From contig JAGAOU010000037.1 in NCBI GenBank assembly GCA_017623595.1, positions 1-64,000 on the forward strand: a DNA stretch of 64,000 bases, in the 5' to 3' direction. The DNA is from Clostridia bacterium (lineage in GTDB: Bacteria; Bacillota; Clostridia; Oscillospirales; UBA644). The notes under the pieces were generated by a model. The model did no database searches and was not told the origin of the DNA. It saw nothing but the letters and a program-made list of their open reading frames with translations. Shown piece by piece: positions 1 through 64,000 of the stretch (position 1 is its first letter; the number at the start of each line of letters is the position of its first letter). The translations under genes and the position numbers were made by a program.

Positions 1-1
1 C

Positions 2-682
<681 letters not shown>

Positions 683-688
683 TATCAA

Positions 689-723
689 CTTCCCCCTTAC
701 AATGGGGGGAAGGTCATTTTTTT
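689..723 (+). terminator. intrinsic terminator after the TadA-GNAT gene
   Basis: The 8-bp stem CTTCCCCC / GGGGGAAG has a short loop and is followed a few bases on by a run of seven T. It lies between the TadA-GNAT stop and the MFS permease ribosome binding site, so the two genes may be separately controlled or partly read through. Confidence 0.65.
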
Positions 724-741
724 GAAGGAAGAGTTCTTATT

Positions 742-1983
742 ATGGAAGCAAAGTTTAAGCGTCTGAAGATTGCCTGCTACACCACAAACATTACCATGTC
801 GGTGGTGGGTAATCTGTCCCCCATTCTGTTTTTGACCTTTCACAGTCTGTACGGAATCTCCTATTCTCTGTTGGGGCTTCTGGTTCTGATCAATTTCTGC
901 ACCCAGTTGGGAATTGATCTGGTCTTTTCCTTTTTCTCTCATAAGTTTAATATTCCCAAAACAGTGAAGCTGACTCCCGTGATTGCGGTGGTGGGGCTTT
1001 TGGTGTATGCGATTTTGCCCATGCTGTTCCCTTCCTATTCTTATCTCGGAATCGTGATCGGCACGGTAATTTTCTCTGCGGCCAGCGGCCTTGCGGAGGT
1101 TTTGATCAGCCCCGTGATTGCTGCCATCCCCGCAAAAGACCCTGACCGTGAAATGAGCAAGCTTCATTCCATCTATGCCTGGGGCGTTGTGGGGGTTGTG
1201 GTTGTTTCTACCGTGTATCTTCTGTTGGTTGACAATACATATTGGTATTTTCTCGCCCTCTTTTTTGCGCTGATTCCTTTGCTTTCCGCCCTGTTGTTTG
1301 CGGGGTCGGAGATCCCCAAGATGGATACCCCCGAAAAGACCACCGGTGCCCTTCATCTGCTGAAGAACAAGGGAATTTGGCTCAGCGTATTTGCCATATT
1401 CTTGGGCGGTGCCGCAGAATGCACCATGGCCCAATGGGCATCGGGGTATCTGGAGCAATCCTTGGGGATTCCCAAGGTCTACGGCGATCTGTTCGGCGTT
1501 GCCATGTTTGCGATGATGCTGGGCTTGGGACGTTCTCTCTACGCTAAAATCGGCAAGAATGTGGAGCGCGTTCTTCTTTTGGGCGGAATCGGTGCCGCTA
1601 TTTGTTACGGCTTGGCCGCGGTGACACCCTTCCCCATTTTAGGTCTTGCGGCCTGCGGTTTTGCGGGCTTCTGCACCTCCATGCTCTGGCCCGGGAATTT
1701 GGTGGTTGCCTCCAACCGCTTCCCCACGGGTGGCGTGTTTATCTATGCGCTGATGGCTGCGGGCGGTGACTTGGGCGCTTCTGTGGTTCCTCAGGCTGTG
1801 GGGATTATTACCGACCTTACCGTGTCCCATCCCGAGGCGGCGGCCTTTGCCGAAAGCCTTTCCCTTACCCCCGATCAGCTGGGCATGAAGCTGGGTATGC
1901 TGGTTGGTATGCTCTTCCCATTGATCGGAATCCCTGTTTATGCAGCGATTCTAAAGGGTAAAAAGAAATATCAGCAGCAGTAA
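742..1983 (+). CDS. MFS transporter (sugar permease-like)
   Basis: 413 residues, almost entirely hydrophobic, with about 12 membrane segments separated by a central charged loop (around residues 185-205, SEIPKMDTPEKTTGALH). Length and layout fit the major facilitator superfamily; the first half (NLSPILFLTFHSLYGISY, NFCTQLGIDL) recalls fucose-permease-like members often found in Clostridia, but the substrate cannot be read from sequence. The chosen ATG follows a GAAGGAAG ribosome binding site; the longer upstream open frame overlaps the previous gene and is not needed. It acts in the cytoplasmic membrane, most likely as a proton- or cation-coupled symporter. No substrate-linked enzyme sits directly beside it. 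Confidence 0.75.
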   Translation: MEAKFKRLKIACYTTNITMSVVGNLSPILFLTFHSLYGISYSLLGLLVLINFCTQLGIDLVFSFFSHKFNIPKTVKLTPVIAVVGLLVYAILPMLFPSYSYLGIVIGTVIFSAASGLAEVLISPVIAAIPAKDPDREMSKLHSIYAWGVVGVVVVSTVYLLLVDNTYWYFLALFFALIPLLSALLFAGSEIPKMDTPEKTTGALHLLKNKGIWLSVFAIFLGGAAECTMAQWASGYLEQSLGIPKVYGDLFGVAMFAMMLGLGRSLYAKIGKNVERVLLLGGIGAAICYGLAAVTPFPILGLAACGFAGFCTSMLWPGNLVVASNRFPTGGVFIYALMAAGGDLGASVVPQAVGIITDLTVSHPEAAAFAESLSLTPDQLGMKLGMLVGMLFPLIGIPVYAAILKGKKKYQQQ

Positions 1984-2017
1984 TTACGATGATGTCTCGG
2001 TGCAGGAGGGTGAGTTT

Positions 2018-2461
2018 ATGAGTTATTTAACATTGGAAATGGTTCAAAAACTAAAGTCTGTTGGGTTTTCGTTCCATGATGTTTTTGAAAATTGCTCAAA
2101 CAGTGTACCCGAACCCTTTGATAAGGAACACTATTGCGGCCAAGGTATGGTATACTGTTTTGAAGGATATGATTATGTCATTGGCGGCAAGTGCGAGGAT
2201 TCTTCGATGTGCTTTTCGGAGCAAGATCAAAAGGTTGCTCGAGAAGGAGTATGGCTTCCCCAAGAGCATGACTTGATTGCTTGGCTTCAATGGAAAACCG
2301 ATTGTGATGTAAGCATTGATTTTGTAAACGCCGAAGGGTATTTTTACGGAAAAGCAACCGCCAAGGACGGAACGGTTTTTACCGGAAGCGGCCCGGATTT
2401 GTTGTGTTGTCTGTATAAACTGACCTATAAAATTTGCAGGCACCTTCAAAAGAAGGTTTGA
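2018..2461 (+). CDS. hypothetical protein, 147 residues
   Basis: A soluble acidic protein with no signal peptide or membrane segment. The ATG at 2018 is chosen over the GTG at 2000 because a clean AGGAGGG ribosome binding site lies 8 bases before it. Seven cysteines are scattered without a CxxC metal pattern. The segment LPQEHDLIAWLQWKTDCDVSI resembles the ends of small Firmicutes proteins of unknown role, but I do not recognise a family. It lies 34 bases after the MFS permease and is followed by a strong terminator, so it may be the last gene of a two-gene unit. No function is proposed. Confidence 0.6.
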   Translation: MSYLTLEMVQKLKSVGFSFHDVFENCSNSVPEPFDKEHYCGQGMVYCFEGYDYVIGGKCEDSSMCFSEQDQKVAREGVWLPQEHDLIAWLQWKTDCDVSIDFVNAEGYFYGKATAKDGTVFTGSGPDLLCCLYKLTYKICRHLQKKV

Positions 2462-2463
2462 CA

Positions 2464-2496
2464 AAAACGCACCCGAAACTCGGGTGCGTTTTTGTG
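2464..2496 (+). terminator. intrinsic terminator
   Basis: Perfect stem AAAACGCACCCGA / TCGGGTGCGTTTT with a 3-base loop and flanking T run, directly after the 147-residue protein. It is nearly symmetric, so it can also stop transcription arriving on the minus strand from the HAD gene. Confidence 0.85.
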
Positions 2497-2514
2497 TGTA
2501 TTTTGGAATTGCGA

Positions 2515-3207
2515 TCAGTCACCGAACAGAAACTTTTCCAAATCGGGAACTGTGGGGGCGGAATAGGATGCCCTGCTTTCCGATTGCCAGCGATGACCCA
2601 AAAGGGCTCCTGTCATGCCGTATTCCACGGCGCCGTTCACGTCGGTGACGGGATTGTCACCCACCATCAGGGTGCGGGACAGATCGGTTTCTCCGCTGTG
2701 GCGAAAAATATAATCAAAGTATGCGGGACTGGGTTTCATGGCCCCCACCTCATCCGCCGCAAAACAACCGTCTATATATGTGGACAGACCTGCGTTTTTT
2801 ACCCGCCCGTTCATGACTGCGCCGATTCCGTTGGAGGCGGTGAATATTCTTGCTCCTGCGTCTTTCATCCGTTTTAGCAGGTGTGCGGCGCCCGGTGCGG
2901 GATCGTAGGCATGGGCCAGTTGATCCAAAAACCAAGGAGCGACCTTTTCGGCGGGAAGGATGTGGGGATATTGCTCAAACAGAAGTCGAAACCTGCGCAG
3001 ATATAATTCTTCTCGGGTGATTTCGCCCCGATCCAAATATTTCCAAAGGGTTCGGTTGATGGATTGATAGGAGAGAACGGTTTCGTCTGCGATCTGTTGC
3101 CCCTGTTGTGCGTACAGTTCCTTTAAGATGCGGCGCTCCGATGTGTGGGTGTCCAAAAGACAGCAGTCCACATCAAAAAACACTGTGGTGAAGGGAAATT
3201 TTGTCAT
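2515..3207 (-). CDS. HAD-superfamily hydrolase, YjjG-like (nucleotidase/phosphatase)
   Basis: 230 residues with the four HAD motifs: FFDVDCCLLD near the N-terminus (nucleophile D12 and acid D14), TASN (about residue 122), the lysine of MKPSP, and GDNPVTDV with its metal-binding aspartates. Overall shape matches the YjjG/noncanonical pyrimidine nucleotidase group of HAD-IA proteins, but the substrate is not fixed by sequence. The motif-I residue that is normally Thr or Val is Cys16 here, which is a mild oddity. The gene starts 24 bases after the FAD oxidoreductase stop on the same strand, so the two probably share a transcript. Confidence 0.75.
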   Translation of the reverse strand: MTKFPFTTVFFDVDCCLLDTHTSERRILKELYAQQGQQIADETVLSYQSINRTLWKYLDRGEITREELYLRRFRLLFEQYPHILPAEKVAPWFLDQLAHAYDPAPGAAHLLKRMKDAGARIFTASNGIGAVMNGRVKNAGLSTYIDGCFAADEVGAMKPSPAYFDYIFRHSGETDLSRTLMVGDNPVTDVNGAVEYGMTGALLGHRWQSESRASYSAPTVPDLEKFLFGD

Positions 3208-3231
3208 AGTGATTTCCTTCTTCCTCTTGCT

Positions 3232-5058
3232 TTAGTGAATGTCAAAGGCAAAAATGTGGGCTTGCGCGCTGCCGTAGGTGTTCCAGAGGGATGCGGAAAA
3301 ATAAGTGTCTTCGGGAATCAGCCGCAAGGCGGTGGTCTCCACGTTCAATGTATCTCGGATCAGACGCTGATAATTGTCTTTCATCTCATAGACCGTTTTC
3401 CACGTGCCGTCCTCCTCCTGCGCTTCGATGCGGAAGTCCTTGACCATGCACTTGGGGAAGCCGAAGGTGGTGTGATTGTAATCCTTGCGCCGGAAGAGAG
3501 TGCAGGAGATGTTCAGAACGTCGGGATTTCCTTCGGTGAATTCCCGATCAAGGTCACTGTCTACCACCAGACGGAAGCCGTTGATTCTGGTCTTTTCGGG
3601 GAACGTATAGGTGATTGCCCGATGGCAGATGCCCCAGTATCCGTTGTCGTTACCCCAGATTTTGCGGTCAAGACCGTTTTGGAGCAGGGCTGCGTCGCCG
3701 TATTCCGCAGAAAGGGTTGCTTTTTTCGTCAACTCGGGCATGGTGCGGGTCAATCCGGGGAGGAAGCAGTCGTCCTCCAGCAGGAGATGCTGCACCTCTT
3801 TGATGTGGGTTTTGCCCAGCTCTCGGGGAAGCACTCCGCGCTTGATTGCAACGGCGGCAGCGGTACCAATTCCTTGTCCCATAACGGCGCAGGTTCCCAT
3901 GACCCGTGCGGAGGCAAAGGCCAAATGGGTGGCGCTCAGGTTCCGTCCCGCAAACATCAGGTTTTCAATGTTGACCGAATAAAGACTGCGGAAGGGGATG
4001 GTGTAGGGCTCTTTAAGGCGGACTTTCTGCAAATGTCCTTCGTTTGTGGCACTCATGCGGAATCCGCCGGGCAGATGATTGTCGATCTGCCAGCCGCCGT
4101 AAGCCACTGCATCATGGAATTTGCGACCGCTCATTACGTCATCCTGGGTCATGATGTAATCGCCCACATAGCGGCGGCTTTCCCGTTTGCCGGGTAAAAA
4201 GCCAATCCAATCCAGTTCCCAGTTTTCGGCCCCGTGGTCTCCGTGGTTTTTCATGTGATCCCAAACCCCGAAGGCGATCTTCAGCAGTTCATCGCGGGTG
4301 GTTTCCGTGTCATGAATGGAATCCTCTTCGCCTCCCAACTCAATCCAATAGAAGTTGGTGTTGGTCTTGTTCAGACAGTCATGGGGCTTGAAGTTCATGG
4401 ATTCGTCGGTGGGGAAGGAGTAGGCCCATGTGGGAGGAATGAAGGAGATGGGACGGTCGGTTTCGTGGGCCTGAATCATCAAACTCATTCCCATGGTTCC
4501 CTTGTGTCCCTGCTCGGGGGCGAGGGATTCCCCGTGCTCTTCCTTGCTTTCGGCGCCCACCCGATACTGTGCCCCCGAAAGGCCTGCAAGAATGCTGTCT
4601 CCCGAGCAGTCGGCAAACAGATCCGCTTCCACGGTCTGCCATGTGTAGGTGGTCAGTTGGAAGCCCGTTACAGATTGGATACGGTTGCCCTTCATCTCTG
4701 CGGAGCAGCAGGCGCAGTTGAGCAGAAGCTCAATGTTTTCTTCCGCTTTTACTTTTTCATATAAAATAGAATCCCAGACGGAAAAATTACGGGAAGGATT
4801 GCGGTGCATGTTTTCCAGTAAGATTTCTTCCATCAAGCCCGTCTCCTGCAGATGTCGCACGCGGCTTCCTGCGCCTGAAACCCACATGCGGATTTCCGAA
4901 GAGGAGTTGCCTCCCAGCATGGGACGGTCCTGCATGAGAACCACCTTTGCGCCGTGACGTGCTGCGGCGATGGCGGCGCAAATGCCCGCAAGACCGCCTC
5001 CCACCACGCAGAGATCGGCTTTGTGGGTGCAGTTTTTCAAAGAATCGGTGTTGATCAT
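3232..5058 (-). CDS. FAD-dependent oxidoreductase with C-terminal beta-rich domain
   Basis: 608 residues. An N-terminal Rossmann fold binds FAD (DLCVVGGGLAGICAA, glycines at 20, 21, 22 and 25), followed by MLGGNSSSEIRMW, which is characteristic of the FAD_oxidored family (PF12831) common in gut and soil saccharolytic bacteria. The last 150 residues or so (NGFRLVVDSDLDREF onward) look like a beta-sandwich rather than a flavoenzyme fold. The start at 5058 is chosen for the AAGGAG site 6 bases upstream; the track of upstream codons adds a hydrophobic tail without a ribosome site. Substrate unknown; members are often near sugar or sialic-acid genes. It is transcribed divergently from an AraC regulator, which likely controls it. 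Confidence 0.7.
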   Translation of the reverse strand: MINTDSLKNCTHKADLCVVGGGLAGICAAIAAARHGAKVVLMQDRPMLGGNSSSEIRMWVSGAGSRVRHLQETGLMEEILLENMHRNPSRNFSVWDSILYEKVKAEENIELLLNCACCSAEMKGNRIQSVTGFQLTTYTWQTVEADLFADCSGDSILAGLSGAQYRVGAESKEEHGESLAPEQGHKGTMGMSLMIQAHETDRPISFIPPTWAYSFPTDESMNFKPHDCLNKTNTNFYWIELGGEEDSIHDTETTRDELLKIAFGVWDHMKNHGDHGAENWELDWIGFLPGKRESRRYVGDYIMTQDDVMSGRKFHDAVAYGGWQIDNHLPGGFRMSATNEGHLQKVRLKEPYTIPFRSLYSVNIENLMFAGRNLSATHLAFASARVMGTCAVMGQGIGTAAAVAIKRGVLPRELGKTHIKEVQHLLLEDDCFLPGLTRTMPELTKKATLSAEYGDAALLQNGLDRKIWGNDNGYWGICHRAITYTFPEKTRINGFRLVVDSDLDREFTEGNPDVLNISCTLFRRKDYNHTTFGFPKCMVKDFRIEAQEEDGTWKTVYEMKDNYQRLIRDTLNVETTALRLIPEDTYFSASLWNTYGSAQAHIFAFDIH

Positions 5059-5070
5059 GGTAAAAACTCC

Positions 5071-5099
5071 TTGACAATTGAATAAAAATATGTTACAAT
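5071..5099 (+). promoter_or_regulatory. sigma-70-type promoter for the AraC regulator gene
   Basis: TTGACA, 17-base spacer, TACAAT. It lies 96 bases before the AraC start and overlaps the 5' end of the divergent FAD oxidoreductase transcript, so the two genes can influence each other's transcription. Confidence 0.65.
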
Positions 5100-5128
5100 A
5101 CAAAAAAAAGAGATCTTGAATTTCTTTT

Positions 5129-5157
5129 ATTTTACCTTATTTTATCGGATTTTGCAA
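5129..5157 (-). promoter_or_regulatory. probable promoter for the FAD oxidoreductase-HAD pair
   Basis: Read on the minus strand: TTGCAA, 17-base spacer, TAAAAT. The match is weaker than consensus, as expected for a promoter that needs an AraC-type activator. Confidence 0.45.
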
Positions 5158-5194
5158 TCGGATCCGTGATAAATTATTTTGAAAATGTGATCTT

Positions 5195-6115
5195 ATGAGA
5201 AAGTATGTACAACGCCATTTGAATTTAGGCAGCTATGTGCCTCGTTCCATGTGTTTGCCCGATTCCAAGCCCTACTGCAGTGTGTTTGGATGGAAAGACT
5301 ATGTGCTCGGGGAGGATTTGTTGTTTTCCCATCGAACCACCTATTATACAAAATCCACCTTCGATCAGGTTCCCCGTGAGCATGATTATTGGGAGCTGGT
5401 GATTCCCGTGGCGGGGGCGGTGGATTATGTATGCGGCGATGGGCTGATTCCCTTCGAGGATGCGAGTGTGGTTTGGTTTTCCCCCGGGAAGCAGCATACC
5501 GCCCTGCTTCGCGAGGATGGGAAGTATGAACGGTACGTTTTCTACTTTCGTGCCGGTGCGTTTTCGGATCGGAATTCCACCTTGCTGCGCTTTGCTGCCC
5601 GTTCCGAGGATTTTTCCTTGCGTCTTTCGGAGGAATCCCGTACCGCATTACTTCGTCTGCTGGAAGGCTTGAGGCGGGAATGTGAGGGGGAATGCAATCT
5701 TCTTCTGTGCCGTGCGCTGGCGGTGCAGATTTTTGCGTTGATCGACCGTTGCGGTAACGAGCGCGCCTCCTCGGTGGCTCTACCTGCACCCGTAGTGGCT
5801 ATCCGCCGTTACATTGACGAGCATTTTCGAAGCATCGGGTCGGTTGCGGAACTTGCAAAAAAATTCTTTTATACCAGAGAGCATCTGACTCGCTTGTTCA
5901 AGCGATATTACAATATTTCCGTTTCGGCATATGTGATCCGTTGTCGCCTTTTGGTGGGGGCAAGGGCTTTGGAGGAGGGGGCATCGGTCACCCGTGCCGC
6001 CTATGATTGCGGATTTGACAGTCTTTCTGCCTTTACCTGCGCCTTTCGCAAGGAGTACGGAATTTCCCCCAAGGAATACAGTAAACTGCACAAAGAACGA
6101 TCCCCGAAGGAATGA
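5195..6115 (+). CDS. AraC-family transcriptional regulator
   Basis: 306 residues: an N-terminal cupin-like sensing domain (residues about 35-170, with HDYWELVIPVAG and WFSPGKQH typical of AraC ligand domains) and a C-terminal double helix-turn-helix (about 195-300; AELAKKFFYTREHLTRLFKRYY, then AAYDCGFDSLSAFTCAFRKEYGISPKEY). The second helix-turn-helix carries the standard AraC signature ending in GISPKEY. It is divergent from the FAD oxidoreductase with a 136-base shared control region, so that operon is the most likely target. Ligand unknown, presumably a sugar or sugar acid. Confidence 0.85.
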   Translation: MRKYVQRHLNLGSYVPRSMCLPDSKPYCSVFGWKDYVLGEDLLFSHRTTYYTKSTFDQVPREHDYWELVIPVAGAVDYVCGDGLIPFEDASVVWFSPGKQHTALLREDGKYERYVFYFRAGAFSDRNSTLLRFAARSEDFSLRLSEESRTALLRLLEGLRRECEGECNLLLCRALAVQIFALIDRCGNERASSVALPAPVVAIRRYIDEHFRSIGSVAELAKKFFYTREHLTRLFKRYYNISVSAYVIRCRLLVGARALEEGASVTRAAYDCGFDSLSAFTCAFRKEYGISPKEYSKLHKERSPKE

Positions 6116-6134
6116 ACCCTCGGGGATTTCGATT
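6100..6134 (+). terminator. weak intrinsic terminator after the AraC gene
   Basis: Stem ATCCCCGA / TCGGGGAT with a 12-base loop that includes the AraC stop codon, followed by a broken T run. It lies between convergent genes. Confidence 0.45.
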
Positions 6135-6139
6135 TATGT

Positions 6140-6739
6140 TTACAGTACCCGAATCATTGCAATCATTGCCCTTAGAATGTCTTCTTCCTTGAAAAAAGGC
6201 GTGGATTCGGGCTTGTTTCGGACCTGCGATTCCGTGTAGGGGATATGAACAAAGCCCGCCTTCAGATGCGGACAGCAGGTTTTTGCATAGTGCAGGGCGG
6301 TGTACATCACCTCGTTACAGACAAAGGTGCCCGCCGTGTTGGAGACTGTCGCAGGCAGGGCAAGGTCCTTGACCGCTTTGACCATTTCCTTGATGGGGAG
6401 GGTGGAAAAATAGGCAGCTTCTCCCTGCGGAATGATGGGCTCATCCGAGGGCTCATTTCCTTCGTTGTCGGGAATGGATGCATCCCGCAGATTGATGGCA
6501 ACTCTCTCGGGCGTGATGCCACTTCTTCCTCCTGCCTGCCCTACGCACAGAAGTAGGTCGGGTTGATGCTTCTCCAATGCGGCAATGAGGGTCTTGCTCC
6601 CTTTTTCAAATACGGTGGGCAGGATTTGTTTGACAATCTCTCGGTCCCCGATGCTGTCGGGAAGGGCTTTCACAACCTCCTCGGAGGGGTTGACCGCTTC
6701 TCCTCCGAAGGGCTCGAAGCCTGTAATCAGCACTTTCAT
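6140..6739 (-). CDS. pcp: pyroglutamyl-peptidase I
   Basis: 199 residues, a cysteine peptidase of family C15 that removes N-terminal pyroglutamate from peptides in the cytoplasm. The catalytic triad is visible: Glu78 in ITPERVAINLRDA, Cys141 in SNTAGTFVCNEVMY and His165 in GFVHIPY. The opening MKVLITGFEPFGG is the family N-terminus and fixes the start at 6739; ATG there overlaps the stop of the upstream alpha/beta hydrolase by four bases (ATGA), so translation is coupled. Last gene of the rpe-to-pcp operon. Confidence 0.93.
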   Translation of the reverse strand: MKVLITGFEPFGGEAVNPSEEVVKALPDSIGDREIVKQILPTVFEKGSKTLIAALEKHQPDLLLCVGQAGGRSGITPERVAINLRDASIPDNEGNEPSDEPIIPQGEAAYFSTLPIKEMVKAVKDLALPATVSNTAGTFVCNEVMYTALHYAKTCCPHLKAGFVHIPYTESQVRNKPESTPFFKEEDILRAMIAMIRVL

Positions 6740-7470
6740 TGTTTTCCTCGTTCCAAAATAATGTCCTCGGGCAGGGCGTAATATTTTTCCCATGCCGCCT
6801 CGGACAGCTTACAATGTCCTTGATCGAGGACGGGATAATAGGTGATTTTGCGGTTCTTTTTCATTTCCGCCACAAAGCGGTCGCTGTGGCGTTGCATGTT
6901 GACCGATTTATCCTCGGTGCAATGGAAGATATGATAGTCTGCCTTCGGCATTTCTCCCTTTTGCGCCAGGTGCAGGGGAGAGTAGTCGGCAAGAATGTCC
7001 TCCATGCTTCCTTCGCAGTCAAAGAAGGCGCTGTAAAGGGTACGGGGGAGATCCTCCCGCTCGGTGACGTGATATACCAGGTCGCAGACGGGACAGTTGG
7101 CTACGCAGGCTTTGGGAGTGCGCTTTGCCCGTGCGGTGAAAATCAGCGATGCAAGCCCTCCCATGCTTTGTCCCGTGGAGACAATGGGAAGATCTTCGTT
7201 CCAACCGTAATGGGCGAAAAGAACATCCAGAATCTCTTCCGTGTAGGCCAGGGCCTGTCGGTTCATCCAGTTCCAAGGATTATAATAAGGAACCAGATAA
7301 ACAATTCCCTGTTCCGCATATCGCAACGCAATTTCGGGATCTTCCCGAAACATGTCCTTTGCACCCAGCCCGCGGAAAAAGAGAACAACGCCCTTGACGG
7401 GGACTTTACAGAGGGTGTCATTGGAATAGGTAAAATTCCGCAGCGTATCGTATGTGATGATTTTATTCAT
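6736..7470 (-). CDS. alpha/beta hydrolase (esterase/peptidase-like)
   Basis: 244 residues with an alpha/beta-hydrolase core. The nucleophile elbow is GQSMGG (Ser102), a likely acid is the Asp of FHCTEDKSV (about residue 191), and the His lies in LDQGHCKLS near residue 219. FFRGLGAKDM is probably the oxyanion region. There is no signal peptide, so it is cytoplasmic. It lies 3 bases after the preceding HAD gene and overlaps pcp by 4 bases. Substrate unknown; a peptide or acyl ester is possible from the coupling to pcp, but this is inference. Confidence 0.7.
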   Translation of the reverse strand: MNKIITYDTLRNFTYSNDTLCKVPVKGVVLFFRGLGAKDMFREDPEIALRYAEQGIVYLVPYYNPWNWMNRQALAYTEEILDVLFAHYGWNEDLPIVSTGQSMGGLASLIFTARAKRTPKACVANCPVCDLVYHVTEREDLPRTLYSAFFDCEGSMEDILADYSPLHLAQKGEMPKADYHIFHCTEDKSVNMQRHSDRFVAEMKKNRKITYYPVLDQGHCKLSEAAWEKYYALPEDIILERGKQ

Positions 7471-7473
7471 GGC

Positions 7474-8244
7474 TTATTCCTCCCGGATCAGTTCTTCAAT
7501 GGCTACAGCGGCGCCGTCTTCCGTGACAGATGCGGTGATGCGGTCGGCGTATTGCTTGATCTCATCCCGAGCTTGTCCCATCACAACGCCGATGCCTGCG
7601 GCGCAAAGCATGTCCAGATCATTTTCGCTGTCTCCGATAGCCACGCTGCGGCACATATCCAGCCCGTGATGCTTCATGATAATTTCCATCCCCGTGGCCT
7701 TGGAGCATCCCTTGGGGCAACATTCGGTATAGTGCTCCGTAGGGTGATAAATAACGTGAAAATCCTGCTCCAGCGCAGGCAGAATGCAGGGATCAATGTC
7801 GTTGCAGATGCTCGCTTTTACTACGGTGTCCGTGGTCAGATATTCATGAAAATCCTCCACCGAATCGCTGAGAACCCATTCCTTCCAGGGTCTCCAATAG
7901 GAGTTACGGTAACGAAAAATGCGCTTTTCTCCTTCAATGACAAATCCCGGATCCTCAGGCTTTGTCAGCTGCTTCATCCAGCGGATCAGCGCCTCGGTGG
8001 GGTACTCTGCTTGATACAGGACCTTGCCATTTTGCAGTACAAGAGCTCCGCATCCGCAGACGTAGCCGTCCACGGGGAGGGTTCGAAGCGTGTTATCGAA
8101 AAAGGAAGGCGCCCGTCCTGTGTTGATGTAAACGAAATGGCCCTTTTGGCGGGCGAGTTTCATGGCGGAGAGTACGCGGGGGCTTATGGTGTTTTTGTAT
8201 AAAATCGTATCGTCAATATCAAGGAAAAAAACGTAAGGGGTCAT
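7474..8244 (-). CDS. Cof-type HAD-IIB sugar phosphatase (second of a tandem pair)
   Basis: 256 residues with motif I FLDIDDTI (Asp9, Asp11), motif II YINTGR and motif IV AIGDSENDLDML around residue 200, the standard Cof/YbiV pattern. Such enzymes dephosphorylate sugar phosphates, FMN-type or polyol phosphates with loose specificity. It overlaps the upstream Cof gene by 4 bases and shares the segment DGYVCGCGA.LV with it, so the two arose by tandem duplication. The divergence between the two is large, which suggests different substrates. Confidence 0.83.
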   Translation of the reverse strand: MTPYVFFLDIDDTILYKNTISPRVLSAMKLARQKGHFVYINTGRAPSFFDNTLRTLPVDGYVCGCGALVLQNGKVLYQAEYPTEALIRWMKQLTKPEDPGFVIEGEKRIFRYRNSYWRPWKEWVLSDSVEDFHEYLTTDTVVKASICNDIDPCILPALEQDFHVIYHPTEHYTECCPKGCSKATGMEIIMKHHGLDMCRSVAIGDSENDLDMLCAAGIGVVMGQARDEIKQYADRITASVTEDGAAVAIEELIREE

Positions 8245-9008
8245 TTCAGAAATTCCTCCAGAAAGACCGCCACGCCGTCCTCCTCCACCGATGCCGTTAC
8301 ATAGGTTGCCCGCCGCTTTACCTCGTCGGAGGCATTCCCCATCGCCACCGAAATCGGTGCCGCATCCAGCATGGCAAAGTCATTGCTGCTGTCCCCTATG
8401 GCGATGACTTTTTCGGGATCCAAATCCAGATATTCCACCGCCTTGTTCATGACATATGCCTTGTCATGTCCTTTGGAAACAATTTCCGTGCAGGTGGTGT
8501 CGTCCCGCTCGATGGGGTCCGCAAACTGTCGGACAAAGTCCAGATCCTCCTGCTCCAAATTGATCAGCACATTCATTTTTGTGATGGGCTCCAGCTCGCA
8601 GATGCGGAAGATATCGTTGATATCATTCAGGGGGATCATTCCCTGAGATTCGGTTACACCTTCCTTGTCGTAGGCCGCCCACATGGCGTTTTCGCCTTCC
8701 AGCAAAACGATAATATCCCGTCCGTAGAAATGAGCAACAATGGGCTGAAGCTCGTCGGCGGTCAAACGGTCTGCCATGAGGATTTTGCCCCTTACGTTGA
8801 TGTAGGAGCATCCGCACAGATACCCGTCAAAACGGAATCCGCGGAAGGCATCAATGTCCAGAAAGGCAACGGTGCGCCCTGTGTTGAGAAAAATTTTATG
8901 TCCCTTTTTTTGAGCGTTTTCCAATGCATCCACAACCCGTTGAGACATTTTTTTTGCGCCGGGCGCTTTCAATGTGCCGTCAAAATCAAGAAAAACCGAA
9001 TAGGGCAT
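8241..9008 (-). CDS. Cof-type HAD-IIB sugar phosphatase (first of a tandem pair)
   Basis: 255 residues. Motif I is FLDFDGTL (Asp8, Asp10), motif II FLNTGR, and motif IV AIGDSSNDFAML with the following AMGNA typical of Cof proteins. It starts 14 bases after the radA stop and overlaps its downstream paralogue by 4 bases. The family acts on phosphorylated sugars or cofactors in the cytoplasm; its actual substrate cannot be read here. Confidence 0.83.
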   Translation of the reverse strand: MPYSVFLDFDGTLKAPGAKKMSQRVVDALENAQKKGHKIFLNTGRTVAFLDIDAFRGFRFDGYLCGCSYINVRGKILMADRLTADELQPIVAHFYGRDIIVLLEGENAMWAAYDKEGVTESQGMIPLNDINDIFRICELEPITKMNVLINLEQEDLDFVRQFADPIERDDTTCTEIVSKGHDKAYVMNKAVEYLDLDPEKVIAIGDSSNDFAMLDAAPISVAMGNASDEVKRRATYVTASVEEDGVAVFLEEFLK

Positions 9009-9022
9009 GATTATGTTACCTC

Positions 9023-10384
9023 TTATATTTTATTCAAAACGTCTTTGATGGAATAGGCAGGAATAATCTCCTGAGGAAAACTACCCTTGGGTTTGTTCCG
9101 TGCAGGGATAATACATCGGGTGAATCCCAAGGACGCAGCTTCGTGGAGCCTTTTTTCAATGCCAGACACAGCCCGAAGTTCCCCCGCAAGACCGATTTCG
9201 CCGATGAACATGGTCTTTTCGGGGAGGACAAAGTCTTTCACCGCCGACACCATAGCCACCGCTACCCCCAGATCCGCCGCAGGCTCGTCCAGACGCAGAC
9301 CTCCGATGACATTGACGTATACATCCGATGCTCCGAAAAACAGACCACACCGACGCTCCAGCACCGCCAAAATCAGATTCAATCGCTGATAATCAAAGCC
9401 TACCGCCGTTCTTCTGGGAGAGGGGAAGGGCGTTTTTGAAACAAGGGTTTGCACCTCGGCAATGATGGGACGGGTACCCTCCATAACGCATAGGGTTGCA
9501 ATACCGGATACGTTTTCGGGCTTGTCCAGAAGAAACATCTCCGAGGGGTTGATGATCTCCCGAAGTCCGCTTTCGGTCATTTCAAACACACCGATCTCAT
9601 TGGTGGAACCAAAGCGGTTTTTGATGGCACGCAGAATACGGTGATCGGAGGAACGCTCTCCTTCAAAATAAAGCACTGCATCCACCATGTGCTCCATCAC
9701 CTTCGGTCCCGCAATGGCTCCTTCCTTATTTACATGGCTGACCACAAAGGTAGGGATTTCGTTGGCCTTTGCAAGACGCATCAATTCCGACGTGCATTCC
9801 CGTACCTGAGGCACGGAGCCGGGGGCGGAGGTCATGTCCTGACGGTACATGGTCTGAATGGAATCTACCACCAGAAGATCGGGAGCAACCTCTTCGGTGC
9901 GCTCCACCACGGCGGCGATGTCGGTTTCGGGCAGAATAAACAGATTCTCGGGATATTCGCCCACCCGATCGGCCCGCAGCTTGATCTGACGGGGAGATTC
10001 TTCCCCTGAGACGTAAAGGATGCGAAGATCCTTCATTTTCATGCACATCTGCAGCAGGATGGTGGATTTACCGATGCCAGGCTCACCGCTGACCAAAATC
10101 AGGGATCCCTTGACAATCCCGCCACCCAGTACACGATCCAGTTCGGAGATGCCCGTGGATTGACGAATTTCACTCTCGGCGGAGATCTCCCGAAGCCGCT
10201 TGGGCTGTGTCCTCTTCAACGGGTCGGCAACCATGGCGGGAAGGGGCTTTTCGGGCTGCACCACTTCTTCAAAGAAGGAATTCCACGCACCGCAGGCGGG
10301 ACATTGTCCCGCCCATTTCGGATTTTCGTTTCCGCATTGAGAGCAAATGTATACGGTCTTTGTTTTAGAGGTTGTTTTTGCCAT
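9023..10384 (-). CDS. radA: DNA repair protein RadA (RecA-like branch-migration ATPase)
   Basis: 453 residues with all RadA landmarks: an N-terminal four-cysteine zinc finger (Cys14, 17, 28, 31), Walker A GEPGIGKST (residues 100-108), the RadA-specific KNRFG motif near residue 257, and a C-terminal Lon-protease-like domain (DLGVAVAMVSAVKDF, GEIGLAGELR). RadA drives branch migration of recombination intermediates beside RecA. The start ATG overlaps the YkgJ-type gene by 20 bases. It sits in an unusual operon with rpe and metabolic phosphatases. Confidence 0.97.
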   Translation of the reverse strand: MAKTTSKTKTVYICSQCGNENPKWAGQCPACGAWNSFFEEVVQPEKPLPAMVADPLKRTQPKRLREISAESEIRQSTGISELDRVLGGGIVKGSLILVSGEPGIGKSTILLQMCMKMKDLRILYVSGEESPRQIKLRADRVGEYPENLFILPETDIAAVVERTEEVAPDLLVVDSIQTMYRQDMTSAPGSVPQVRECTSELMRLAKANEIPTFVVSHVNKEGAIAGPKVMEHMVDAVLYFEGERSSDHRILRAIKNRFGSTNEIGVFEMTESGLREIINPSEMFLLDKPENVSGIATLCVMEGTRPIIAEVQTLVSKTPFPSPRRTAVGFDYQRLNLILAVLERRCGLFFGASDVYVNVIGGLRLDEPAADLGVAVAMVSAVKDFVLPEKTMFIGEIGLAGELRAVSGIEKRLHEAASLGFTRCIIPARNKPKGSFPQEIIPAYSIKDVLNKI

Positions 10385-10727
10385 ATGCTTCTTCCTGTTC
10401 TCGTTTCAGTTTCAGATATTCCTTAAGAATTGCATGGGTTTCTTCCTCGGACAAAGGCTCCTTCGGACCGTATCCGTAGGGACAGGGCATCAGCACCGAG
10501 GAGGCGAAAAGACGGCAGATCAGGGGGCGGTCTTCATAGACCGTGCATCCCTTTCCGTTCTTCAGCTTTGGACAGAGGGGACCGTCAAAGGCAAATCCCC
10601 CGCACCGCGCTTCTTCCTCGGGGGCGAATTGCACCCAGTTGTCGCAACAGCGGGTGCAGCCCTCTTTGCAGGGGAAGGTGGGAATCCTTTCGTAGAACTC
10701 TTGGATGGGTGTCTTTTTCATCATCAC
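10365..10727 (-). CDS. YkgJ-family cysteine-cluster protein
   Basis: 120 residues with the family's eight-cysteine arrangement: FPCKEGCTRCC (Cys20, 24, 27, 28), a further pair around GPLCPKLKNGKGC, and RPLICRLF, expected to bind zinc or an iron-sulfur cluster. The role of the family (PF03692) is not settled; some members are linked to protein lysine modification or metal handling. It overlaps both its upstream neighbour (4 bases) and radA (20 bases), so it is translated as part of the operon. Confidence 0.8.
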   Translation of the reverse strand: MMMKKTPIQEFYERIPTFPCKEGCTRCCDNWVQFAPEEEARCGGFAFDGPLCPKLKNGKGCTVYEDRPLICRLFASSVLMPCPYGYGPKEPLSEEETHAILKEYLKLKREQEEAYGKNNL

Positions 10728-11347
10728 AGATTGGCCAGCTTAATGCCGTTCATGTACATGTTGAACAGCGCAAAATTGTGCATCAGATCCCCGTTGTGAA
10801 TATCATCGTGATAGGTCTGCACCGCATTTTCGATGACGATGATCCGATTGTTGTTATTGTTTTCGTTCCAGTAGGCCCGTTGAGCGAGGGCAAACTGCAG
10901 AACGCTGGTGTCGGTGCAGGCACCGACGATAATAATATTCTCGATTTCCTTGTGCTTTGCAAGCCATGCCAAATATTGCTTGCAGAAAAAACCGTTGGTG
11001 GAGTTTTTCGGAATGATTTCGCCCACCTCGGCAAAGGATTCCAGTTCGCTGATCACTTCCTGCTCATACTTGTCTACACAATGGGCGGGATAGGTTTCAA
11101 ATTCCTCCGATTGGGGGGTGTGGGTGTCGGTAAAGAAGAGCTTGGGACTGTCGAGATAGTATTCGTTGACTCGTACCAACTGGGGTATGATGGCATTCAG
11201 TCTGGAAGATGCCATTTTCCCCTTCTTGAAGTACCCGTTGACCGTGTCCATGTTGACGATCACCGTGGTCTCGGGGTCGGTAATATAGGTACGGATCGAT
11301 ACAGTGACCTCCCGCACGGTTTTTTCGTATTGGGGTGTGAAAAACAT
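10724..11347 (-). CDS. isochorismatase-family cysteine hydrolase (nicotinamidase-like)
   Basis: 207 residues. The triad of the family can be placed as Asp34 in VIVNMDTVNGYFKKG, Lys in IPKNSTNGFF (about residue 114) and Cys in VGACTDTSVLQFALAQRAYW (about residue 144). This pattern covers nicotinamidases, ureidoacrylate hydrolases and related amidases. TDTHTPQSEEFETYPAHC resembles the substrate/metal region of nicotinamidases, so deamidation of nicotinamide is a reasonable guess, not a firm one. It lies 2 bases after rpe. Confidence 0.72.
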   Translation of the reverse strand: MFFTPQYEKTVREVTVSIRTYITDPETTVIVNMDTVNGYFKKGKMASSRLNAIIPQLVRVNEYYLDSPKLFFTDTHTPQSEEFETYPAHCVDKYEQEVISELESFAEVGEIIPKNSTNGFFCKQYLAWLAKHKEIENIIIVGACTDTSVLQFALAQRAYWNENNNNNRIIVIENAVQTYHDDIHNGDLMHNFALFNMYMNGIKLANL

Positions 11348-11349
11348 GA

Positions 11350-11991
11350 TCAGTTTCCTTTCAATGCGGCGATGGCTCCGTTGCGGTCTGCGGCGCCGAA
11401 GACCGAAGACCCTGCCACCAGTATGTCCGCTCCCGCCGCAATGGCACGGGGTGCGTTTTCGGCGGTGATGCCTCCGTCCACTTCAATGTGAGTGTCCAGA
11501 CCGAGGCGGGTGATTTCCTCCCGTAGGGCTTTGACCTTGTCGAAGCATTCTTCCTTGCACTTCTGTCCGCCGAAGCCGGGCTGTACCGTCATGACCAGCA
11601 CCATGTAAAGGTCCTTCAGGCGGGGCAAAACTTCTTCCGGCCCCGTGGCGGGATTGATGACCAGTCCGGGCTTTTTGCCGCAGGCCTTGATCTTGGCAAT
11701 GCATTCATCGATGTCGCAATCGCTTTCCACGTGGAAGGTGATAATCTCTGCCCCCGCTTTAGCAAAGGCTTCAACATAATTCTGAGGATGGGTGATCATC
11801 AGATGGACGTCCATGGGAATGTCCGCAATGCGGCCGATGGCGGTTGTCAGAGGCAGGCCGAAGGCAATGTTGGGAACAAAAATCCCGTCCATGACATCAA
11901 CGTGGAGATAATCCGCGTCGGAAATGCTGTTCAACTCGTTTTTTAAGTCTGCCAGGTCGGCAGCCAGCAGGGAAGGTGCAATTTTTATCAT
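11350..11991 (-). CDS. rpe: ribulose-phosphate 3-epimerase
   Basis: 213 residues, a TIM-barrel epimerase interconverting ribulose 5-phosphate and xylulose 5-phosphate in the pentose phosphate pathway. Diagnostic motifs are MIKIAPSLLAADL at the start, HVDVMDGIFVPNIAFG with metal-ligand His/Asp, VMTVQPGFGGQK and the final EVDGGI. The start at 11991 is set by the family N-terminus and an AAAGGA site; the open frame upstream has no such signal. It is the promoter-proximal gene of an eight-gene operon extending to pcp. Confidence 0.95.
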   Translation of the reverse strand: MIKIAPSLLAADLADLKNELNSISDADYLHVDVMDGIFVPNIAFGLPLTTAIGRIADIPMDVHLMITHPQNYVEAFAKAGAEIITFHVESDCDIDECIAKIKACGKKPGLVINPATGPEEVLPRLKDLYMVLVMTVQPGFGGQKCKEECFDKVKALREEITRLGLDTHIEVDGGITAENAPRAIAAGADILVAGSSVFGAADRNGAIAALKGN

Positions 11992-12061
11992 ACGTAACGG
12001 TTCCTTTCGTGTCATATATGTAAATAATACTATGATATTATTAAAAAACGGGAACGAAATC

Positions 12062-12090
12062 TTGACAAATTTTTGCACAAATGGTATAAT
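12062..12090 (+). promoter_or_regulatory. consensus sigma-70 promoter for the membrane protein-ispD unit
   Basis: TTGACA, exactly 17 bases, TATAAT; a perfect match to the housekeeping consensus 33 bases before the small membrane protein start. Confidence 0.88.
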
Positions 12091-12122
12091 AGTAAAAAAG
12101 AGTATTCCCCGAGGTGTTTTTT

Positions 12123-12545
12123 ATGAAAAATCGTACCTGGATTTGTCTTCTCTGCGGCCTTGGTTCGTGGGGTCTGTTTCTTCTGTCGATGTTGACAATG
12201 AATCTTTCTTCCCGTTGGATTGCCTACGGGCTGGCGACGCTTTGGATTGCCTCCTCCCTTGCGGGAGTGGTTTTGGCTTCGGTCTTTCGATTCCGCGTGG
12301 GAATCCGCAAGGACGGATATCTGCGCTGGGGGATGATTGCCTCTGCGCTTATGTTGGCAATTCAGGTTTTTGTATTGCTTCTGTCCTATTTTCAGCAGAA
12401 CTTCGAATGGGAGTCCTCCACCGTGGGAGGGGCTTCCTTCGGAGCATCGGTTGCTGTTATGATCGTTTCTGCCGTTGTTTATCGCTTTCTTGCCCGCAAG
12501 GGACAGGCTCGGATCGAGTCGCTTCCCCGTGAAGAAAAGGATTGA
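12123..12545 (+). CDS. small integral membrane protein, four predicted helices
   Basis: 140 residues with four hydrophobic segments (about 5-25, 34-56, 67-88 and 101-124) and positively charged inside ends, so it is a four-helix inner membrane protein. No family was recognised. The ATG at 12123 has a GAGG site; an in-frame alternative three codons earlier is less well placed. It is 18 bases upstream of ispD and under a perfect promoter, so it is probably co-transcribed with isoprenoid synthesis. Confidence 0.65.
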   Translation: MKNRTWICLLCGLGSWGLFLLSMLTMNLSSRWIAYGLATLWIASSLAGVVLASVFRFRVGIRKDGYLRWGMIASALMLAIQVFVLLLSYFQQNFEWESSTVGGASFGASVAVMIVSAVVYRFLARKGQARIESLPREEKD

Positions 12546-12563
12546 TTACAGGAGGATTTGAAT

Positions 12564-13235
12564 ATGGCAAAAACCTTTGGTGTGATTCTTCCCGCCGCAG
12601 GATCGGGTGTCCGCTTCGGCGAGGATAAGCTTATGTTTGACCTTCTGGGTAAGCCCGTTTTGTGGCATACCCTTTGGGCTTTTCAACGTGCTTCCACCGT
12701 GAGCCGCATTGTCATCCCCACCCGACGGGAAAGTCTTTGCTTTGTTCGGGAACTGACGGAGGAATTTTCCAAGGTCACTGCAGTTGTTGAGGGGGGGAAA
12801 ACCCGGGGCGAATCGGTAAAGAAGGGATTTGTTGCTTTGGGAGATGTGGATTATGTTTCGATTCATGACGGCGCCCGTCCGTTGATTCTTCCCGAAGAGA
12901 TTGACCGTATCCACCGTAATGCTCTGAAGTACGGAGCGGTTTGTGCCGCCTTTCCCGTGCACGATACCATTCAGCAGGTGGATTCCGACGGTTTTGTTGT
13001 TGCCACCCCCGATCGGTCGGCTCTCATGGCCGCCGCCACCCCCCAGGTCTTTTCTGCGGATCTCTATCGCCGCGCCTGTGTTTTGACAGGGGACTACACC
13101 GACGATGCGGGCATGGTCGCCGCCGCCGGCGGCAGAGTGAAAATGATTCCCTGTCAGTGTGAAAATTTCAAAATTACCACCAAGGAAGATGCCCTCCGCG
13201 CCCAACAGGTTCTCCTGCGTCGACAAGGAAATTGA
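12564..13235 (+). CDS. ispD: 2-C-methyl-D-erythritol 4-phosphate cytidylyltransferase
   Basis: 223 residues. It transfers CMP from CTP to MEP in the non-mevalonate isoprenoid pathway. The CTP loop ILPAAGSGVRFGEDKLMFDLLGKP covers residues 7-30 with its catalytic Arg/Lys, followed by VEGGKTRGESVKKG, IHDGARPL and PVHDTIQQ, all hallmark segments. The start is the ATG 7 bases after AGGAGG. The rest of the pathway (ispF etc.) is not in the window. It is followed 52 bases on by a GH2 gene with its own ribosome site. Confidence 0.93.
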   Translation: MAKTFGVILPAAGSGVRFGEDKLMFDLLGKPVLWHTLWAFQRASTVSRIVIPTRRESLCFVRELTEEFSKVTAVVEGGKTRGESVKKGFVALGDVDYVSIHDGARPLILPEEIDRIHRNALKYGAVCAAFPVHDTIQQVDSDGFVVATPDRSALMAAATPQVFSADLYRRACVLTGDYTDDAGMVAAAGGRVKMIPCQCENFKITTKEDALRAQQVLLRRQGN

Positions 13236-13260
13236 AATGAATCTGCAAAACTGCAGATAG

Positions 13261-16272
<3,012 letters not shown>

Positions 16273-16277
16273 AATGC

Positions 16278-16325
16278 ATCTCGGCATGTGAGTTTGTTTT
16301 TTGCTCGCATGTCGAGATTTTTTCG
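16278..16325 (+). terminator. strong intrinsic terminator after the GH2 gene
   Basis: 15-bp stem ATCTCGGCATGTGAG pairing with CTCGCATGTCGAGAT with one or two wobble positions, 11-base loop, then TTTTTT. Confidence 0.85.
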
Positions 16326-16492
16326 GATAAAACCTACTTTTTTGTGGGTCGGTTTTGGGATTTTTGGTTTATTTTCCGCCATAAGATTTCTACTTTGGTG
16401 AAAAAAGCAGAAAAAGGCACCGATTTGGCATAAAAAAGACAAAAGTGTGTGATATAATTTCCGAGAATCCAAACAAGGAGGGCAGAGGCGGA

Positions 16493-17857
16493 ATGATGTT
16501 TTCACGGAAGGATCTGATCAAGATCACGGTGCCGCTGATGATTCAGCAGGTTTTGGCGGTTCTTGTCAGCATGGTAGACTCCATGATGGTTTCCTCGGTG
16601 GGGGAAGCTGCTATTTCGGGTGTTTCGCTGATCGGCTCTTTGGATATGGTGCTGATTATTCTCTTCTCTTCTATGGTCACCGGGGGTGCGGTGGTGGTTT
16701 CTCAGGCCCTCGGACAAGGGGATAAGGAGCTTGTGCGGGATTCCGCAAAGCAATTGATTTATGTGGCAACGGGAGTTGCTCTGGCTGTGTCGGTTGTGGT
16801 CCTAACCTTCCGCGGACCTCTGCTTCACCTTCTCTTCGGAGATGCGGAAGCCGCCGTGATGCAGAACGCCATGGATTATTTTTTATTCATGGCCATGTCC
16901 TTTCCCTTTCTTGCTGTTGAAAATGCGGGGGCGGCGTTGTTCCGTTCCATGGGGGACAGTATGACCTCCATGCTGATTTCTGTCGGAATGAATCTGATGA
17001 ACGTGGCAGGCAACGCCCTTTTGATCTACGGATGCGACATGGGGGCTTCGGGGGCTGCGATTTCCACCCTGTTTGCCCGTGTTGTCGGTGCTGTGGTTGC
17101 TCTTGTTCTTCTTCACAATAAGAAAAATCCCATCTATTTGGAAAGAATTTTGCACTATCGCCCTGATTTTCGGATCATTCGGCGGATTCTTCGGATCGGT
17201 ATTCCCAGCGGCATCGAAAACAGTATGTTTCAGTTCGGAAAACTGATGACCCAGAGTTTGATTTCCTCCATGGGGACGGTCTCTATTGCCGCCAATGCGG
17301 TGGCGTTGAATCTGGTGAATTTTCAGTATATGCCGGGCAATGCCATCGGTCTTGCCATCGTGACGGTGGTGGGCCGTTGCATCGGTGCGGGAGAACGGGT
17401 GCAGGCGAAGAAATATGCCCGCGGCTTTCTGTTGACCACTTATTGCTGTCTTTGGGCGATCAACCTTGCCACGCTGTTGCTGGCCGATCCGCTGATTTCT
17501 CTCTATCAGCCCTCGGAGGAGACGGCAAGGCTGGTGAAATTCCTTCTTCTGTTTCATGCGGGTGTGACCGGCGTGATCTGGCCTATTGCCTTCACCACAC
17601 CTCATGCCTTTCGTGCTGCAAGCGATGTGAAGTTCCCTTTGGTGGTGTCCATTGTTTCCATGTGGGTCTTCCGCGTGGCGTTCGGTTACGTTCTCTCTAT
17701 GGAAACCATTGATCTGTTCGGATTTTCCTTTCCCGGCTTCGGATTGGGAATTTCGGGGGTCTGGATTGCCATGTTTTCTGACTGGATCTTTCGGGCGATT
17801 CTTTTCGGAATACGGTTTTTCAGCGGGAAATGGCTCACCAAATATAAGAAAGAATAA
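16493..17857 (+). CDS. MATE-family efflux transporter
   Basis: 454 residues with 12 predicted membrane helices in two halves, each with MATE-like segments (MIQQVLAVLVSMVDSMMVS; SMVTGGAVVVSQALGQGD; IGIPSGIENSMFQFGKLM in the second half). The family exports drugs or metabolites in exchange for sodium or protons across the cytoplasmic membrane. The ATG at 16493 follows AAGGAGG; the longer upstream frame lacks a ribosome site. The last residues are charged and cytoplasmic. Substrate unknown. Confidence 0.88.
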   Translation: MMFSRKDLIKITVPLMIQQVLAVLVSMVDSMMVSSVGEAAISGVSLIGSLDMVLIILFSSMVTGGAVVVSQALGQGDKELVRDSAKQLIYVATGVALAVSVVVLTFRGPLLHLLFGDAEAAVMQNAMDYFLFMAMSFPFLAVENAGAALFRSMGDSMTSMLISVGMNLMNVAGNALLIYGCDMGASGAAISTLFARVVGAVVALVLLHNKKNPIYLERILHYRPDFRIIRRILRIGIPSGIENSMFQFGKLMTQSLISSMGTVSIAANAVALNLVNFQYMPGNAIGLAIVTVVGRCIGAGERVQAKKYARGFLLTTYCCLWAINLATLLLADPLISLYQPSEETARLVKFLLLFHAGVTGVIWPIAFTTPHAFRAASDVKFPLVVSIVSMWVFRVAFGYVLSMETIDLFGFSFPGFGLGISGVWIAMFSDWIFRAILFGIRFFSGKWLTKYKKE

Positions 17858-17872
17858 AAGAAGAAAAGTCAA

Positions 17873-17906
17873 CTGCCGACGGACGCAATCCGCCGGCAGA
17901 TTTTTT
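17873..17906 (+). terminator. intrinsic terminator between MATE and TelA genes
   Basis: Stem CTGCCGACGGA / TCCGCCGGCAG (one mismatch), 5-base loop, then ATTTTTTAT. It sits between convergent genes and may serve both. Confidence 0.8.
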
Positions 17907-17941
17907 ATATAACAAGTGTATGCCTCGGATTTCGGGAAATC

Positions 17942-18925
17942 CTATGAGCCATGCGTTTCACAAGTCTTTCCCATTAGTCGAAGGCGGATTTCACAATCCA
18001 GACGGCGCAGTTCTTCTTCCGCCTCTGCCCGTGTCCGTCGCCCCTCTTCCCGTAATTTCAGCATTTCGTCCAGTGTCTCAATAAGAATGGTATTGGTCTG
18101 ACGCAAGATACCCGGATCAATGGTTCTCCGCTCGGATTCCCTTGCCACGGCAAGGGTGGTGTCCTTCAGCTTTTGTGCGTTTTGCAGCAGAAGGGCATTG
18201 GTGATATCTGCTACTTTTTCCTGCAATGTAACGGCAGCACGGGAGTTTTCCATTCCGAGGGTCAACACCATCTGACTCTTCCACAGAGGAATGGTGTTGA
18301 CTACGGAGGATTGAATTTTCTCTGCAAGAACCGTGTTGTTGTTCTGTAGAAGCCGTATTTGGGGGCCCATCTGCAGAGAAACTGCCCGCGTCAGCTCCAG
18401 ATCGTGGAGCTTTTTCTCAAAACGTTCGCATTGCTCCATCGCATCCCGTGCCGCCTGTACATCTGCGGGAGATCCTGTTTCCTCTGCTTCTTTCTGTTTT
18501 GGGAGTGCCGTTTGGTTTCGATACTGCTCCAACGCCGCCCGTCCATCCTCCAGATATTCCGTGAGGAGTTTGTATTGCTCCAGATTCATGGCATAAAGAA
18601 GGTCCAGCATTTCAATGTCTTTCATCAGAAGATCTCGCTGTCCCTGCAAGGACAGTGCAATTCGATCTACCGCCGTGCAGGCCTTTTGATATCGGATTTT
18701 CAATGCTTCTGTGGGCTTGTGAAACCAGCCTCGGGCCGATTTTTCCCCCGAGGTGTCCTTCAAATGTACGATCAGTTCGGAAATTTTTTCGCTGACCTCT
18801 CCCAGATCCTTCGCCTTCAGATTTTTTAGGGCAATTTCGGAGAATTCCGCCACGCGGGCCTGGGCCTCAGCTCCGTAATTGAGAATGGTATTTGCATCGC
18901 TGAAATCGGGCGGCATCTTAGGCAT
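17942..18925 (-). CDS. TelA-like toxic anion resistance protein
   Basis: 327 residues, soluble, mostly helical with long coiled-coil-prone stretches. It matches the TelA/KlaA family (PF05816) by segments such as TLGMENSRAAVTLQEKVADITNALLLQNAQKLK and the C-terminal TIDPGILRQTNTILIETLDEML. Family members are linked to tellurite or envelope-stress tolerance, but biochemistry is unclear. The start at 18925 is supported by a strong GAGGAGGGG site and overlaps the upstream XpaC-like gene by 8 bases, so the two are translationally coupled. Confidence 0.85.
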   Translation of the reverse strand: MPKMPPDFSDANTILNYGAEAQARVAEFSEIALKNLKAKDLGEVSEKISELIVHLKDTSGEKSARGWFHKPTEALKIRYQKACTAVDRIALSLQGQRDLLMKDIEMLDLLYAMNLEQYKLLTEYLEDGRAALEQYRNQTALPKQKEAEETGSPADVQAARDAMEQCERFEKKLHDLELTRAVSLQMGPQIRLLQNNNTVLAEKIQSSVVNTIPLWKSQMVLTLGMENSRAAVTLQEKVADITNALLLQNAQKLKDTTLAVARESERRTIDPGILRQTNTILIETLDEMLKLREEGRRTRAEAEEELRRLDCEIRLRLMGKTCETHGS

Positions 18926-19487
18926 GATCTTCCCCTCCTCTGAGCTTTTTGGACAAAAGCGCTGTTTCCGCATGGATGTTCAGGGCGGTGGTGCGGTCGT
19001 TTCGGTCGCAGATTTTTCGAAAATTCTCCGCAATCTGCCCAAGAGAGGTCTCCATCTGCTCCATGGTGGCAAGAATGGAGGGATTTCCCGCGTTGCATTC
19101 TTCAAAGGTGGCGTAGGCGGAAAAATATTTGGAAAAGGTGGGCAGATAATAGTCTGTGATCTCCCGTCGGGCGGCAGTGCTCATGAATGGAAGGGTATTT
19201 TCGCATTGCTTCAGTTCTGTGAGAATTTCATGTCCCCGTCGGTATACGGTGCGGTTTTTGATTTTTTCCAGGGTTCTTCTTATCGCCCGCAGCTCCCGAT
19301 GCCATTTTCCGGGGACGGTTGGTTCTTCTTTTGGGTATAAAAACAGTGCACAAAGTCCCGTCAGCCCCACCGCCAGCAGCCCCAATAACAGAATTCTGAG
19401 CCAAGGAAGTCCCAGCAAAAGGGCTCCCAGGATTAAAACGGTGGGAAAAATCGGGACCGATCCTAAGGCGCGAAGTCGTTTTAACAT
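18918..19487 (-). CDS. XpaC-like membrane protein
   Basis: 189 residues with two adjacent hydrophobic segments near the N-terminus (about 10-27 and 30-50) and a charged helical cytoplasmic part. XpaC-type proteins (PF10112) regularly precede TelA in Firmicutes, as here, and the pair is presumed to act at the membrane in envelope stress. The ATG at 19487 has a GGGAG-rich ribosome site; a TTG nine codons earlier is possible but lies in the divergent promoter. Function beyond this association is unknown. Confidence 0.72.
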   Translation of the reverse strand: MLKRLRALGSVPIFPTVLILGALLLGLPWLRILLLGLLAVGLTGLCALFLYPKEEPTVPGKWHRELRAIRRTLEKIKNRTVYRRGHEILTELKQCENTLPFMSTAARREITDYYLPTFSKYFSAYATFEECNAGNPSILATMEQMETSLGQIAENFRKICDRNDRTTALNIHAETALLSKKLRGGEDHA

Positions 19488-19507
19488 GTTTTTTGCTCCC
19501 CTCTCCC

Positions 19508-19536
19508 TTGACAAACGGAAGATTTTGATGTATAAT
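19508..19536 (+). promoter_or_regulatory. consensus sigma-70 promoter for nrdR
   Basis: TTGACA, 17 bases, TATAAT, 60 bases before the nrdR start; both hexamers are perfect. Confidence 0.88.
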
Positions 19537-19595
19537 GTCAGTATAAATCATATGTTTCCCCCGTCTTATTATGACGGAGAAAAGGAGTATATCTT

Positions 19596-20078
19596 ATGAA
19601 ATGCCCCTACTGCGGATCTATGGAGAGCAAGGTTCTCGATTCCCGTCATGCCGACGACCGCATCAAGCGTCGTCGGGAGTGCGAAGGCTGCGGCAAGCGT
19701 TTTACCACTTATGAAGCGGTGGAACATTCCCCTCTGGTTGTGGTGAAGAAGGACAAATCCCGTGAAATTTTTGATCGGGAAAAGATTCTGTCCAGCATGC
19801 TGAAGGCCTGCGGCAAGCGTCCCATTGCCTACGCTGTTCTGGAGCAGGCTGCTGCCGATATTGAAAATACCCTGGTCAGCGATCTGGACAAGGAGGTTTC
19901 TACCTCCCGTATCGGTGAACTGGTTATGGATAAATTACGGGAGATTGATGACGTTGCCTATGTGCGCTACGCGTCGGTCTACCGTCAGTTCCAGGATACA
20001 GAGTCTTTTATGAGCGAGTTGAAAAACATCCTCAATAAGCGGGGGTATTCGGTTTCCGGAGGCGAGAAGAGCGAATGA
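19596..20078 (+). CDS. nrdR: transcriptional repressor NrdR
   Basis: 160 residues. N-terminal zinc ribbon (Cys3, Cys6, Cys29, Cys32: MKCPYCGS, RRRECEGCGKRF) followed by an ATP-cone domain (VVKKDKSREIFDREKI onward). NrdR senses ATP/dATP and represses ribonucleotide reductase genes. The gene has its own consensus promoter and sits directly upstream of the purine operon, a sensible neighbour for a nucleotide sensor, but no terminator separates them, so some read-through into the riboswitch leader is possible. Confidence 0.97.
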   Translation: MKCPYCGSMESKVLDSRHADDRIKRRRECEGCGKRFTTYEAVEHSPLVVVKKDKSREIFDREKILSSMLKACGKRPIAYAVLEQAAADIENTLVSDLDKEVSTSRIGELVMDKLREIDDVAYVRYASVYRQFQDTESFMSELKNILNKRGYSVSGGEKSE

Positions 20079-20115
20079 TGGGGAAAGTTTGCGAAATAGT
20101 TTGCAATTTCTCATC

Positions 20116-20144
20116 TTGACATTCTTACGGTACTATGATATAAT
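20116..20144 (+). promoter_or_regulatory. consensus promoter of the purine operon
   Basis: TTGACA, 17 bases, TATAAT, perfect in both hexamers. Predicted start near 20151 places the ZTP riboswitch at the front of the transcript. Confidence 0.9.
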
Positions 20145-20180
20145 ATATGCGGATGGTCGTCTTGACCGTTCGCTTTCGGT

Positions 20181-20283
20181 TCTTTGCGACTGACGGAGAA
20201 GTGGATTTGACCACGTGAAACAAAGAGCCTGTATTGCCGACCGTCTGGGCACTCTTCCAACATAGGGAGCGTGCCCTTTTTTG
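20181..20283 (+). promoter_or_regulatory. ZTP (pfl-motif) riboswitch with transcription terminator
   Basis: The leader reproduces the ZTP/pfl aptamer: P1 stem TCTTTG (20181-20186) with CAAAGA (20221-20226), GACTGACGG then hairpin GTGG/CCAC (20201-20214), and the hallmark 3' segment CCGACCGTCTGGGCA (20237-20251). Overlapping it is a terminator hairpin GGGCAC.../...GTGCCC (20247-20276) followed by a T run (20277-20283). The bases GGGC belong to both the aptamer and the terminator, so ligand binding (ZTP/ZMP, which build up when formyl-THF is short) should prevent termination and turn on the purine operon. This class commonly precedes purE, purH and fhs genes. Confidence 0.9.
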
Positions 20284-20316
20284 TTTTCTGAATTCTTGTT
20301 CGGAGGTAATTTTACG

Positions 20317-20811
20317 ATGAAAAAGATCGGTATCGTTATGGGGAGCGACAGCGACCTTCCCATTATCCGCAAGGCCACCGATATGTTGGACAAGTTCGGT
20401 GCCCCCTATGAAGTTCATGTCTGGTCTGCCCACCGCACTCCCGTGGAGGCGAGAGACTTTGCCCTCAATGCGCGGAGGAACGGCTTTGGAGCCATTATTG
20501 CTGTGGCAGGTATGGCTGCCCATCTTGCGGGTGCCCTTGCCGCAAATACAACCCTTCCCGTCATCGGGATTCCCGCCGAATCGGGTCCTCTGAGCGGGAT
20601 GGACGCCCTTCTCTCCACCGTGCAGATGCCTACCGGTATCCCCGTTGCCACCGTTGCTGTGAACGGAGGCGGAAACGCCGCCCTTTTGGCCCTGCAGATT
20701 CTTGCCGTGTCCGATGAAGCTCTGGCGGAGAAGCTGGACGCAAAGCGGGCCGCCGATGCGGATGGGGTCCGTGCAAAGAATGCCGCTGTGGAAGCGGAAT
20801 TCAATCACTGA
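20317..20811 (+). CDS. purE: N5-carboxyaminoimidazole ribonucleotide mutase, PurE class I
   Basis: 164 residues. It opens MKKIGIVMGSDSDLP (phosphate-binding loop) and carries SAHRTP, the class I signature, plus GMAAHLAGALAANTTLPVIGIP. It moves the carboxylate of N5-CAIR to carbon, giving CAIR for PurC. Class I enzymes need PurK to make N5-CAIR, and no purK is seen in this window. The start follows CGGAGG; it is the first gene behind the riboswitch. Confidence 0.95.
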   Translation: MKKIGIVMGSDSDLPIIRKATDMLDKFGAPYEVHVWSAHRTPVEARDFALNARRNGFGAIIAVAGMAAHLAGALAANTTLPVIGIPAESGPLSGMDALLSTVQMPTGIPVATVAVNGGGNAALLALQILAVSDEALAEKLDAKRAADADGVRAKNAAVEAEFNH

Positions 20812-20856
20812 GTTTTTATAATCCCTGTTTATATTCAAAGAAAGTAGGTAACAACC

Positions 20857-21546
20857 ATGGAAAACCTCAAACTCGTTTATACCGGAAAAACCAAGAATGT
20901 TTATGCTCTTGACAACGGCAACTATCTGCTGAAGTTTAAGGATGATTGCACCGGCAAGGACGGCAAGTTCGATCCCGGTGAGAATGCGGTCGGTCTGACC
21001 ATCGAAGGTGTGGGCGATGTCAATCTGCGGATGAGCATTTATTTCTTCGAGAAGATCAACGCTGCCGGAATCAAGACCCACTATGTCAGTGCCAACCTGA
21101 ATGATACCACCATGGAGGTTCTCCCCGCAAAAGCCTTTGGTAAGGGGTTGGAGGTTATCTGCCGTTATAAGGCAGTTGGTTCCTTCTACCGCCGCTACTC
21201 CGACTACATCGAAGAGGGTGCTGATCTGCCCGCTTATGTGGAAACCACCTTCAAGAACGATGCAAAGGGTGATCCTTTGGTTACAAAAGACGGTCTTGTT
21301 GATCTGGGTGTTATGACTGCTGAGCAGTATGATTCGCTGAAGGATATGACCCAGAAGATCACCAAAATCGTCGCCGATGATCTGAAGGAAAAGGGTCTGG
21401 ATATGTACGATATTAAGTTTGAGTTCGGTTATGACGATAAGGGCGAGGTTATGCTCATTGACGAGATTGCTTCGGGGAACATGCGTGTTTATAAAGACGG
21501 TGAATACGTGGATCCTCTGACCTTGAACACTCTGTTCTTTGCTTGA
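20857..21546 (+). CDS. purC: SAICAR synthetase
   Basis: 229 residues. It condenses CAIR with aspartate using ATP. Family marks include [14 protein letters not shown] at the N-terminus, [11 protein letters not shown], and the C-terminal [25 protein letters not shown]. It starts 45 bases after purE with its own ribosome site. Length and motifs are ordinary, and the next step (PurB adenylosuccinate lyase) is not encoded here. Confidence 0.95.
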
Positions 21547-21564
21547 TTTTAACAACTTTCTCTT

Positions 21565-21600
21565 CCCGCCCCGGAGACCCCTGTACTTCTCCGGAGCGGG
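21565..21600 (+). other. stable RNA hairpin between purC and purF
   Basis: CCCGC-(C)-CCGGAGA pairs with TCTCCGG-(A)-GCGGG around a 10-base loop. There is no T run after it, so it is more likely an mRNA processing or stability element than a terminator. Confidence 0.5.
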
Positions 21601-21637
21601 CATCTGATTCTTAATCCTTTGGAGGAATATAGCATTT

Positions 21638-23062
21638 ATGGGAGGATTTTTTGGCGCGGCCTGCAAATACAATGTTATCGATGACGTTTTTTTCGGCACA
21701 GATTACCATTCCCACCTGGGAACCCGTCGGGGTGGTATGGCGGTGTACGATCCTGTGCGTGGGCTTCAGCGCGATATCCATAATATTGAAAATTCGCCCT
21801 TCCGTACCAAGTTTGAAAAGGTTTTTGAGGAAATGACGGGCTGCTCCGCCATCGGCTGCATCAGTGATTACGATCCTCAGCCCTTGCTCATCCGTTCCAA
21901 GCTTGGAGTTTATGCCATCTGTGTGGTGGGGTTTGTCAACAATGCGGAAGAATTGATCGATCAGTATCTCACCTTCAGCGGCGGCCATTTTAACGCCATG
22001 ACGGCGGGAAATGTCAATGGCACGGAGTTGGTGGCGGCTCTGATCAATCAGAAAAATGATTTTGTGGAGGGGCTTCGCTTTGCGCAGTCCGAGATTCAAG
22101 GCACCGCAAATATTTTGATCCTAAAGGGAGACGGTACTATCCTTGCCGCCCGAGACCGCCTGGGACGTCTGCCTGTTTCCGTGGGAAAGCGGGAGGACGG
22201 TTACTGTGTTTCCACCGAATCCTTTGTTTGCGAGAAGGTGGGATACGAACGGATTCGGGAGCTTGGCCCCGGGGAGATCGTATCGATTACCCCCGATGGA
22301 GTGGAGCAGCTTGCCGCGGCAGGTAAGGAAATGCGCTTCTGCTCCTTTATGTGGAGCTATTACGGATTTCCCACCTCTACCTACGAAGGCGTCAACGTGG
22401 AGGTTATGCGCTATCGTAACGGTCAAATCATGGCTAAGAACGATGCTACTGCAGGAAATGCAGAAGGGGTTGATTATGTTGCCGGGGTTCCCGATTCCGG
22501 TGTTCCCCATGCCATTGGATATGCAAGTAAGAGCGACATTCCATATGCAAGACCTTTTATTAAATATACCCCTTCTTGGTCCCGCTCCTTTACCCCTACC
22601 CGTCAGAGCGACCGTCAGAAGGTCGCTACCATGAAGCAGATTCCCGTTCATGAGTTGATTCGGGATAAATCCCTTTTGTTTGTGGACGATTCCATTGTTC
22701 GCGGAACCCAGTTGCAGGGTACAGTGGATTTCTTGTATAACCACGGCGCGAAGGAAGTGCATATGCGTTCCGCTTGTCCGCCCATCATGTATCCCTGTAA
22801 GTTTCTTAACTTCTCCCGTTCCAACAGTGTTATGGAGTTGATTGCCCGCCGCACCATTGCGGAGCTGGAGGGGGAAGAAGGGGAGAAGCATATCGAGGAA
22901 TACTGTGATTCCTCCACCGAACGGGGCAAAAAGCTCCGCGAGACCATTTGTGAAAAGTTCCATTTCAAATCTTTGGAATTTCAGTCTCTGGAGGGGTTGA
23001 TTGAAGCTATTGGGATTGATCCGTCCAAGCTCTGTACTTATTGCTGGAACGGCAAAGAATAA
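21638..23062 (+). CDS. purF: amidophosphoribosyltransferase-like (PurF) protein lacking the N-terminal nucleophile
   Basis: 474 residues with a PurF layout: N-terminal Ntn-hydrolase-like glutaminase domain (to about 230) and a C-terminal phosphoribosyltransferase domain with the PRPP loop LLFVDDSIVRGTQL. Operon position agrees with synthesis of phosphoribosylamine. However, standard PurF begins CGI(V/F)G after processing, whereas this reads MGGFFGAAC: the nucleophilic Cys is Gly, and no in-frame upstream codon restores it. The oxyanion-hole segment HNGNLTN is also changed, to VVGFVNN. The sequence therefore predicts no classical glutaminase; ammonia could be used directly or come from a partner. 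This MGGFFG form seems a coherent subfamily rather than a mutation, but that needs a database comparison. Confidence 0.8.
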   Translation: MGGFFGAACKYNVIDDVFFGTDYHSHLGTRRGGMAVYDPVRGLQRDIHNIENSPFRTKFEKVFEEMTGCSAIGCISDYDPQPLLIRSKLGVYAICVVGFVNNAEELIDQYLTFSGGHFNAMTAGNVNGTELVAALINQKNDFVEGLRFAQSEIQGTANILILKGDGTILAARDRLGRLPVSVGKREDGYCVSTESFVCEKVGYERIRELGPGEIVSITPDGVEQLAAAGKEMRFCSFMWSYYGFPTSTYEGVNVEVMRYRNGQIMAKNDATAGNAEGVDYVAGVPDSGVPHAIGYASKSDIPYARPFIKYTPSWSRSFTPTRQSDRQKVATMKQIPVHELIRDKSLLFVDDSIVRGTQLQGTVDFLYNHGAKEVHMRSACPPIMYPCKFLNFSRSNSVMELIARRTIAELEGEEGEKHIEEYCDSSTERGKKLRETICEKFHFKSLEFQSLEGLIEAIGIDPSKLCTYCWNGKE

Positions 23063-23089
23063 TGTGATAATAGCGAGAGGAGATATCTT

Positions 23090-24136
23090 ATGAGTTTATC
23101 CAAGTCCGACAGTTACGCCGCCGCCGGTGTTGATATTACCGCCGGTTATAAGGCCGTGGAACTGATGAAAAAGCATATTGCACGCACCCGTAATGAGGGA
23201 TGTCTGGATGATGTGGGCGGCTTCGGCGGATGCTTCGGTTTGCCCATTGCCGGCATGGAGGAGCCCGTTCTTGTGTCGGGTACCGACGGCTGCGGAACCA
23301 AGGTAAAGCTTGCCATTCTCATGGACAAGCACGATACCATCGGTATCGATGCCGTTGCCATGTGTGTCAACGATATTATCTGCTGCGGTGCAAAGCCTCT
23401 GTTCTTCCTGGACTACATTGCCTGCGGTAAGAACATTCCCGAAAAGATTGCCGAGATCGTCAGCGGTGTTGCCGAGGGTTGCGTGCAGTCCGGTGCCGCT
23501 CTGATCGGCGGGGAAACGGCAGAGCATCCCGGTATGATGCCCGTGGAGGACTACGACCTTGCAGGTTTTGCCGTCGGTATCGTTGATAAGAAGAAAATTC
23601 TGGACAACACCCGCATGGCGGAAGGGGATATTGTGATTGCCCTGGCCTCTACGGGAATTCACTCCAACGGATTCTCCCTTTGCCGTAAGGTGTTTGATAT
23701 TGATAACAACAACCCCGACCTCTATGTTCCCAAGGGAGAGCTGGGCGGAAAAACCACGGCGGAGGCTCTGTTGGTTCCCACCAGAATTTACGTCAAATCG
23801 GTGCTCGCTCTGCTGGAAAAGGTGGATGTGAAGGGGATTTCCCATATCACCGGCGGCGGCTTCTACGAAAATATTCCCAGAAGCATTCCCGACGGCCTGG
23901 GCGCCAAGATTGACAAGAGTGCCGTTAAGGTGCTTCCCATTTTCGATCTCATCGCCAAGACGGGTAATATCCCCGAACGGGATATGTACAACACTTATAA
24001 TATGGGTGTCGGCATGAGCATCGTTGTCCCCAAGAATGAGGTGGATACCGCCCTTGAAATCCTCAAGGCCAACGGGGAAGATGCTTACGTCATCGGTGAA
24101 ATCATCGCCTCCGACGAAAAGGTGGTCTTATGCTGA
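23090..24136 (+). CDS. purM: phosphoribosylformylglycinamidine cyclo-ligase (AIR synthetase)
   Basis: 348 residues. Opens SYAAAGVDITAGYKAVELMKKH, followed by GGFGGCFGL, GTDGCGTKVKLA and MCVNDIICCGAKPLFFLDY, the signature of AIR synthetases. It closes FGAM to AIR with ATP. The last codons overlap purN by 7 bases. Length is normal. Confidence 0.96.
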   Translation: MSLSKSDSYAAAGVDITAGYKAVELMKKHIARTRNEGCLDDVGGFGGCFGLPIAGMEEPVLVSGTDGCGTKVKLAILMDKHDTIGIDAVAMCVNDIICCGAKPLFFLDYIACGKNIPEKIAEIVSGVAEGCVQSGAALIGGETAEHPGMMPVEDYDLAGFAVGIVDKKKILDNTRMAEGDIVIALASTGIHSNGFSLCRKVFDIDNNNPDLYVPKGELGGKTTAEALLVPTRIYVKSVLALLEKVDVKGISHITGGGFYENIPRSIPDGLGAKIDKSAVKVLPIFDLIAKTGNIPERDMYNTYNMGVGMSIVVPKNEVDTALEILKANGEDAYVIGEIIASDEKVVLC

Positions 24137-24762
24137 GTCCCGTTCGGATTGCCGTCCTTGTTTCGGGCGGCGGAACCAATCTGCAAGCCCTGATCGATGC
24201 GGAAAAAACCGGCATGTTCGGCGCAGGGAAGATTTCTCTTGTTCTCGCCTCCAAGCCCGGGGTTTATGCCCTTGAGCGTGCGACAAACAATGGGATTCCC
24301 GCCAAGGTTTTGCCCCGCAAGGCCTTTGAGTCCATCGCCGATTATTCCAAAGCCCTGGCGGATACGTTACAGGAAGAGAAGATCGATCTTGTGGTGCTGG
24401 CAGGCTTTTTGACCATCATCGACGAGCAGGTGTTTGAAGCCTTCCCTTACCGTATTCTCAACGTTCATCCTGCCCTGATTCCCTCCTTCTGCGGGAAGGG
24501 ATACTATGGGCTTCATGTTCATGAGGCGGCTTTGGCGAAGGGCGTGAAGATTTCGGGCGCTACGGTGCATTTTGTTACCCCCGAATGTGACGCGGGCCCC
24601 ATCGTTCTGCAAAAGGCGGTGGATGTCAGGCAGGACGATACCCCGGAGACCTTGCAACAGCGCATCATGGAAGAAGCGGAGTGGAAAATTCTTCCCGAAG
24701 CTGTGAAGCTTTTCTGTGAAGGAAAGCTCCGTGTTTCCGATAACAAAGTTTACATTGACTGA
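24130..24762 (+). CDS. purN: phosphoribosylglycinamide formyltransferase
   Basis: 210 residues, the formyl-THF-dependent GAR transformylase. Motifs are IAVLVSGGGTNLQALIDA, the catalytic region ILNVHPALIPSFCGKGYYGLHVHEAAL (Asn, His) and VTPECDAGPIVLQKAV with the catalytic Asp. It uses formyl-THF, which the fhs gene later in the operon helps supply. Translation is coupled to purM by overlap. Confidence 0.95.
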   Translation: MLSPVRIAVLVSGGGTNLQALIDAEKTGMFGAGKISLVLASKPGVYALERATNNGIPAKVLPRKAFESIADYSKALADTLQEEKIDLVVLAGFLTIIDEQVFEAFPYRILNVHPALIPSFCGKGYYGLHVHEAALAKGVKISGATVHFVTPECDAGPIVLQKAVDVRQDDTPETLQQRIMEEAEWKILPEAVKLFCEGKLRVSDNKVYID

Positions 24763-24783
24763 AGACCGAAAGGAGATCTTTTT

Positions 24784-25500
24784 ATGAAAATTTCCACCAT
24801 TGCAAATGAACTGAATTCTTTGGCTTACCACGGCCGCGGTATTATCATCGGAAAGAGCGCTGACGGAAAAAAAGCGATCACCGCTTATTTCATCATGGGG
24901 CGCAGTGAAAACAGCCGTAACCGTGTCTTTGTTGCGGAAGGGGACGCAATGCGCACCAAAGCCTTTGATGAATCCAAAATGATCGATCCCCATCTGATCA
25001 TTTATTATCCCGTCCGTGTTCTCGGAAATAAGACTATTGTTACCAACGGTGATCAGACCGACACTATTTACGATCTGATGGATAAGCAGATGACCTTCGA
25101 ACAGGCCCTTCGTACCCGTGAATTTGAAGATGATAAGCCTAACTTCACTCCCCGCATTTCGGGCATTATCCATCACGAAAAGGGCGAAATGAACTTTGCC
25201 ATGTTCATTCTGAAGTCCGCCGAGGGCGACGATTCCTCCTGTGAGCGCTTCACCTTCGCCTACAACAATCCCATTGCGGGAAAGGCGAAATTTATCCACA
25301 CCTATAACGGTGACGGCAATCCCCTTCCTTCCTACGAAGGAGAGCCCAAGACTCTGGAACTGCCCGACACCGATATTGATTCTCTCACAGATCTGATCTG
25401 GACCAATCTGAACGAAGATAACAAGGTATCCCTCTTTGTTCGTTACATTGATTTGGAAAACGGCGAGACCGAAACCCGCATCGTCAACAAAAACGTTTAA
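24784..25500 (+). CDS. PurO-type IMP cyclohydrolase
   Basis: 238 residues of the IMP_cyclohyd family (PF07826, archaeal PurO type): AYHGRGIIIGKSADGKKAITAYFIMGRSENSRNRVF is its recognisable start. It would close FAICAR to IMP, the final step. Most bacteria use the N-terminal half of bifunctional PurH; here that half is replaced by this unrelated enzyme, and the next gene supplies only the transformylase half. Position between purN and the transformylase supports the assignment. Distinct from PurH2 by sequence. Confidence 0.85.
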   Translation: MKISTIANELNSLAYHGRGIIIGKSADGKKAITAYFIMGRSENSRNRVFVAEGDAMRTKAFDESKMIDPHLIIYYPVRVLGNKTIVTNGDQTDTIYDLMDKQMTFEQALRTREFEDDKPNFTPRISGIIHHEKGEMNFAMFILKSAEGDDSSCERFTFAYNNPIAGKAKFIHTYNGDGNPLPSYEGEPKTLELPDTDIDSLTDLIWTNLNEDNKVSLFVRYIDLENGETETRIVNKNV

Positions 25501-25514
25501 TTAAGGAAAGGGAA

Positions 25515-26705
25515 ATGAAAATGAAAGAATTTGAACTGAAGTACGGTTGTAACCCCAATCAGAAGCCCGCAAAAATTTTTATGCATGACGGATCCGATCT
25601 TCCCATCGAAATCCTTTCCGGCCGTCCCGGATTCATTAACTTCCTGGACGCCTTTAATTCCTGGCAGCTGGTCAAAGAACTGAAGGAAGCCCTCGGCCTT
25701 CCCGCCGCTGCATCCTTCAAGCATGTTTCTCCCACCTCTGCCGCCGTGGGTACCCCCCTTCCCGAAAAACTGAAGAAGGCTTGCTTTGTGGATGACATCG
25801 AAGGCCTGGATGAGAATCCTTTGGCCTGCGCCTATGCCCGTGCCCGCGGTACCGACCGTATGTGCTCCTACGGTGACTGGGTTGCCCTTTCCGATGTTTG
25901 TGACAAAATGACCGCCGAGTTGATCTTCCGTGAAGTTTCCGACGGCGTTATCGCTCCCGGGTATACCGAGGAAGCCCTCGAAATCCTCAAGGGCAAACGT
26001 AAGGGGAACTACAATGTGGTCAAGATCGATCCCAACTATGTCCCCGATGCCATCGAGCATAAGCAGGTTTACGGTATTACCTTTGAGCAGGGCCGCAACG
26101 CTGTTGCCATCGATGCAAAGATGCTGGAAAACGTGGTCACCGAGAAGAAGGATCTTCCCGAATCCGCAAAGAGAGACCTGGTTGTTGCTCTGATTACTCT
26201 GAAATACACGCAGTCCAACTCGGTTTGCTACGCCGTGGACGGCCAGGCCATCGGTGTGGGTGCCGGACAGCAGTCCCGTATTCATTGTACCCGTCTTGCC
26301 GGCGGAAAGGCAGACACCTGGCATCTGCGTCAGGCCGACAAGGTCCTTAACCTGCCCTTCAAGCCCGAGTTGTCCCGTCCCGAACGTGACAACGTCATCG
26401 ACGGCTACATCAACAAAAACGAAGAGGATGTTTGCGCTGAAGGCGTTTGGCAGAAATACTTCACCGTCCGTCCCGAGCCCTTTACCTCCGAGGAAATGAA
26501 GGCATATCTTGCCACCATCCGCGGTGTTGCTCTGGGCTCTGATGCTTTCTTCCCCTTTGATGACAATATTCAGCGCGCTTACGCCAGCGGTGCAGATTAT
26601 ATCGCAGAACCCGGCGGCTCCATCCGTGATGACATTGTTATCTCCCGTTGCAATGAACTGGGCATTTCCATGGCATTTACGGGTCTCCGTTTGTTCCACC
26701 ACTAA
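25515..26705 (+). CDS. stand-alone AICAR transformylase (C-terminal half of PurH)
   Basis: 396 residues covering only the AICARFT portion of PurH: ELKYGCNPNQKPAKI, FKHVSPTSAAVG (catalytic Lys-His), AIGVGAGQQSRIHCTRLA, and the ending SDAFFPFDDNIQRAYASGADYIAEPGGSIRD with ISMAFTGLRLFHH. It transfers formyl from formyl-THF to AICAR. There is no MGS-like cyclohydrolase domain, consistent with the PurO-type partner upstream. Accumulated substrate (ZMP/ZTP) is the riboswitch ligand, so this step closes the regulatory loop. Confidence 0.92.
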   Translation: MKMKEFELKYGCNPNQKPAKIFMHDGSDLPIEILSGRPGFINFLDAFNSWQLVKELKEALGLPAAASFKHVSPTSAAVGTPLPEKLKKACFVDDIEGLDENPLACAYARARGTDRMCSYGDWVALSDVCDKMTAELIFREVSDGVIAPGYTEEALEILKGKRKGNYNVVKIDPNYVPDAIEHKQVYGITFEQGRNAVAIDAKMLENVVTEKKDLPESAKRDLVVALITLKYTQSNSVCYAVDGQAIGVGAGQQSRIHCTRLAGGKADTWHLRQADKVLNLPFKPELSRPERDNVIDGYINKNEEDVCAEGVWQKYFTVRPEPFTSEEMKAYLATIRGVALGSDAFFPFDDNIQRAYASGADYIAEPGGSIRDDIVISRCNELGISMAFTGLRLFHH

Positions 26706-26726
26706 TAAAAGAGGAGGTACGATACT

Positions 26727-27827
26727 ATGAAGAAGATTTTTGCATTGTTGCTTTGTCTTTCTATGGTTTTTGCTCTCGTTGCCTGCGGCGGCGGAGAAGA
26801 AACGCTCACGGACGGTTCGGATGCATCGGTTGACGCTTCCACCGAAACCTCCACTGACACGTCTTCCAATACGTCCACCAATACAAACGGTTCTTGGGGC
26901 GATCTTCCCGAGGATACCGTTCCCAACCTGGTAATCGCTAACGATCAGATCAAGGAACGTGCCGTTATCTATGATCTGGATGCCTACGAAGAAGGCGATA
27001 CTCTGGATGATCTTGAGGTTTGGTCGGTTCCTACCGGTCATGCGGCAGGTGTTAAGTACCGCGAAGACACGGTTTTCGGTGACGTTGTTATTGTTGCCGG
27101 ATCTCAGACGTCCGCTATTTACAAATATCCCTCTAAGGAAGTTGTTTGGAGTACTTCCAACCCCGGAAATAATCCCCACTCCATCGAAATTCTTCCCTCC
27201 GGTAATATCGTTATTGCCAACTCCACGGGCAACTGCCTCAGAGTTTTTTCCGCTTCTGCGATTTTGGACGGGAATAAGGGTGTTGCTCAGAAATTTACTG
27301 ATTACACGTTGAAGGGTGCTCACGGTGTTTTGTGGGATCCCGAATATGAAGTTCTGTGGGCGCTGGGCGGTTACGAACTGGCGGCTTATGCCATCTCCGG
27401 CACCGGAACAGGTGAAAAATTGTCCAAAGTGGGCGGTATGGGGTGCGATATTTCCAAACTGGGCTACGGTCATGACCTCCAGCCCGACTATACCGACACA
27501 CGTTATCTCTACTTCACTGCGGGGAATGCCTACCGCTTTGATAAAGAAGAGAACAAGGCAGGCAGTTTCCCCCAGGCCAGCACGATGCAGCAAAAGGAAA
27601 TCAAAGGATTTTCCAACAATCCCAATGGGAATGTGTTTACCACAGGTCCTCTCGGCGGTGCCGGAAAGTTCTTTGCCAACAGCTCCAAGGAATCCTGGCT
27701 GACCGATACGATTTATTTCTTCACCAAGAAGGTTGTCAAGGACCGAGTTGTTGTTACGAAAAACGAATTTGTTTCGGAATCCAGCGCCTTCTATAAGGTT
27801 CGTGCGTTCTACGGACAGTATCAATAA
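26727..27827 (+). CDS. propeller-like lipoprotein of unknown function, paralogue 1 of 5
   Basis: 366 residues. A lipoprotein signal (MKKIFALLLCLSMVFALVAC, lipobox LVAC, Cys20) and a Ser/Thr/Asp-rich linker (residues about 28-56) place it outside the membrane. The remainder has the motifs shared by all five copies: NDQ, TVFGDV, NN-x-HSIEILPSGN (His151), AHGVLWDPEY (His199), YGHDLQPDYTDTRYLYF (His249), KGF, WLTDTI and AFYKVRAFYGQY. The pattern of repeated short blades and conserved HxxE-LP-GN resembles arylsulfotransferase-like propellers and, from memory, DUF6528; the function is unknown. It starts 21 bases after the AICAR transformylase and clearly lies within the purine operon. Confidence 0.8.
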   Translation: MKKIFALLLCLSMVFALVACGGGEETLTDGSDASVDASTETSTDTSSNTSTNTNGSWGDLPEDTVPNLVIANDQIKERAVIYDLDAYEEGDTLDDLEVWSVPTGHAAGVKYREDTVFGDVVIVAGSQTSAIYKYPSKEVVWSTSNPGNNPHSIEILPSGNIVIANSTGNCLRVFSASAILDGNKGVAQKFTDYTLKGAHGVLWDPEYEVLWALGGYELAAYAISGTGTGEKLSKVGGMGCDISKLGYGHDLQPDYTDTRYLYFTAGNAYRFDKEENKAGSFPQASTMQQKEIKGFSNNPNGNVFTTGPLGGAGKFFANSSKESWLTDTIYFFTKKVVKDRVVVTKNEFVSESSAFYKVRAFYGQYQ

Positions 27828-27861
27828 TCTTGACAGGATTTTTTCTTCTCGGCAACGTTTG

Positions 27862-27876
27862 TTGTGAGTATCACAA
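27862..27876 (+). other. short palindrome between paralogues 1 and 2
   Basis: TTGTGA-GTA-TCACAA, a perfect 6-bp inverted repeat just before the second paralogue's ribosome site. It may be an operator or an mRNA hairpin, or chance. Confidence 0.3.
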
Positions 27877-27894
27877 AATAAGGGGTATAACATC

Positions 27895-28983
27895 ATGAAA
27901 AAGATTTTTGCATTAGTGCTTTGTCTCTCAGTGCTTTTTTCTCTTGTTGCCTGCGGAGGTGGGGAAGTTCCCTCTGATGGGTCGGACGCATCGGTTGATG
28001 CGTCCTCCGAATCCTCTACCGACACCTCCACCGATACCTCCGGTTGGACCGGTCTTCCCGAAGACACGGTTGATAACTGGGTTATTGCCAACGATCAGAT
28101 CAAGGATCGCGTTGTTGTGTATGATCTGGATGCATACGAAGAAGGTGATGTTCTGGAGGATTTGGAGGTTTGGTCTGTTTCGACCCAGGGCCAGGCCGCA
28201 GGGGTAAAGTATCGTGAGGATACCGTGTTCGGCGATGTTGTTATCGTTGCGGGCAGTCATTCCGCCATTTATGAATATCCCTCCGGAAAAGAGCTTTGGT
28301 CCACAAACAATCCCGGAAACAATACACATTCCATTGAGATCCTTCCCTCCGGGAATATCGTTCTTGCCAATTCCACAGGCAACAGCCTGCGCATGTTCCA
28401 AGCCAGCGCTATCCTGAGCGGCGACAGCAAGAAGTCTCAAAGCTTTAAGGACTATGAATTGGCCGGTGCGCACGGGGTTCTGTGGGATCCCGAATACGAT
28501 GTTCTGTGGGCCCTGGGTAACGGCGAAATCGCCGCCTATGCCCTTGCCAACAGTAGCGCGGGAGAGGTCCTTTCCAAGGTTTCCGGAATGGGGACCACCT
28601 TCTCGGGTCTGAAGGGGAGTGGCCATGATTTGCAGCCTGACTATAGTGATACCCGTTATCTCTATTTCACCGCAGGAAATGTTTACATGTTCGATAAGGA
28701 AGAAAATAAGGTTCGGACCAGTTTCCCCTATTCTTCTACTTTCCAGCTTCCCGAAATCAAGGGCTTTTCCAACAACCCCAACAAGAAGTTTTTCAGTACG
28801 GGACTTCTGGGAGGAGAAGGAAAGTTCTTCGAAGGCCATTGGAAGGAAAGTTGGCTGACCGATACCATTATTTTTTACTTCAGAATCGAAAAGCGTGGCC
28901 AGGTTGCCATGCGCAAGGTTGAAATTGTTGCGGAAGAAAGTGCTTTTTATAAGGTTCGTGCTTTTTACGGACAATATCAATAA
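27895..28983 (+). CDS. propeller-like lipoprotein of unknown function, paralogue 2 of 5
   Basis: 362 residues and the closest relative of the preceding gene: the same signal and lipobox (MKKIFALVLCLSVLFSLVAC, Cys20), a short Ser/Asp/Thr-rich linker, and nearly identical motif blocks (IANDQIKDRVVVYDLDAYEEGD, NNTHSIEILPSGN, AHGVLWDPEYDVLWALG, GHDLQPDYSDTRYLYF, WLTDTI, AFYKVRAFYGQYQ). Even the bases after both stop codons are alike, evidence for a recent tandem duplication. It should be anchored to the outer face of the membrane. Function unknown. Confidence 0.8.
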   Translation: MKKIFALVLCLSVLFSLVACGGGEVPSDGSDASVDASSESSTDTSTDTSGWTGLPEDTVDNWVIANDQIKDRVVVYDLDAYEEGDVLEDLEVWSVSTQGQAAGVKYREDTVFGDVVIVAGSHSAIYEYPSGKELWSTNNPGNNTHSIEILPSGNIVLANSTGNSLRMFQASAILSGDSKKSQSFKDYELAGAHGVLWDPEYDVLWALGNGEIAAYALANSSAGEVLSKVSGMGTTFSGLKGSGHDLQPDYSDTRYLYFTAGNVYMFDKEENKVRTSFPYSSTFQLPEIKGFSNNPNKKFFSTGLLGGEGKFFEGHWKESWLTDTIIFYFRIEKRGQVAMRKVEIVAEESAFYKVRAFYGQYQ

Positions 28984-29021
28984 CCTTGATATGATTTTCG
29001 GTTCCTCGGGGGCATTTACTT

Positions 29022-29936
29022 ATGGGTGGATGGAATCATCCGGTGCTTGGAAACGATCAATGGAACGAATCCATTGTTTTGTATGATTTGGACTGCATAG
29101 ATTCCCTCGGTTCTTTGGAGCAGGGGGAAATTCAACGCTGGTCTACCGATCACATATCCGGGATGACCTATCGTGAAGATACCGTTTTCGGCGATGTATT
29201 TCTCACCGTTGGAAGGACCGCTTCCCTTGTTACTTTCCCGGAAGGGAAGGTCTTGTGGTCTACCGATTCTCCCGGACGGAATTCTCATGCGGCAGAATTG
29301 TTGCCGGGAGGTAATCTCATTGTGGCCAATTCCTCGGGGGATGATTTCCGACTGTTCTTTACGTCAGCGCTTTTGACTTCAGATCGGGATTCTGCCGCAA
29401 CCTATGTTTCCTATCCGTTCTTCCACACCCACGGGGTCCTGTGGGATCCCGTGTACCAATGCCTTTGGGTGTTGGGTGCCGGGGAGCTTGCAGCCTATCG
29501 CGCGGTCGGGGAAGGGGTGTCCCAACGTTTGGAGCCCATTCCCGGAAAACGGTGGTCGATTTCCGAATACGGGAACGGCGGTCATGATTTGAATCCCGAT
29601 CCTACCGACAGCCGCTATTTGTTTTGTACACCCCTTCACGGCGTGCTTCGCTTCGACAAACAGACGGGAACCTTTTCCCGCCCATATCCTGCACAAGCTG
29701 CCATTGCAACCCGCCATTGTAAATCCTTTTCCTGTTTTCCTGACGGAACGTTTGTTTATACCTCCCCTGCGCTTCGGGATGATCCGAAATGGAACGACTG
29801 GTGGAAGCAGAACTGGTGTACAGACAGAATTGTTTGGTTGCGGGTTTCCCCCGATGGAACTTTTGAGGAACGGGAAATCTTTAGCGATCAAGGTGCGTTT
29901 TATAAATGTAAGGTCTTTTACGGACAGTACCTTTGA
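29022..29936 (+). CDS. propeller-like protein without signal peptide, paralogue 3 of 5
   Basis: 304 residues. It begins directly at the conserved core (MGGWNHPVLGNDQWNES) with no signal peptide or linker, so it should be cytoplasmic. Core motifs persist with drift: TVFGDVFLTVG, RNSHAAELLPGGN (His89), THGVLWDPVYQCLWVLG (His137), NGGHDLNPDPTDSRYLF (His188), CTDRIVW and AFYKCKVFYGQYL. The start has only a GGGGG-type ribosome site. It is closest to paralogue 4. Function unknown. Confidence 0.75.
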   Translation: MGGWNHPVLGNDQWNESIVLYDLDCIDSLGSLEQGEIQRWSTDHISGMTYREDTVFGDVFLTVGRTASLVTFPEGKVLWSTDSPGRNSHAAELLPGGNLIVANSSGDDFRLFFTSALLTSDRDSAATYVSYPFFHTHGVLWDPVYQCLWVLGAGELAAYRAVGEGVSQRLEPIPGKRWSISEYGNGGHDLNPDPTDSRYLFCTPLHGVLRFDKQTGTFSRPYPAQAAIATRHCKSFSCFPDGTFVYTSPALRDDPKWNDWWKQNWCTDRIVWLRVSPDGTFEEREIFSDQGAFYKCKVFYGQYL

Positions 29937-29959
29937 ATTGATTACGGAGATGTTTTGTT

Positions 29960-30877
29960 ATGGAAAACAAATCCTTTCTTGTTATCGGAAATGATCAGAT
30001 GGCGGAGCAGATGACCGTCTACGATTTGGGGAAAATTCCCGAAGACGGTTCTCTGGAGGACGGGGCCGTCTGGTCCTTCCCTTCGGGACATTCCGCAGGG
30101 GTTAAATACCGTGAGAATACCGTGTTTGGCGACGTGATGCTTTTTGGCGGAAGCAGGAGTTATATGGTCTCCTATCCTTCGGGTGAAGTTCTCTGGTTTA
30201 CGGATTGTTCAGGCAACAATACCCATTCGGTGGAGATTCTTCCCGGTGGGAATCTTGTGTTTGCCAATTCTACGGGGAATGACATCCGTCTTTTCTATAC
30301 CTCTGCACTGCTGGCGGGAGATAAAGAAACTGCCGCCACCTATACCTCCTATCCCTTCGGATGTACCCATGGGGTCTTGTATGATCCTGTGTATGAATGC
30401 CTTTGGGTGATCGGTGAGTGGGATCTTGCCGCTTATCGCATTGTAGGTCAGGGAACAGAGCAGACGTTGGAACCTATCGAGGGAAAATCCTATTCTCTCA
30501 AGCCCTTCGGCAATGCGGGACACGACCTGTCTCCCGATCTTTTGGACAGTCGCTATCTCTATTGCACCCCTGCCTCGGGTGTTCTTCGTTTTGACAAAGA
30601 AACGGGTGCCTTTGATACCTCTTTTGCCGACGGAACGCCTCTGCAGTCTTATTCCTTTAAGTCCTTTACCCAATTTCCCGACGGGACGTATGTTTACACT
30701 GCTCCCTATTGTAACGGTCGCCGCCGCATGCTTGAGGATTGGTGGAAGGGTAGTTGGTGCACCGATTTTATTGGTGTTCTGCGACACTTGCCTGACGGCT
30801 CCCGACAAGAAACCCGCTATTTTGCTGATGTTGCCGCATTTTATAAGTGTCGTGCCCTTTGCGGAAGATACTTGTAA
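29960..30877 (+). CDS. propeller-like protein without signal peptide, paralogue 4 of 5
   Basis: 305 residues. Starts MENKSFLVIGNDQ, with no export signal. Motifs: NTVFGDVMLFGG, GNNTHSVEILPGGN (His89), THGVLYDPVYECLWVIG (His137), NAGHDLSPDLLDSRYLY (His188), WCTDFIGVL and AFYKCRALCGRYL. The three histidines stand at exactly the same positions as in paralogue 3, pointing to a shared active or binding site. It is separated from its neighbours by short gaps and lies inside the purine operon. Function unknown. Confidence 0.75.
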   Translation: MENKSFLVIGNDQMAEQMTVYDLGKIPEDGSLEDGAVWSFPSGHSAGVKYRENTVFGDVMLFGGSRSYMVSYPSGEVLWFTDCSGNNTHSVEILPGGNLVFANSTGNDIRLFYTSALLAGDKETAATYTSYPFGCTHGVLYDPVYECLWVIGEWDLAAYRIVGQGTEQTLEPIEGKSYSLKPFGNAGHDLSPDLLDSRYLYCTPASGVLRFDKETGAFDTSFADGTPLQSYSFKSFTQFPDGTYVYTAPYCNGRRRMLEDWWKGSWCTDFIGVLRHLPDGSRQETRYFADVAAFYKCRALCGRYL

Positions 30878-30904
30878 GTGTTTTGCAAAAAAGGAGGTTT
30901 TGTT

Positions 30905-31822
30905 GTGGACCTGAATGTGTCTTCTGTTCCGAAGCTGATTCTTGCAACGGATCAGTTTCAGGAGAGGGCTGTTGTTTATGATCTGGCGCGCTACGAAGAA
31001 GGGAAGACCTTGGATGATCTTGAGGTTTGGTCTCTTCCCATTGGTCATGCCGCCGGATTAAAGTTTCGGGAAAACACTGTATTCGGTGATGTGATTATCG
31101 TGGGGGGCAGCCACAGCGCTATTTACGAATACCCCTCAGGACGCAAAATATGGGGAACCGATAACAGCGGGAACAACACCCATTCGGTAGAGCTTCTGCC
31201 CTCCGGAAATATCGTTTTTACCAATACCCACGGACACTGTCTCCGCCTATTCCTTACCTCCGCTCTGTTGGAGGGAAACGAGGCGAAAGCACAGGAATAT
31301 CTTGAATATCCGAAAAACTGGGCTTACAGTGCAGTCTGGGATCCTGAACGGAAGGTTCTTTGGGCAGGCGGAAGCCGTCTTGAGGCCTACGCGGTGGAGG
31401 GAGAAGGAACGAATCAAACGCTCCGTCTTTTGGAAGATAGGGGTTATACTTACCCTGCCCATGATATGATGCCCGATTACACCGATTCCCGCTACCTATA
31501 TATGGCAGGGAACGAGGTCGTTCGCTATGATAAGCAAACCAATACAATTTCCGATCAATTCTCCTTCTGTGATGTTCTGCAGGGGGGTTCTCTGAAATGT
31601 TTCTTCAATGTCCCCTGCGGCGATTTCTACTGTAACGGAACCCTCGGAGGGAAAGGAAGGTTTTACGAAGGATTCCGGAAGGAATCCTGGCTGACCGATA
31701 CAATCGTTTGTTTTTTTCGAAAGATCGATGAAAACGGAACGGTCTGCCTTGTGCGGCGAGAGTTGACCTCCTCCAAAAGTGCATTCTATAAGGTCCGTCC
31801 TCTTTACGGGAAATATCTGTAA
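30905..31822 (+). CDS. propeller-like protein without signal peptide, paralogue 5 of 5
   Basis: 305 residues when started at the GTG 30905, chosen because AAAGGAGG lies 8 bases before it; the longer frame begins within the ribosome site. The core is conserved (ATDQFQERAVVYDLARYEEGK, NTVFGDVIIVGGSHSAIYEYPSG, NNTHSVELLPSGN with His93, WLTDTI, AFYKVRPLYGKYL), but the second motif reads AYSAVWDPERK instead of AHGVLWDP, so that His is missing, and the third is AHDMMPDY (His186). No signal peptide. Sequence-wise nearer to copies 1-2 than to 3-4. Function unknown. Confidence 0.73.
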   Translation: MDLNVSSVPKLILATDQFQERAVVYDLARYEEGKTLDDLEVWSLPIGHAAGLKFRENTVFGDVIIVGGSHSAIYEYPSGRKIWGTDNSGNNTHSVELLPSGNIVFTNTHGHCLRLFLTSALLEGNEAKAQEYLEYPKNWAYSAVWDPERKVLWAGGSRLEAYAVEGEGTNQTLRLLEDRGYTYPAHDMMPDYTDSRYLYMAGNEVVRYDKQTNTISDQFSFCDVLQGGSLKCFFNVPCGDFYCNGTLGGKGRFYEGFRKESWLTDTIVCFFRKIDENGTVCLVRRELTSSKSAFYKVRPLYGKYL

Positions 31823-31890
31823 GGAGTTCTTGATCCTGTTGTATTATTTACGCGCCGTTCCTTTGTGGGGCGGCAGAACGGAGTTTTAGT

Positions 31891-33156
31891 ATGAAATTAC
31901 TTGTGGTCGGTGGTGGCGGACGAGAGCATGCCATCATCAAAAAACTTCGGGAAAATCCCGAAGTGACCGAAATCTTTGCCCTTCCCGGCAACGGTGGCAT
32001 TGCGCGGGATGCTACCTGCGTGGATATCGGTGCGAAGGATATCGACGCTATTGTGAAGTTTGCTGTGGAAAACAAGATTGATTATGCCGTGGTCGCCCCC
32101 GACGATCCTTTGGTCCTCGGGTGTGTGGATGCCTTGAATGAAAAGGGGATTCCCTGCTTCGGTCCCAAGGCCAATGCGGCCATCATTGAAGGCAGTAAGG
32201 TCTTTTCCAAGGATCTGATGAAGAAATACGGCATTCCTACCGCCGCCTATGAGGTCTTTACCGAAATGAATGGGGCGCTGGAATACCTGAAAACCGCCCC
32301 CATTCCCACCGTCATCAAGGCCGACGGGCTTGCCCTCGGCAAGGGTGTGGTCATCGCCATGACCCGTGAGGAGGCTACCGATGCGGTGCGCTCCATGATG
32401 GAGGATAAAATTTTTGGGGAAAGCGGAAGCCGCGTTGTTATTGAGGAATTTTTGACCGGCCCTGAGGTTTCGGTGCTTTCCTTTACCGACGGGAAAACCG
32501 TGGTTCCCATGGTTTCCTCCATGGATCACAAACGAGCATTGGACAATGACGAAGGGTTGAACACCGGCGGTATGGGTACCATTGCCCCCAACCCCTATTA
32601 CACCGCTGAAATTGCCGATGTGTGTATGAAGACCATCTTCAAGCCCACCATCGATGCCATGAATGCCGAGGGTAGAACCTTCAAGGGTTGCCTCTATTTC
32701 GGTCTCATGCTCACCCCCAAGGGCCCCAAGGTGATTGAGTACAACTGCCGTTTCGGCGATCCCGAGACTCAGGTGGTGCTTCCTCTGCTGGAAAGCGATC
32801 TTCTCACCGTAATGAAGGCCACAACCGACGGAACCCTGACCGAGGACATGGTCAAGTTCCGTGACGGATCCTGTGCCTGTGTGGTAATGGCCTCTGCGGG
32901 ATATCCCCAAAAATATCAAACGGGGTATGAAATCACCCTTCCCGAAACCGTCGCCGACCGAGTTTATGTGGCGGGTGCAAAGCTTGTCGATGACAAGCTG
33001 CTCACCTCCGGCGGCCGAGTTCTCGGCGTGACCGGAACAGGGGAGACCCTGCCTGAGGCGCTCAACGCTGCGTATCAAGCTGTCAATGAAATTTCTTTCG
33101 AAAATGCTTTTTGCCGCAAGGACATCGGTGCCCGTGCATTGAAGGCATTGAATTGA
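31891..33156 (+). CDS. purD: phosphoribosylamine-glycine ligase (GARS)
   Basis: 421 residues of the ATP-grasp type. Starts MKLLVVGGGGREHAIIKKL; has GPKANAAIIEGSKVFSKDLMKKYGIPTA, VIKADGLALGKGVVIA, MVSSMDHKRALDNDEGLNTGGMG and VIEYNCRFGDPETQ, all standard GAR synthetase motifs. It joins phosphoribosylamine, the product of PurF, with glycine. The gap before it has a small hairpin (31855-31881) close to its ribosome site but no terminator. Confidence 0.97.
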   Translation: MKLLVVGGGGREHAIIKKLRENPEVTEIFALPGNGGIARDATCVDIGAKDIDAIVKFAVENKIDYAVVAPDDPLVLGCVDALNEKGIPCFGPKANAAIIEGSKVFSKDLMKKYGIPTAAYEVFTEMNGALEYLKTAPIPTVIKADGLALGKGVVIAMTREEATDAVRSMMEDKIFGESGSRVVIEEFLTGPEVSVLSFTDGKTVVPMVSSMDHKRALDNDEGLNTGGMGTIAPNPYYTAEIADVCMKTIFKPTIDAMNAEGRTFKGCLYFGLMLTPKGPKVIEYNCRFGDPETQVVLPLLESDLLTVMKATTDGTLTEDMVKFRDGSCACVVMASAGYPQKYQTGYEITLPETVADRVYVAGAKLVDDKLLTSGGRVLGVTGTGETLPEALNAAYQAVNEISFENAFCRKDIGARALKALN

Positions 33157-33165
33157 GGAGTTATT

Positions 33166-36100
33166 ATGGTATATCGTGTTTATGTTGAAAAACGGGGCGA
33201 ACTTGCCCATGAGGCCAACGGACTTCTGGAGGATGTCCGCGGTTTTCTCGGCATCGCTTCTTTGGAAAAGGTTCGTATTCTGAACCGCTACGATGTGGAA
33301 GGCATCGGGGAAGAGCTCTTTGAAAAAGCGGTCAACACCGTCTTTTCCGAACCTCAGGTGGATGTTGCCACCGCCGATTACGATGCGGCAGGGGGCACGG
33401 TGTTTGCAGTGGAATATCTGCCCGGTCAGTTCGACCAGCGTGCCGATTCCGCCGCCCAGTGTATCCAGATTATGAGTCAAGGGGAACGTCCCCTTGTCCG
33501 CACGGCGAAGATCTATATTTTGGAAGGAGATCTTTCCGAAGAAGAAATCGCCGCCATCCGCCATCACGTCATTAACCCTGTGGAATGCCGTGAAGCGAGT
33601 CTGGAAAAGCCCGATACGCTGGCCCTTTCGGTGAATATCCCCGAATCGGTTGCCACCGTGGATGGATTTTTGGAACTGGATCGGGACGGACTGGATGCCC
33701 TGGTTAAGTCCCTTGGTCTTGCCATGGATCTGGACGACATCACCTTCTGTCAGAATTATTTCAAAACCGAAGGCCGTAACCCCACCATCACTGAAATCCG
33801 CATGATCGATACCTACTGGTCCGATCACTGCCGCCATACCACATTCCTTACCACTATCGACAATGTGAAGTTCGAGGATGCTCTTTTACAGAGCGCCTAC
33901 GATGAATATATCGCCACCCGTAAGGAATTGGGACGCACCAAGCCCATCAATCTGATGGATATCGGTACCTTGGCGGGCAAATACCTGCACAAGAACGGTT
34001 ATCTGGACAAACTGTACGAATCGGAAGAGATTAACGCTTGTACGGTTCGCATGACTGTGACCGTGGATGGGGAAGAGCAGCCCTGGCTTTTGCTCTTTAA
34101 GAACGAAACTCACAACCACCCCACCGAGATCGAGCCCTTCGGCGGCGCTGCCACCTGTATCGGTGGTGCTATCCGCGATCCTCTGGCCAGCCGCGCTTAC
34201 GTTTATGCCGCTATGCGCGTGACGGGGGCCGCCGATCCTTTGAAGCCTGTGGAGGAAACCATGACGGGTAAGCTTCCTCAGCGCAAGATTGTCACCACTG
34301 CCGCCGCCGGTTATTCTTCCTACGGTAACCAGATCGGTCTTTGCACCGGCATGGTGGACGAGCTCTACCATCCCGGCTATGCGGCCAAGCGCATGGAAAT
34401 CGGTGCAGTTGTCGGTGCGGTGCATGAAGATCACTCCAAGCCCGATTTCCCCGCTCCCGGCGATAAGGTTATCCTTCTGGGCGGTCGTACGGGTCGCGAC
34501 GGTTGCGGCGGTGCCACCGGTTCCTCCAAGAGCCACACCGTTGCTTCTCTGGAAAGCTGCGGCGCAGAGGTTCAGAAGGGGAATGCTCCCGAGGAACGCA
34601 AGCTTCAGCGTATGTTCCGCAACGGGGAAGCCGCCGTTATGATCAAGCGCTGCAATGACTTCGGCGCAGGCGGTGTTTCTGTTGCCATCGGTGAATTGGC
34701 CGACGGCCTGGAAATCGATCTGAATAAAGTACCAAAGAAATACGAAGGTTTGGACGGCACCGAACTGGCCATTTCCGAATCCCAGGAACGTATGGCTGTT
34801 GTGGTTGCCGAAGAAAATGTGGCTCGTTTCCTGGAAATCGCCGAGAGCGAAAACCTGGAAGCCACCGTTGTTGCCACCGTCAAGGAAGATCCCCGTCTTA
34901 AGATGTATTGGAACGGGCAGACCATCTGTGACGTCAGCCGCGAATTTTTGAATTCCAACGGTGCGGAAAAACATATCGATATTGACGTTGCCGCTCCCGT
35001 GTCCTTCAAGCCCGCCATCAACGGCTCCTTTACCGAAAATCTGTACAACGTAGCCACCGATCTGAACACCTGCTCCAAGCGCGGTCTGTCCGAGCGCTTC
35101 GACGCCACCATCGGCGCGGGCACGGTGCTTATGCCCTTCGGCGGTAAGCATCAGCAGACTCCCATTCAGGCCATGGTTCATAAGATCAGCCTGGAAAAGG
35201 GGCACACCGACGATTGCTCGGTCATGTCTTGGGGCTACAATCCCTACATCACCGAAAAGTCTCCCTATCATGGCGCTTATCTTGCCGTGGTGGAATCCGC
35301 TGCCAAGCTGGTTGCCACCGGCGCTTCTTACGAGGATGTTTACCTCACCTTCCAGGAATATTTCCTGCGCGTGGGCAAGGATTCCAAGCGTTGGGGACAG
35401 CCTATGGCCGCCCTGTTGGGTGCTTTCAAGGCGCAGAAGGATCTGAAGATCGCCGCCATTGGCGGTAAGGACTCCATGTCGGGTACCTTCGAAGATCTGG
35501 ATGTTCCTCCCACCCTCGTTTCTTTTGCAATCACCACTGAAAAGGTGCAGAACATCATTTCCAATGAATTCAAGAAAGCGGGCAGCAAGGTGGTTTGCCT
35601 TTCTCCCGAATATGATGAAAACGGTCTTCCCAACACCGAATCCCTCCTGTCCCTCTTCCGTCGCGTGACCGAGCTTATGCGGGCGGGCAAGGTCTTGTCT
35701 TGCTACACTCCCGGCATGGGTGGTATCGGTGCCGCAGTCATGAAGATGGCATTCGGCAACGGCTTTGGCTTTGATTTCGCCGACACGGTATGCCCCAAGT
35801 GCCTGTTCGGTTATGAATACGGCTCCTTCGTCATGGAGGTGACCGAAGATGTGGAAGGTGCCCGTCTGATCGGTACCGTTACCGACAAGGGCGTGATCAC
35901 CCGGAAGGATGAATCTGTTTCCCTCGCCGACCTGCAGAAGGCTTACGAGGACAAACTGGAATCGGTTTACGCCTGCAACATTCCCGACGCAAAGATCCCC
36001 GTTGAAACAGTTTCCTCTCCCGCATCTGTCCGTGTGGCTCCCGCCGTCAAGGTGGCTAAGCCCAAGGTGCTGATTCCCGTGTTCCCCGGAACCAACTGTG

Positions 36101-36858
36101 AATATGACTCTGCCCGCGCCGTTTCCGATGCAGGGGCCGAACCCGAGATCTTTGTGGTCAAGAACCGTTCCTCCGAAGCAATCGCCAAGAGTGTGGAGGA
36201 ATTTGCCTGCAAGATCAAGGATTCTCAGGTGATCTTCATTCCCGGCGGGTTCTCCGGCGGGGACGAGCCCGATGGATCGGGTAAGTTCATCACCGCCTTC
36301 TTCCGCAACGCCGCCATTAAGGAAGAGGTTACCAAACTGTTGGAAGATCGGGACGGTCTGATGCTGGGTATCTGCAACGGATTCCAGGCCTTGGTCAAGC
36401 TGGGCCTCGTTCCCTACGGCAAGATCATTGATACCGATGAAGCTTGCCCCACCTTGACCTACAACGTCATCGGTCGTCACCAGTCCCGTATCGTCCGCAC
36501 CCGTGTTGCCTCCAACAAGTCTCCCTGGCTTGCCAATACCAACGTGGGTGATGTGTACAACGTTGCCATTTCTCACGGGGAAGGTCGCTTCTTTGCAAGC
36601 GAATCTCTGGCACGGGAACTGATCAACAACGGTCAGGTTGCCACCCAGTATGTGGACCTTGCGGGCAATGCCACCGCCGATGTCCGCTTCAATCCCAACG
36701 GTTCCATTTTCGCCATCGAGGGTATCACCTCGCCCGACGGCCGTGTATTGGGTAAGATGGGCCATTCCGAACGTATCGGCAACGGTCTGTACCGCAACGT
36801 CCCCGGCGAATACGACATGAAGCTCTTCAAATCCGCAGTAGAATATTTTAAGAAATAA
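33166..36858 (+). CDS. purL: phosphoribosylformylglycinamidine synthase, single-chain form
   Basis: 1230 residues combining what many Firmicutes split into PurS, PurL and PurQ. N-terminal PurS-like and linker part (to about 220), two AIRS-like halves (DTYWSDHCRHTTF near 208, NETHNHPTEIEPFGGAATCIGG near 310, then AAIGGKDSMSGTF near 770), and a C-terminal class I glutaminase (from about residue 965: VLIPVFPGTNCEYDSARA) with catalytic Cys1070 in LGICNGFQAL and His/Glu in HGEGRF. It converts FGAR to FGAM using glutamine. Its glutaminase is intact, unlike that of the PurF-like protein. It begins 9 bases after purD. Confidence 0.96.
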   Translation: MVYRVYVEKRGELAHEANGLLEDVRGFLGIASLEKVRILNRYDVEGIGEELFEKAVNTVFSEPQVDVATADYDAAGGTVFAVEYLPGQFDQRADSAAQCIQIMSQGERPLVRTAKIYILEGDLSEEEIAAIRHHVINPVECREASLEKPDTLALSVNIPESVATVDGFLELDRDGLDALVKSLGLAMDLDDITFCQNYFKTEGRNPTITEIRMIDTYWSDHCRHTTFLTTIDNVKFEDALLQSAYDEYIATRKELGRTKPINLMDIGTLAGKYLHKNGYLDKLYESEEINACTVRMTVTVDGEEQPWLLLFKNETHNHPTEIEPFGGAATCIGGAIRDPLASRAYVYAAMRVTGAADPLKPVEETMTGKLPQRKIVTTAAAGYSSYGNQIGLCTGMVDELYHPGYAAKRMEIGAVVGAVHEDHSKPDFPAPGDKVILLGGRTGRDGCGGATGSSKSHTVASLESCGAEVQKGNAPEERKLQRMFRNGEAAVMIKRCNDFGAGGVSVAIGELADGLEIDLNKVPKKYEGLDGTELAISESQERMAVVVAEENVARFLEIAESENLEATVVATVKEDPRLKMYWNGQTICDVSREFLNSNGAEKHIDIDVAAPVSFKPAINGSFTENLYNVATDLNTCSKRGLSERFDATIGAGTVLMPFGGKHQQTPIQAMVHKISLEKGHTDDCSVMSWGYNPYITEKSPYHGAYLAVVESAAKLVATGASYEDVYLTFQEYFLRVGKDSKRWGQPMAALLGAFKAQKDLKIAAIGGKDSMSGTFEDLDVPPTLVSFAITTEKVQNIISNEFKKAGSKVVCLSPEYDENGLPNTESLLSLFRRVTELMRAGKVLSCYTPGMGGIGAAVMKMAFGNGFGFDFADTVCPKCLFGYEYGSFVMEVTEDVEGARLIGTVTDKGVITRKDESVSLADLQKAYEDKLESVYACNIPDAKIPVETVSSPASVRVAPAVKVAKPKVLIPVFPGTNCEYDSARAVSDAGAEPEIFVVKNRSSEAIAKSVEEFACKIKDSQVIFIPGGFSGGDEPDGSGKFITAFFRNAAIKEEVTKLLEDRDGLMLGICNGFQALVKLGLVPYGKIIDTDEACPTLTYNVIGRHQSRIVRTRVASNKSPWLANTNVGDVYNVAISHGEGRFFASESLARELINNGQVATQYVDLAGNATADVRFNPNGSIFAIEGITSPDGRVLGKMGHSERIGNGLYRNVPGEYDMKLFKSAVEYFKK

Positions 36859-36876
36859 GAAAAGGAGAACATTCCA

Positions 36877-38553
36877 ATGGCTTATCTTTCCGACATTGAA
36901 ATCGCACAGCAGTGCAAAATGCTCCCCATCACCGAAATCGCAAAAACCGCAGGTATTGACGACAAATATCTGGAACAATACGGCAAATACAAGGCAAAGG
37001 TTGATCTTTCCCTGATGAAGGAAAGCGACAAAAAGAACGGCAAACTGATCCTTGTTACCGCTATGACGCCCACCCCCGCCGGGGAAGGGAAGACCACCAC
37101 CACCATCGGTCTGGCCGACGGCCTTCGCAAGATCGGCAAAAACGTCATGGTTGCTCTCCGTGAACCCTCCCTCGGTCCCGTTTTCGGGGTCAAGGGCGGT
37201 GCCGCCGGCGGCGGTTACGCACAGGTCGTCCCCATGGAGGATATCAACCTTCACTTCACCGGTGACTTCCATGCCATCGGTGCTGCCAACAACCTGTTGG
37301 CCGCCATGCTGGACAACCATATCCATCAGGGCAATACCCTCGGCATCGATCCTCGCAAGATCACATGGAAGCGTTGCGTGGATATGAATGACCGCCAGCT
37401 TCGTTTTGTTGTGGACGGTCTGGGCGGCAAGGTCAACGGCGTTCCCCGTGAAGACGGCTTCGACATCACCGTTGCCTCCGAAATCATGGCAGTTCTCTGC
37501 CTTTCCGGTTCTATCACCGAACTGAAGGAACGCCTCTCCCGTATTATCGTTGGTTATACCTATGATGATAAACCCGTCACCTGCGCCGACATCAAGGCTC
37601 AGGGTGCTATGGCCGCCCTTCTGAAGGACGCCCTCAAGCCCAACCTGGTTCAGACGCTGGAAGGCACTCCCGCATTGGTTCACGGCGGTCCCTTCGCCAA
37701 CATCGCCCACGGTTGTAACTCCGTTACCGCCACCAAGCTGGCTATGAAGCTGGGCGATTATGCGGTTACCGAAGCAGGCTTCGGCGCCGATCTCGGTGCT
37801 GAAAAGTTCTTGGACATCAAGTGCCGCACCGCCGGTTTGACTCCCGACGCTGTGGTTGTGGTTGCCACCGTCCGCGCTCTGAAGATGCATGGCGGACTTG
37901 CCAAGACCGAATTGAACACCGAGGATCTGGTTGCCCTCGAAAAGGGTATTCCCAACCTTCTGCGTCATGTTTCCAACATTAAGAATGTTTACAAACTGCC
38001 CTGCGTGGTTGCTGTCAACCGCTTCCCCACCGATACCGATGCGGAAATCGACTTCATCGTTGCCAAGTGCCGTGAGCTGGGCGTCAACACCGTTCTGTCC
38101 ACCGTTTGGGCCAACGGCGGCGAAGGCGGCAAGGAGCTTGCCAAGGAAGTGGTTCGTCTCTGCGAAGAAGAACAGGGTGATTTCACCTTCTCCTATGAGC
38201 TGGACGGCACCATCGAAGATCGCATCGACGCAGTGGTCCGCAAGGTCTACGGCGGTGACGGTATTTCCGTTCTCCCCGCAGCCAAGGCTCAGATCGCCCG
38301 TCTGACCGAGCTGGGCTTCGGCAATCTGCCCATCTGTGTGGCTAAGACCCAGTATTCCTTCTCCGATGATCCCATGAAGTTGGGCGCTCCCGAGGGCTTC
38401 ACCGTTACTGTCCGTAACGTGAAGGTTTCCGCAGGTGCCGGCTTTATCGTGGTTCTCACCGGTGATATTATGACCATGCCCGGTCTTCCCAAGGTTCCCG
38501 CCGCTGAACGCATCGACGTGGACGAAGACGGTAAGATCTCCGGCCTCTTTTAA
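36877..38553 (+). CDS. fhs: formate-tetrahydrofolate ligase
   Basis: 558 residues, the usual size. The nucleotide/formyl-phosphate loop [20 protein letters not shown] (residues 64-83) and [22 protein letters not shown] are diagnostic. It makes 10-formyl-THF from formate, THF and ATP, the one-carbon donor for PurN and the AICAR transformylase. Its presence in a ZTP-controlled operon is functionally logical: ZTP signals formyl-THF shortage. It follows purL by 18 bases. Confidence 0.97.
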
Positions 38554-38558
38554 TCGCC

Positions 38559-39152
38559 ATGAAACTGATTATTGCATCCAACAATGCCCATAAGATCCGC
38601 GAGATCAAGCAGATTTTAGGCTCCCGTTTTGAAGAGATTCTCTCTCTGCGGGAGGCGAAGATTGATCATGAAACCGTGGAGGATGGCACCACCTTTTTGG
38701 AAAATGCTCGCAAAAAGGCCACCGAGATCGCCGAGATCTCGGGGTGCTGTGCCCTTGCGGACGACAGCGGCATCTGTGCCCATGCCCTCAACAACGAGCC
38801 GGGAGTCTACTCCGCCCGTTATGCGGGGGGACACGGGGACGATGAGGCCAATAACCAACTGCTGATCAAAAATCTGCGGGACAAGGACGATCGCACCGCC
38901 CATTACGCCTGTGCCATTGTCCTCGCCTATCCCGACGGATCCATCCTCAGCGCGGAAGGGGAGATGCACGGGGAAGTGATCGACAACCCCCGCGGAGAAA
39001 ACGGCTTCGGCTATGATCCCATTTTCTTCCTTCCCGAGTATGGCATGACCTCTGCGGAAATCTCCCCCGAGGAGAAAAACCGCATCAGCCACCGCGCTAA
39101 GGCCCTCAACGCCCTCGTGGAAAAGCTCGACCGCGACGAAAGGGACAACTAA
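38559..39152 (+). CDS. rdgB: XTP/dITP diphosphatase (RdgB/HAM1)
   Basis: 197 residues. Motifs IIASNNAHKIREI at the start, ALADDSGICAHAL, ENGFGYDPIFFLPEYG and ISHRAKALNAL mark the HAM1 family. It hydrolyses ITP, XTP and their deoxy forms so they do not enter nucleic acids, a sensible tail gene for an IMP-making operon. It starts 5 bases after fhs and is followed by the operon terminator. Confidence 0.94.
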   Translation: MKLIIASNNAHKIREIKQILGSRFEEILSLREAKIDHETVEDGTTFLENARKKATEIAEISGCCALADDSGICAHALNNEPGVYSARYAGGHGDDEANNQLLIKNLRDKDDRTAHYACAIVLAYPDGSILSAEGEMHGEVIDNPRGENGFGYDPIFFLPEYGMTSAEISPEEKNRISHRAKALNALVEKLDRDERDN

Positions 39153-39163
39153 CAGAATACAAG

Positions 39164-39193
39164 AAAGGCGATCCTCTTTGAGGATCGCCTTTT
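39164..39193 (+). terminator. terminator of the purine operon
   Basis: Perfect stem AAAGGCGATCCTC / GAGGATCGCCTTT with a 3-base loop and T-rich tail, 12 bases after rdgB. Confidence 0.88.
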
Positions 39194-39208
39194 CATGGTT
39201 TTTGTCGG

Positions 39209-39230
39209 CCGCCGCAAGTGCTTGCGGCGG
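39209..39230 (-). terminator. hairpin, possible terminator for the minus-strand glycosidase-like gene
   Basis: Perfect 10-bp inverted repeat CCGCCGCAAG / CTTGCGGCGG; read on the minus strand it is followed within a few bases by AAAAA-type sequence rather than a T run, so termination strength is uncertain. Confidence 0.4.
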
Positions 39231-39305
39231 AATTTCGGGGTTCACTTTTCATCGTAAGAAAACCCCTTCCCCGGTCGCCAATATCTCATCTGCACTTACG
39301 CTGAT

Positions 39306-40556
39306 TTATCTTTCATCGATCTCAAGGCGGTAGATTTCCATCTGACCCGGTGCGAGCCAGGTGCCGGAAATGATATTTCCGTCTTCCGTGATGCGGTAAT
39401 TGGCGTCCCAATGGTCTGTGGCAACATCATGCTCGACACCGCCGAAGCAGATGCGCCAAATGCGCTTGACCGACGTGTTGAGGACAAGATGGAACATTCC
39501 GCTTTCCTTTTGATCGTTGTTGAGGATCGCTACGTATTCGTTGTCCTTTTCATCGGTAAAGCGGCTGATTACGCCGTGGAGTCCGTGGTCCGAGGTGAAA
39601 TGCTTGACGTATGTGTGAACGCCGTCCTCCCAGCTCTCCCAGCCGCCGTAAGCCCTGCCGAGATGCCAGCTTGCGCGGTGCGTCAGACGCATCATCAGCG
39701 CGCCGTAGGTTTTGTGGAAAAGACGAAGCTGACGGGAGAGCCAGGTCCAGGTTTCCGTCTTTTCACCAAGCTCGTTGACGGGCGCGTTGCGGTAGTTGAT
39801 ATGCGAGCGCATCATTCGGTAGTAGAACCAGATGATGCCCTTCGCTCCGTGGATGACGGAGGTGTAAAGCTGCCAGCGGATGTCGTCCTCGTTCGGACAG
39901 CGATAACGGAAATGACCAACCGAAAGGACGATGCTCCAGAAGGGTACGTTCATGACAGCCGCCGCTTCCGAAAAGACGCGCAGACTGTTGTAATAAGCGT
40001 CGACGCCCTCGCCGTTTCCGAAGGGGTTCATTTGCGTGTAGTTATCAAAGGAGATCAACGGAACGCCGAGGGAAGGAATCACTTCGTGCGTCCACTCGGT
40101 AAAGCTTTCGCATCCCCAAAGAGGCAGGTGAACGTGCCAACCGGGAAAATGATTGAGATAGGGGGTCAGGTGCGGGGCAAGCTCAAGCTGAATGGCGGCG
40201 GCTGCTTTAATGTCAGCGAAGCTGTCGTGACGGGGCTCGTCACCGAGGTGGAAGCCGAAAACCGCAGGATGGCTGCCAAAATCAGCAACCGCTTCGGCCA
40301 CCTTTGCGCGGTATCCCTCAGGATCGCTTGCGGCACCGTGCCAGGTTGTGCGGCTGTCGGAGAGGATGAGTCGGATGCCGTGGGCGTGGCATTCGTCGAG
40401 AAGTGCGAGGAGTTTTTTCTTGCGTTCGGGGTCGGGTGCGTAATGCGGAGCGACGGTCAAGGTCATTCCGCAAGCCGCCCAATCCGCAACATCGGACAGC
40501 GGAACGTCATCAATGGCTTGGGTACCCCAGAATCCCATGGGGAAAATTTCGTGCAT
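39306..40556 (-). CDS. TIM-barrel glycoside hydrolase-like protein
   Basis: 416 residues. Segments suggest a TIM barrel of a glycosidase: VFGFHLGDEPRHDSF with a probable acid Glu in GDEP near residue 108, a later strand VPLISFDNYTQMNP, and GAKGIIWFYYRMM, followed by a C-terminal beta-rich domain (ISRFTDEKDNEYVAILNND). No signal peptide. It resembles beta-galactosidase-like/GH42-type proteins, but I cannot assign a CAZy family. Start at 40556 has AAAGGAG 6 bases upstream. Codon use is a little different from its neighbours, with more CCG for proline. It has its own promoter. Confidence 0.6.
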   Translation of the reverse strand: MHEIFPMGFWGTQAIDDVPLSDVADWAACGMTLTVAPHYAPDPERKKKLLALLDECHAHGIRLILSDSRTTWHGAASDPEGYRAKVAEAVADFGSHPAVFGFHLGDEPRHDSFADIKAAAAIQLELAPHLTPYLNHFPGWHVHLPLWGCESFTEWTHEVIPSLGVPLISFDNYTQMNPFGNGEGVDAYYNSLRVFSEAAAVMNVPFWSIVLSVGHFRYRCPNEDDIRWQLYTSVIHGAKGIIWFYYRMMRSHINYRNAPVNELGEKTETWTWLSRQLRLFHKTYGALMMRLTHRASWHLGRAYGGWESWEDGVHTYVKHFTSDHGLHGVISRFTDEKDNEYVAILNNDQKESGMFHLVLNTSVKRIWRICFGGVEHDVATDHWDANYRITEDGNIISGTWLAPGQMEIYRLEIDER

Positions 40557-40626
40557 AATTTTGCTCCTTTCTGTCGGGCTTCTCCCGAGTTCACTTGAAT
40601 TTCCGATAGAGGAATGATTTGCCTCC

Positions 40627-40655
40627 ATTCTATCATATTTTTTAGGATTTGTCAA
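40627..40655 (-). promoter_or_regulatory. promoter for the TIM-barrel glycosidase-like gene
   Basis: On the minus strand TTGACA, 17 bases, TAGAAT, about 70 bases upstream of the start. Confidence 0.7.
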
Positions 40656-40677
40656 TATCTGCCATTGAAAAATATCT

Positions 40678-40768
40678 CAAACACCGTAGCTTTATTTCCC
40701 GCCGTGGATCGGGAATACTGTGCCGACCTTGTCCTCCCGTCGGGGTCGTCAAGGTGTTTGTTTTTTTT
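40678..40768 (+). ncRNA. candidate structured RNA ending in an intrinsic terminator
   Basis: In the 367-base gap between the glycosidase-like gene and the metal regulator. CAAACACC (40678-40685) pairs with GGTGTTTG (40753-40760) and is followed by eight T. Inside are two hairpins: TTCCCG/CGGGAA (40696-40715, 8-base loop) and CGACC/GGTCG (40724-40748; alternative CCGAC/GTCGG). This three-way junction plus terminator looks like a small RNA or a leader element. No coding frame or clear own promoter was found, and it matches no riboswitch class I can recall with confidence. Confidence 0.4.
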
Positions 40769-40833
40769 CTGTCATAGGTAGGATCAACGTTTATTCATCA
40801 TCGTTTCGTAGTTCATGCTTTTTTTGTGACAAA

Positions 40834-40855
40834 CAATTGAACACTTGCTCAAATG
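40834..40855 (+). promoter_or_regulatory. upstream operator for the ArsR/SmtB regulator
   Basis: CAATTGAACA-CTTGCTCAAATG, an imperfect palindrome (TGAAC/GCTCA) lying just before the -35 box. It is nearly identical to the site at 40889-40910 and matches the TGAA-N6-TTCA style of ArsR/SmtB operators. Confidence 0.65.
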
Positions 40856-40857
40856 TA

Positions 40858-40886
40858 TTGACAAATCTTGTCGAGGTGTGTATAAT
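40858..40886 (+). promoter_or_regulatory. consensus promoter of the metal-resistance operon
   Basis: TTGACA, 17 bases, TATAAT, perfect hexamers, flanked on both sides by ArsR-type palindromes. Confidence 0.9.
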
Positions 40887-40888
40887 AA

Positions 40889-40910
40889 CAATTGAACAAT
40901 CATTCAAATG
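40889..40910 (+). promoter_or_regulatory. downstream operator for the ArsR/SmtB regulator
   Basis: CAATTGAACA-ATCATTCAAATG with TGAA-N6-TTCA symmetry, just downstream of the -10 box. A bound repressor here would cover the transcription start. Confidence 0.7.
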
Positions 40911-40923
40911 AAAGGAGACTTTT

Positions 40924-41295
40924 ATGTCGGAACACATTCACGATTGCCATGAGGAAACCTGCGAATATATGCACGTTCACCCCGAGTTGATTGAAAAGGT
41001 GAAGGAGAATATGCCGCCCGAGGAGACCTTGTATGATCTGGCGGAGCTTTACAAAGTCTTCGGGGATTCCACCCGTATCAAGATCCTTTATGTTCTGTTT
41101 GAGGCGGAGGTCTGTGTGTGTGACCTGGCCCAATGCCTGAATATGACCACCTCAGCCATCTCCCATCAGCTGCGGGTGTTGAAGCAGTCCCGCCTGGTCA
41201 AATGCCGTCGGGAAGGGAAGACCGTCTTTTATTCTCTGGCCGATGACCATGTCCGTACCATTATTGATCAAGGTATGAACCATATTGAAGAATAA
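40924..41295 (+). CDS. ArsR/SmtB-family metal-sensing repressor (CadC/ZiaR-like)
   Basis: 123 residues with a winged helix-turn-helix (CDLAQCLNMTTSAISHQLRVLKQSRLVKCRREGKTVFYSL). Two metal sites can be read. The alpha-3N type has Cys8, Cys13 and Cys64-Val-Cys66 (EVCVCDLA), as in CadC. The alpha-5 type has Asp107, His109, His120 and Glu123, as in SmtB. This points to Cd/Pb/Zn sensing. It should bind the two palindromes flanking the promoter and dissociate when metal binds. First gene of the operon with the HMA protein and P-type ATPase. Confidence 0.92.
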   Translation: MSEHIHDCHEETCEYMHVHPELIEKVKENMPPEETLYDLAELYKVFGDSTRIKILYVLFEAEVCVCDLAQCLNMTTSAISHQLRVLKQSRLVKCRREGKTVFYSLADDHVRTIIDQGMNHIEE

Positions 41296-41316
41296 TTTAC
41301 ATGGGAGTAATGTATT

Positions 41317-41535
41317 ATGAAAAAGACCTTTCGCATCGAAAATCTCTGTTGCGCCAACTGTGCCCGCAAAATCGAAGAGGGAATCAAAAAAATTCCCGGC
41401 GTCATTGACGCAAAAATTGTCTTTATGACCATGAAACTGAATCTTGAGGTGGAGGACGGCATGCTGGAATCGGTGCTCATCGAGGCGAAGAAAATCGCCA
41501 AGAAGGTTGAGCCCGATTGCGAGATTCCGGCATGA
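41317..41535 (+). CDS. heavy-metal-associated (HMA) domain protein
   Basis: 72 residues forming a single ferredoxin-like HMA domain with the metal-binding CxxC at Cys12-Ala-Asn-Cys15 (NLCCANCARKIEEGI). It probably hands metal to the ATPase encoded next, with which it overlaps by four bases (ATGA). In most CadA/ZntA pumps this domain is fused to the ATPase N-terminus; here it is a separate protein. Confidence 0.9.
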   Translation: MKKTFRIENLCCANCARKIEEGIKKIPGVIDAKIVFMTMKLNLEVEDGMLESVLIEAKKIAKKVEPDCEIPA

Positions 41536-43364
41536 CCCGCCGTCAAAAACGGGATCTGATCCGCATCCTTGCGGCAGGCGCATTCTTTGCCGTCGCCTTC
41601 TTCCTGCCCCTGTCGGGATGGTGGCGGGCGATTCCCTTTGCGATTCCCTATCTCATCGTCGGGTTTCCCGTGCTGAAATCCGCTTTTTTGTCTTTGATTC
41701 ACGGACAATGGATGAACGAGACCTTTCTTATGACCGTGGCTTCCTTGGGCGCTTTTGTGCTGGGCGAATTTGCGGAAGGCGTGGCGGTGATGCTTTTCTC
41801 CGCCGTGGGGGAACTTTTTGAGAGTTATGCCGTGGGCAAAAGCCGCAATTCCGTGGCGGAGCTGATGACCCTATGTCCCGATGAAGCCACCGTTTTGCGG
41901 AATGGAGCGTGGATTACGGTGTCTCCCGATGAAATTGCCGTGGGAGAGACCATCCGTGTACTTCCGGGGGAAAAAATCCCCTTGGATGGCGTTGTTATGG
42001 AGGGGGCTTCCTCTCTCGATACCCGTTCTCTGACGGGAGAATCCCTGCCGCGGGATATTGCCGTGGGAGATCCTGCCATCAGCGGTTGTGTGAATCTCTC
42101 CGGGGTTCTGATGCTTCGGGTGGAAAAGGAATTCGGGGAGAGCACGGCCTCCAAAATCCTTGCCTTGGTGGAGGATGCCACCGCAAATCGGGCAAAAACC
42201 GAGACCTTTGTGGCCTCCTTCGCCCGTTGGTATACTCCTCTTGTGCTGATCCTTGCCCTGTTTGTGGGGATTGTGCCGCCTTTGGTGCTGGGTGGTTGGT
42301 CGGAATGGATCTATCGTGCGCTGGAATTTTTGGTGGTTTCTTGCCCCTGTGCGGTGGTGATTTCGGTTCCTCTGACCTATTTCGGGGGAATCGGCGGCGC
42401 CTCCCGCAAAGGGATTCTGATTAAGGGCTCCGACCGTCTGGAGGCTCTTGCCCATGCGGATACGGTGGTTTTCGATAAAACGGGAACCTTGACCCGTGGT
42501 GTGTTCGAGGTGACCGATGTTCGGGGAGAAGACCCGGAGCATGTGTTGGAAATCGCCGCACTCTGCGAGCAGTTTTCCAATCATCCCATCGCCCGATCTC
42601 TGCGGGAGGGGTGGAAGGGAGAACTGTCCGAAGAACGTGTTTCCGCCTTTGAGGAGACGGCAGGCTTCGGTGTCAGTGCTGTAGTGGACGGACAACGGTA
42701 TTCTGTGGGAAATGATCGCTGGATGCGGATGCAAGGCTTTGTTCCCATGGATACGGAAACCGTGGGGACACATATTTTTGTTGCCGATGCCCACCGCTGC
42801 TTTGGTGTGGTCACCATTGCCGACCGTTTGAAGGAAAATGCCGTGGAGGCCCTGCGCTCCCTGCGTGTCTTGGGAGTGCGCCGTACGGTGATGCTGACGG
42901 GGGATTCACACCGTGCCGCCGCAGGAGTGGCAGAAGAATGTGGTGTGGATTCCTATAAAGCCGACCTTCTCCCCGCAGATAAGGTTCTTGCGCTGAAGGA
43001 GGTTTCCGACGGGGCAAAGGGGACGGTTGTGTTTGTGGGCGACGGTATGAACGATGCTCCCGTCCTGGCTTCGGCGGATGTGGGGGTTGCCATGGGGGCT
43101 ATGGGCTCCGATGCTGCCATTGAAGCCGCCGATGTGGTTTTGATGCATGACGACCTTTCCGCTCTTCCCGTTGCGGTGGGGGTTGCTCGGAAAACACGGA
43201 GCATTGTTCTTCAGAATCTGGTCTTCTCCATCGGGATCAAAATCCTTGTTATGATCCTCTGCGCCACCGGTGTGGCCAACATGTGGTACGCCGTTTTTGC
43301 CGATGTGGGGGTTTCTGTACTGGCAATTCTTAATGCCATGCGCGCATTATCGAAAAAAAGTTGA
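41532..43364 (+). CDS. P1B-type heavy-metal ATPase (CadA/ZntA-like)
   Basis: 610 residues, shorter than fused CadA because the HMA domain is separate. Start at the ATG overlapping the HMA stop. Motifs in order: LTGES (actuator), SCPCAVVIS with the metal-site Cys271-Pro-Cys273, phosphorylated Asp315 in FDKTGTLTRG, HPIA (nucleotide-binding) and GDGMNDAPVLASADVGVAMG. CPC plus the C-terminal helices is typical of Zn/Cd/Pb exporters. It exports metal across the cytoplasmic membrane using ATP and is controlled by the ArsR-type repressor two genes upstream. Confidence 0.93.
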   Translation: MTRRQKRDLIRILAAGAFFAVAFFLPLSGWWRAIPFAIPYLIVGFPVLKSAFLSLIHGQWMNETFLMTVASLGAFVLGEFAEGVAVMLFSAVGELFESYAVGKSRNSVAELMTLCPDEATVLRNGAWITVSPDEIAVGETIRVLPGEKIPLDGVVMEGASSLDTRSLTGESLPRDIAVGDPAISGCVNLSGVLMLRVEKEFGESTASKILALVEDATANRAKTETFVASFARWYTPLVLILALFVGIVPPLVLGGWSEWIYRALEFLVVSCPCAVVISVPLTYFGGIGGASRKGILIKGSDRLEALAHADTVVFDKTGTLTRGVFEVTDVRGEDPEHVLEIAALCEQFSNHPIARSLREGWKGELSEERVSAFEETAGFGVSAVVDGQRYSVGNDRWMRMQGFVPMDTETVGTHIFVADAHRCFGVVTIADRLKENAVEALRSLRVLGVRRTVMLTGDSHRAAAGVAEECGVDSYKADLLPADKVLALKEVSDGAKGTVVFVGDGMNDAPVLASADVGVAMGAMGSDAAIEAADVVLMHDDLSALPVAVGVARKTRSIVLQNLVFSIGIKILVMILCATGVANMWYAVFADVGVSVLAILNAMRALSKKS

Positions 43365-43382
43365 TATTTTTGCCTTTCCCCG

Positions 43383-43411
43383 TTGACAAACGGGGAATTG
43401 TGCGGTATAAT
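43383..43411 (+). promoter_or_regulatory. consensus promoter of galT
   Basis: TTGACA, 17 bases, TATAAT. A perfect palindrome CCCCGTT-GACA-AACGGGG (43378-43395) overlaps the -35 box and could be an operator or the terminator stem of the preceding ATPase gene. Confidence 0.87.
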
Positions 43412-43444
43412 AGAGACGTAAGTTTATAAAGGGGAGTAAAACCA

Positions 43445-44944
43445 ATGATACAGACCAACCTCAAACAATTGGTGGAGTATGCAAAGGCCTATTGCATGCT
43501 TCCGAAAGCAGATGAATACTACACCTTCAACCGTCTCCTGCTTCTTTTGAATCTGGACGATTGCGGTGCCGACGAACCTATTCCTTCCGTGGAAGGTATG
43601 ACCGGTCCCGATGCGGTTCTGGAGCCGATTCTTGCCTATGCCGTGGAAAAGGGCATCATTGACGAAGGACAGACCGAGGCCTTCTCCTCCCGTTTGATGG
43701 ACACCGTTTCCCTGCGACCCTCTCAGGTGCAGGCCGTCTTCGAGGAGAAAAAGGCTTCCCTCGGATTGAAGGCCGCCACAGACTGGTTCCATGATTATTG
43801 CGAAAAGACCGATTACGTCAAGCGCTCCGCCATCGAAAAGAACCTGCGCTGGGATGCAAAGGGCGAAAAGGCCGACCTGGTCATCACCGTCAACCTTTCC
43901 AAGCCCGAGGTGGACAATAAAAAATCCGCCGCCATGCTTCATAAAAAGCCCTCAGGCTACCCCTCCTGCGTGATCTGCCGTCAGAACGAAGGCTTTACGG
44001 GACACGGCACCGTTCGCGATACCCTGCGCACCATCGATGTAACGCTGGACGGAACCCCCTTCTTCTGGCAGTTCTCTCCCTATGCATACTATTATCAGCA
44101 TGCCATCATCATCAATACCGAACATACTCCCATGATTGTTAATACCACCGCCCTGCGCCGTCTGATGGATTTTGTGGATCAGTATCCTCATTATTTCATC
44201 GGCAGCAACGCGGCTCTGCCCCGCATCGGCGGCTCTCTGTTGGTTCATGATCACTATCAGGGCGGTCTGGAGCAGATGCCCATGCACCGTGCCGACTATC
44301 GTACCGTCCTCTCTGCCCCCGATGCGAAGGTGAAGGTGGGCATTCTCGAATGGTATAACAGCGTTGTCCGCTTTGAGTCCGACGATCGTGAGGCCATTCT
44401 CGCCACCGCCGCCCGCATGATCGAGGCTTGGAAGGATTATAACAATGCCGCGCTGGGGATTCTTTCCGAATCCGCAGGGGAGAAGCATAACTCCTGTTCT
44501 CCCGTGGTTCGCCGCACCGAAACGGGCTATATCATTGATCTGATTCTGAGAAATAACCGCACCGACGAGACCTATCCCGACGGCATTTTCCACGCCCATC
44601 CCGAATACCACAACATCAAGAAGGAAAGCATCGGTTTGATCGAGGCCATGGGGCTTTATATTCTCCCCGCCCGCCTCAACCGCCAGCTTTTCAAGGAAGC
44701 CGCCGCCTATCTTTGCGGCAAGCCCTATGACGGAGATGCTTTGGCCGAGGATATGCAGGTCCACCGTGAGATGATCGAGCTGCTTCTTTCCCGCCATGGT
44801 AATTCCCTGACCCCCGAAGAGGCCGAAGCCGCCGTCCGCAGCCGTATCAACGAGGTCTGCGATGCTATTCTGAAAAACACCGCCGTCTTCGACGAAAATA
44901 CCGGCAGTGAAGTCTTCCGCGCCTTCGTTGTCTCTTGCCTGTAA
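43445..44944 (+). CDS. galT: UDP-glucose--hexose-1-phosphate uridylyltransferase, Firmicutes type
   Basis: 499 residues. The sequence matches the long GalT family typical of Lactobacillus/Clostridia (opening LKQLVEYAKAYCMLPKADEYYTFNRLL; KPSGYPSCVICRQNEGFTGHGTVRDTLR; GSNAALPRIGGSLLVHDHYQGG) rather than the short E. coli type. It exchanges UMP between UDP-glucose and galactose 1-phosphate in the Leloir pathway. galK and galE are not in the window, and galT sits alone behind its own promoter and terminator. It complements the GH2 beta-galactosidase at 13-16 kb. Confidence 0.93.
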   Translation: MIQTNLKQLVEYAKAYCMLPKADEYYTFNRLLLLLNLDDCGADEPIPSVEGMTGPDAVLEPILAYAVEKGIIDEGQTEAFSSRLMDTVSLRPSQVQAVFEEKKASLGLKAATDWFHDYCEKTDYVKRSAIEKNLRWDAKGEKADLVITVNLSKPEVDNKKSAAMLHKKPSGYPSCVICRQNEGFTGHGTVRDTLRTIDVTLDGTPFFWQFSPYAYYYQHAIIINTEHTPMIVNTTALRRLMDFVDQYPHYFIGSNAALPRIGGSLLVHDHYQGGLEQMPMHRADYRTVLSAPDAKVKVGILEWYNSVVRFESDDREAILATAARMIEAWKDYNNAALGILSESAGEKHNSCSPVVRRTETGYIIDLILRNNRTDETYPDGIFHAHPEYHNIKKESIGLIEAMGLYILPARLNRQLFKEAAAYLCGKPYDGDALAEDMQVHREMIELLLSRHGNSLTPEEAEAAVRSRINEVCDAILKNTAVFDENTGSEVFRAFVVSCL

Positions 44945-44963
44945 CATTTAAATTTACATTTAC

Positions 44964-45000
44964 CTCGTCCCTCGGATCCTTCCGAGGGACGAGCTTTTTT
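44964..45000 (+). terminator. terminator of galT
   Basis: Stem CTCGTCCCTCGG / CCGAGGGACGAG with a 6-base loop, then CTTTTTT. Confidence 0.88.
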
Positions 45001-45051
45001 AAAGTTGTTTTTCGGGTATTTTTTTGTTTTCGTCGGTTTGCATTTTAGGGG

Positions 45052-45080
45052 TTGCTTTTTTTGTAAAAATATGGTATACT
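45052..45080 (+). promoter_or_regulatory. promoter for the CpXC protein and mnmM
   Basis: TTGCTT, 17 bases, TATACT, 33 bases before the CpXC gene start. Confidence 0.6.
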
Positions 45081-45112
45081 AATAAGGTACGAAAAATGGA
45101 AGGGGTGTTTGT

Positions 45113-45745
45113 ATGCGTTCCGAACGCAGACCCATGACCTGCCGCCATTGCGGAAAAGAATTTACCGCCCGTGTGATTTTGCAGGTGGATTACGGCCGTC
45201 CCGAGGATCGGGAAGCCAATCTGACCGACGGAAGTCTGTTTGCCTACCGTTGTCCTCATTGCGGGGAGGAGATGCATTTTAATCATTATCTTCTCTGGGT
45301 GGACGAAGGACATACCGTGGCGGTGTGCAATATCACCTGTGAGGAAGAGAAGAAGGCTGTGGACGAGGCCCTTTCTGCCCTTGTTGCTTTTGGGAAGGAT
45401 TCCCGAATCCGTCGCCGATTTGTTTCTTCCCCCGCCCGTCTGTGCGAAAAGGCGCAGATCTTTTCTCAGGGGCTGGACGATCGGACGGTGGAGGTCATTA
45501 AGCTTTATATGGCCGAGGAGGTGCGGCGGGCCCATCCTCAAAAAACGGTCACCGATGCGTTGTTTTTCCCCGATAACGAAGATTTTGGAATTTTGTTCCT
45601 CTGTCCCGACGGCAATTTGTCTGTCAAGGTGACACGGGAACAGTTTGATGCGGTTTGTTCCCGATTTGCCTTTTCCGAACCCTCCCCCGAGGTGGTTGAC
45701 GGAGCCTGGGCCATTGCTTATCTGACGGGTGGCAAATCATGCTGA
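45113..45745 (+). CDS. CpXC-domain protein
   Basis: 210 residues. Two zinc-type cysteine pairs, CRHCG near residue 10 and CPHCG near residue 47, followed by MHFNHYLLWVDEGH; this arrangement fits the CpXC domain (PF14353) of unknown role. The remainder is alpha/beta without further motifs. It overlaps mnmM by 7 bases, so the two are translationally coupled. The function is not known. Confidence 0.7.
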   Translation: MRSERRPMTCRHCGKEFTARVILQVDYGRPEDREANLTDGSLFAYRCPHCGEEMHFNHYLLWVDEGHTVAVCNITCEEEKKAVDEALSALVAFGKDSRIRRRFVSSPARLCEKAQIFSQGLDDRTVEVIKLYMAEEVRRAHPQKTVTDALFFPDNEDFGILFLCPDGNLSVKVTREQFDAVCSRFAFSEPSPEVVDGAWAIAYLTGGKSC

Positions 45746-46293
45746 ATCTGCGAGAAACCGAAAAAGCATTCCTTGCGACCCATGTTTTTGAGGGATGTGT
45801 TGCGGTGGATTTCACCATGGGAAACGGAAACGATACCCTTTGGCTTTCCCACAGAGCGGGTCAAAAGGGCAGGGTATATGCCTTTGATATTCAGCCCGAA
45901 GCGGTGGCTCGCACGGCGGAACGGATGAAGCTGGAGGCGCCTTTTGAAAACTATCGGCTGATCTGTGCTTCCCATCATACCGCATCGGATTACGTTTCCG
46001 AGCCCATTGATGTGGGTATTTTTAATCTGGGTTTTCTGCCCGGAGGAGATAAGGGAATCACCACTCTGCGGCAGACCACTCTGCCCGCCGTTCGCTGGGC
46101 GCTGTCTTCGCTGGCATCCAAGGGAGCGCTTTTGATCGCCGTTTATCCCGGACATGAGGAAGGGCGCCTGGAAGGGGAGATGCTGCAGGAGGAACTGTCC
46201 GCATTGCCCCCGAAGCAATACAGTGTCAGCTGCCTTCGCATTGTCAATGCTCCCGATTGCCCTTTCTTCTATCTCATTGAGAAAAACAAATAA
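45739..46293 (+). CDS. mnmM: tRNA 5-aminomethyl-2-thiouridine methyltransferase MnmM (YtqB-like)
   Basis: 184 residues, a class I SAM-dependent methyltransferase. SAM-binding motif VDFTMGNGNDTLWL (residues about 23-36), AFDIQPEAV, and the family-specific FNLGFLPGGDKGITT mark YtqB-type proteins. Established work assigns Bacillus YtqB as MnmM, which methylates nm5s2U34 to mnm5s2U in tRNAs. Size and motifs fit. It overlaps the CpXC gene and is followed by a bidirectional terminator. Confidence 0.85.
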   Translation: MLNLRETEKAFLATHVFEGCVAVDFTMGNGNDTLWLSHRAGQKGRVYAFDIQPEAVARTAERMKLEAPFENYRLICASHHTASDYVSEPIDVGIFNLGFLPGGDKGITTLRQTTLPAVRWALSSLASKGALLIAVYPGHEEGRLEGEMLQEELSALPPKQYSVSCLRIVNAPDCPFFYLIEKNK

Positions 46294-46300
46294 TCCCAAA

Positions 46301-46331
46301 AAAAAAGCGCTTGCCGGGCAAGCGCTTTTTT
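46301..46331 (+). terminator. bidirectional terminator between mnmM and the AraC gene
   Basis: Perfect 14-bp stem AAAAAAGCGCTTGC / GCAAGCGCTTTTTT with a 3-base loop; T runs on either strand let it stop both convergent genes. Confidence 0.92.
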
Positions 46332-47097
46332 AGGTTTTTCGGTATTCACCGGGTGTTTTTCCTGTGATTTGTCGGAACTGGCGGGAAAAGTGGGTCTCGT
46401 TTTCATATCCACAGGCGACGGCGATCTGTCGGGCAGTCAGGTCTGTCAGCATCAGCAAGGATTTTGCCCGTTCGATCCTGGAAGAGATCACATCTGTCAT
46501 GCAGGGTATGTTGAATATTTCCCGATAGATTTTTTGAAAATATGAGGGGGAAAAATTGACTCGTTGAGCCATCATTTTGACGCTCCATGGAAGATCCGGT
46601 TCGTCGTAAATTTCGTTTCGTAAATGATTTATTTTGTCAAGTGTCCGGCTTTCGTAGCGGATCCGAGATGTGGCTTCTGTCAGTTTTATCAGAAAATACC
46701 GCAGAAGGGCATCGATGGCTTCCCGAGAATACGTAGACCTGTTTTTAGTCTCGTAGACGATTTTCTGCTGGACACTCATGAAATCCGAAACATCGGGCAG
46801 AGATATGGGTGTGTTGTAGATCGGATCCAGCCCTGCCAAAAAGGCTTCGTCCGCTTCAGATTCCGTGTTGAAATGAATATAATCGTTGATATAAATCTCT
46901 TCTGCTCCGCGAAAAAATTGGGGCGAATTTTTTTTGTACAGAAAAACGGTGTTTTTTGGTACGGGAATCTCCTTGCCGTCTAAAGTAAAAATGGCAGGGG
47001 TCTTGGTGTACAAGAACAGATAATCCTTCGACCCCTCGGGGCGTCGAATGCGGAAATTCCGATGTCGGAAATTTATGCCGCAATGATTGACGAACAT
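46330..47097 (-). CDS. AraC-family transcriptional regulator
   Basis: 255 residues: N-terminal cupin (FTLDGKEIPVPKNTVFLYKKNSPQFF) and C-terminal double helix-turn-helix (MMAQRVNFSPSYFQKIYREIFNIPCMTDV, then IAVACGYENETHFSRQFRQITGKTPGEYRK). It is divergent from the GH51 gene across a 116-base control region, so that gene is its likely target. Start ATG has a GGAGGTG site on the minus strand. Inducer unknown, plausibly an arabino-oligosaccharide or arabinose-type sugar. Confidence 0.87.
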   Translation of the reverse strand: MFVNHCGINFRHRNFRIRRPEGSKDYLFLYTKTPAIFTLDGKEIPVPKNTVFLYKKNSPQFFRGAEEIYINDYIHFNTESEADEAFLAGLDPIYNTPISLPDVSDFMSVQQKIVYETKNRSTYSREAIDALLRYFLIKLTEATSRIRYESRTLDKINHLRNEIYDEPDLPWSVKMMAQRVNFSPSYFQKIYREIFNIPCMTDVISSRIERAKSLLMLTDLTARQIAVACGYENETHFSRQFRQITGKTPGEYRKT

Positions 47098-47113
47098 AAA
47101 ACACCTCCAAAGT

Positions 47114-47146
47114 ATGATATGTCAAACTTTAAGTATAATATATCAT
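47114..47146 (+). promoter_or_regulatory. inverted repeat between the AraC gene and GH51
   Basis: ATGATAT (47114-47120) and ATATCAT (47140-47146) form a 7-bp perfect inverted repeat directly beside the -35 box of GH51, a fitting place for an AraC-type activator. Confidence 0.4.
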
Positions 47147-47174
47147 AGACAACCTGCAAAATCAAGTGTATAAT
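47146..47174 (+). promoter_or_regulatory. promoter of the GH51 gene
   Basis: TAGACA, 17 bases, TATAAT, 40 bases before the GH51 start. Confidence 0.6.
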
Positions 47175-47213
47175 AAGACAAAAAGTGAAAAATTCAGAAA
47201 GGGTTCAAAAAGT

Positions 47214-48701
47214 ATGAAATGTTATGTCAATCCGCACCGTATTTACGGAACAGTTAACCCCATGGTCTACGGTCATTTTATTGAGCATTTTCACCGTCAG
47301 ATTTACGGTGGGGTTTATGATCCTGCGTCTCCCTTTGCGGATGAAGACGGTCTTCGAACCGATGTTTTGGATGCAATGCGTAATATTAAGGTGCCTGTTC
47401 TTCGCTGGCCGGGAGGTTGTTTTGTTTCTTCCTATCACTGGAAAAAAGCAGTCGGGAAAAATCGCATGCCTTTTTATGATAAGGCTTGGCGGATGGAGGA
47501 TCCCAACACCTTCGGCACAGATGAATACATCAAATTCTGCCGTAAGATCGATTGTGCTCCCTATATCTGCACCAACGCAGGGACGGGAACTGCGGAAGAA
47601 ATGAGCGATTGGGTGGAATACTGTAACCTGAAGGAGCAGGGAGAATATGCAAAGCAGCGCATTGAAAACGGATTTCCCGAACCTCATGCCGTAAAATATT
47701 GGAGCATCGGCAATGAAAACTACGGTGCATGGGAGCTTGGTGCGAAGGATGCCGAGGAATGGAGTCGACTGGTTCTGGAATCTGCCAAGATGATGAAGCA
47801 TGTGGATCCTACTATTGAGCTTTCCGCTGCGGCTTTGACCGATCCCAACTGGAATTTGAAGCTGCTGCAAAAGGCGGGCAATTTTTTGGATTGGATCTCC
47901 ATTCACGTTTATTATGATGCTTTGCAAAATTCCTGGGAATATGCGCCGTCTGATTATGAAACGATGATGGGGCGTACCGGAAAGGTTCGGAATTCCATCG
48001 TAAAGGTTCGTGGCACTTTGATGATGCTCGGCTTGGAGAAGAGAATTAAAATTGCCTATGACGAATGGAATCCGCGGGGTTGGCATCATCCCGGAATTCA
48101 CCAGAATCTGGGTGCAGGTCTGGAAAATGACGAATTCCTGAAAGCCCGCGATAAAAACGATATTAATTCCACCTATACCATGGCGGATGCGGTGTTTACC
48201 GCTTGCTTCCTGAATGAATGTATCCGAAATTGTGATATGGTTAAAATGGCGAATTTTGCGCCCCTGCTCAATACATGCGGCCCGATCTTTACTTATGACG
48301 GTGGCATTGTGAAGCGGAGCACCTATTACGTTTTTGAGTTGATGACCCATCACATGGGAGATATTTCCGTGGATTTTTGGACGGACAAGTGCTCCGAAGA
48401 AACCATGGGTGGTCAGCAGGTTAAAATGGTCGATCTTGCCGCCGCGGTACGTTCCTGCGACGGGGCTTTGACCCTTTCGGCGGTCAACAAGTCCGATGCG
48501 GTCACCCAAGAGATCGAAATTCCCCTTCCCGAGGGATATTCCTCCTCAACGGTTTATACCGTGAACGGTCCGTCCAAGGATTCTTACAACGATATCGGCA
48601 GGGAAGAGGTTCGTATCACCGAGGGGGAAGCAATTCTCTCCGGAGGGACCGTTTCCGTGAAGCTTTCGCCTCATTCCGTCAATCTGATTATTCTTCGCTG
48701 A
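47214..48701 (+). CDS. GH51 alpha-L-arabinofuranosidase
   Basis: 495 residues. A GH-A clan TIM barrel with catalytic acid/base Glu168 in YWSIGNENYG and nucleophile Glu284 in AYDEWNPRG, both hallmark positions of family 51, followed by a C-terminal beta-sandwich (LTLSAVNKSDAVTQEIEIPLPEG). LRWPGGCFVSSYHWKKAVG is the family start of the barrel. It removes arabinofuranosyl residues from arabinoxylan or arabinan oligosaccharides. No signal peptide, so it is cytoplasmic. Start at 47214 rather than the earlier ATG, set by family N-terminus and ribosome site. Confidence 0.93.
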   Translation: MKCYVNPHRIYGTVNPMVYGHFIEHFHRQIYGGVYDPASPFADEDGLRTDVLDAMRNIKVPVLRWPGGCFVSSYHWKKAVGKNRMPFYDKAWRMEDPNTFGTDEYIKFCRKIDCAPYICTNAGTGTAEEMSDWVEYCNLKEQGEYAKQRIENGFPEPHAVKYWSIGNENYGAWELGAKDAEEWSRLVLESAKMMKHVDPTIELSAAALTDPNWNLKLLQKAGNFLDWISIHVYYDALQNSWEYAPSDYETMMGRTGKVRNSIVKVRGTLMMLGLEKRIKIAYDEWNPRGWHHPGIHQNLGAGLENDEFLKARDKNDINSTYTMADAVFTACFLNECIRNCDMVKMANFAPLLNTCGPIFTYDGGIVKRSTYYVFELMTHHMGDISVDFWTDKCSEETMGGQQVKMVDLAAAVRSCDGALTLSAVNKSDAVTQEIEIPLPEGYSSSTVYTVNGPSKDSYNDIGREEVRITEGEAILSGGTVSVKLSPHSVNLIILR

Positions 48702-48714
48702 TTTTTAGAACGTT

Positions 48715-48750
48715 AGACCGGCTGAATTTTTTCGGCCGGTCTTTTGTTTT
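48715..48750 (+). terminator. terminator of the GH51 gene
   Basis: Stem AGACCGGC / GCCGGTCT with a 12-base loop and TTTGTTTT tail. Confidence 0.8.
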
Positions 48751-48755
48751 GGGAC

Positions 48756-48784
48756 TTGATTTTTCCATCGATTTATGGTATAAT
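48756..48784 (+). promoter_or_regulatory. promoter for the HAD-AlaX-ABC-F unit
   Basis: TTGATT, 17 bases, TATAAT, 42 bases before the HAD gene start. Confidence 0.7.
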
Positions 48785-48825
48785 GATTGGCAAGATGTGA
48801 AGTGTATATCGGGAGGATTGATTTA

Positions 48826-49428
48826 ATGATAAAAAGTCTGCTTTTTGATTGTTCCGACACGTTGTTGCACCTTCATTCAAAGGTGGATCTTGCAGTGGAA
48901 TTGGGGGATCATGAGCGTGCGGAGCGGATTCATAATGCGTTTTTCGGCGATGCTCTTTGGAAAAAATATGACAACGGGCTTCTTTCCGATGCGGAAATGA
49001 AGGACGCACTTCTTCCTCGGTTTGCCGAGGCGGATCGGGAAATTGCAGAGATGTATTTTGATACGTTTGCAGATCACTATACGCCGATTGAGGGGATGTA
49101 CGATCTTCTTGCGGAACTGAAGCGGAAGGGCTACAGTCTTTATATTGTGTCGGATTTTCCGCCGCGATTCGCCCGACTTTGGGAAAAATACGAAATTTTT
49201 CGGCTTTTCGACGGACGAGCGGTTTCTTGTGAAGCGCATGGATCGAAACAGGATCTTCGCCTGTTCTCTTATCTGTTGGAGACTTACGGATTGCGCGCCT
49301 CCGAGTGTTTTTTTGTTGATGATCGGGAGGATTTGGTTTCCAATGCGGCGTTATGCGGAATCGCCGGACATGCTTTTGTCGATGCGGCGGATCTGCGGGA
49401 TTGTCTGAGAAGGCAATCGATTCTGTGA
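48826..49428 (+). CDS. HAD-superfamily hydrolase
   Basis: 200 residues. Motif I is LLFDCSDTLL: the first Asp (residue 7) is present and the second is at 10 in the order D-C-S-D, unlike the usual DxDxT spacing. SDFPPR is motif II, SKQD supplies the lysine, and FFVDDREDLV motif IV. The fold is clear, but the altered motif I makes activity uncertain. The ATG follows GGGAGG. It overlaps or nearly touches the alanyl-tRNA editing gene downstream. Confidence 0.7.
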   Translation: MIKSLLFDCSDTLLHLHSKVDLAVELGDHERAERIHNAFFGDALWKKYDNGLLSDAEMKDALLPRFAEADREIAEMYFDTFADHYTPIEGMYDLLAELKRKGYSLYIVSDFPPRFARLWEKYEIFRLFDGRAVSCEAHGSKQDLRLFSYLLETYGLRASECFFVDDREDLVSNAALCGIAGHAFVDAADLRDCLRRQSIL

Positions 49429-49445
49429 GGAAGGGTGGAGCTGTT

Positions 49446-50600
49446 TTGACCGAGAAATTATACGATATCGACGCATATCTGTCGGTGTTTACCGCCAAGG
49501 TTTTGTCGTGTGCTCCCTCTGCGGAGGGCTATGATGTGATTTTGGACCGCACCGCCTTTTTCCCCGAGGGGGGTGGGCAGTACGGAGATACGGGAACCTT
49601 GAATGAGGTTTCGGTGCTGGATACGCAGATTCGCGAAGATGTGATTTATCATCGCACCGATGCCCCCTTGACGGTGGGATCAACGGTGACGGGACGGCTG
49701 AATTTCGAGGAGCGCTTCCGTCGGATGCAGAATCATTCGGGAGAGCATATCGTTTCCGGCATCGTTCATGGAATGCTGGGGTATGAAAATGTGGGCTTCC
49801 ATCTCGGGGATTCGTTTATGACCATGGATTACAGTGGTGTGCTGTCTCCTGCGGATCTTTCGGCTGTGGAAAAGGCTGCCAACCGCGCCGTATGGGATAA
49901 CCGTGAAATCCTTTGCCGTTATCCCGCAAGAGAGGAATTGGCATCCATCAACTATCGGAGCAAAAAGGAACTGATGGGAGATGTGCGCATTGTCACCGTG
50001 GAAGGTATTGATGTCTGTGCCTGTTGTGCGCCCCATGTGAAGCGGACGGGGGAGATCGGCGCCATTGTCATCACCGATGCCATCCGTTGGAAGGGCGGCA
50101 CCCGCCTGACCGTCCGTTGCGGAAGCGATGCGCTGAAGGAATACGAAACCCTCCGTGCCGACGAGCGGGCCTTGTCTGCGTTGTTTTCCGCACCTCGAGG
50201 GGAAAATTCTTCTGCGGCGGAAAAACTGCAGAAGGACATGGCCGATCTTCGCCGTGCCTATTCTGTGGCGCTGAAGGAGAATGGGTTGATGCGCCTGTCG
50301 ATGCTCCCCGACGGAGCGGGAAATCTTGTGTTCCTTCTGCCCGACGCAGACGGAGATGTGATGCGCACCGCCGCAAATGAAGGAATCAAGAAATGCACCG
50401 GTGTTTTTGTCTGTCTTGCGGGAGACGGGGTGCAGGGATATAAATACGTTATTTCGGCCCGAGGAAACCTGCGGGCCAAGGCGAAAGAAATCAATGCTGC
50501 CCTCGGGGGCAGAGGCGGCGGAAGTGAAACCATGATTCAAGGGTCCTTTGCCGCATCGGAAGAAGAAATACGCGATTATTTTAAGGAGTTTACGATATGA
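49446..50600 (+). CDS. alanyl-tRNA editing protein (AlaX-type with DHHA1 domain)
   Basis: 384 residues started at TTG 49446, chosen because it gives the family opening MTEKLYDIDAYL and follows a GGTGGAG site; GTG 49425 is an alternative. The editing domain has metal ligands HSGEH (His97, His101) and the CxxxH pair Cys193/His197 in CACCAPHV. The C-terminal part has a DHHA1-like domain ending GGRGGGSETMIQGSF. It hydrolyses Ser- or Gly-mischarged tRNA(Ala). It overlaps the ABC-F gene by 4 bases. Confidence 0.88.
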   Translation: MTEKLYDIDAYLSVFTAKVLSCAPSAEGYDVILDRTAFFPEGGGQYGDTGTLNEVSVLDTQIREDVIYHRTDAPLTVGSTVTGRLNFEERFRRMQNHSGEHIVSGIVHGMLGYENVGFHLGDSFMTMDYSGVLSPADLSAVEKAANRAVWDNREILCRYPAREELASINYRSKKELMGDVRIVTVEGIDVCACCAPHVKRTGEIGAIVITDAIRWKGGTRLTVRCGSDALKEYETLRADERALSALFSAPRGENSSAAEKLQKDMADLRRAYSVALKENGLMRLSMLPDGAGNLVFLLPDADGDVMRTAANEGIKKCTGVFVCLAGDGVQGYKYVISARGNLRAKAKEINAALGGRGGGSETMIQGSFAASEEEIRDYFKEFTI

Positions 50601-52198
50601 TCAATGTCAACGATTTGAGCTTTAATTTCGGCGGTCAGCTTCTGTTTAAGAATGTGGACCTGCAGTTTACCCCCGGCAATTGTTACGGAGTGATCGGCGC
50701 CAACGGAGCGGGAAAATCCACCTTTTTGCGCATTCTCTGCGGGGAACTGGAGCCCTCCTCCGGGTCGGTTTCCATTGCCCCCGATACCCGCATGTCGGTG
50801 TTGAAGCAGGATCACTTTGCTTACGATGCCTATACCGTTCTGGATACGGTGATTATGGGGAACCCAAAGCTGTATGAGGTGATGAAGGAAAAGGACGCTC
50901 TTTACATGAAGGAGGATTTTTCCGACGAAGATGGGGTCCGTGCTTCGGAATTGGAGGGTATTTTTGCCGAAATGAACGGGTGGGAATCGGAATCCGATGC
51001 GTCCCGTCTCATACAGGGGTTGGGCTTGAGCGAGGATATTCTGTATTCTCAGATGTCCGATCTGAATGAAAATGAAAAAATCAAGGTGCTTTTGGCCCAG
51101 GCTCTCTTCGGCAATCCGGATATTATCCTGCTGGATGAGCCCACCAACGGTTTGGATATTGACGCTGTGATGTGGTTGGAGGATTTTCTCAGCGATTATT
51201 TCGGTACCGTTTTGGTGGTTTCTCATGACCGTCACTTTTTGAATGATGTCTGCACCAATATTGTGGATATCGACTTTACGGGCATCAAAATGTACGTTGG
51301 TAACTATGAATTCTGGTATGAATCTTCTCAGTTGGTTCAACGTCTGATCAAGCAGCAGAACAAGAAAAATGAGGAAAAGATCCGCGAGCTGCAGGAATTT
51401 ATTTCCCGCTTCTCCGCCAACAAATCCAAATCCCGTCAGGCAACCTCCCGCCGCAAGCTGCTGGATAAGCTGACCGTGGAGGAAATTCCCGCTTCCTCCC
51501 GTCGATATCCCTTCATCGGGTTTGAAGCCGATCGGGAAGCGGGGAAGGATATTCTGGAGGTTTCCGGGCTTTCCAAGTCCCTGAATGAAACGCCTTTGTT
51601 TTCCAACCTTTCCTTTACCCTCGGCCGCAACGAAAAGGTTGCGGTTTTGGGTAACGAGCTGGCTGTAACCGCTCTGTTCCGCATTCTGATGGAAGAGGAA
51701 TCTGCCGATGGGGGCGAATTTAAGTGGGGACAATCCATCACCACCTCCTACTTCCCCCATGATAATACCAAGTATTTTGAAGATTGCAACGATAGCATCA
51801 TCGATTGGATGCGTCAGTATTCCAAGGATCAGACCGAAAGCTATCTGCGTGGCTTTTTAGGGCGCATGCTCTTCTCGGGGGATGCGGTTTACAAGCCCGT
51901 CCACGTCCTTTCGGGTGGCGAAAAGGTTCGTTGCATGTTCTCCCGTATGATGATGTTCGGCAGCAATTTCCTTATTCTCGATCAGCCTACCGACCATTTG
52001 GACTTGGAGTCCATCACCGCCGTCAATGACGGGCTGAAGGCCTTCAAGGGAGGGATGCTGTTCACCACCCATGACTACGAAATGATCAACACCGTAGCCG
52101 ACCGTATTCTTGAGATTCGTTCCGACGGTGTGTTGGATTACAAGGGTAATTACGAAGAATTCATTCAATGGAAAAAGGACAAGGGCTTTGTCGAATAA
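50597..52198 (+). CDS. ABC-F family ATP-binding protein (YkpA/YbiT-like)
   Basis: 533 residues with two ABC domains and a helical linker, no membrane segments. Domain 1 has Walker A GANGAGKST (34-42) and Walker B ILLDEPTNGLD, but its signature LSGGQ is LNENEK. Domain 2 keeps signature LSGGEK and Walker B FLILDQPTDHLD, but its Walker A is degenerate (VAVLGNELAVTALFR near residue 350) and lacks the lysine. ABC-F proteins act on the ribosome. The asymmetry suggests one composite active ATP site. It follows the AlaX gene with a 4-base overlap, and a sugar isomerase-like gene follows. Confidence 0.88.
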   Translation: MINVNDLSFNFGGQLLFKNVDLQFTPGNCYGVIGANGAGKSTFLRILCGELEPSSGSVSIAPDTRMSVLKQDHFAYDAYTVLDTVIMGNPKLYEVMKEKDALYMKEDFSDEDGVRASELEGIFAEMNGWESESDASRLIQGLGLSEDILYSQMSDLNENEKIKVLLAQALFGNPDIILLDEPTNGLDIDAVMWLEDFLSDYFGTVLVVSHDRHFLNDVCTNIVDIDFTGIKMYVGNYEFWYESSQLVQRLIKQQNKKNEEKIRELQEFISRFSANKSKSRQATSRRKLLDKLTVEEIPASSRRYPFIGFEADREAGKDILEVSGLSKSLNETPLFSNLSFTLGRNEKVAVLGNELAVTALFRILMEEESADGGEFKWGQSITTSYFPHDNTKYFEDCNDSIIDWMRQYSKDQTESYLRGFLGRMLFSGDAVYKPVHVLSGGEKVRCMFSRMMMFGSNFLILDQPTDHLDLESITAVNDGLKAFKGGMLFTTHDYEMINTVADRILEIRSDGVLDYKGNYEEFIQWKKDKGFVE

Positions 52199-52210
52199 GG
52201 AGATGATGTT

Positions 52211-53038
52211 ATGAAAACCGCAGTCAATCTTTCCTGTGTTGCAGGAGTTTCTTCACTTGACTTGATTCCTTTGGTCAAGCGCGCCGGCTTTGATGGTTGC
52301 TTCAGCGGGGTTTCCGCCGATGTGACCGACGTGATGACCGTGGCCTCCCGTCTTCGGGAGGAGGGACTGATCTATCAGTCGGTGCATGCACCTTTTACCA
52401 AGATGCATCAAATGTGGGAGAGCGGTGAGGACGGAGAGAACGCTTTAGCCGAGCTGATTGCTTGCGCGGAAAATGCCGCCCGTGTCCGGGTTCCTATCAT
52501 GGTGACCCACGTGTTTATCGGCTTTAGAGAAGAGCATCCCAATTCCCTTGGGGTGGAGCGCTTCGGAAAATTGGTCAAGCGTGCCGAGGAACTTGGTATC
52601 AAAATCGCCTTTGAGAACACGGAGGGAGAGTCCTATTTGCAGGCGGTTCGGGACGGTTTGTTTTCCTCGCCTGCTGCCGGATTTTGTATTGATACGGGGC
52701 ATGAAATGTGCTATAATCGCAGTGCTGATATGATCTCCAAATACGGAGCTGAGGGAAAACTGTTCTGCACTCATCTCAACGATAATATGGGCATTACGGG
52801 ACCTGAAATCTTTTGGCTTGACGATGCCCATCTGCTTCCCTTTGACGGTATCGCCGATTGGGATGGCATCGCAAAGCGCATGAAGGCGGTGGGGTATGAC
52901 GGATTCCTGACCTTGGAGTTGACCACCCAAAGCAAGCCCAACCGTACCACCCATGACCGTTATGCATCCCTTTCTCCTTTGGAATTTTTGACCCTTGCTC
53001 ACGATAAGGCTCTGCAATTTGCGGAAAAACTGAGTTAA
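52211..53038 (+). CDS. sugar phosphate isomerase/epimerase-like TIM barrel
   Basis: 275 residues of the xylose isomerase-like family (AP_endonuc_2). Likely metal ligands are the Glu of IAFENTEGE (about residue 137), the Asp/His of FCIDTGHEM (about 160-162), the Asp/His of CTHLNDNM and the Glu of LTLELTTQS. It starts 12 bases after ABC-F with AAGGAGATG, so is co-transcribed. The actual sugar is unknown. The last gene of its transcript, followed by a terminator. Confidence 0.8.
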   Translation: MKTAVNLSCVAGVSSLDLIPLVKRAGFDGCFSGVSADVTDVMTVASRLREEGLIYQSVHAPFTKMHQMWESGEDGENALAELIACAENAARVRVPIMVTHVFIGFREEHPNSLGVERFGKLVKRAEELGIKIAFENTEGESYLQAVRDGLFSSPAAGFCIDTGHEMCYNRSADMISKYGAEGKLFCTHLNDNMGITGPEIFWLDDAHLLPFDGIADWDGIAKRMKAVGYDGFLTLELTTQSKPNRTTHDRYASLSPLEFLTLAHDKALQFAEKLS

Positions 53039-53040
53039 AA

Positions 53041-53077
53041 AAAACGCCTCGGACCTGTGCAGTCCGAGGCGTTTTGT
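53041..53077 (+). terminator. bidirectional terminator
   Basis: Perfect stem AAAACGCCTCGGAC / GTCCGAGGCGTTTT with a 7-base loop, between convergent genes. Confidence 0.92.
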
Positions 53078-53084
53078 GTTCGGG

Positions 53085-53756
53085 TTATGCTTCCGCGAAG
53101 TCGATAATGGGGGAGACGTCGGTAAGGGAGTGGGGATGATGCCCGCATTCGGGCTTGACAAAAGAGGTGATTTCAATGCCTCGCTCTTTGCAGAATTCGA
53201 GCATCCGTCCCGCATTTTGGGGAAAAGGAACAACTTCGTCCGCACCTCCCGCCACCAGAAGGAGAGGAATTTTCAGAGCAAAAAATTCCTCCATGTTGTC
53301 GATAGGGTGCCCCTTAAACCATTCCAGCGTTTCTTCGGTCAGCCCGAATTCTTCATAGAGCAGTTCTCTGTCCCGACTTTTCTTGGGGGGCCAGGTGCGC
53401 ATGTCCAGCACCGGGGCATCCAGATAGACTTTGTCGACAGCTTCCGGATAGGTTATGGCGAAATTGAAGGCATACAAGCCGCCGCGGCTGAAGCCGAAAA
53501 GAATGCAGGTTTCCGAAAGATTGAATTCTTTTATTACATAACGATAGAAATTATGCATCTTTCGTATTGCATCGAAACTGCCGAATTTGTCGCTGACCGA
53601 ATAGTAGACACGGGTATACCCCATATCGCACAGTTTCCGTTCCGCTTCGTCGAAGGCGTGGAGAAATTCCGTTTTCCAGATCCATTTCCCGTTGGGGTTG
53701 TCGGGACGGATGACGGTGGCATTGTGGCCGTTAAATTGAAAATTCAGGGTCTCCAT
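53085..53756 (-). CDS. alpha/beta hydrolase (prolyl-oligopeptidase/esterase-like)
   Basis: 223 residues, cytoplasmic. Nucleophile elbow GFSRGGLYAFN (Ser near residue 91), acid in LLLVAGGADEVVPF (about 180), and His in KPECGHHPHSLTD near 211. The shape recalls carbohydrate esterases encoded next to glycosidases. It starts 15 bases downstream of the GH95 gene on the same strand and is co-transcribed with it, so it may remove acyl groups from the GH95 substrate; that is inference. Confidence 0.72.
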   Translation of the reverse strand: METLNFQFNGHNATVIRPDNPNGKWIWKTEFLHAFDEAERKLCDMGYTRVYYSVSDKFGSFDAIRKMHNFYRYVIKEFNLSETCILFGFSRGGLYAFNFAITYPEAVDKVYLDAPVLDMRTWPPKKSRDRELLYEEFGLTEETLEWFKGHPIDNMEEFFALKIPLLLVAGGADEVVPFPQNAGRMLEFCKERGIEITSFVKPECGHHPHSLTDVSPIIDFAEA

Positions 53757-53771
53757 GACGGCTTTCTCCTT

Positions 53772-56105
53772 TTATTCGAAGCGGAATGTGGCCTGTTCTC
53801 CGGCGCGCATGGTACGGGAGAGGACAGATTTGCTCAAGGTGTATTCCCCGTCGGACTGCGGAACAGCGCCGTCGGGCAGTTTCCATCTAAGTTCGCCGTC
53901 GTTTCCTGCCGTGACGGTCACTTCGGTCAGTTGTCCTTCGGACCACGCAAAGTCAAAGGTGAAGTTTCCTCTTGCCTTCAGTCCTTTTACAGAGCCCTCT
54001 TTCCATTCTGCGGGCAGAGCGGGAATCAGCTCTGTGATGCGGTGACCGGGGGTGCCCAGATGGCTTTGAATCAGCATTTCGTTGATACCTGCCGTGGCGC
54101 CCAGATTTCCGTCGATCTGGAAAATGTGGGGCGGATGCAGGTCAAAGAGATTGGCCTCCGTATTGGTAGCAAACAGCTGATACAGATGATGCAGCGCCTG
54201 ATCGCCCTCCTTGAATCGGGCGTAGAAATTGACGGTCCATGCGCGAGACCATCCCGTATGGCCTCCTCCGTGGCTGAGTCTGCGGGCAATTGTTTTTTTT
54301 GCCGCTTCGTAGATTGCGGGATCGGTTTCGTTGATCTGATCGGCGGGATAGAGACCGAAGAGATGGGAGATGTGACGGTGGCCCGGCTCCACTTCCTCGT
54401 AATCCTTGATCCATTCGCAGATGGTGCCGTACCGTTGGCTGATTCGCAAGGGGGGCAGTCGGTCCAGCACGCTTTGGAGTTTTTTGCCGAAAGAAGGATC
54501 CTTGCCCAGAAATGTGCAAGCGTATTTTACACGGGTGAACAGGGCGTAAATGATCTCAAAATCAAAGGTTGCCCCCTTGGTCAAGGTTTGCTTTTTTCGT
54601 GTGCCGTCGGGGTGATTGTACCAGAACCAGTTTTCGGGAGAGTTGGAAGGAGATGTCACCAGAGACCCATCCTCTTCTTCGGTCAGATATCCGCAGACGA
54701 AGCGGCAGGAACCTTCCAGAATGGGCCAGATTTCGTTTAGATATTCCACATCGTCGGTATATTCATAATGCTCCCATAAGGACAAGCACATCCACGGACC
54801 TGCCATGGGGAAAAATCCGCAACCGACGTGGTCGTGGATCCCTGTCCTGCCGAAAATGTCGGTGGTGTGATTGATGGCCCAGCCCTCGGAGAAGAACAGT
54901 TCCTTTGCGGTGCTTTCACCGAATTTTGAAAGCATTTTTACAAAATGTGTGAGAGATGACACGGTGTCGGAGCTGTTCCCGGCCTCCGCAGGCCAGTAAT
55001 TCATCTGTACGTTGATATTGGTGTGGTAATCTGCGCCCCATGCAGGACGGAAGCCGTGACTCCAGATTCCTTGCAGATTGGCGGGAAGGGTGGAGTTTTT
55101 CCCTGAGGATTCGGTGAGAAGATATCGTCCGAAATTATAATAAAGAACACAAAGATCCGGATCTGTTCCGCCTTTTTTGATCGCCCGAAGACGGTCGGTA
55201 ACGGAAACTTCGGATTGATTGGGAGCGTTCAACTTCAGTTCTACGGCGGAGTAGCTTGCGGCATGATCCTTCAGATGGGATTTTTTGATTTCTTCGTAGG
55301 TATGGTTGGAAATCCCGTCGATGCAGGCGTTCAGCTTCCCCCGCACATCGATGGTTTCGTCCACGTCGTAGAGCTTTACGTTGTAATTGGTTGCAAACGC
55401 TGCGTATACGGTAAGTACTGTGGCTCCTTCCACGGAAAGAGAGTCATGGTTTGCTTTCTTGTTTCCGTCGGATTCAATCTTCAGTTGCGCACCGAAGGTA
55501 AGCCCTTCGCCGCCTTTTCCGTAGTCGTTTTCGTCAAACCAAGTGACACGACCGTTGAGGTGCAGCGTGTCTTCTGAGGTTGCGGCGGTGTATGCGTCCT
55601 GCTCCCGCTTTATGGTCACGTTGCAGGAGAAGGGGGCATCGGCGGTGATGCGGTAGATAAAAAGATCGTATTTTTCACTGACAAAGCTTTCGCTATGATA
55701 GGAAGTGTTCCCTTTTTTCCATGCAAAAGAGGCGACGGCATCCTTCAGCTCCAGTTCCTTTCGATATTCGGTATATCCGGTTTTGTCGGGAAAATCCAGA
55801 AAAATTTCACCGAAGCTTTCATAAAACCGAACCCGTGCCGGGTGGGACAAAAAGGTTTGTTTGCTCAGATCTGAGGCTTCCTGAAGTTGCTCATCGGAGA
55901 TGTGCTTTCGGATTTGCGCCAAGGCTTCCGGGGTGGCATGATTCTGTTCTTTGATCTGCCGACCGCTCCAAAGGGATTCCTCGTTGATTTCGATTACTTC
56001 CCGCGCCGGGTTTCCGTAGACCATGGCTCCGATTCTTCCGTTGCCCAAGGGAAGGGCGTGCATCCAATCGTTGACAAATTGGTTGTAAAACAATTTTGTG
56101 GACAT
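53772..56105 (-). CDS. GH95 alpha-L-fucosidase-like glycoside hydrolase
   Basis: 777 residues. Opens with the GH95 N-terminal domain (WMHALPLGNGRIGAMVYGNPAREVIEINEESLWSG), followed by the (alpha/alpha)6 barrel containing NLQGIWSHGFRPAWGADYHTNINVQMNYWPAE, HHTDIFGRTG-like NHTTDIFGRTG, and DLHPPHIFQIDGNLGATAGINEML. Family 95 contains alpha-1,2-fucosidases and alpha-galactosidases; specificity is not fixed by sequence. No signal peptide, so cytoplasmic. Start at 56105 has AAGGAGG; first gene of a two-gene operon with a good promoter. Confidence 0.9.
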   Translation of the reverse strand: MSTKLFYNQFVNDWMHALPLGNGRIGAMVYGNPAREVIEINEESLWSGRQIKEQNHATPEALAQIRKHISDEQLQEASDLSKQTFLSHPARVRFYESFGEIFLDFPDKTGYTEYRKELELKDAVASFAWKKGNTSYHSESFVSEKYDLFIYRITADAPFSCNVTIKREQDAYTAATSEDTLHLNGRVTWFDENDYGKGGEGLTFGAQLKIESDGNKKANHDSLSVEGATVLTVYAAFATNYNVKLYDVDETIDVRGKLNACIDGISNHTYEEIKKSHLKDHAASYSAVELKLNAPNQSEVSVTDRLRAIKKGGTDPDLCVLYYNFGRYLLTESSGKNSTLPANLQGIWSHGFRPAWGADYHTNINVQMNYWPAEAGNSSDTVSSLTHFVKMLSKFGESTAKELFFSEGWAINHTTDIFGRTGIHDHVGCGFFPMAGPWMCLSLWEHYEYTDDVEYLNEIWPILEGSCRFVCGYLTEEEDGSLVTSPSNSPENWFWYNHPDGTRKKQTLTKGATFDFEIIYALFTRVKYACTFLGKDPSFGKKLQSVLDRLPPLRISQRYGTICEWIKDYEEVEPGHRHISHLFGLYPADQINETDPAIYEAAKKTIARRLSHGGGHTGWSRAWTVNFYARFKEGDQALHHLYQLFATNTEANLFDLHPPHIFQIDGNLGATAGINEMLIQSHLGTPGHRITELIPALPAEWKEGSVKGLKARGNFTFDFAWSEGQLTEVTVTAGNDGELRWKLPDGAVPQSDGEYTLSKSVLSRTMRAGEQATFRFE

Positions 56106-56135
56106 TTGATCTGCCTCCTTGGTTAAGTTGTTTCT

Positions 56136-56164
56136 ATTATACACGATTTTTGTTGTTACGTCAA
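56136..56164 (-). promoter_or_regulatory. promoter of the GH95-hydrolase operon
   Basis: On the minus strand TTGACG, 17 bases, TATAAT, about 30 bases before the GH95 start. Confidence 0.75.
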
Positions 56165-56293
56165 TGGTTATTTTCCGGTTTTTGTATAACGATTTACGGA
56201 TTTTTGCCCGCAGTCTGTCGGGGATCTGTTGGGCGGTGTTTCTTTGAATTTTCGATTTTGTCTAAAATCATAAATATCATGTCTTTTTTTGTA

Positions 56294-56322
56294 TTGTTTT
56301 ACTGTTTCAAATGGATTATAAT
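56294..56322 (+). promoter_or_regulatory. promoter of the Gfo/Idh/MocA gene
   Basis: TTGTTT, 17 bases, TATAAT, 41 bases upstream of the start codon. Confidence 0.6.
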
Positions 56323-56362
56323 AAGGGTGTAAAATCAATCCTGCAGACAGGGAGGACTTGAA

Positions 56363-57619
56363 ATGAAAGAAAAAATCAGAGTCGGTTATGTTGGTCTCGG
56401 ACGACGCGGCTGCGGCGTTCTGAAGGCGAATTTTGCGCTGATGCCCGATGTGGATCTCGTTTATATGTGCGATCTGATCCCCGAGCGGGCACAAAAGGGA
56501 TGTGCAATTGTCCAAGAGCTGGGTGGCTATTCTCCCAAGGCGATTTCGGATTATCATGAAATTCTTGCCGATGATTCCATCGACGCTCTTATTATCATGA
56601 CCTGCTGGTCGGGGCGCCCTCAGATTGCCATGGATGCCATGAAGGCGGGCAAATATGCCGCTATTGAGGTGGGATGCGCCGATTCGTTGCAGGAATGCTT
56701 TGATTTGGTTCGTGTTTCCGAGGAAACGGGCAAGCCCTGTATGATGCTGGAAAACTGCTGCTATGCCCGCCGTGAAATGATGGTTCTGAATATGGTCAAA
56801 CAGGGTCTGTTTGGTGAGATTGTTCACTGCGCAGGCGGTTATATGCATTATCTGCCCGAGGAGGACCTTTACCGTCACATCCTGCGGGAGGAGGGGCATC
56901 CCCATTACCGTATCGACCACTACATCCGTCAGAATCGGGAAAACTATCCCACCCATGAATTCGGTCCCCTTTCCAAAATTCTCGGTATCAATCGGGGGAA
57001 CCGCATCCTGACCCTTTCTTCCTTTGCTTCCAAGGCGCGGGCTTTGAAGCAATATTGCAAGGATCATATGGAAGATCCCGCCTTGGCGGAGATTGACTAC
57101 AAGCAGGGGGATATTGTCACTACTGTTATGACCTGCGCCAATGGGGAGACCGTGGTTCTTACCCTGGACACCACCGCACCCCGTCCCTATTACAGCCGCA
57201 ATTTCACCGTCCGCGGGACGCTGGGAATGTCCTTTGAGGACACCAAGGTGGTCTATCTGGACGGAATGGAGCATCGGGTACGGGACAACGAAGAGCAGTT
57301 CTTCGAAAAGTACGACCATCCTCTTTACAAAGAATATACCGCCATGCAGAGCCGCGGCGGTCATGGGGGCATCGACTGGCTGGTTTGCCGTGCCTTCGTG
57401 GAAGCTGTGAAAAACGGAACGCAGACGCCCATCGACGTTTACGACACCGCTGCTTGGCTGGCCATCGGGCCTCTTTCCGAGGCTTCCATTCAGCAGGGTG
57501 GCGCACCTCAGCAGTTCCCCGATTTCACCAACGGCAGATGGAACGACCGTGAACCCCTTGTCAAGGGCAAGTATTGTCTGGATGAGGTTGTCGAAGACAA
57601 AAGCGTTCCCATCTATTAA
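56363..57619 (+). CDS. Gfo/Idh/MocA-family NAD-dependent protein, GH109-like
   Basis: 418 residues. N-terminal NAD-binding Rossmann fold (VGYVGLGRRGCGVLKANF, glycines G11-x-G13) and a C-terminal oxidoreductase domain. The segment NYPTHEFGPLSKILGINRGNR (residues about 195-215) resembles the YPTHGLGP...NRGD block of GH109 alpha-N-acetylgalactosaminidases, which use NAD-dependent chemistry. It could thus be a glycosidase or a dehydrogenase. No signal peptide. Single gene with its own promoter, divergent from GH95 and placed before the SGNH/GH2 operon. Confidence 0.72.
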   Translation: MKEKIRVGYVGLGRRGCGVLKANFALMPDVDLVYMCDLIPERAQKGCAIVQELGGYSPKAISDYHEILADDSIDALIIMTCWSGRPQIAMDAMKAGKYAAIEVGCADSLQECFDLVRVSEETGKPCMMLENCCYARREMMVLNMVKQGLFGEIVHCAGGYMHYLPEEDLYRHILREEGHPHYRIDHYIRQNRENYPTHEFGPLSKILGINRGNRILTLSSFASKARALKQYCKDHMEDPALAEIDYKQGDIVTTVMTCANGETVVLTLDTTAPRPYYSRNFTVRGTLGMSFEDTKVVYLDGMEHRVRDNEEQFFEKYDHPLYKEYTAMQSRGGHGGIDWLVCRAFVEAVKNGTQTPIDVYDTAAWLAIGPLSEASIQQGGAPQQFPDFTNGRWNDREPLVKGKYCLDEVVEDKSVPIY

Positions 57620-57634
57620 AAGCATAAATGATAT

Positions 57635-57662
57635 GAGAGCACCTGCCGCGGCAGGTGCTCTC
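57635..57662 (+). terminator. hairpin between convergent genes
   Basis: Perfect 13-bp stem GAGAGCACCTGCC / GGCAGGTGCTCTC with a 2-base spacer, but no clear T run on either side. It may end both transcripts by structure or with Rho. Confidence 0.6.
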
Positions 57663-57669
57663 TTCGCAA

Positions 57670-60456
57670 TTATTCTTTGTCTTCCATGGTCAAGGCAATG
57701 CTGATGGAAACGCCGTTGGCGGGCATGTTCTGTGCAGCCTCAATCAGACATCTCAATTCGTATTTCTTTCCGCAGTCGGTGGGCAGCGGAAGGGTGACAG
57801 AGGCCTTGTGTTTGGGGGTTTCTTTGTGAATCAGAGTCCCGTTCAGATAAAATTCCACTGTTTGTGCGATGACGCTTGCAAACTTCAGAATCGGTGTTTT
57901 CCCCGCAGGAATACTGTCGGGTAGTTCGATGGGAATACGAAATTCTCTCCAACCCTTCAGAAATTGTCTGGGGCAATAAGCGTTGTTGTACGCGGAACTG
58001 ACCGACATTGGAGCAAAGGAGTTCATATCGTTGTCGTTGTAAATTTTTACGGGATCGGGCTTTTCTTCGCTGTCGCTGATTGAACTCAAAATTCCCGTTA
58101 TCTCCAAGTTCGGTTTGGAGAAGATATATTCCGGGATGGATTGCTCTATGATATTGAAGGTGAGCTGCGCTTCCTCCAAGCCTTCGCTGCGGGCGATGAG
58201 CTTCAGGTTTTTGGCCTTAATGTTTGCAGTAACAAGGACCTGACAAAGACCGCAATAAAGTTTTCGATAGGGGAGATGGTCGGGCTCATGACTGTTGGGA
58301 TCTCCGTTGCCGACCCCTGCCACAAAGCCATCTCCTTCGATGAAGAAATCTATCTTATTGGATGCGGTGGGGAGTTCTACCTCGGCCTCGTCAACGACCG
58401 AAACCCGAACAGGTACGGTGTCCTGACCGCAGTCTCCGATATGAAAACGGTCGGGAATAAGCTTGATTTTAACGGCTTTTCCTGCGGTTTTATTCTCCGC
58501 TTTCGCCACAACCCTTCCTCCACGGTAACCTACCGCGGAAAGGGTTCCTGCCTCAAAGAGAACCTGCCATTCATTCTGCTCGCAGGGATCGTTTTTTCGT
58601 TTACCCAAGGATCTTCCGTTGAGGAACAGCTCCACCTCGTCGCAATTGGAGACAGTCATAACTCGCACGGTTTTTCCTTCTTCCCAATTCCAGTGGGGGA
58701 GGATATAGATCATCGGTTCGTCAAGGAACACAGCCTGATTGAAATAATAGGAATCCTTAGGAAAGCCGCAGGTATCCATGATTCCGAACTGGGAGGAGCA
58801 GGAGGGCCAGCTGAAGGGGGTGGGTTCGCCTCGATAGTCAAATCCTGTCCAGATAAAGATCCCGGAAAAATAGTCCAGCTCCCGAACCATTTTCCAGGTT
58901 TCCCGCACAGTCTGTCCCCAAGGAACCACTTCTTCATCGTATCCGTTCAGAATGTGCGCAACCTCCCGATCGCTTTCGTAGCATCCTCGTGTGGTGACGG
59001 CACTGTTGTTTTCTGTTCCGAGAATCGGTTTTTTGGGAGCAAGGGCGTGGTCGTCGGGAATGTGCTTGATGTAGTAGTTTTTGCCGAAAACATCCATGTA
59101 GTCTCCTGCGCCGCCCGGATGATAGGAATCGTTGATTGCTCCGATGACGGGTCGGGTTTTGTCCAGTTTTCGCACAGCGCTTCGCAGGCGACGGAAAATG
59201 GCTGCCCCTTCGGTAGTGTTCTGCAGAGGCTCTTCGTTGAACAATGACCAGAGTATGACCGAGGGATGGTTACGGTCCCGCCGGATCATATTTTCCACGT
59301 TGCGCATAATGTCTCGGCGGGTTTCTAAAAAGCGATTCTCGTCCATGACCAGAAGACCGTATTCATCGCAAGCATCCAAAATTTCTTTGGCAGGAAGATT
59401 ATGAGAGGAACGATATGCGTTGCATCCCATTTCCTTCAGACGGCGCACCCGATAGTACTGAATGGAATCGGGGACGGCCACGCCCACGCCTGCGTGATCC
59501 TGATGGTTGCAGGTTCCTTTAATTTTCAAGGAGCGCCCGTTGAGGAAAAATCCTTTATCCACATCAAAGCGGAAGGTTCGAAAACCGATTCGGGTGGAAT
59601 CTTCGTCTGTTTTTTCGCCGTCTTTGCGAACTTCTACCTTCAATGTATACAGATTCGGTGCATCCACGTCCCACAGAGCGGGATTTGTCACAGGCAGAGC
59701 AATTTTTGCCACGGTCTTTTGGTCTGCGGGACAAAGAATCTCGCTTGCAATTCCTTCTGCAAGAACGGTGTCATCCCTTGTGACGGCTGCGTGAACCGAA
59801 ACGGTTTGATCCTCATAGGAAGAGTTTTCCAGCTCTGTTTCCAGTTCCACTGTCCAAGCATTGGTTGCTTCATCGGTCAGTATCGGATTTGCCCAAAGTC
59901 CGCCGTGGGCAATATGAACCGATTCCTTAATAAACAAACGAACATGGCGGTAGATTCCTGCCCCTTCGTACCACCAGCCTGCAAAGGAATCTCCCTTGGT
60001 GTAAACCGCAAGTGTATTTACTCGATCGTAATATAGGCGGTCGGTTACATCAATGATGATTTCCGAATAGGGGTCAAAATTCCGCTCCATGATTGATCCG
60101 TTCAGATAAATCACAGAATCTGTGGAGATTCCGTCGAAGACCAGAAGGGCGTGCTTGCCCTTCCATGCCGGGTCCACAGAGAAGGTTTTGCGGTACCATG
60201 CATTGCATTTGACCTTGTATCCGTGGTTCATAATCGCATCGGGAGAAAACTCGGATTCACGAAGGTAGTCATGGGGAAGGTTGACGGTCTGCCATTGGCT
60301 GTCGTCATAGGTTTGTTTCCGTGCGGGACCGATTTCCGCCCCCGCCTTCACCCGCATGTATACGGAGGAGTGGTCGGTGCCTGTAAAAATGTCTACATCT
60401 CCACGATGAAATTTCCAATCGGGATCCATGTTAAAGATTTTTCGTGTGAAGCTCAT
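57670..60456 (-). CDS. GH2 family glycosidase (beta-galactosidase/glucuronidase-like)
   Basis: 928 residues, different from the LacZ-type enzyme at 13-16 kb. Order: jelly-roll domain, Ig-like domain, TIM barrel with acid/base Glu408 in WSLFNEEP and nucleophile Glu482 in LGTENNSAV, then DUF4982-like and further beta domains, and an unmatched C-terminal beta domain (about 790-928). Barrel loop KGTCNHQDHAGVGVAVPD is typical of DUF4982-bearing GH2s active on polysaccharide side chains. No signal peptide. Last gene of the operon of three SGNH esterases, whose products it may use or prepare. Confidence 0.88.
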   Translation of the reverse strand: MSFTRKIFNMDPDWKFHRGDVDIFTGTDHSSVYMRVKAGAEIGPARKQTYDDSQWQTVNLPHDYLRESEFSPDAIMNHGYKVKCNAWYRKTFSVDPAWKGKHALLVFDGISTDSVIYLNGSIMERNFDPYSEIIIDVTDRLYYDRVNTLAVYTKGDSFAGWWYEGAGIYRHVRLFIKESVHIAHGGLWANPILTDEATNAWTVELETELENSSYEDQTVSVHAAVTRDDTVLAEGIASEILCPADQKTVAKIALPVTNPALWDVDAPNLYTLKVEVRKDGEKTDEDSTRIGFRTFRFDVDKGFFLNGRSLKIKGTCNHQDHAGVGVAVPDSIQYYRVRRLKEMGCNAYRSSHNLPAKEILDACDEYGLLVMDENRFLETRRDIMRNVENMIRRDRNHPSVILWSLFNEEPLQNTTEGAAIFRRLRSAVRKLDKTRPVIGAINDSYHPGGAGDYMDVFGKNYYIKHIPDDHALAPKKPILGTENNSAVTTRGCYESDREVAHILNGYDEEVVPWGQTVRETWKMVRELDYFSGIFIWTGFDYRGEPTPFSWPSCSSQFGIMDTCGFPKDSYYFNQAVFLDEPMIYILPHWNWEEGKTVRVMTVSNCDEVELFLNGRSLGKRKNDPCEQNEWQVLFEAGTLSAVGYRGGRVVAKAENKTAGKAVKIKLIPDRFHIGDCGQDTVPVRVSVVDEAEVELPTASNKIDFFIEGDGFVAGVGNGDPNSHEPDHLPYRKLYCGLCQVLVTANIKAKNLKLIARSEGLEEAQLTFNIIEQSIPEYIFSKPNLEITGILSSISDSEEKPDPVKIYNDNDMNSFAPMSVSSAYNNAYCPRQFLKGWREFRIPIELPDSIPAGKTPILKFASVIAQTVEFYLNGTLIHKETPKHKASVTLPLPTDCGKKYELRCLIEAAQNMPANGVSISIALTMEDKE

Positions 60457-60472
60457 GGGGAATCTCCTTTGC

Positions 60473-61549
60473 TTAGTTTTGTTTCAGCATTTCTGTCAGA
60501 TAGGGTTCCATGGCCGCTGCCATACGGAAGAATCCAAAGTCGTTGGGGTGGCATCCGTCTACGGTGCATCCGTCCCATCCCTTGCCTGCAAGTAATTGAT
60601 CTCCCGCCAAAAGCCATACCTTTTCGTCGCCCTCTGCCTTGGCAGTCTCATAACTTTCCCGAATGACTTCCTGACGGGAACGGTAGGGGTCGGGATGAAG
60701 AAGGATATCGGGAGCGGAAACGAAGAGAATGGGTAGGCTCGGATTGGCCGCCCGCACCGCCCGATAAAGAGGCAGATGAGTGTTTTTCAGATGTTGCAGA
60801 TCCGGCGCATTGTGATCATAGTCGCAGACGAAGGCCGACGCATTCTTGCAGAGGTTTGCAAGGTGTTCCACCATGGCAGGCTCCGCCCTTCCCGCTCCGG
60901 AAAAGCCCAAATTGATATGATCCGCATCCAGCCAACGGGACAGAAATCCCTGATAGGCATTCCCCGGTCGGGATGCACATCCTCCTTGGGTAATGGAAGA
61001 TCCGTAATACACGATGGGTTTTTCGATGGCGTAGGGAGTGGGCTCTTCGATAACAGCATCCTTTTTCAGGGCAATATACAGTTCGCAAACGCCGTCGTAG
61101 AGAGGAAAATTGATGGTGTATTCCGCCATTGCTCCGTCGGTGCCTCGAAGAGAGGAGTACCCCTCTTTCATCCCCATGGGAGGCATGAATGTTGCGTAAT
61201 AGACTTCTTCGCCATCCTCGTTCTTCCGATAAAGATCAAAGCCCGATTGTCCCGCCAGGGTTATATGAGGCATGAGGGTGCGGTTTTTCTGTACCGCGCG
61301 GATGGCGATGCAGGGGGAGTTTGTTCTGAAGCGAATTCTCCCGCCCGCCGTGCAACGGTTCAGCTCTCCAACCCCGCGGGAAACTGCGTCAGCGATTTCT
61401 TGTGGCATGCGGACATAGCATTTCTGCTCCTCGTCATAGAACACCCCGTAAAGGGCGAAGGGGGCTTGCTTAGCATCCAGCCAGATCAAATCGGGTTCGT
61501 TGATTGTGGTTTCCACTTTCAGATTCTTGTCGATTTCGTCCAGTCTCAT
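60473..61549 (-). CDS. SGNH/GDSL acyl hydrolase, third in operon (tandem paralogue)
   Basis: 358 residues. N-terminal SsfX3-like beta domain ending in GQSGFDLYRKNEDGEEV (GxDLY motif), then an SGNH esterase fold with nucleophile Ser185 in YYGSSITQGG, the oxyanion Gly/Asn area around NLGFSGAGRAEPAM, and catalytic Asp331/His334 in VDGCHPNDFG. The family deacylates carbohydrates or other esters. It is closest to the next gene upstream and ends 16 bases before the GH2 gene. Cytoplasmic. Confidence 0.85.
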   Translation of the reverse strand: MRLDEIDKNLKVETTINEPDLIWLDAKQAPFALYGVFYDEEQKCYVRMPQEIADAVSRGVGELNRCTAGGRIRFRTNSPCIAIRAVQKNRTLMPHITLAGQSGFDLYRKNEDGEEVYYATFMPPMGMKEGYSSLRGTDGAMAEYTINFPLYDGVCELYIALKKDAVIEEPTPYAIEKPIVYYGSSITQGGCASRPGNAYQGFLSRWLDADHINLGFSGAGRAEPAMVEHLANLCKNASAFVCDYDHNAPDLQHLKNTHLPLYRAVRAANPSLPILFVSAPDILLHPDPYRSRQEVIRESYETAKAEGDEKVWLLAGDQLLAGKGWDGCTVDGCHPNDFGFFRMAAAMEPYLTEMLKQN

Positions 61550-61550
61550 T

Positions 61551-62627
61551 TTATTTCATCTCCAGCATTTCTTTCAGATAGGGTTCGATGGCCATGGCCA
61601 TGCGGTAGAATCCCAGGTCGTTGGGATGGCAGGCGTCTACGGTGCAGGTGTCCCAATGCTCTCCCCGATAGATCATGTTACCGGGTAGAAACCACACTTT
61701 TTCGTCTCCTTCCGCTTTTGCGGTCAAGTAGGTCTTGCGGATAATCTCCAGACGGGGAAGCATCCGCTGAGGATGGTGAACGATTTCCGGTTCCGAAAGA
61801 AATAGGATGGGCAACCGGGGATTTGCCATGCGAATGGTTCGATAGAGGGGCAGATGGGTTTTTTCCAGATATTCTTCCGTGACTGCGTTCCAGTCATAGT
61901 TGCAGACGAATGCAGATGCGTTTTTGCAGAGTTCGGCAAGATATGCCGCCATTTCCGGCTCTGCCTTGCCCTGTCCGGAAAAGCCCAGATTGATGTGGTC
62001 GATGTTCAATCGGCGGGAGAGCATTCCCTGATAGGAATTTCCCGGTCGTCCGGCGCATCCCCCCTGGGTAATGGAAGATCCGTAATAGACCACCGGTTTT
62101 TCGATGGCATAGGGAGAGGGGGCCTCCAGAACGGCATCCTTTTTCAGGGCGATATACAACTCATGCAGATTATCGTACAATGGGAAATTGATAGTATATT
62201 CTGCCATGCTTCCGTCGGTTTTCAGAGGAGAAGAATAGCCCTCTGTCATGTTCATAGGAGGACGGAAGGCATTGACAAAGATTTCGGTTCCGCCCTCGGC
62301 TTTCCGATAAAGATCCAGTCCCGATTGTCCCAATCGGGACATATGGGAAGAGGGCTCTCTGTTTTTCTGCACCGCTCGGATTCCGATAAAGGAAGAATTT
62401 GTCTTAAATCGAATCCGTCCTCCCGCTGTGCAATGGTTCAAATCGGCAACGCCGCGGGAGACGCGGTCTGCTACCGACTGCGGCATCCGAACGAAGCAGC
62501 CCTGCTCTTCATCGTAAAGCACGCCGTGAATGGAAAAGGGGGCCTGACGGACGCTCCGCCAAAGGATGTCAGGTTCGGTGATGTCGGTTTCGATTTTCAG
62601 ATTCTTGTCGATTTCTTCGAGTCTCAT
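61551..62627 (-). CDS. SGNH/GDSL acyl hydrolase, second in operon (tandem paralogue)
   Basis: 358 residues when started at 62627, where a GAGGGAG site lies and the N-terminus (MRLEEIDKNLK) aligns with the downstream copy (MRLDEIDKNLK). An ATG six codons earlier overlaps the first copy's stop by four bases and is an alternative. GQSGLDLYRKAEGG and YYGSSITQGGCAGRPG with a C-terminal VDACHPNDLG show the same domain plan and triad. Very similar to the third copy over its full length. Confidence 0.85.
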   Translation of the reverse strand: MRLEEIDKNLKIETDITEPDILWRSVRQAPFSIHGVLYDEEQGCFVRMPQSVADRVSRGVADLNHCTAGGRIRFKTNSSFIGIRAVQKNREPSSHMSRLGQSGLDLYRKAEGGTEIFVNAFRPPMNMTEGYSSPLKTDGSMAEYTINFPLYDNLHELYIALKKDAVLEAPSPYAIEKPVVYYGSSITQGGCAGRPGNSYQGMLSRRLNIDHINLGFSGQGKAEPEMAAYLAELCKNASAFVCNYDWNAVTEEYLEKTHLPLYRTIRMANPRLPILFLSEPEIVHHPQRMLPRLEIIRKTYLTAKAEGDEKVWFLPGNMIYRGEHWDTCTVDACHPNDLGFYRMAMAIEPYLKEMLEMK

Positions 62628-62641
62628 AGGACGATGCTCCC

Positions 62642-63703
62642 TCATTTGTTCATCATTTCTTCCAGAATGGGACGAATGGTTTTGGCCATACGGTAGAATC
62701 CGAGATCATTAGGATGGGTACTGTCTACGGTACATTCCAAATGATCTTCTGTGCCGAAAAGGGTTGCTCCGTCGATATACCAAAGATTTGTGTCTCCCTC
62801 CTGCTTTGCCTGCTCAAAGTTACGGCGGATCAATTCTCTGCGAGCGAAAAAGTCACCTTTATGTAACATTACGTCAGGTGCGGAGATGAAGAGAATCGGC
62901 AGATCCGGATGGGCGGCGCGGACACGACGGTAGAAGGGGAGATGTTTTTCCTTCAATTCTTCCGTGTTTCTGACGTTGTGGTCAAAGTCGTATACAAAGG
63001 CCTTCATGGGGAATGCTTCAAAGTATTCGGCCATGGCGGGTTCAGCTTTGCAGGCCCCCGAAAACCCCAGATTGATGTAATCAAAATTCAGCCACCGCGA
63101 CAGGTATGCCTGATACGCGATACCGGGGCGGGATGCGGATGCCCCTTGGGTAATGGAGGAGCCGTAGAATACTACGGGCAGATCGTTGGGATAAGGAGCC
63201 GCTTGGGAAAGTTCGCACCCGGCTTCTAATCCGATCAGCAGACTTTTTACGCCGCAGTAAAGGGGAAAATTGATAGTGTATTCTGCAAGCTTTCCGTCGG
63301 TTTTTACTGCTTTTTCATAGCGGTCGCAGGTTGGTGTAGTGGGAATAAAGGTATGAACAAAGTTGTCCCCTTCTTCGTCGGTTCTGTAGAGATCAAAGCC
63401 CGAAACTCCTGCTGCAGCCATGCTTGGACGGTTGGGAATTCGATGTAGTCTTGCAGCAACGGCGATAGTGGAGGAATTCGTGCGAAAACGAATCCTTCCT
63501 CCTGCCGTGGAGTAATTCAGGTTACTTACCGCGGGAGAAGTGCTCTTTGCCACGGCTTTCGGTATCCGCAAAAAGCAGTTTTCTGCTTCCTCAAAAAAGA
63601 TACCGTGCAGTGAAAAGGGGGCATTTTTTACGTCCAACCAAACCAAATTCGGTTCCTTGAGGTCCGAATTGAGAATTTGAATACTTTGACCCTGAAGTTT
63701 CAT
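62642..63703 (-). CDS. SGNH/GDSL acyl hydrolase, first in operon (diverged paralogue)
   Basis: 353 residues with the same two-domain plan: beta domain with GVSGFDLYRTDEEG, then FYGSSITQGASASRPG and VDSTHPNDLGFYRM. It is more diverged than the other two (its N-terminus differs and SGACKAEPAM replaces SGAGRAEPAM), suggesting an older duplication. GGGAGGATC precedes the start. It is the promoter-proximal gene of the SGNH-SGNH-SGNH-GH2 operon. Confidence 0.85.
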   Translation of the reverse strand: MKLQGQSIQILNSDLKEPNLVWLDVKNAPFSLHGIFFEEAENCFLRIPKAVAKSTSPAVSNLNYSTAGGRIRFRTNSSTIAVAARLHRIPNRPSMAAAGVSGFDLYRTDEEGDNFVHTFIPTTPTCDRYEKAVKTDGKLAEYTINFPLYCGVKSLLIGLEAGCELSQAAPYPNDLPVVFYGSSITQGASASRPGIAYQAYLSRWLNFDYINLGFSGACKAEPAMAEYFEAFPMKAFVYDFDHNVRNTEELKEKHLPFYRRVRAAHPDLPILFISAPDVMLHKGDFFARRELIRRNFEQAKQEGDTNLWYIDGATLFGTEDHLECTVDSTHPNDLGFYRMAKTIRPILEEMMNK

Positions 63704-63731
63704 GGTGATCCTCCCGAAAAGCGTTTTTTTT

Positions 63732-63760
63732 ATTATACCGCAACCCTGCTCTTATTGCAA
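63732..63760 (-). promoter_or_regulatory. promoter of the SGNH-GH2 operon
   Basis: On the minus strand TTGCAA, 17 bases, TATAAT, about 30 bases before the first SGNH start. An inverted repeat CTCTT-ATTGC-AAGAG (63749-63763) overlaps the -35 box. Confidence 0.7.
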
Positions 63761-63801
63761 GAGAATCGGGGGAATTGTCAAGGTTTTTTGCGAAATGCCT
63801 C

Positions 63802-63830
63802 TTGCAATCGGCGGAAGAAACTGTTATAAT
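63802..63830 (+). promoter_or_regulatory. promoter of malQ
   Basis: TTGCAA, 17 bases, TATAAT, 29 bases before the malQ start; divergent from the SGNH operon promoter and sharing a 10-base element with it. Confidence 0.75.
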
Positions 63831-63859
63831 AAAAGCAGTAAACTTTTGAGGTGATATTT

Positions 63860-64000
63860 ATGAAGCGCGCAAGCGGTGTTTTGATGCACGTCTCGTCTCT
63901 TTGGGGTGAATATTCCGAGGGCTCCTTTGGGCAGGCTGCAAAGGAATGGATCGACTTTCTGGCCGATTGCGGTTTTTCTTATTGGCAGACCCTTCCCTTT
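63860..64000 (+). CDS. malQ: 4-alpha-glucanotransferase (amylomaltase), N-terminus only
   Basis: The 47 residues in the window read MKRASGVLMHVSSLWGEYSE...AAKEWIDFLADCGFSYWQTLPF, closely following the MalQ start (MKRASGVLLHISSLPGPYGIGDFG ... FLA..G..YWQ.LPL). It would disproportionate maltodextrins in glycogen/maltose metabolism. The conserved Pro of SSLPG is Trp here. The gene continues past the window. Confidence 0.85.
   Translation, partial: MKRASGVLMHVSSLWGEYSEGSFGQAAKEWIDFLADCGFSYWQTLPF

Follow-up and report, generated by a model that had tools for sequence, protein, structure and literature searches.

Five tandem DUF6528 propeller genes in a ZTP riboswitch-headed purine operon of gut Clostridia: a possible captured accessory module

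The window analysed here, a 64,000-nucleotide stretch of contig JAGAOU010000037.1 from the Clostridia bacterium assembly GCA_017623595.1, contains an apparent purine operon of ~19 kb, in which five same-strand genes of the DUF6528 family (PF20138), termed D1 to D5, stand in tandem between the AICAR formyltransferase (AICARFT) gene and purD (Table 1). The genes are tightly spaced, with 21 bp between AICARFT and D1, 67, 38, 23 and 0 bp between successive paralogues, and 68 bp between D5 and purD. In the region 19.8-39.3 kb, a pattern scan identified a single consensus promoter and, on the gene strand, a single strong terminator, and cmscan a single ZTP riboswitch; the promoter is the sole perfect sigma-70 site in 19.5 kb and lies immediately 5' of the riboswitch, from which co-directional genes run uninterrupted to the terminator. 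Terminator-like sites number 31 in total, which is only a slight excess over the 24.2 (sd 4.9) counted in shuffled sequence, and a weak site with a poor T tract (31800-31826) overlaps the stop codon of D5. No convincing promoter or terminator was found by the pattern scan in the interval between AICARFT and D1. This agrees with the first-pass annotation, made from the sequence alone, which had placed five tandem paralogues in the purine operon behind a ZTP riboswitch and had seen no terminator or clear promoter between them and the pur genes. With the riboswitch at its head, the genes from purE to purL and a formate-THF ligase gene, the operon shares its features with other purine operons controlled by RF01750, but differs from the usual arrangement in having five non-pathway genes in its middle; no described DUF6528 member in a pur operon was found. 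Three of the pathway genes score below the curated NCBIfam cut-offs, though these models are still their best matches, namely purC (20857-21543; 118.8 against 189.9 bits), purF (21638-23062; 168.9 against 350 bits) and the IMP cyclohydrolase gene (24784-25497; 55.5 against 150 bits), and because of these scores PurC, PurF and the IMP cyclohydrolase are considered divergent.

Table 1. Features of the purine operon and its DUF6528 block (positions in the window)
Feature	Position	Strand	Evidence
sigma-70 promoter, TTGACA-17-TATAAT, extended -10	20116..20144	+	pattern scan, 12/12 matches
ZTP/ZMP riboswitch aptamer RF01750, operon head	20176..20257	+	cmscan 62.1 bits, gathering 39
purE, purC, purF, purM, purN, IMP cyclohydrolase-like, AICARFT	20281..26705	+	ORFs, NCBIfam
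D1: DUF6528, lipoprotein signal (..FALVAC-GGG), Ser/Thr/Asp-rich linker, full pocket ring	26727..27827	+	Pfam 41.2 bits, alignment, AlphaFold
D2: DUF6528 lipoprotein (FSLVAC), Ser/Thr/Asp-rich linker, full ring	27895..28983	+	Pfam 41.2 bits, alignment, tree
D3: DUF6528, no export signal; ring intact bar K110T	29022..29936	+	Pfam 32.1 bits, alignment, cytosolic subclade
D4: DUF6528, no export signal; full ring, W203 to Y	29960..30877	+	Pfam 28.0 bits, alignment, cytosolic subclade
D5: DUF6528, no export signal; H199Y, G200S	30878..31822	+	Pfam 23.0 bits, alignment, tree
purD, purL, formate-THF ligase, XTP/dITP pyrophosphatase	31891..39152	+	ORFs; NCBIfam except purL (recognised by sequence)
strong intrinsic terminator, 14-pair stem, after last operon gene	39163..39193	+	terminator scan

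The five proteins align end to end, with 39-72% identity to D1 and numerous invariant columns, and the alignment together with the ORFs substantiates their description as tandem paralogues. The more specific claim that all five share one ordered set of motifs stands in part: many columns are invariant, but D5 has AYSAVWDP where the other four paralogues have HGVL(W/Y)DP, and the C-terminal end of D4 reads ALCGRYL. D2, which is 72% identical to D1, appears to be its recent duplicate. The family had been guessed correctly as DUF6528, as D1-D4 exceed the Pfam gathering score of 23.5 bits; D5 falls short by 0.5 bit, yet belongs with D1/D2 at 99/97 support in the tree despite its sub-threshold score, and is probably a degenerate copy derived from the surface branch. 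A lipoprotein signal is present in D1 and D2 only, while D3-D5 have no space for a signal peptide, in keeping with the earlier suggestion that the copies act on both sides of the membrane.

The suggestion of a propeller was likewise upheld, by an AlphaFold model of D1 residues 62-366 (mean pLDDT 96.4, pTM 0.93) that predicts a six-bladed propeller with confidence. Among the matches listed, the model resembles the six-bladed YWTD propellers of LRP6/LRP4, NHL propellers and the designed Pizza6, with Z up to 23.5 and an rmsd of about 2.8 over about 245 residues at 9-14% identity; the propellers of LRP6, LRP4 and TRIM2, which share the overall fold, are binding domains of animal proteins. A sequence search for a solved homologue returned nothing beyond generic WD40/NHL-type repeats. 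When conservation was computed over 140 family members from several phyla and strand positions were taken from the model, near-invariant polar residues were found at or next to all six inner strands (K110/R112, H151/E154, H199/D204, H249, K293 and Y356-K357), with a conserved His at three of these strands; H151, H199, H249 and E154 are 99-100% conserved. This inner-strand ring (K/R, H, H, H, K, Y-K), whose residues would share one pocket in the modelled fold, suggests a working pocket, and it is kept whole in D1, D2 and D4. By fold and conserved residues the paralogues thus qualify as DUF6528 proteins, with the exceptions in D3, D4 and D5 given in Table 1. The papers searched make no mention of DUF6528, and hence of no substrate or activity for it. 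Two other enzyme families were considered and set aside, both without a Pfam match at E <= 1: SGL/lactonase (PF08450), for which profile-profile comparison gave a probability of 46% over 94 columns with the DUF6528 His not aligned to His, and oligogalacturonate lyase (PF14583), for which the probability was 0.1%.

DUF6528 is matched 24 times in the host genome (2.43 Mb, 126 contigs), 19 of these matches lying outside the pur block, and counts of 5, 8, 13 and 18 were obtained for the four remaining genomes of the genus. A draw of 398 genomes of the phylum, including the window's own, contained DUF6528 in the window's own genome only. The non-pur copies lie mostly in arrays, the largest of which holds 11 copies (contig C57). 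One tRNA gene of equal score lies inside the DUF6528 arrays of three species, namely the C57 array of the window's genome and arrays of G001 and G004 (L046 18316-18404, L054 10461-10549 and L057 786-874), so that such an array may be built around the tRNA; a riboswitch was searched for at the other DUF6528 arrays and none was found, just a tRNA. DUF6528 is expanded in this genus, and most of the host copies are predicted surface lipoproteins that lie in arrays around a tRNA. Beyond the genus, a search of 84,980 species genomes for a single conserved peptide pattern identified relatives in Streptomyces, Amycolatopsis and Paenibacillus, in Bacteroidota and in gut Clostridia; this approach gives a lower bound for the spread of the family.

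DUF6528 members elsewhere have the same propeller and conserved His ring and include secreted proteins, found for instance in Bacteroides glycan loci, whereas D1-D5 lie in tandem inside a pur operon and partly without export signal. Two Bacteroides SusCD loci contain DUF6528, one with phosphodiester glycosidases and GH3 and the other with a GH99-like protein and GH2 (Bacteroides finegoldii WP_186926763.1 and WP_237923726.1); neither is near pur genes, and as in these loci, a non-pur DUF6528 copy of the host genome adjoins a glycosidase. The cluster concerned has the order AraC regulator, DUF6528, GH20, DUF6528, and a Bacteroidota MAG encodes a GH20-DUF6528 fusion; these are two separate hexosaminidase links. 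Further copies adjoin GH2 (G004), ThuA and two xylose isomerase-like proteins (G015), an ABC permease plus a xylose isomerase-like protein (Paenibacillus) or SusD (Bacteroidota), and metallophosphoesterase-DUF6528 fusions, one of them with S-layer anchors, occur in Paenibacillus, Cohnella and chicken-gut Clostridia. From these neighbourhoods and fusions we infer a function on glycans or glycosides, as enzyme or as binder. These links are guilt by association, drawn from branches of DUF6528 other than the pur branch.

The first-pass annotation had called for a survey of other genomes for the block beside pur genes, and such a survey showed that the linkage recurs. The window's genome has five copies of DUF6528 between AICARFT and purD, RGIG9149 (G001) has two, and RGIG9137 (G451) and RGIG3900 (G452) have one each at this junction; in RGIG995 (G004) at least two DUF6528 genes precede purD at a contig end, so that the AICARFT side is not seen. 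The position is thus occupied in five species with 1 to 5 copies, the relatives being MAGs that are possibly incomplete and whose contigs are unannotated. For G452 the copy in the pur operon is the only DUF6528 match detected, and G451 has one further match besides the copy in its operon. G002 and G003, of the same genus, have the full pur operon and ZTP riboswitch with no DUF6528 at the AICARFT-purD junction, and none of the other relatives with a readable junction has DUF6528 there, although all retain the pur genes; the block therefore does not behave like a purine biosynthesis enzyme needed for the pathway in related species. The junction of G003 (L150 2686-3126) instead holds a different gene of about 120 aa, with short inverted repeats on both sides, and no DUF6528 relic was found there; we take its product to be a four-helix-bundle-like (S23-type) protein. 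The purine linkage is real and inherited, not chance, but confined to one small uncultured lineage of ruminant-gut Clostridia, within a peptide-pattern scan and a phylum sample that leave room for DUF6528 beside pur genes in other lineages. The first-pass annotation had named random scatter of homologues, with no link to purine genes, as evidence against its reading; such scatter was found for DUF6528 overall, but not for the pur branch. Among the pathway genes, identity between same-genus genomes is 92-99% for purC, AICARFT and fhs, where comparable. The products of purF and purL are glutamine amidotransferase enzymes; the purL of the window (33166-36858) shares 85% identity with that of G004 and just 61-62% with those of G001, G002 and G003, and the purF of G001 is 65-67% identical to that of the remaining species (loci compared for both genes: L053, L055, L230, L231, L232 and L234).

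When 89 family members are placed in a tree, a single branch (SH-aLRT 81) separates the ten pur copies from all others, and the pur label requires one change, a number that was reached in 0 of 500 label shuffles. The joint pur branch has a support of 58/78 in a careful tree restricted to the 23 nearest members and was seen in 64% of bootstrap trees; it contains two firmer subclades, one cytosolic (D3, D4, G001 and G004; 100/100) and one surface (D1, D2, D5, G001, RGIG9137 and RGIG3900; 93/90). The pur copies probably go back to one capture; their single origin is only moderately supported, and two captures are therefore possible. Mapped on an AICARFT and purD tree, the linkage pattern requires three changes, which may fit, e.g., one gain plus losses, or more than one gain. 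The signal-less state shows six changes on the tree, and signal-less DUF6528 copies appear to have arisen several times. Values of dN/dS (NG86) were 0.08-0.23 where computable, with several dS near saturation, NG86 dS values above about 1.5 being rough and YN00 unusable for most pairs owing to saturation; on these values, the genes of the pur block appear to be kept by purifying selection.

Taken as a whole, the block resembles an accessory module acquired by capture, not a missing step of purine synthesis. We give roughly an even chance to the explanation that glycan- or glycoside-acting accessory propellers were captured into a ZTP-controlled pur operon and split into surface and cytosolic forms, for which computed support comes from the family, the fold, the conservation of pocket residues, the operon layout, the recurrence of the linkage, selection and the glycan neighbourhoods of relatives. 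A DUF6528 gene, most likely encoding a surface lipoprotein, would have been captured, most likely once, between AICARFT and purD in a gut Clostridia ancestor, and in-place duplication would then have given rise to two branches, the surface one with D1, D2 and the derived D5 and the cytosolic one with D3 and D4. All five proteins would use the central pocket to bind a sugar or glycoside or to act on it, with the identity of the substrate and the choice between catalysis and binding being conjectural; the surface copies may capture or process such a compound outside the cell, and the cytosolic copies may act on the product that enters. The block is presumably transcribed with the pur genes, as judged from the arrangement of the operon, and since it would be co-transcribed, expression of D1-D5 would rise with ZTP/ZMP accumulation. 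Such co-transcription may confer growth- or one-carbon-linked expression, which would be the presumed benefit of pur control.

Several results could also be accommodated by the main rival, a purine-linked role, in which the pur branch handles ribosides, nucleotides or a pathway by-product, with salvage of nucleosides or nucleotides at the surface, cytosolic copies acting on a phosphoribosyl intermediate and the cationic ring binding phosphate. The linkage is retained across five species, the pur branch forms its own cluster in the trees, the operon is headed by a ZTP riboswitch and also encodes a purine-NTP cleaning enzyme (XTP/dITP pyrophosphatase), and His, Lys and Arg abound in the putative pocket; moreover, the retention by G452 of its sole detected copy in the pur operon is explained by a purine-linked role no less well than by an accessory glycan role. 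However, G002 and G003 keep operon and riboswitch without the block, which is also absent from all other relatives with a readable junction, the lipoprotein copies are extracellular, and all ring residues are common to members far from pur genes, so that no purine-specific signature was found in the pur branch. A direct purine role of the block is thus possible, and we hold this reading to be rather doubtful; its narrower form, in which a new ZTP-controlled enzyme or receptor pair at surface and cytosol would serve to salvage or detoxify a riboside or a phosphoribosyl compound, seems unlikely. The substrate first proposed, a purine-pathway or folate-related compound, is weakened by G002 and G003, by the glycan and sugar-transport contexts and by the 19 copies elsewhere in the genome.

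Neutral hitch-hiking, i.e. chance spill-over from the genus-wide expansion into an insertion-tolerant AICARFT-purD junction with no gain from pur control, would be in line with the 24 copies in the genome, with the different gene at the same junction of the sister species G003, with a copy number ranging from 1 to 5, with the loss of a near-invariant His in D5 and with an operon that appears to be a mosaic, its purF and purL differing in version between species. Intact genes under purifying selection, two subclades maintained across species and the lack in G452 of another detected copy as a source of spill-over argue against it, and we regard it as distinctly improbable. An analogy can also be drawn to arylsulfate sulfotransferase (PF05935, EcAST 3ELQ), in which case a pore histidine would accept and transfer a sulfuryl (or phosphoryl) group. 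The propeller domain of EcAST is six-bladed and carries a catalytic His, and the protein also has an N-terminal beta-sandwich domain (PMC13426309); DUF6528 shares the H-x-x-x-LP-x-G strand with it and possesses three near-invariant His on the pore side. Sulfotransferases do not appear among the 50 fold matches listed, but a list of that length carries no weight either way. D1-D5, however, show no significant sequence relation to it (no Arylsulfotrans match in Pfam at E <= 1, and a profile-profile probability of 23% over 32 columns, under the 46% of the SGL comparison) and are too short for the beta-sandwich domain, and it is very hard to credit such a mechanism here.

The conserved polar ring, the fusions to glycan enzymes and the branch in the pur operon together lead to testable predictions for the activity of DUF6528. 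If the pur branch acts on a purine-related compound, a surface and a cytosolic player would be added to a heavily studied pathway, and if the enzyme/receptor reading of this branch is true, it would be the first function for DUF6528. If the pur branch does not act on purines, the locus would be a clear example of a selected accessory family captured by a housekeeping operon.

Among the DUF6528 copies outside the operon, two proteins are long, with 818 and 897 aa (L061 7710-10403 and L050 11276-13732), and their N-terminal part has no Pfam match over the gathering score. The big DUF6528 array of G001 also contains a 121-aa ORF (L054 9792-10157) with a four-helix-bundle-like N-terminus.
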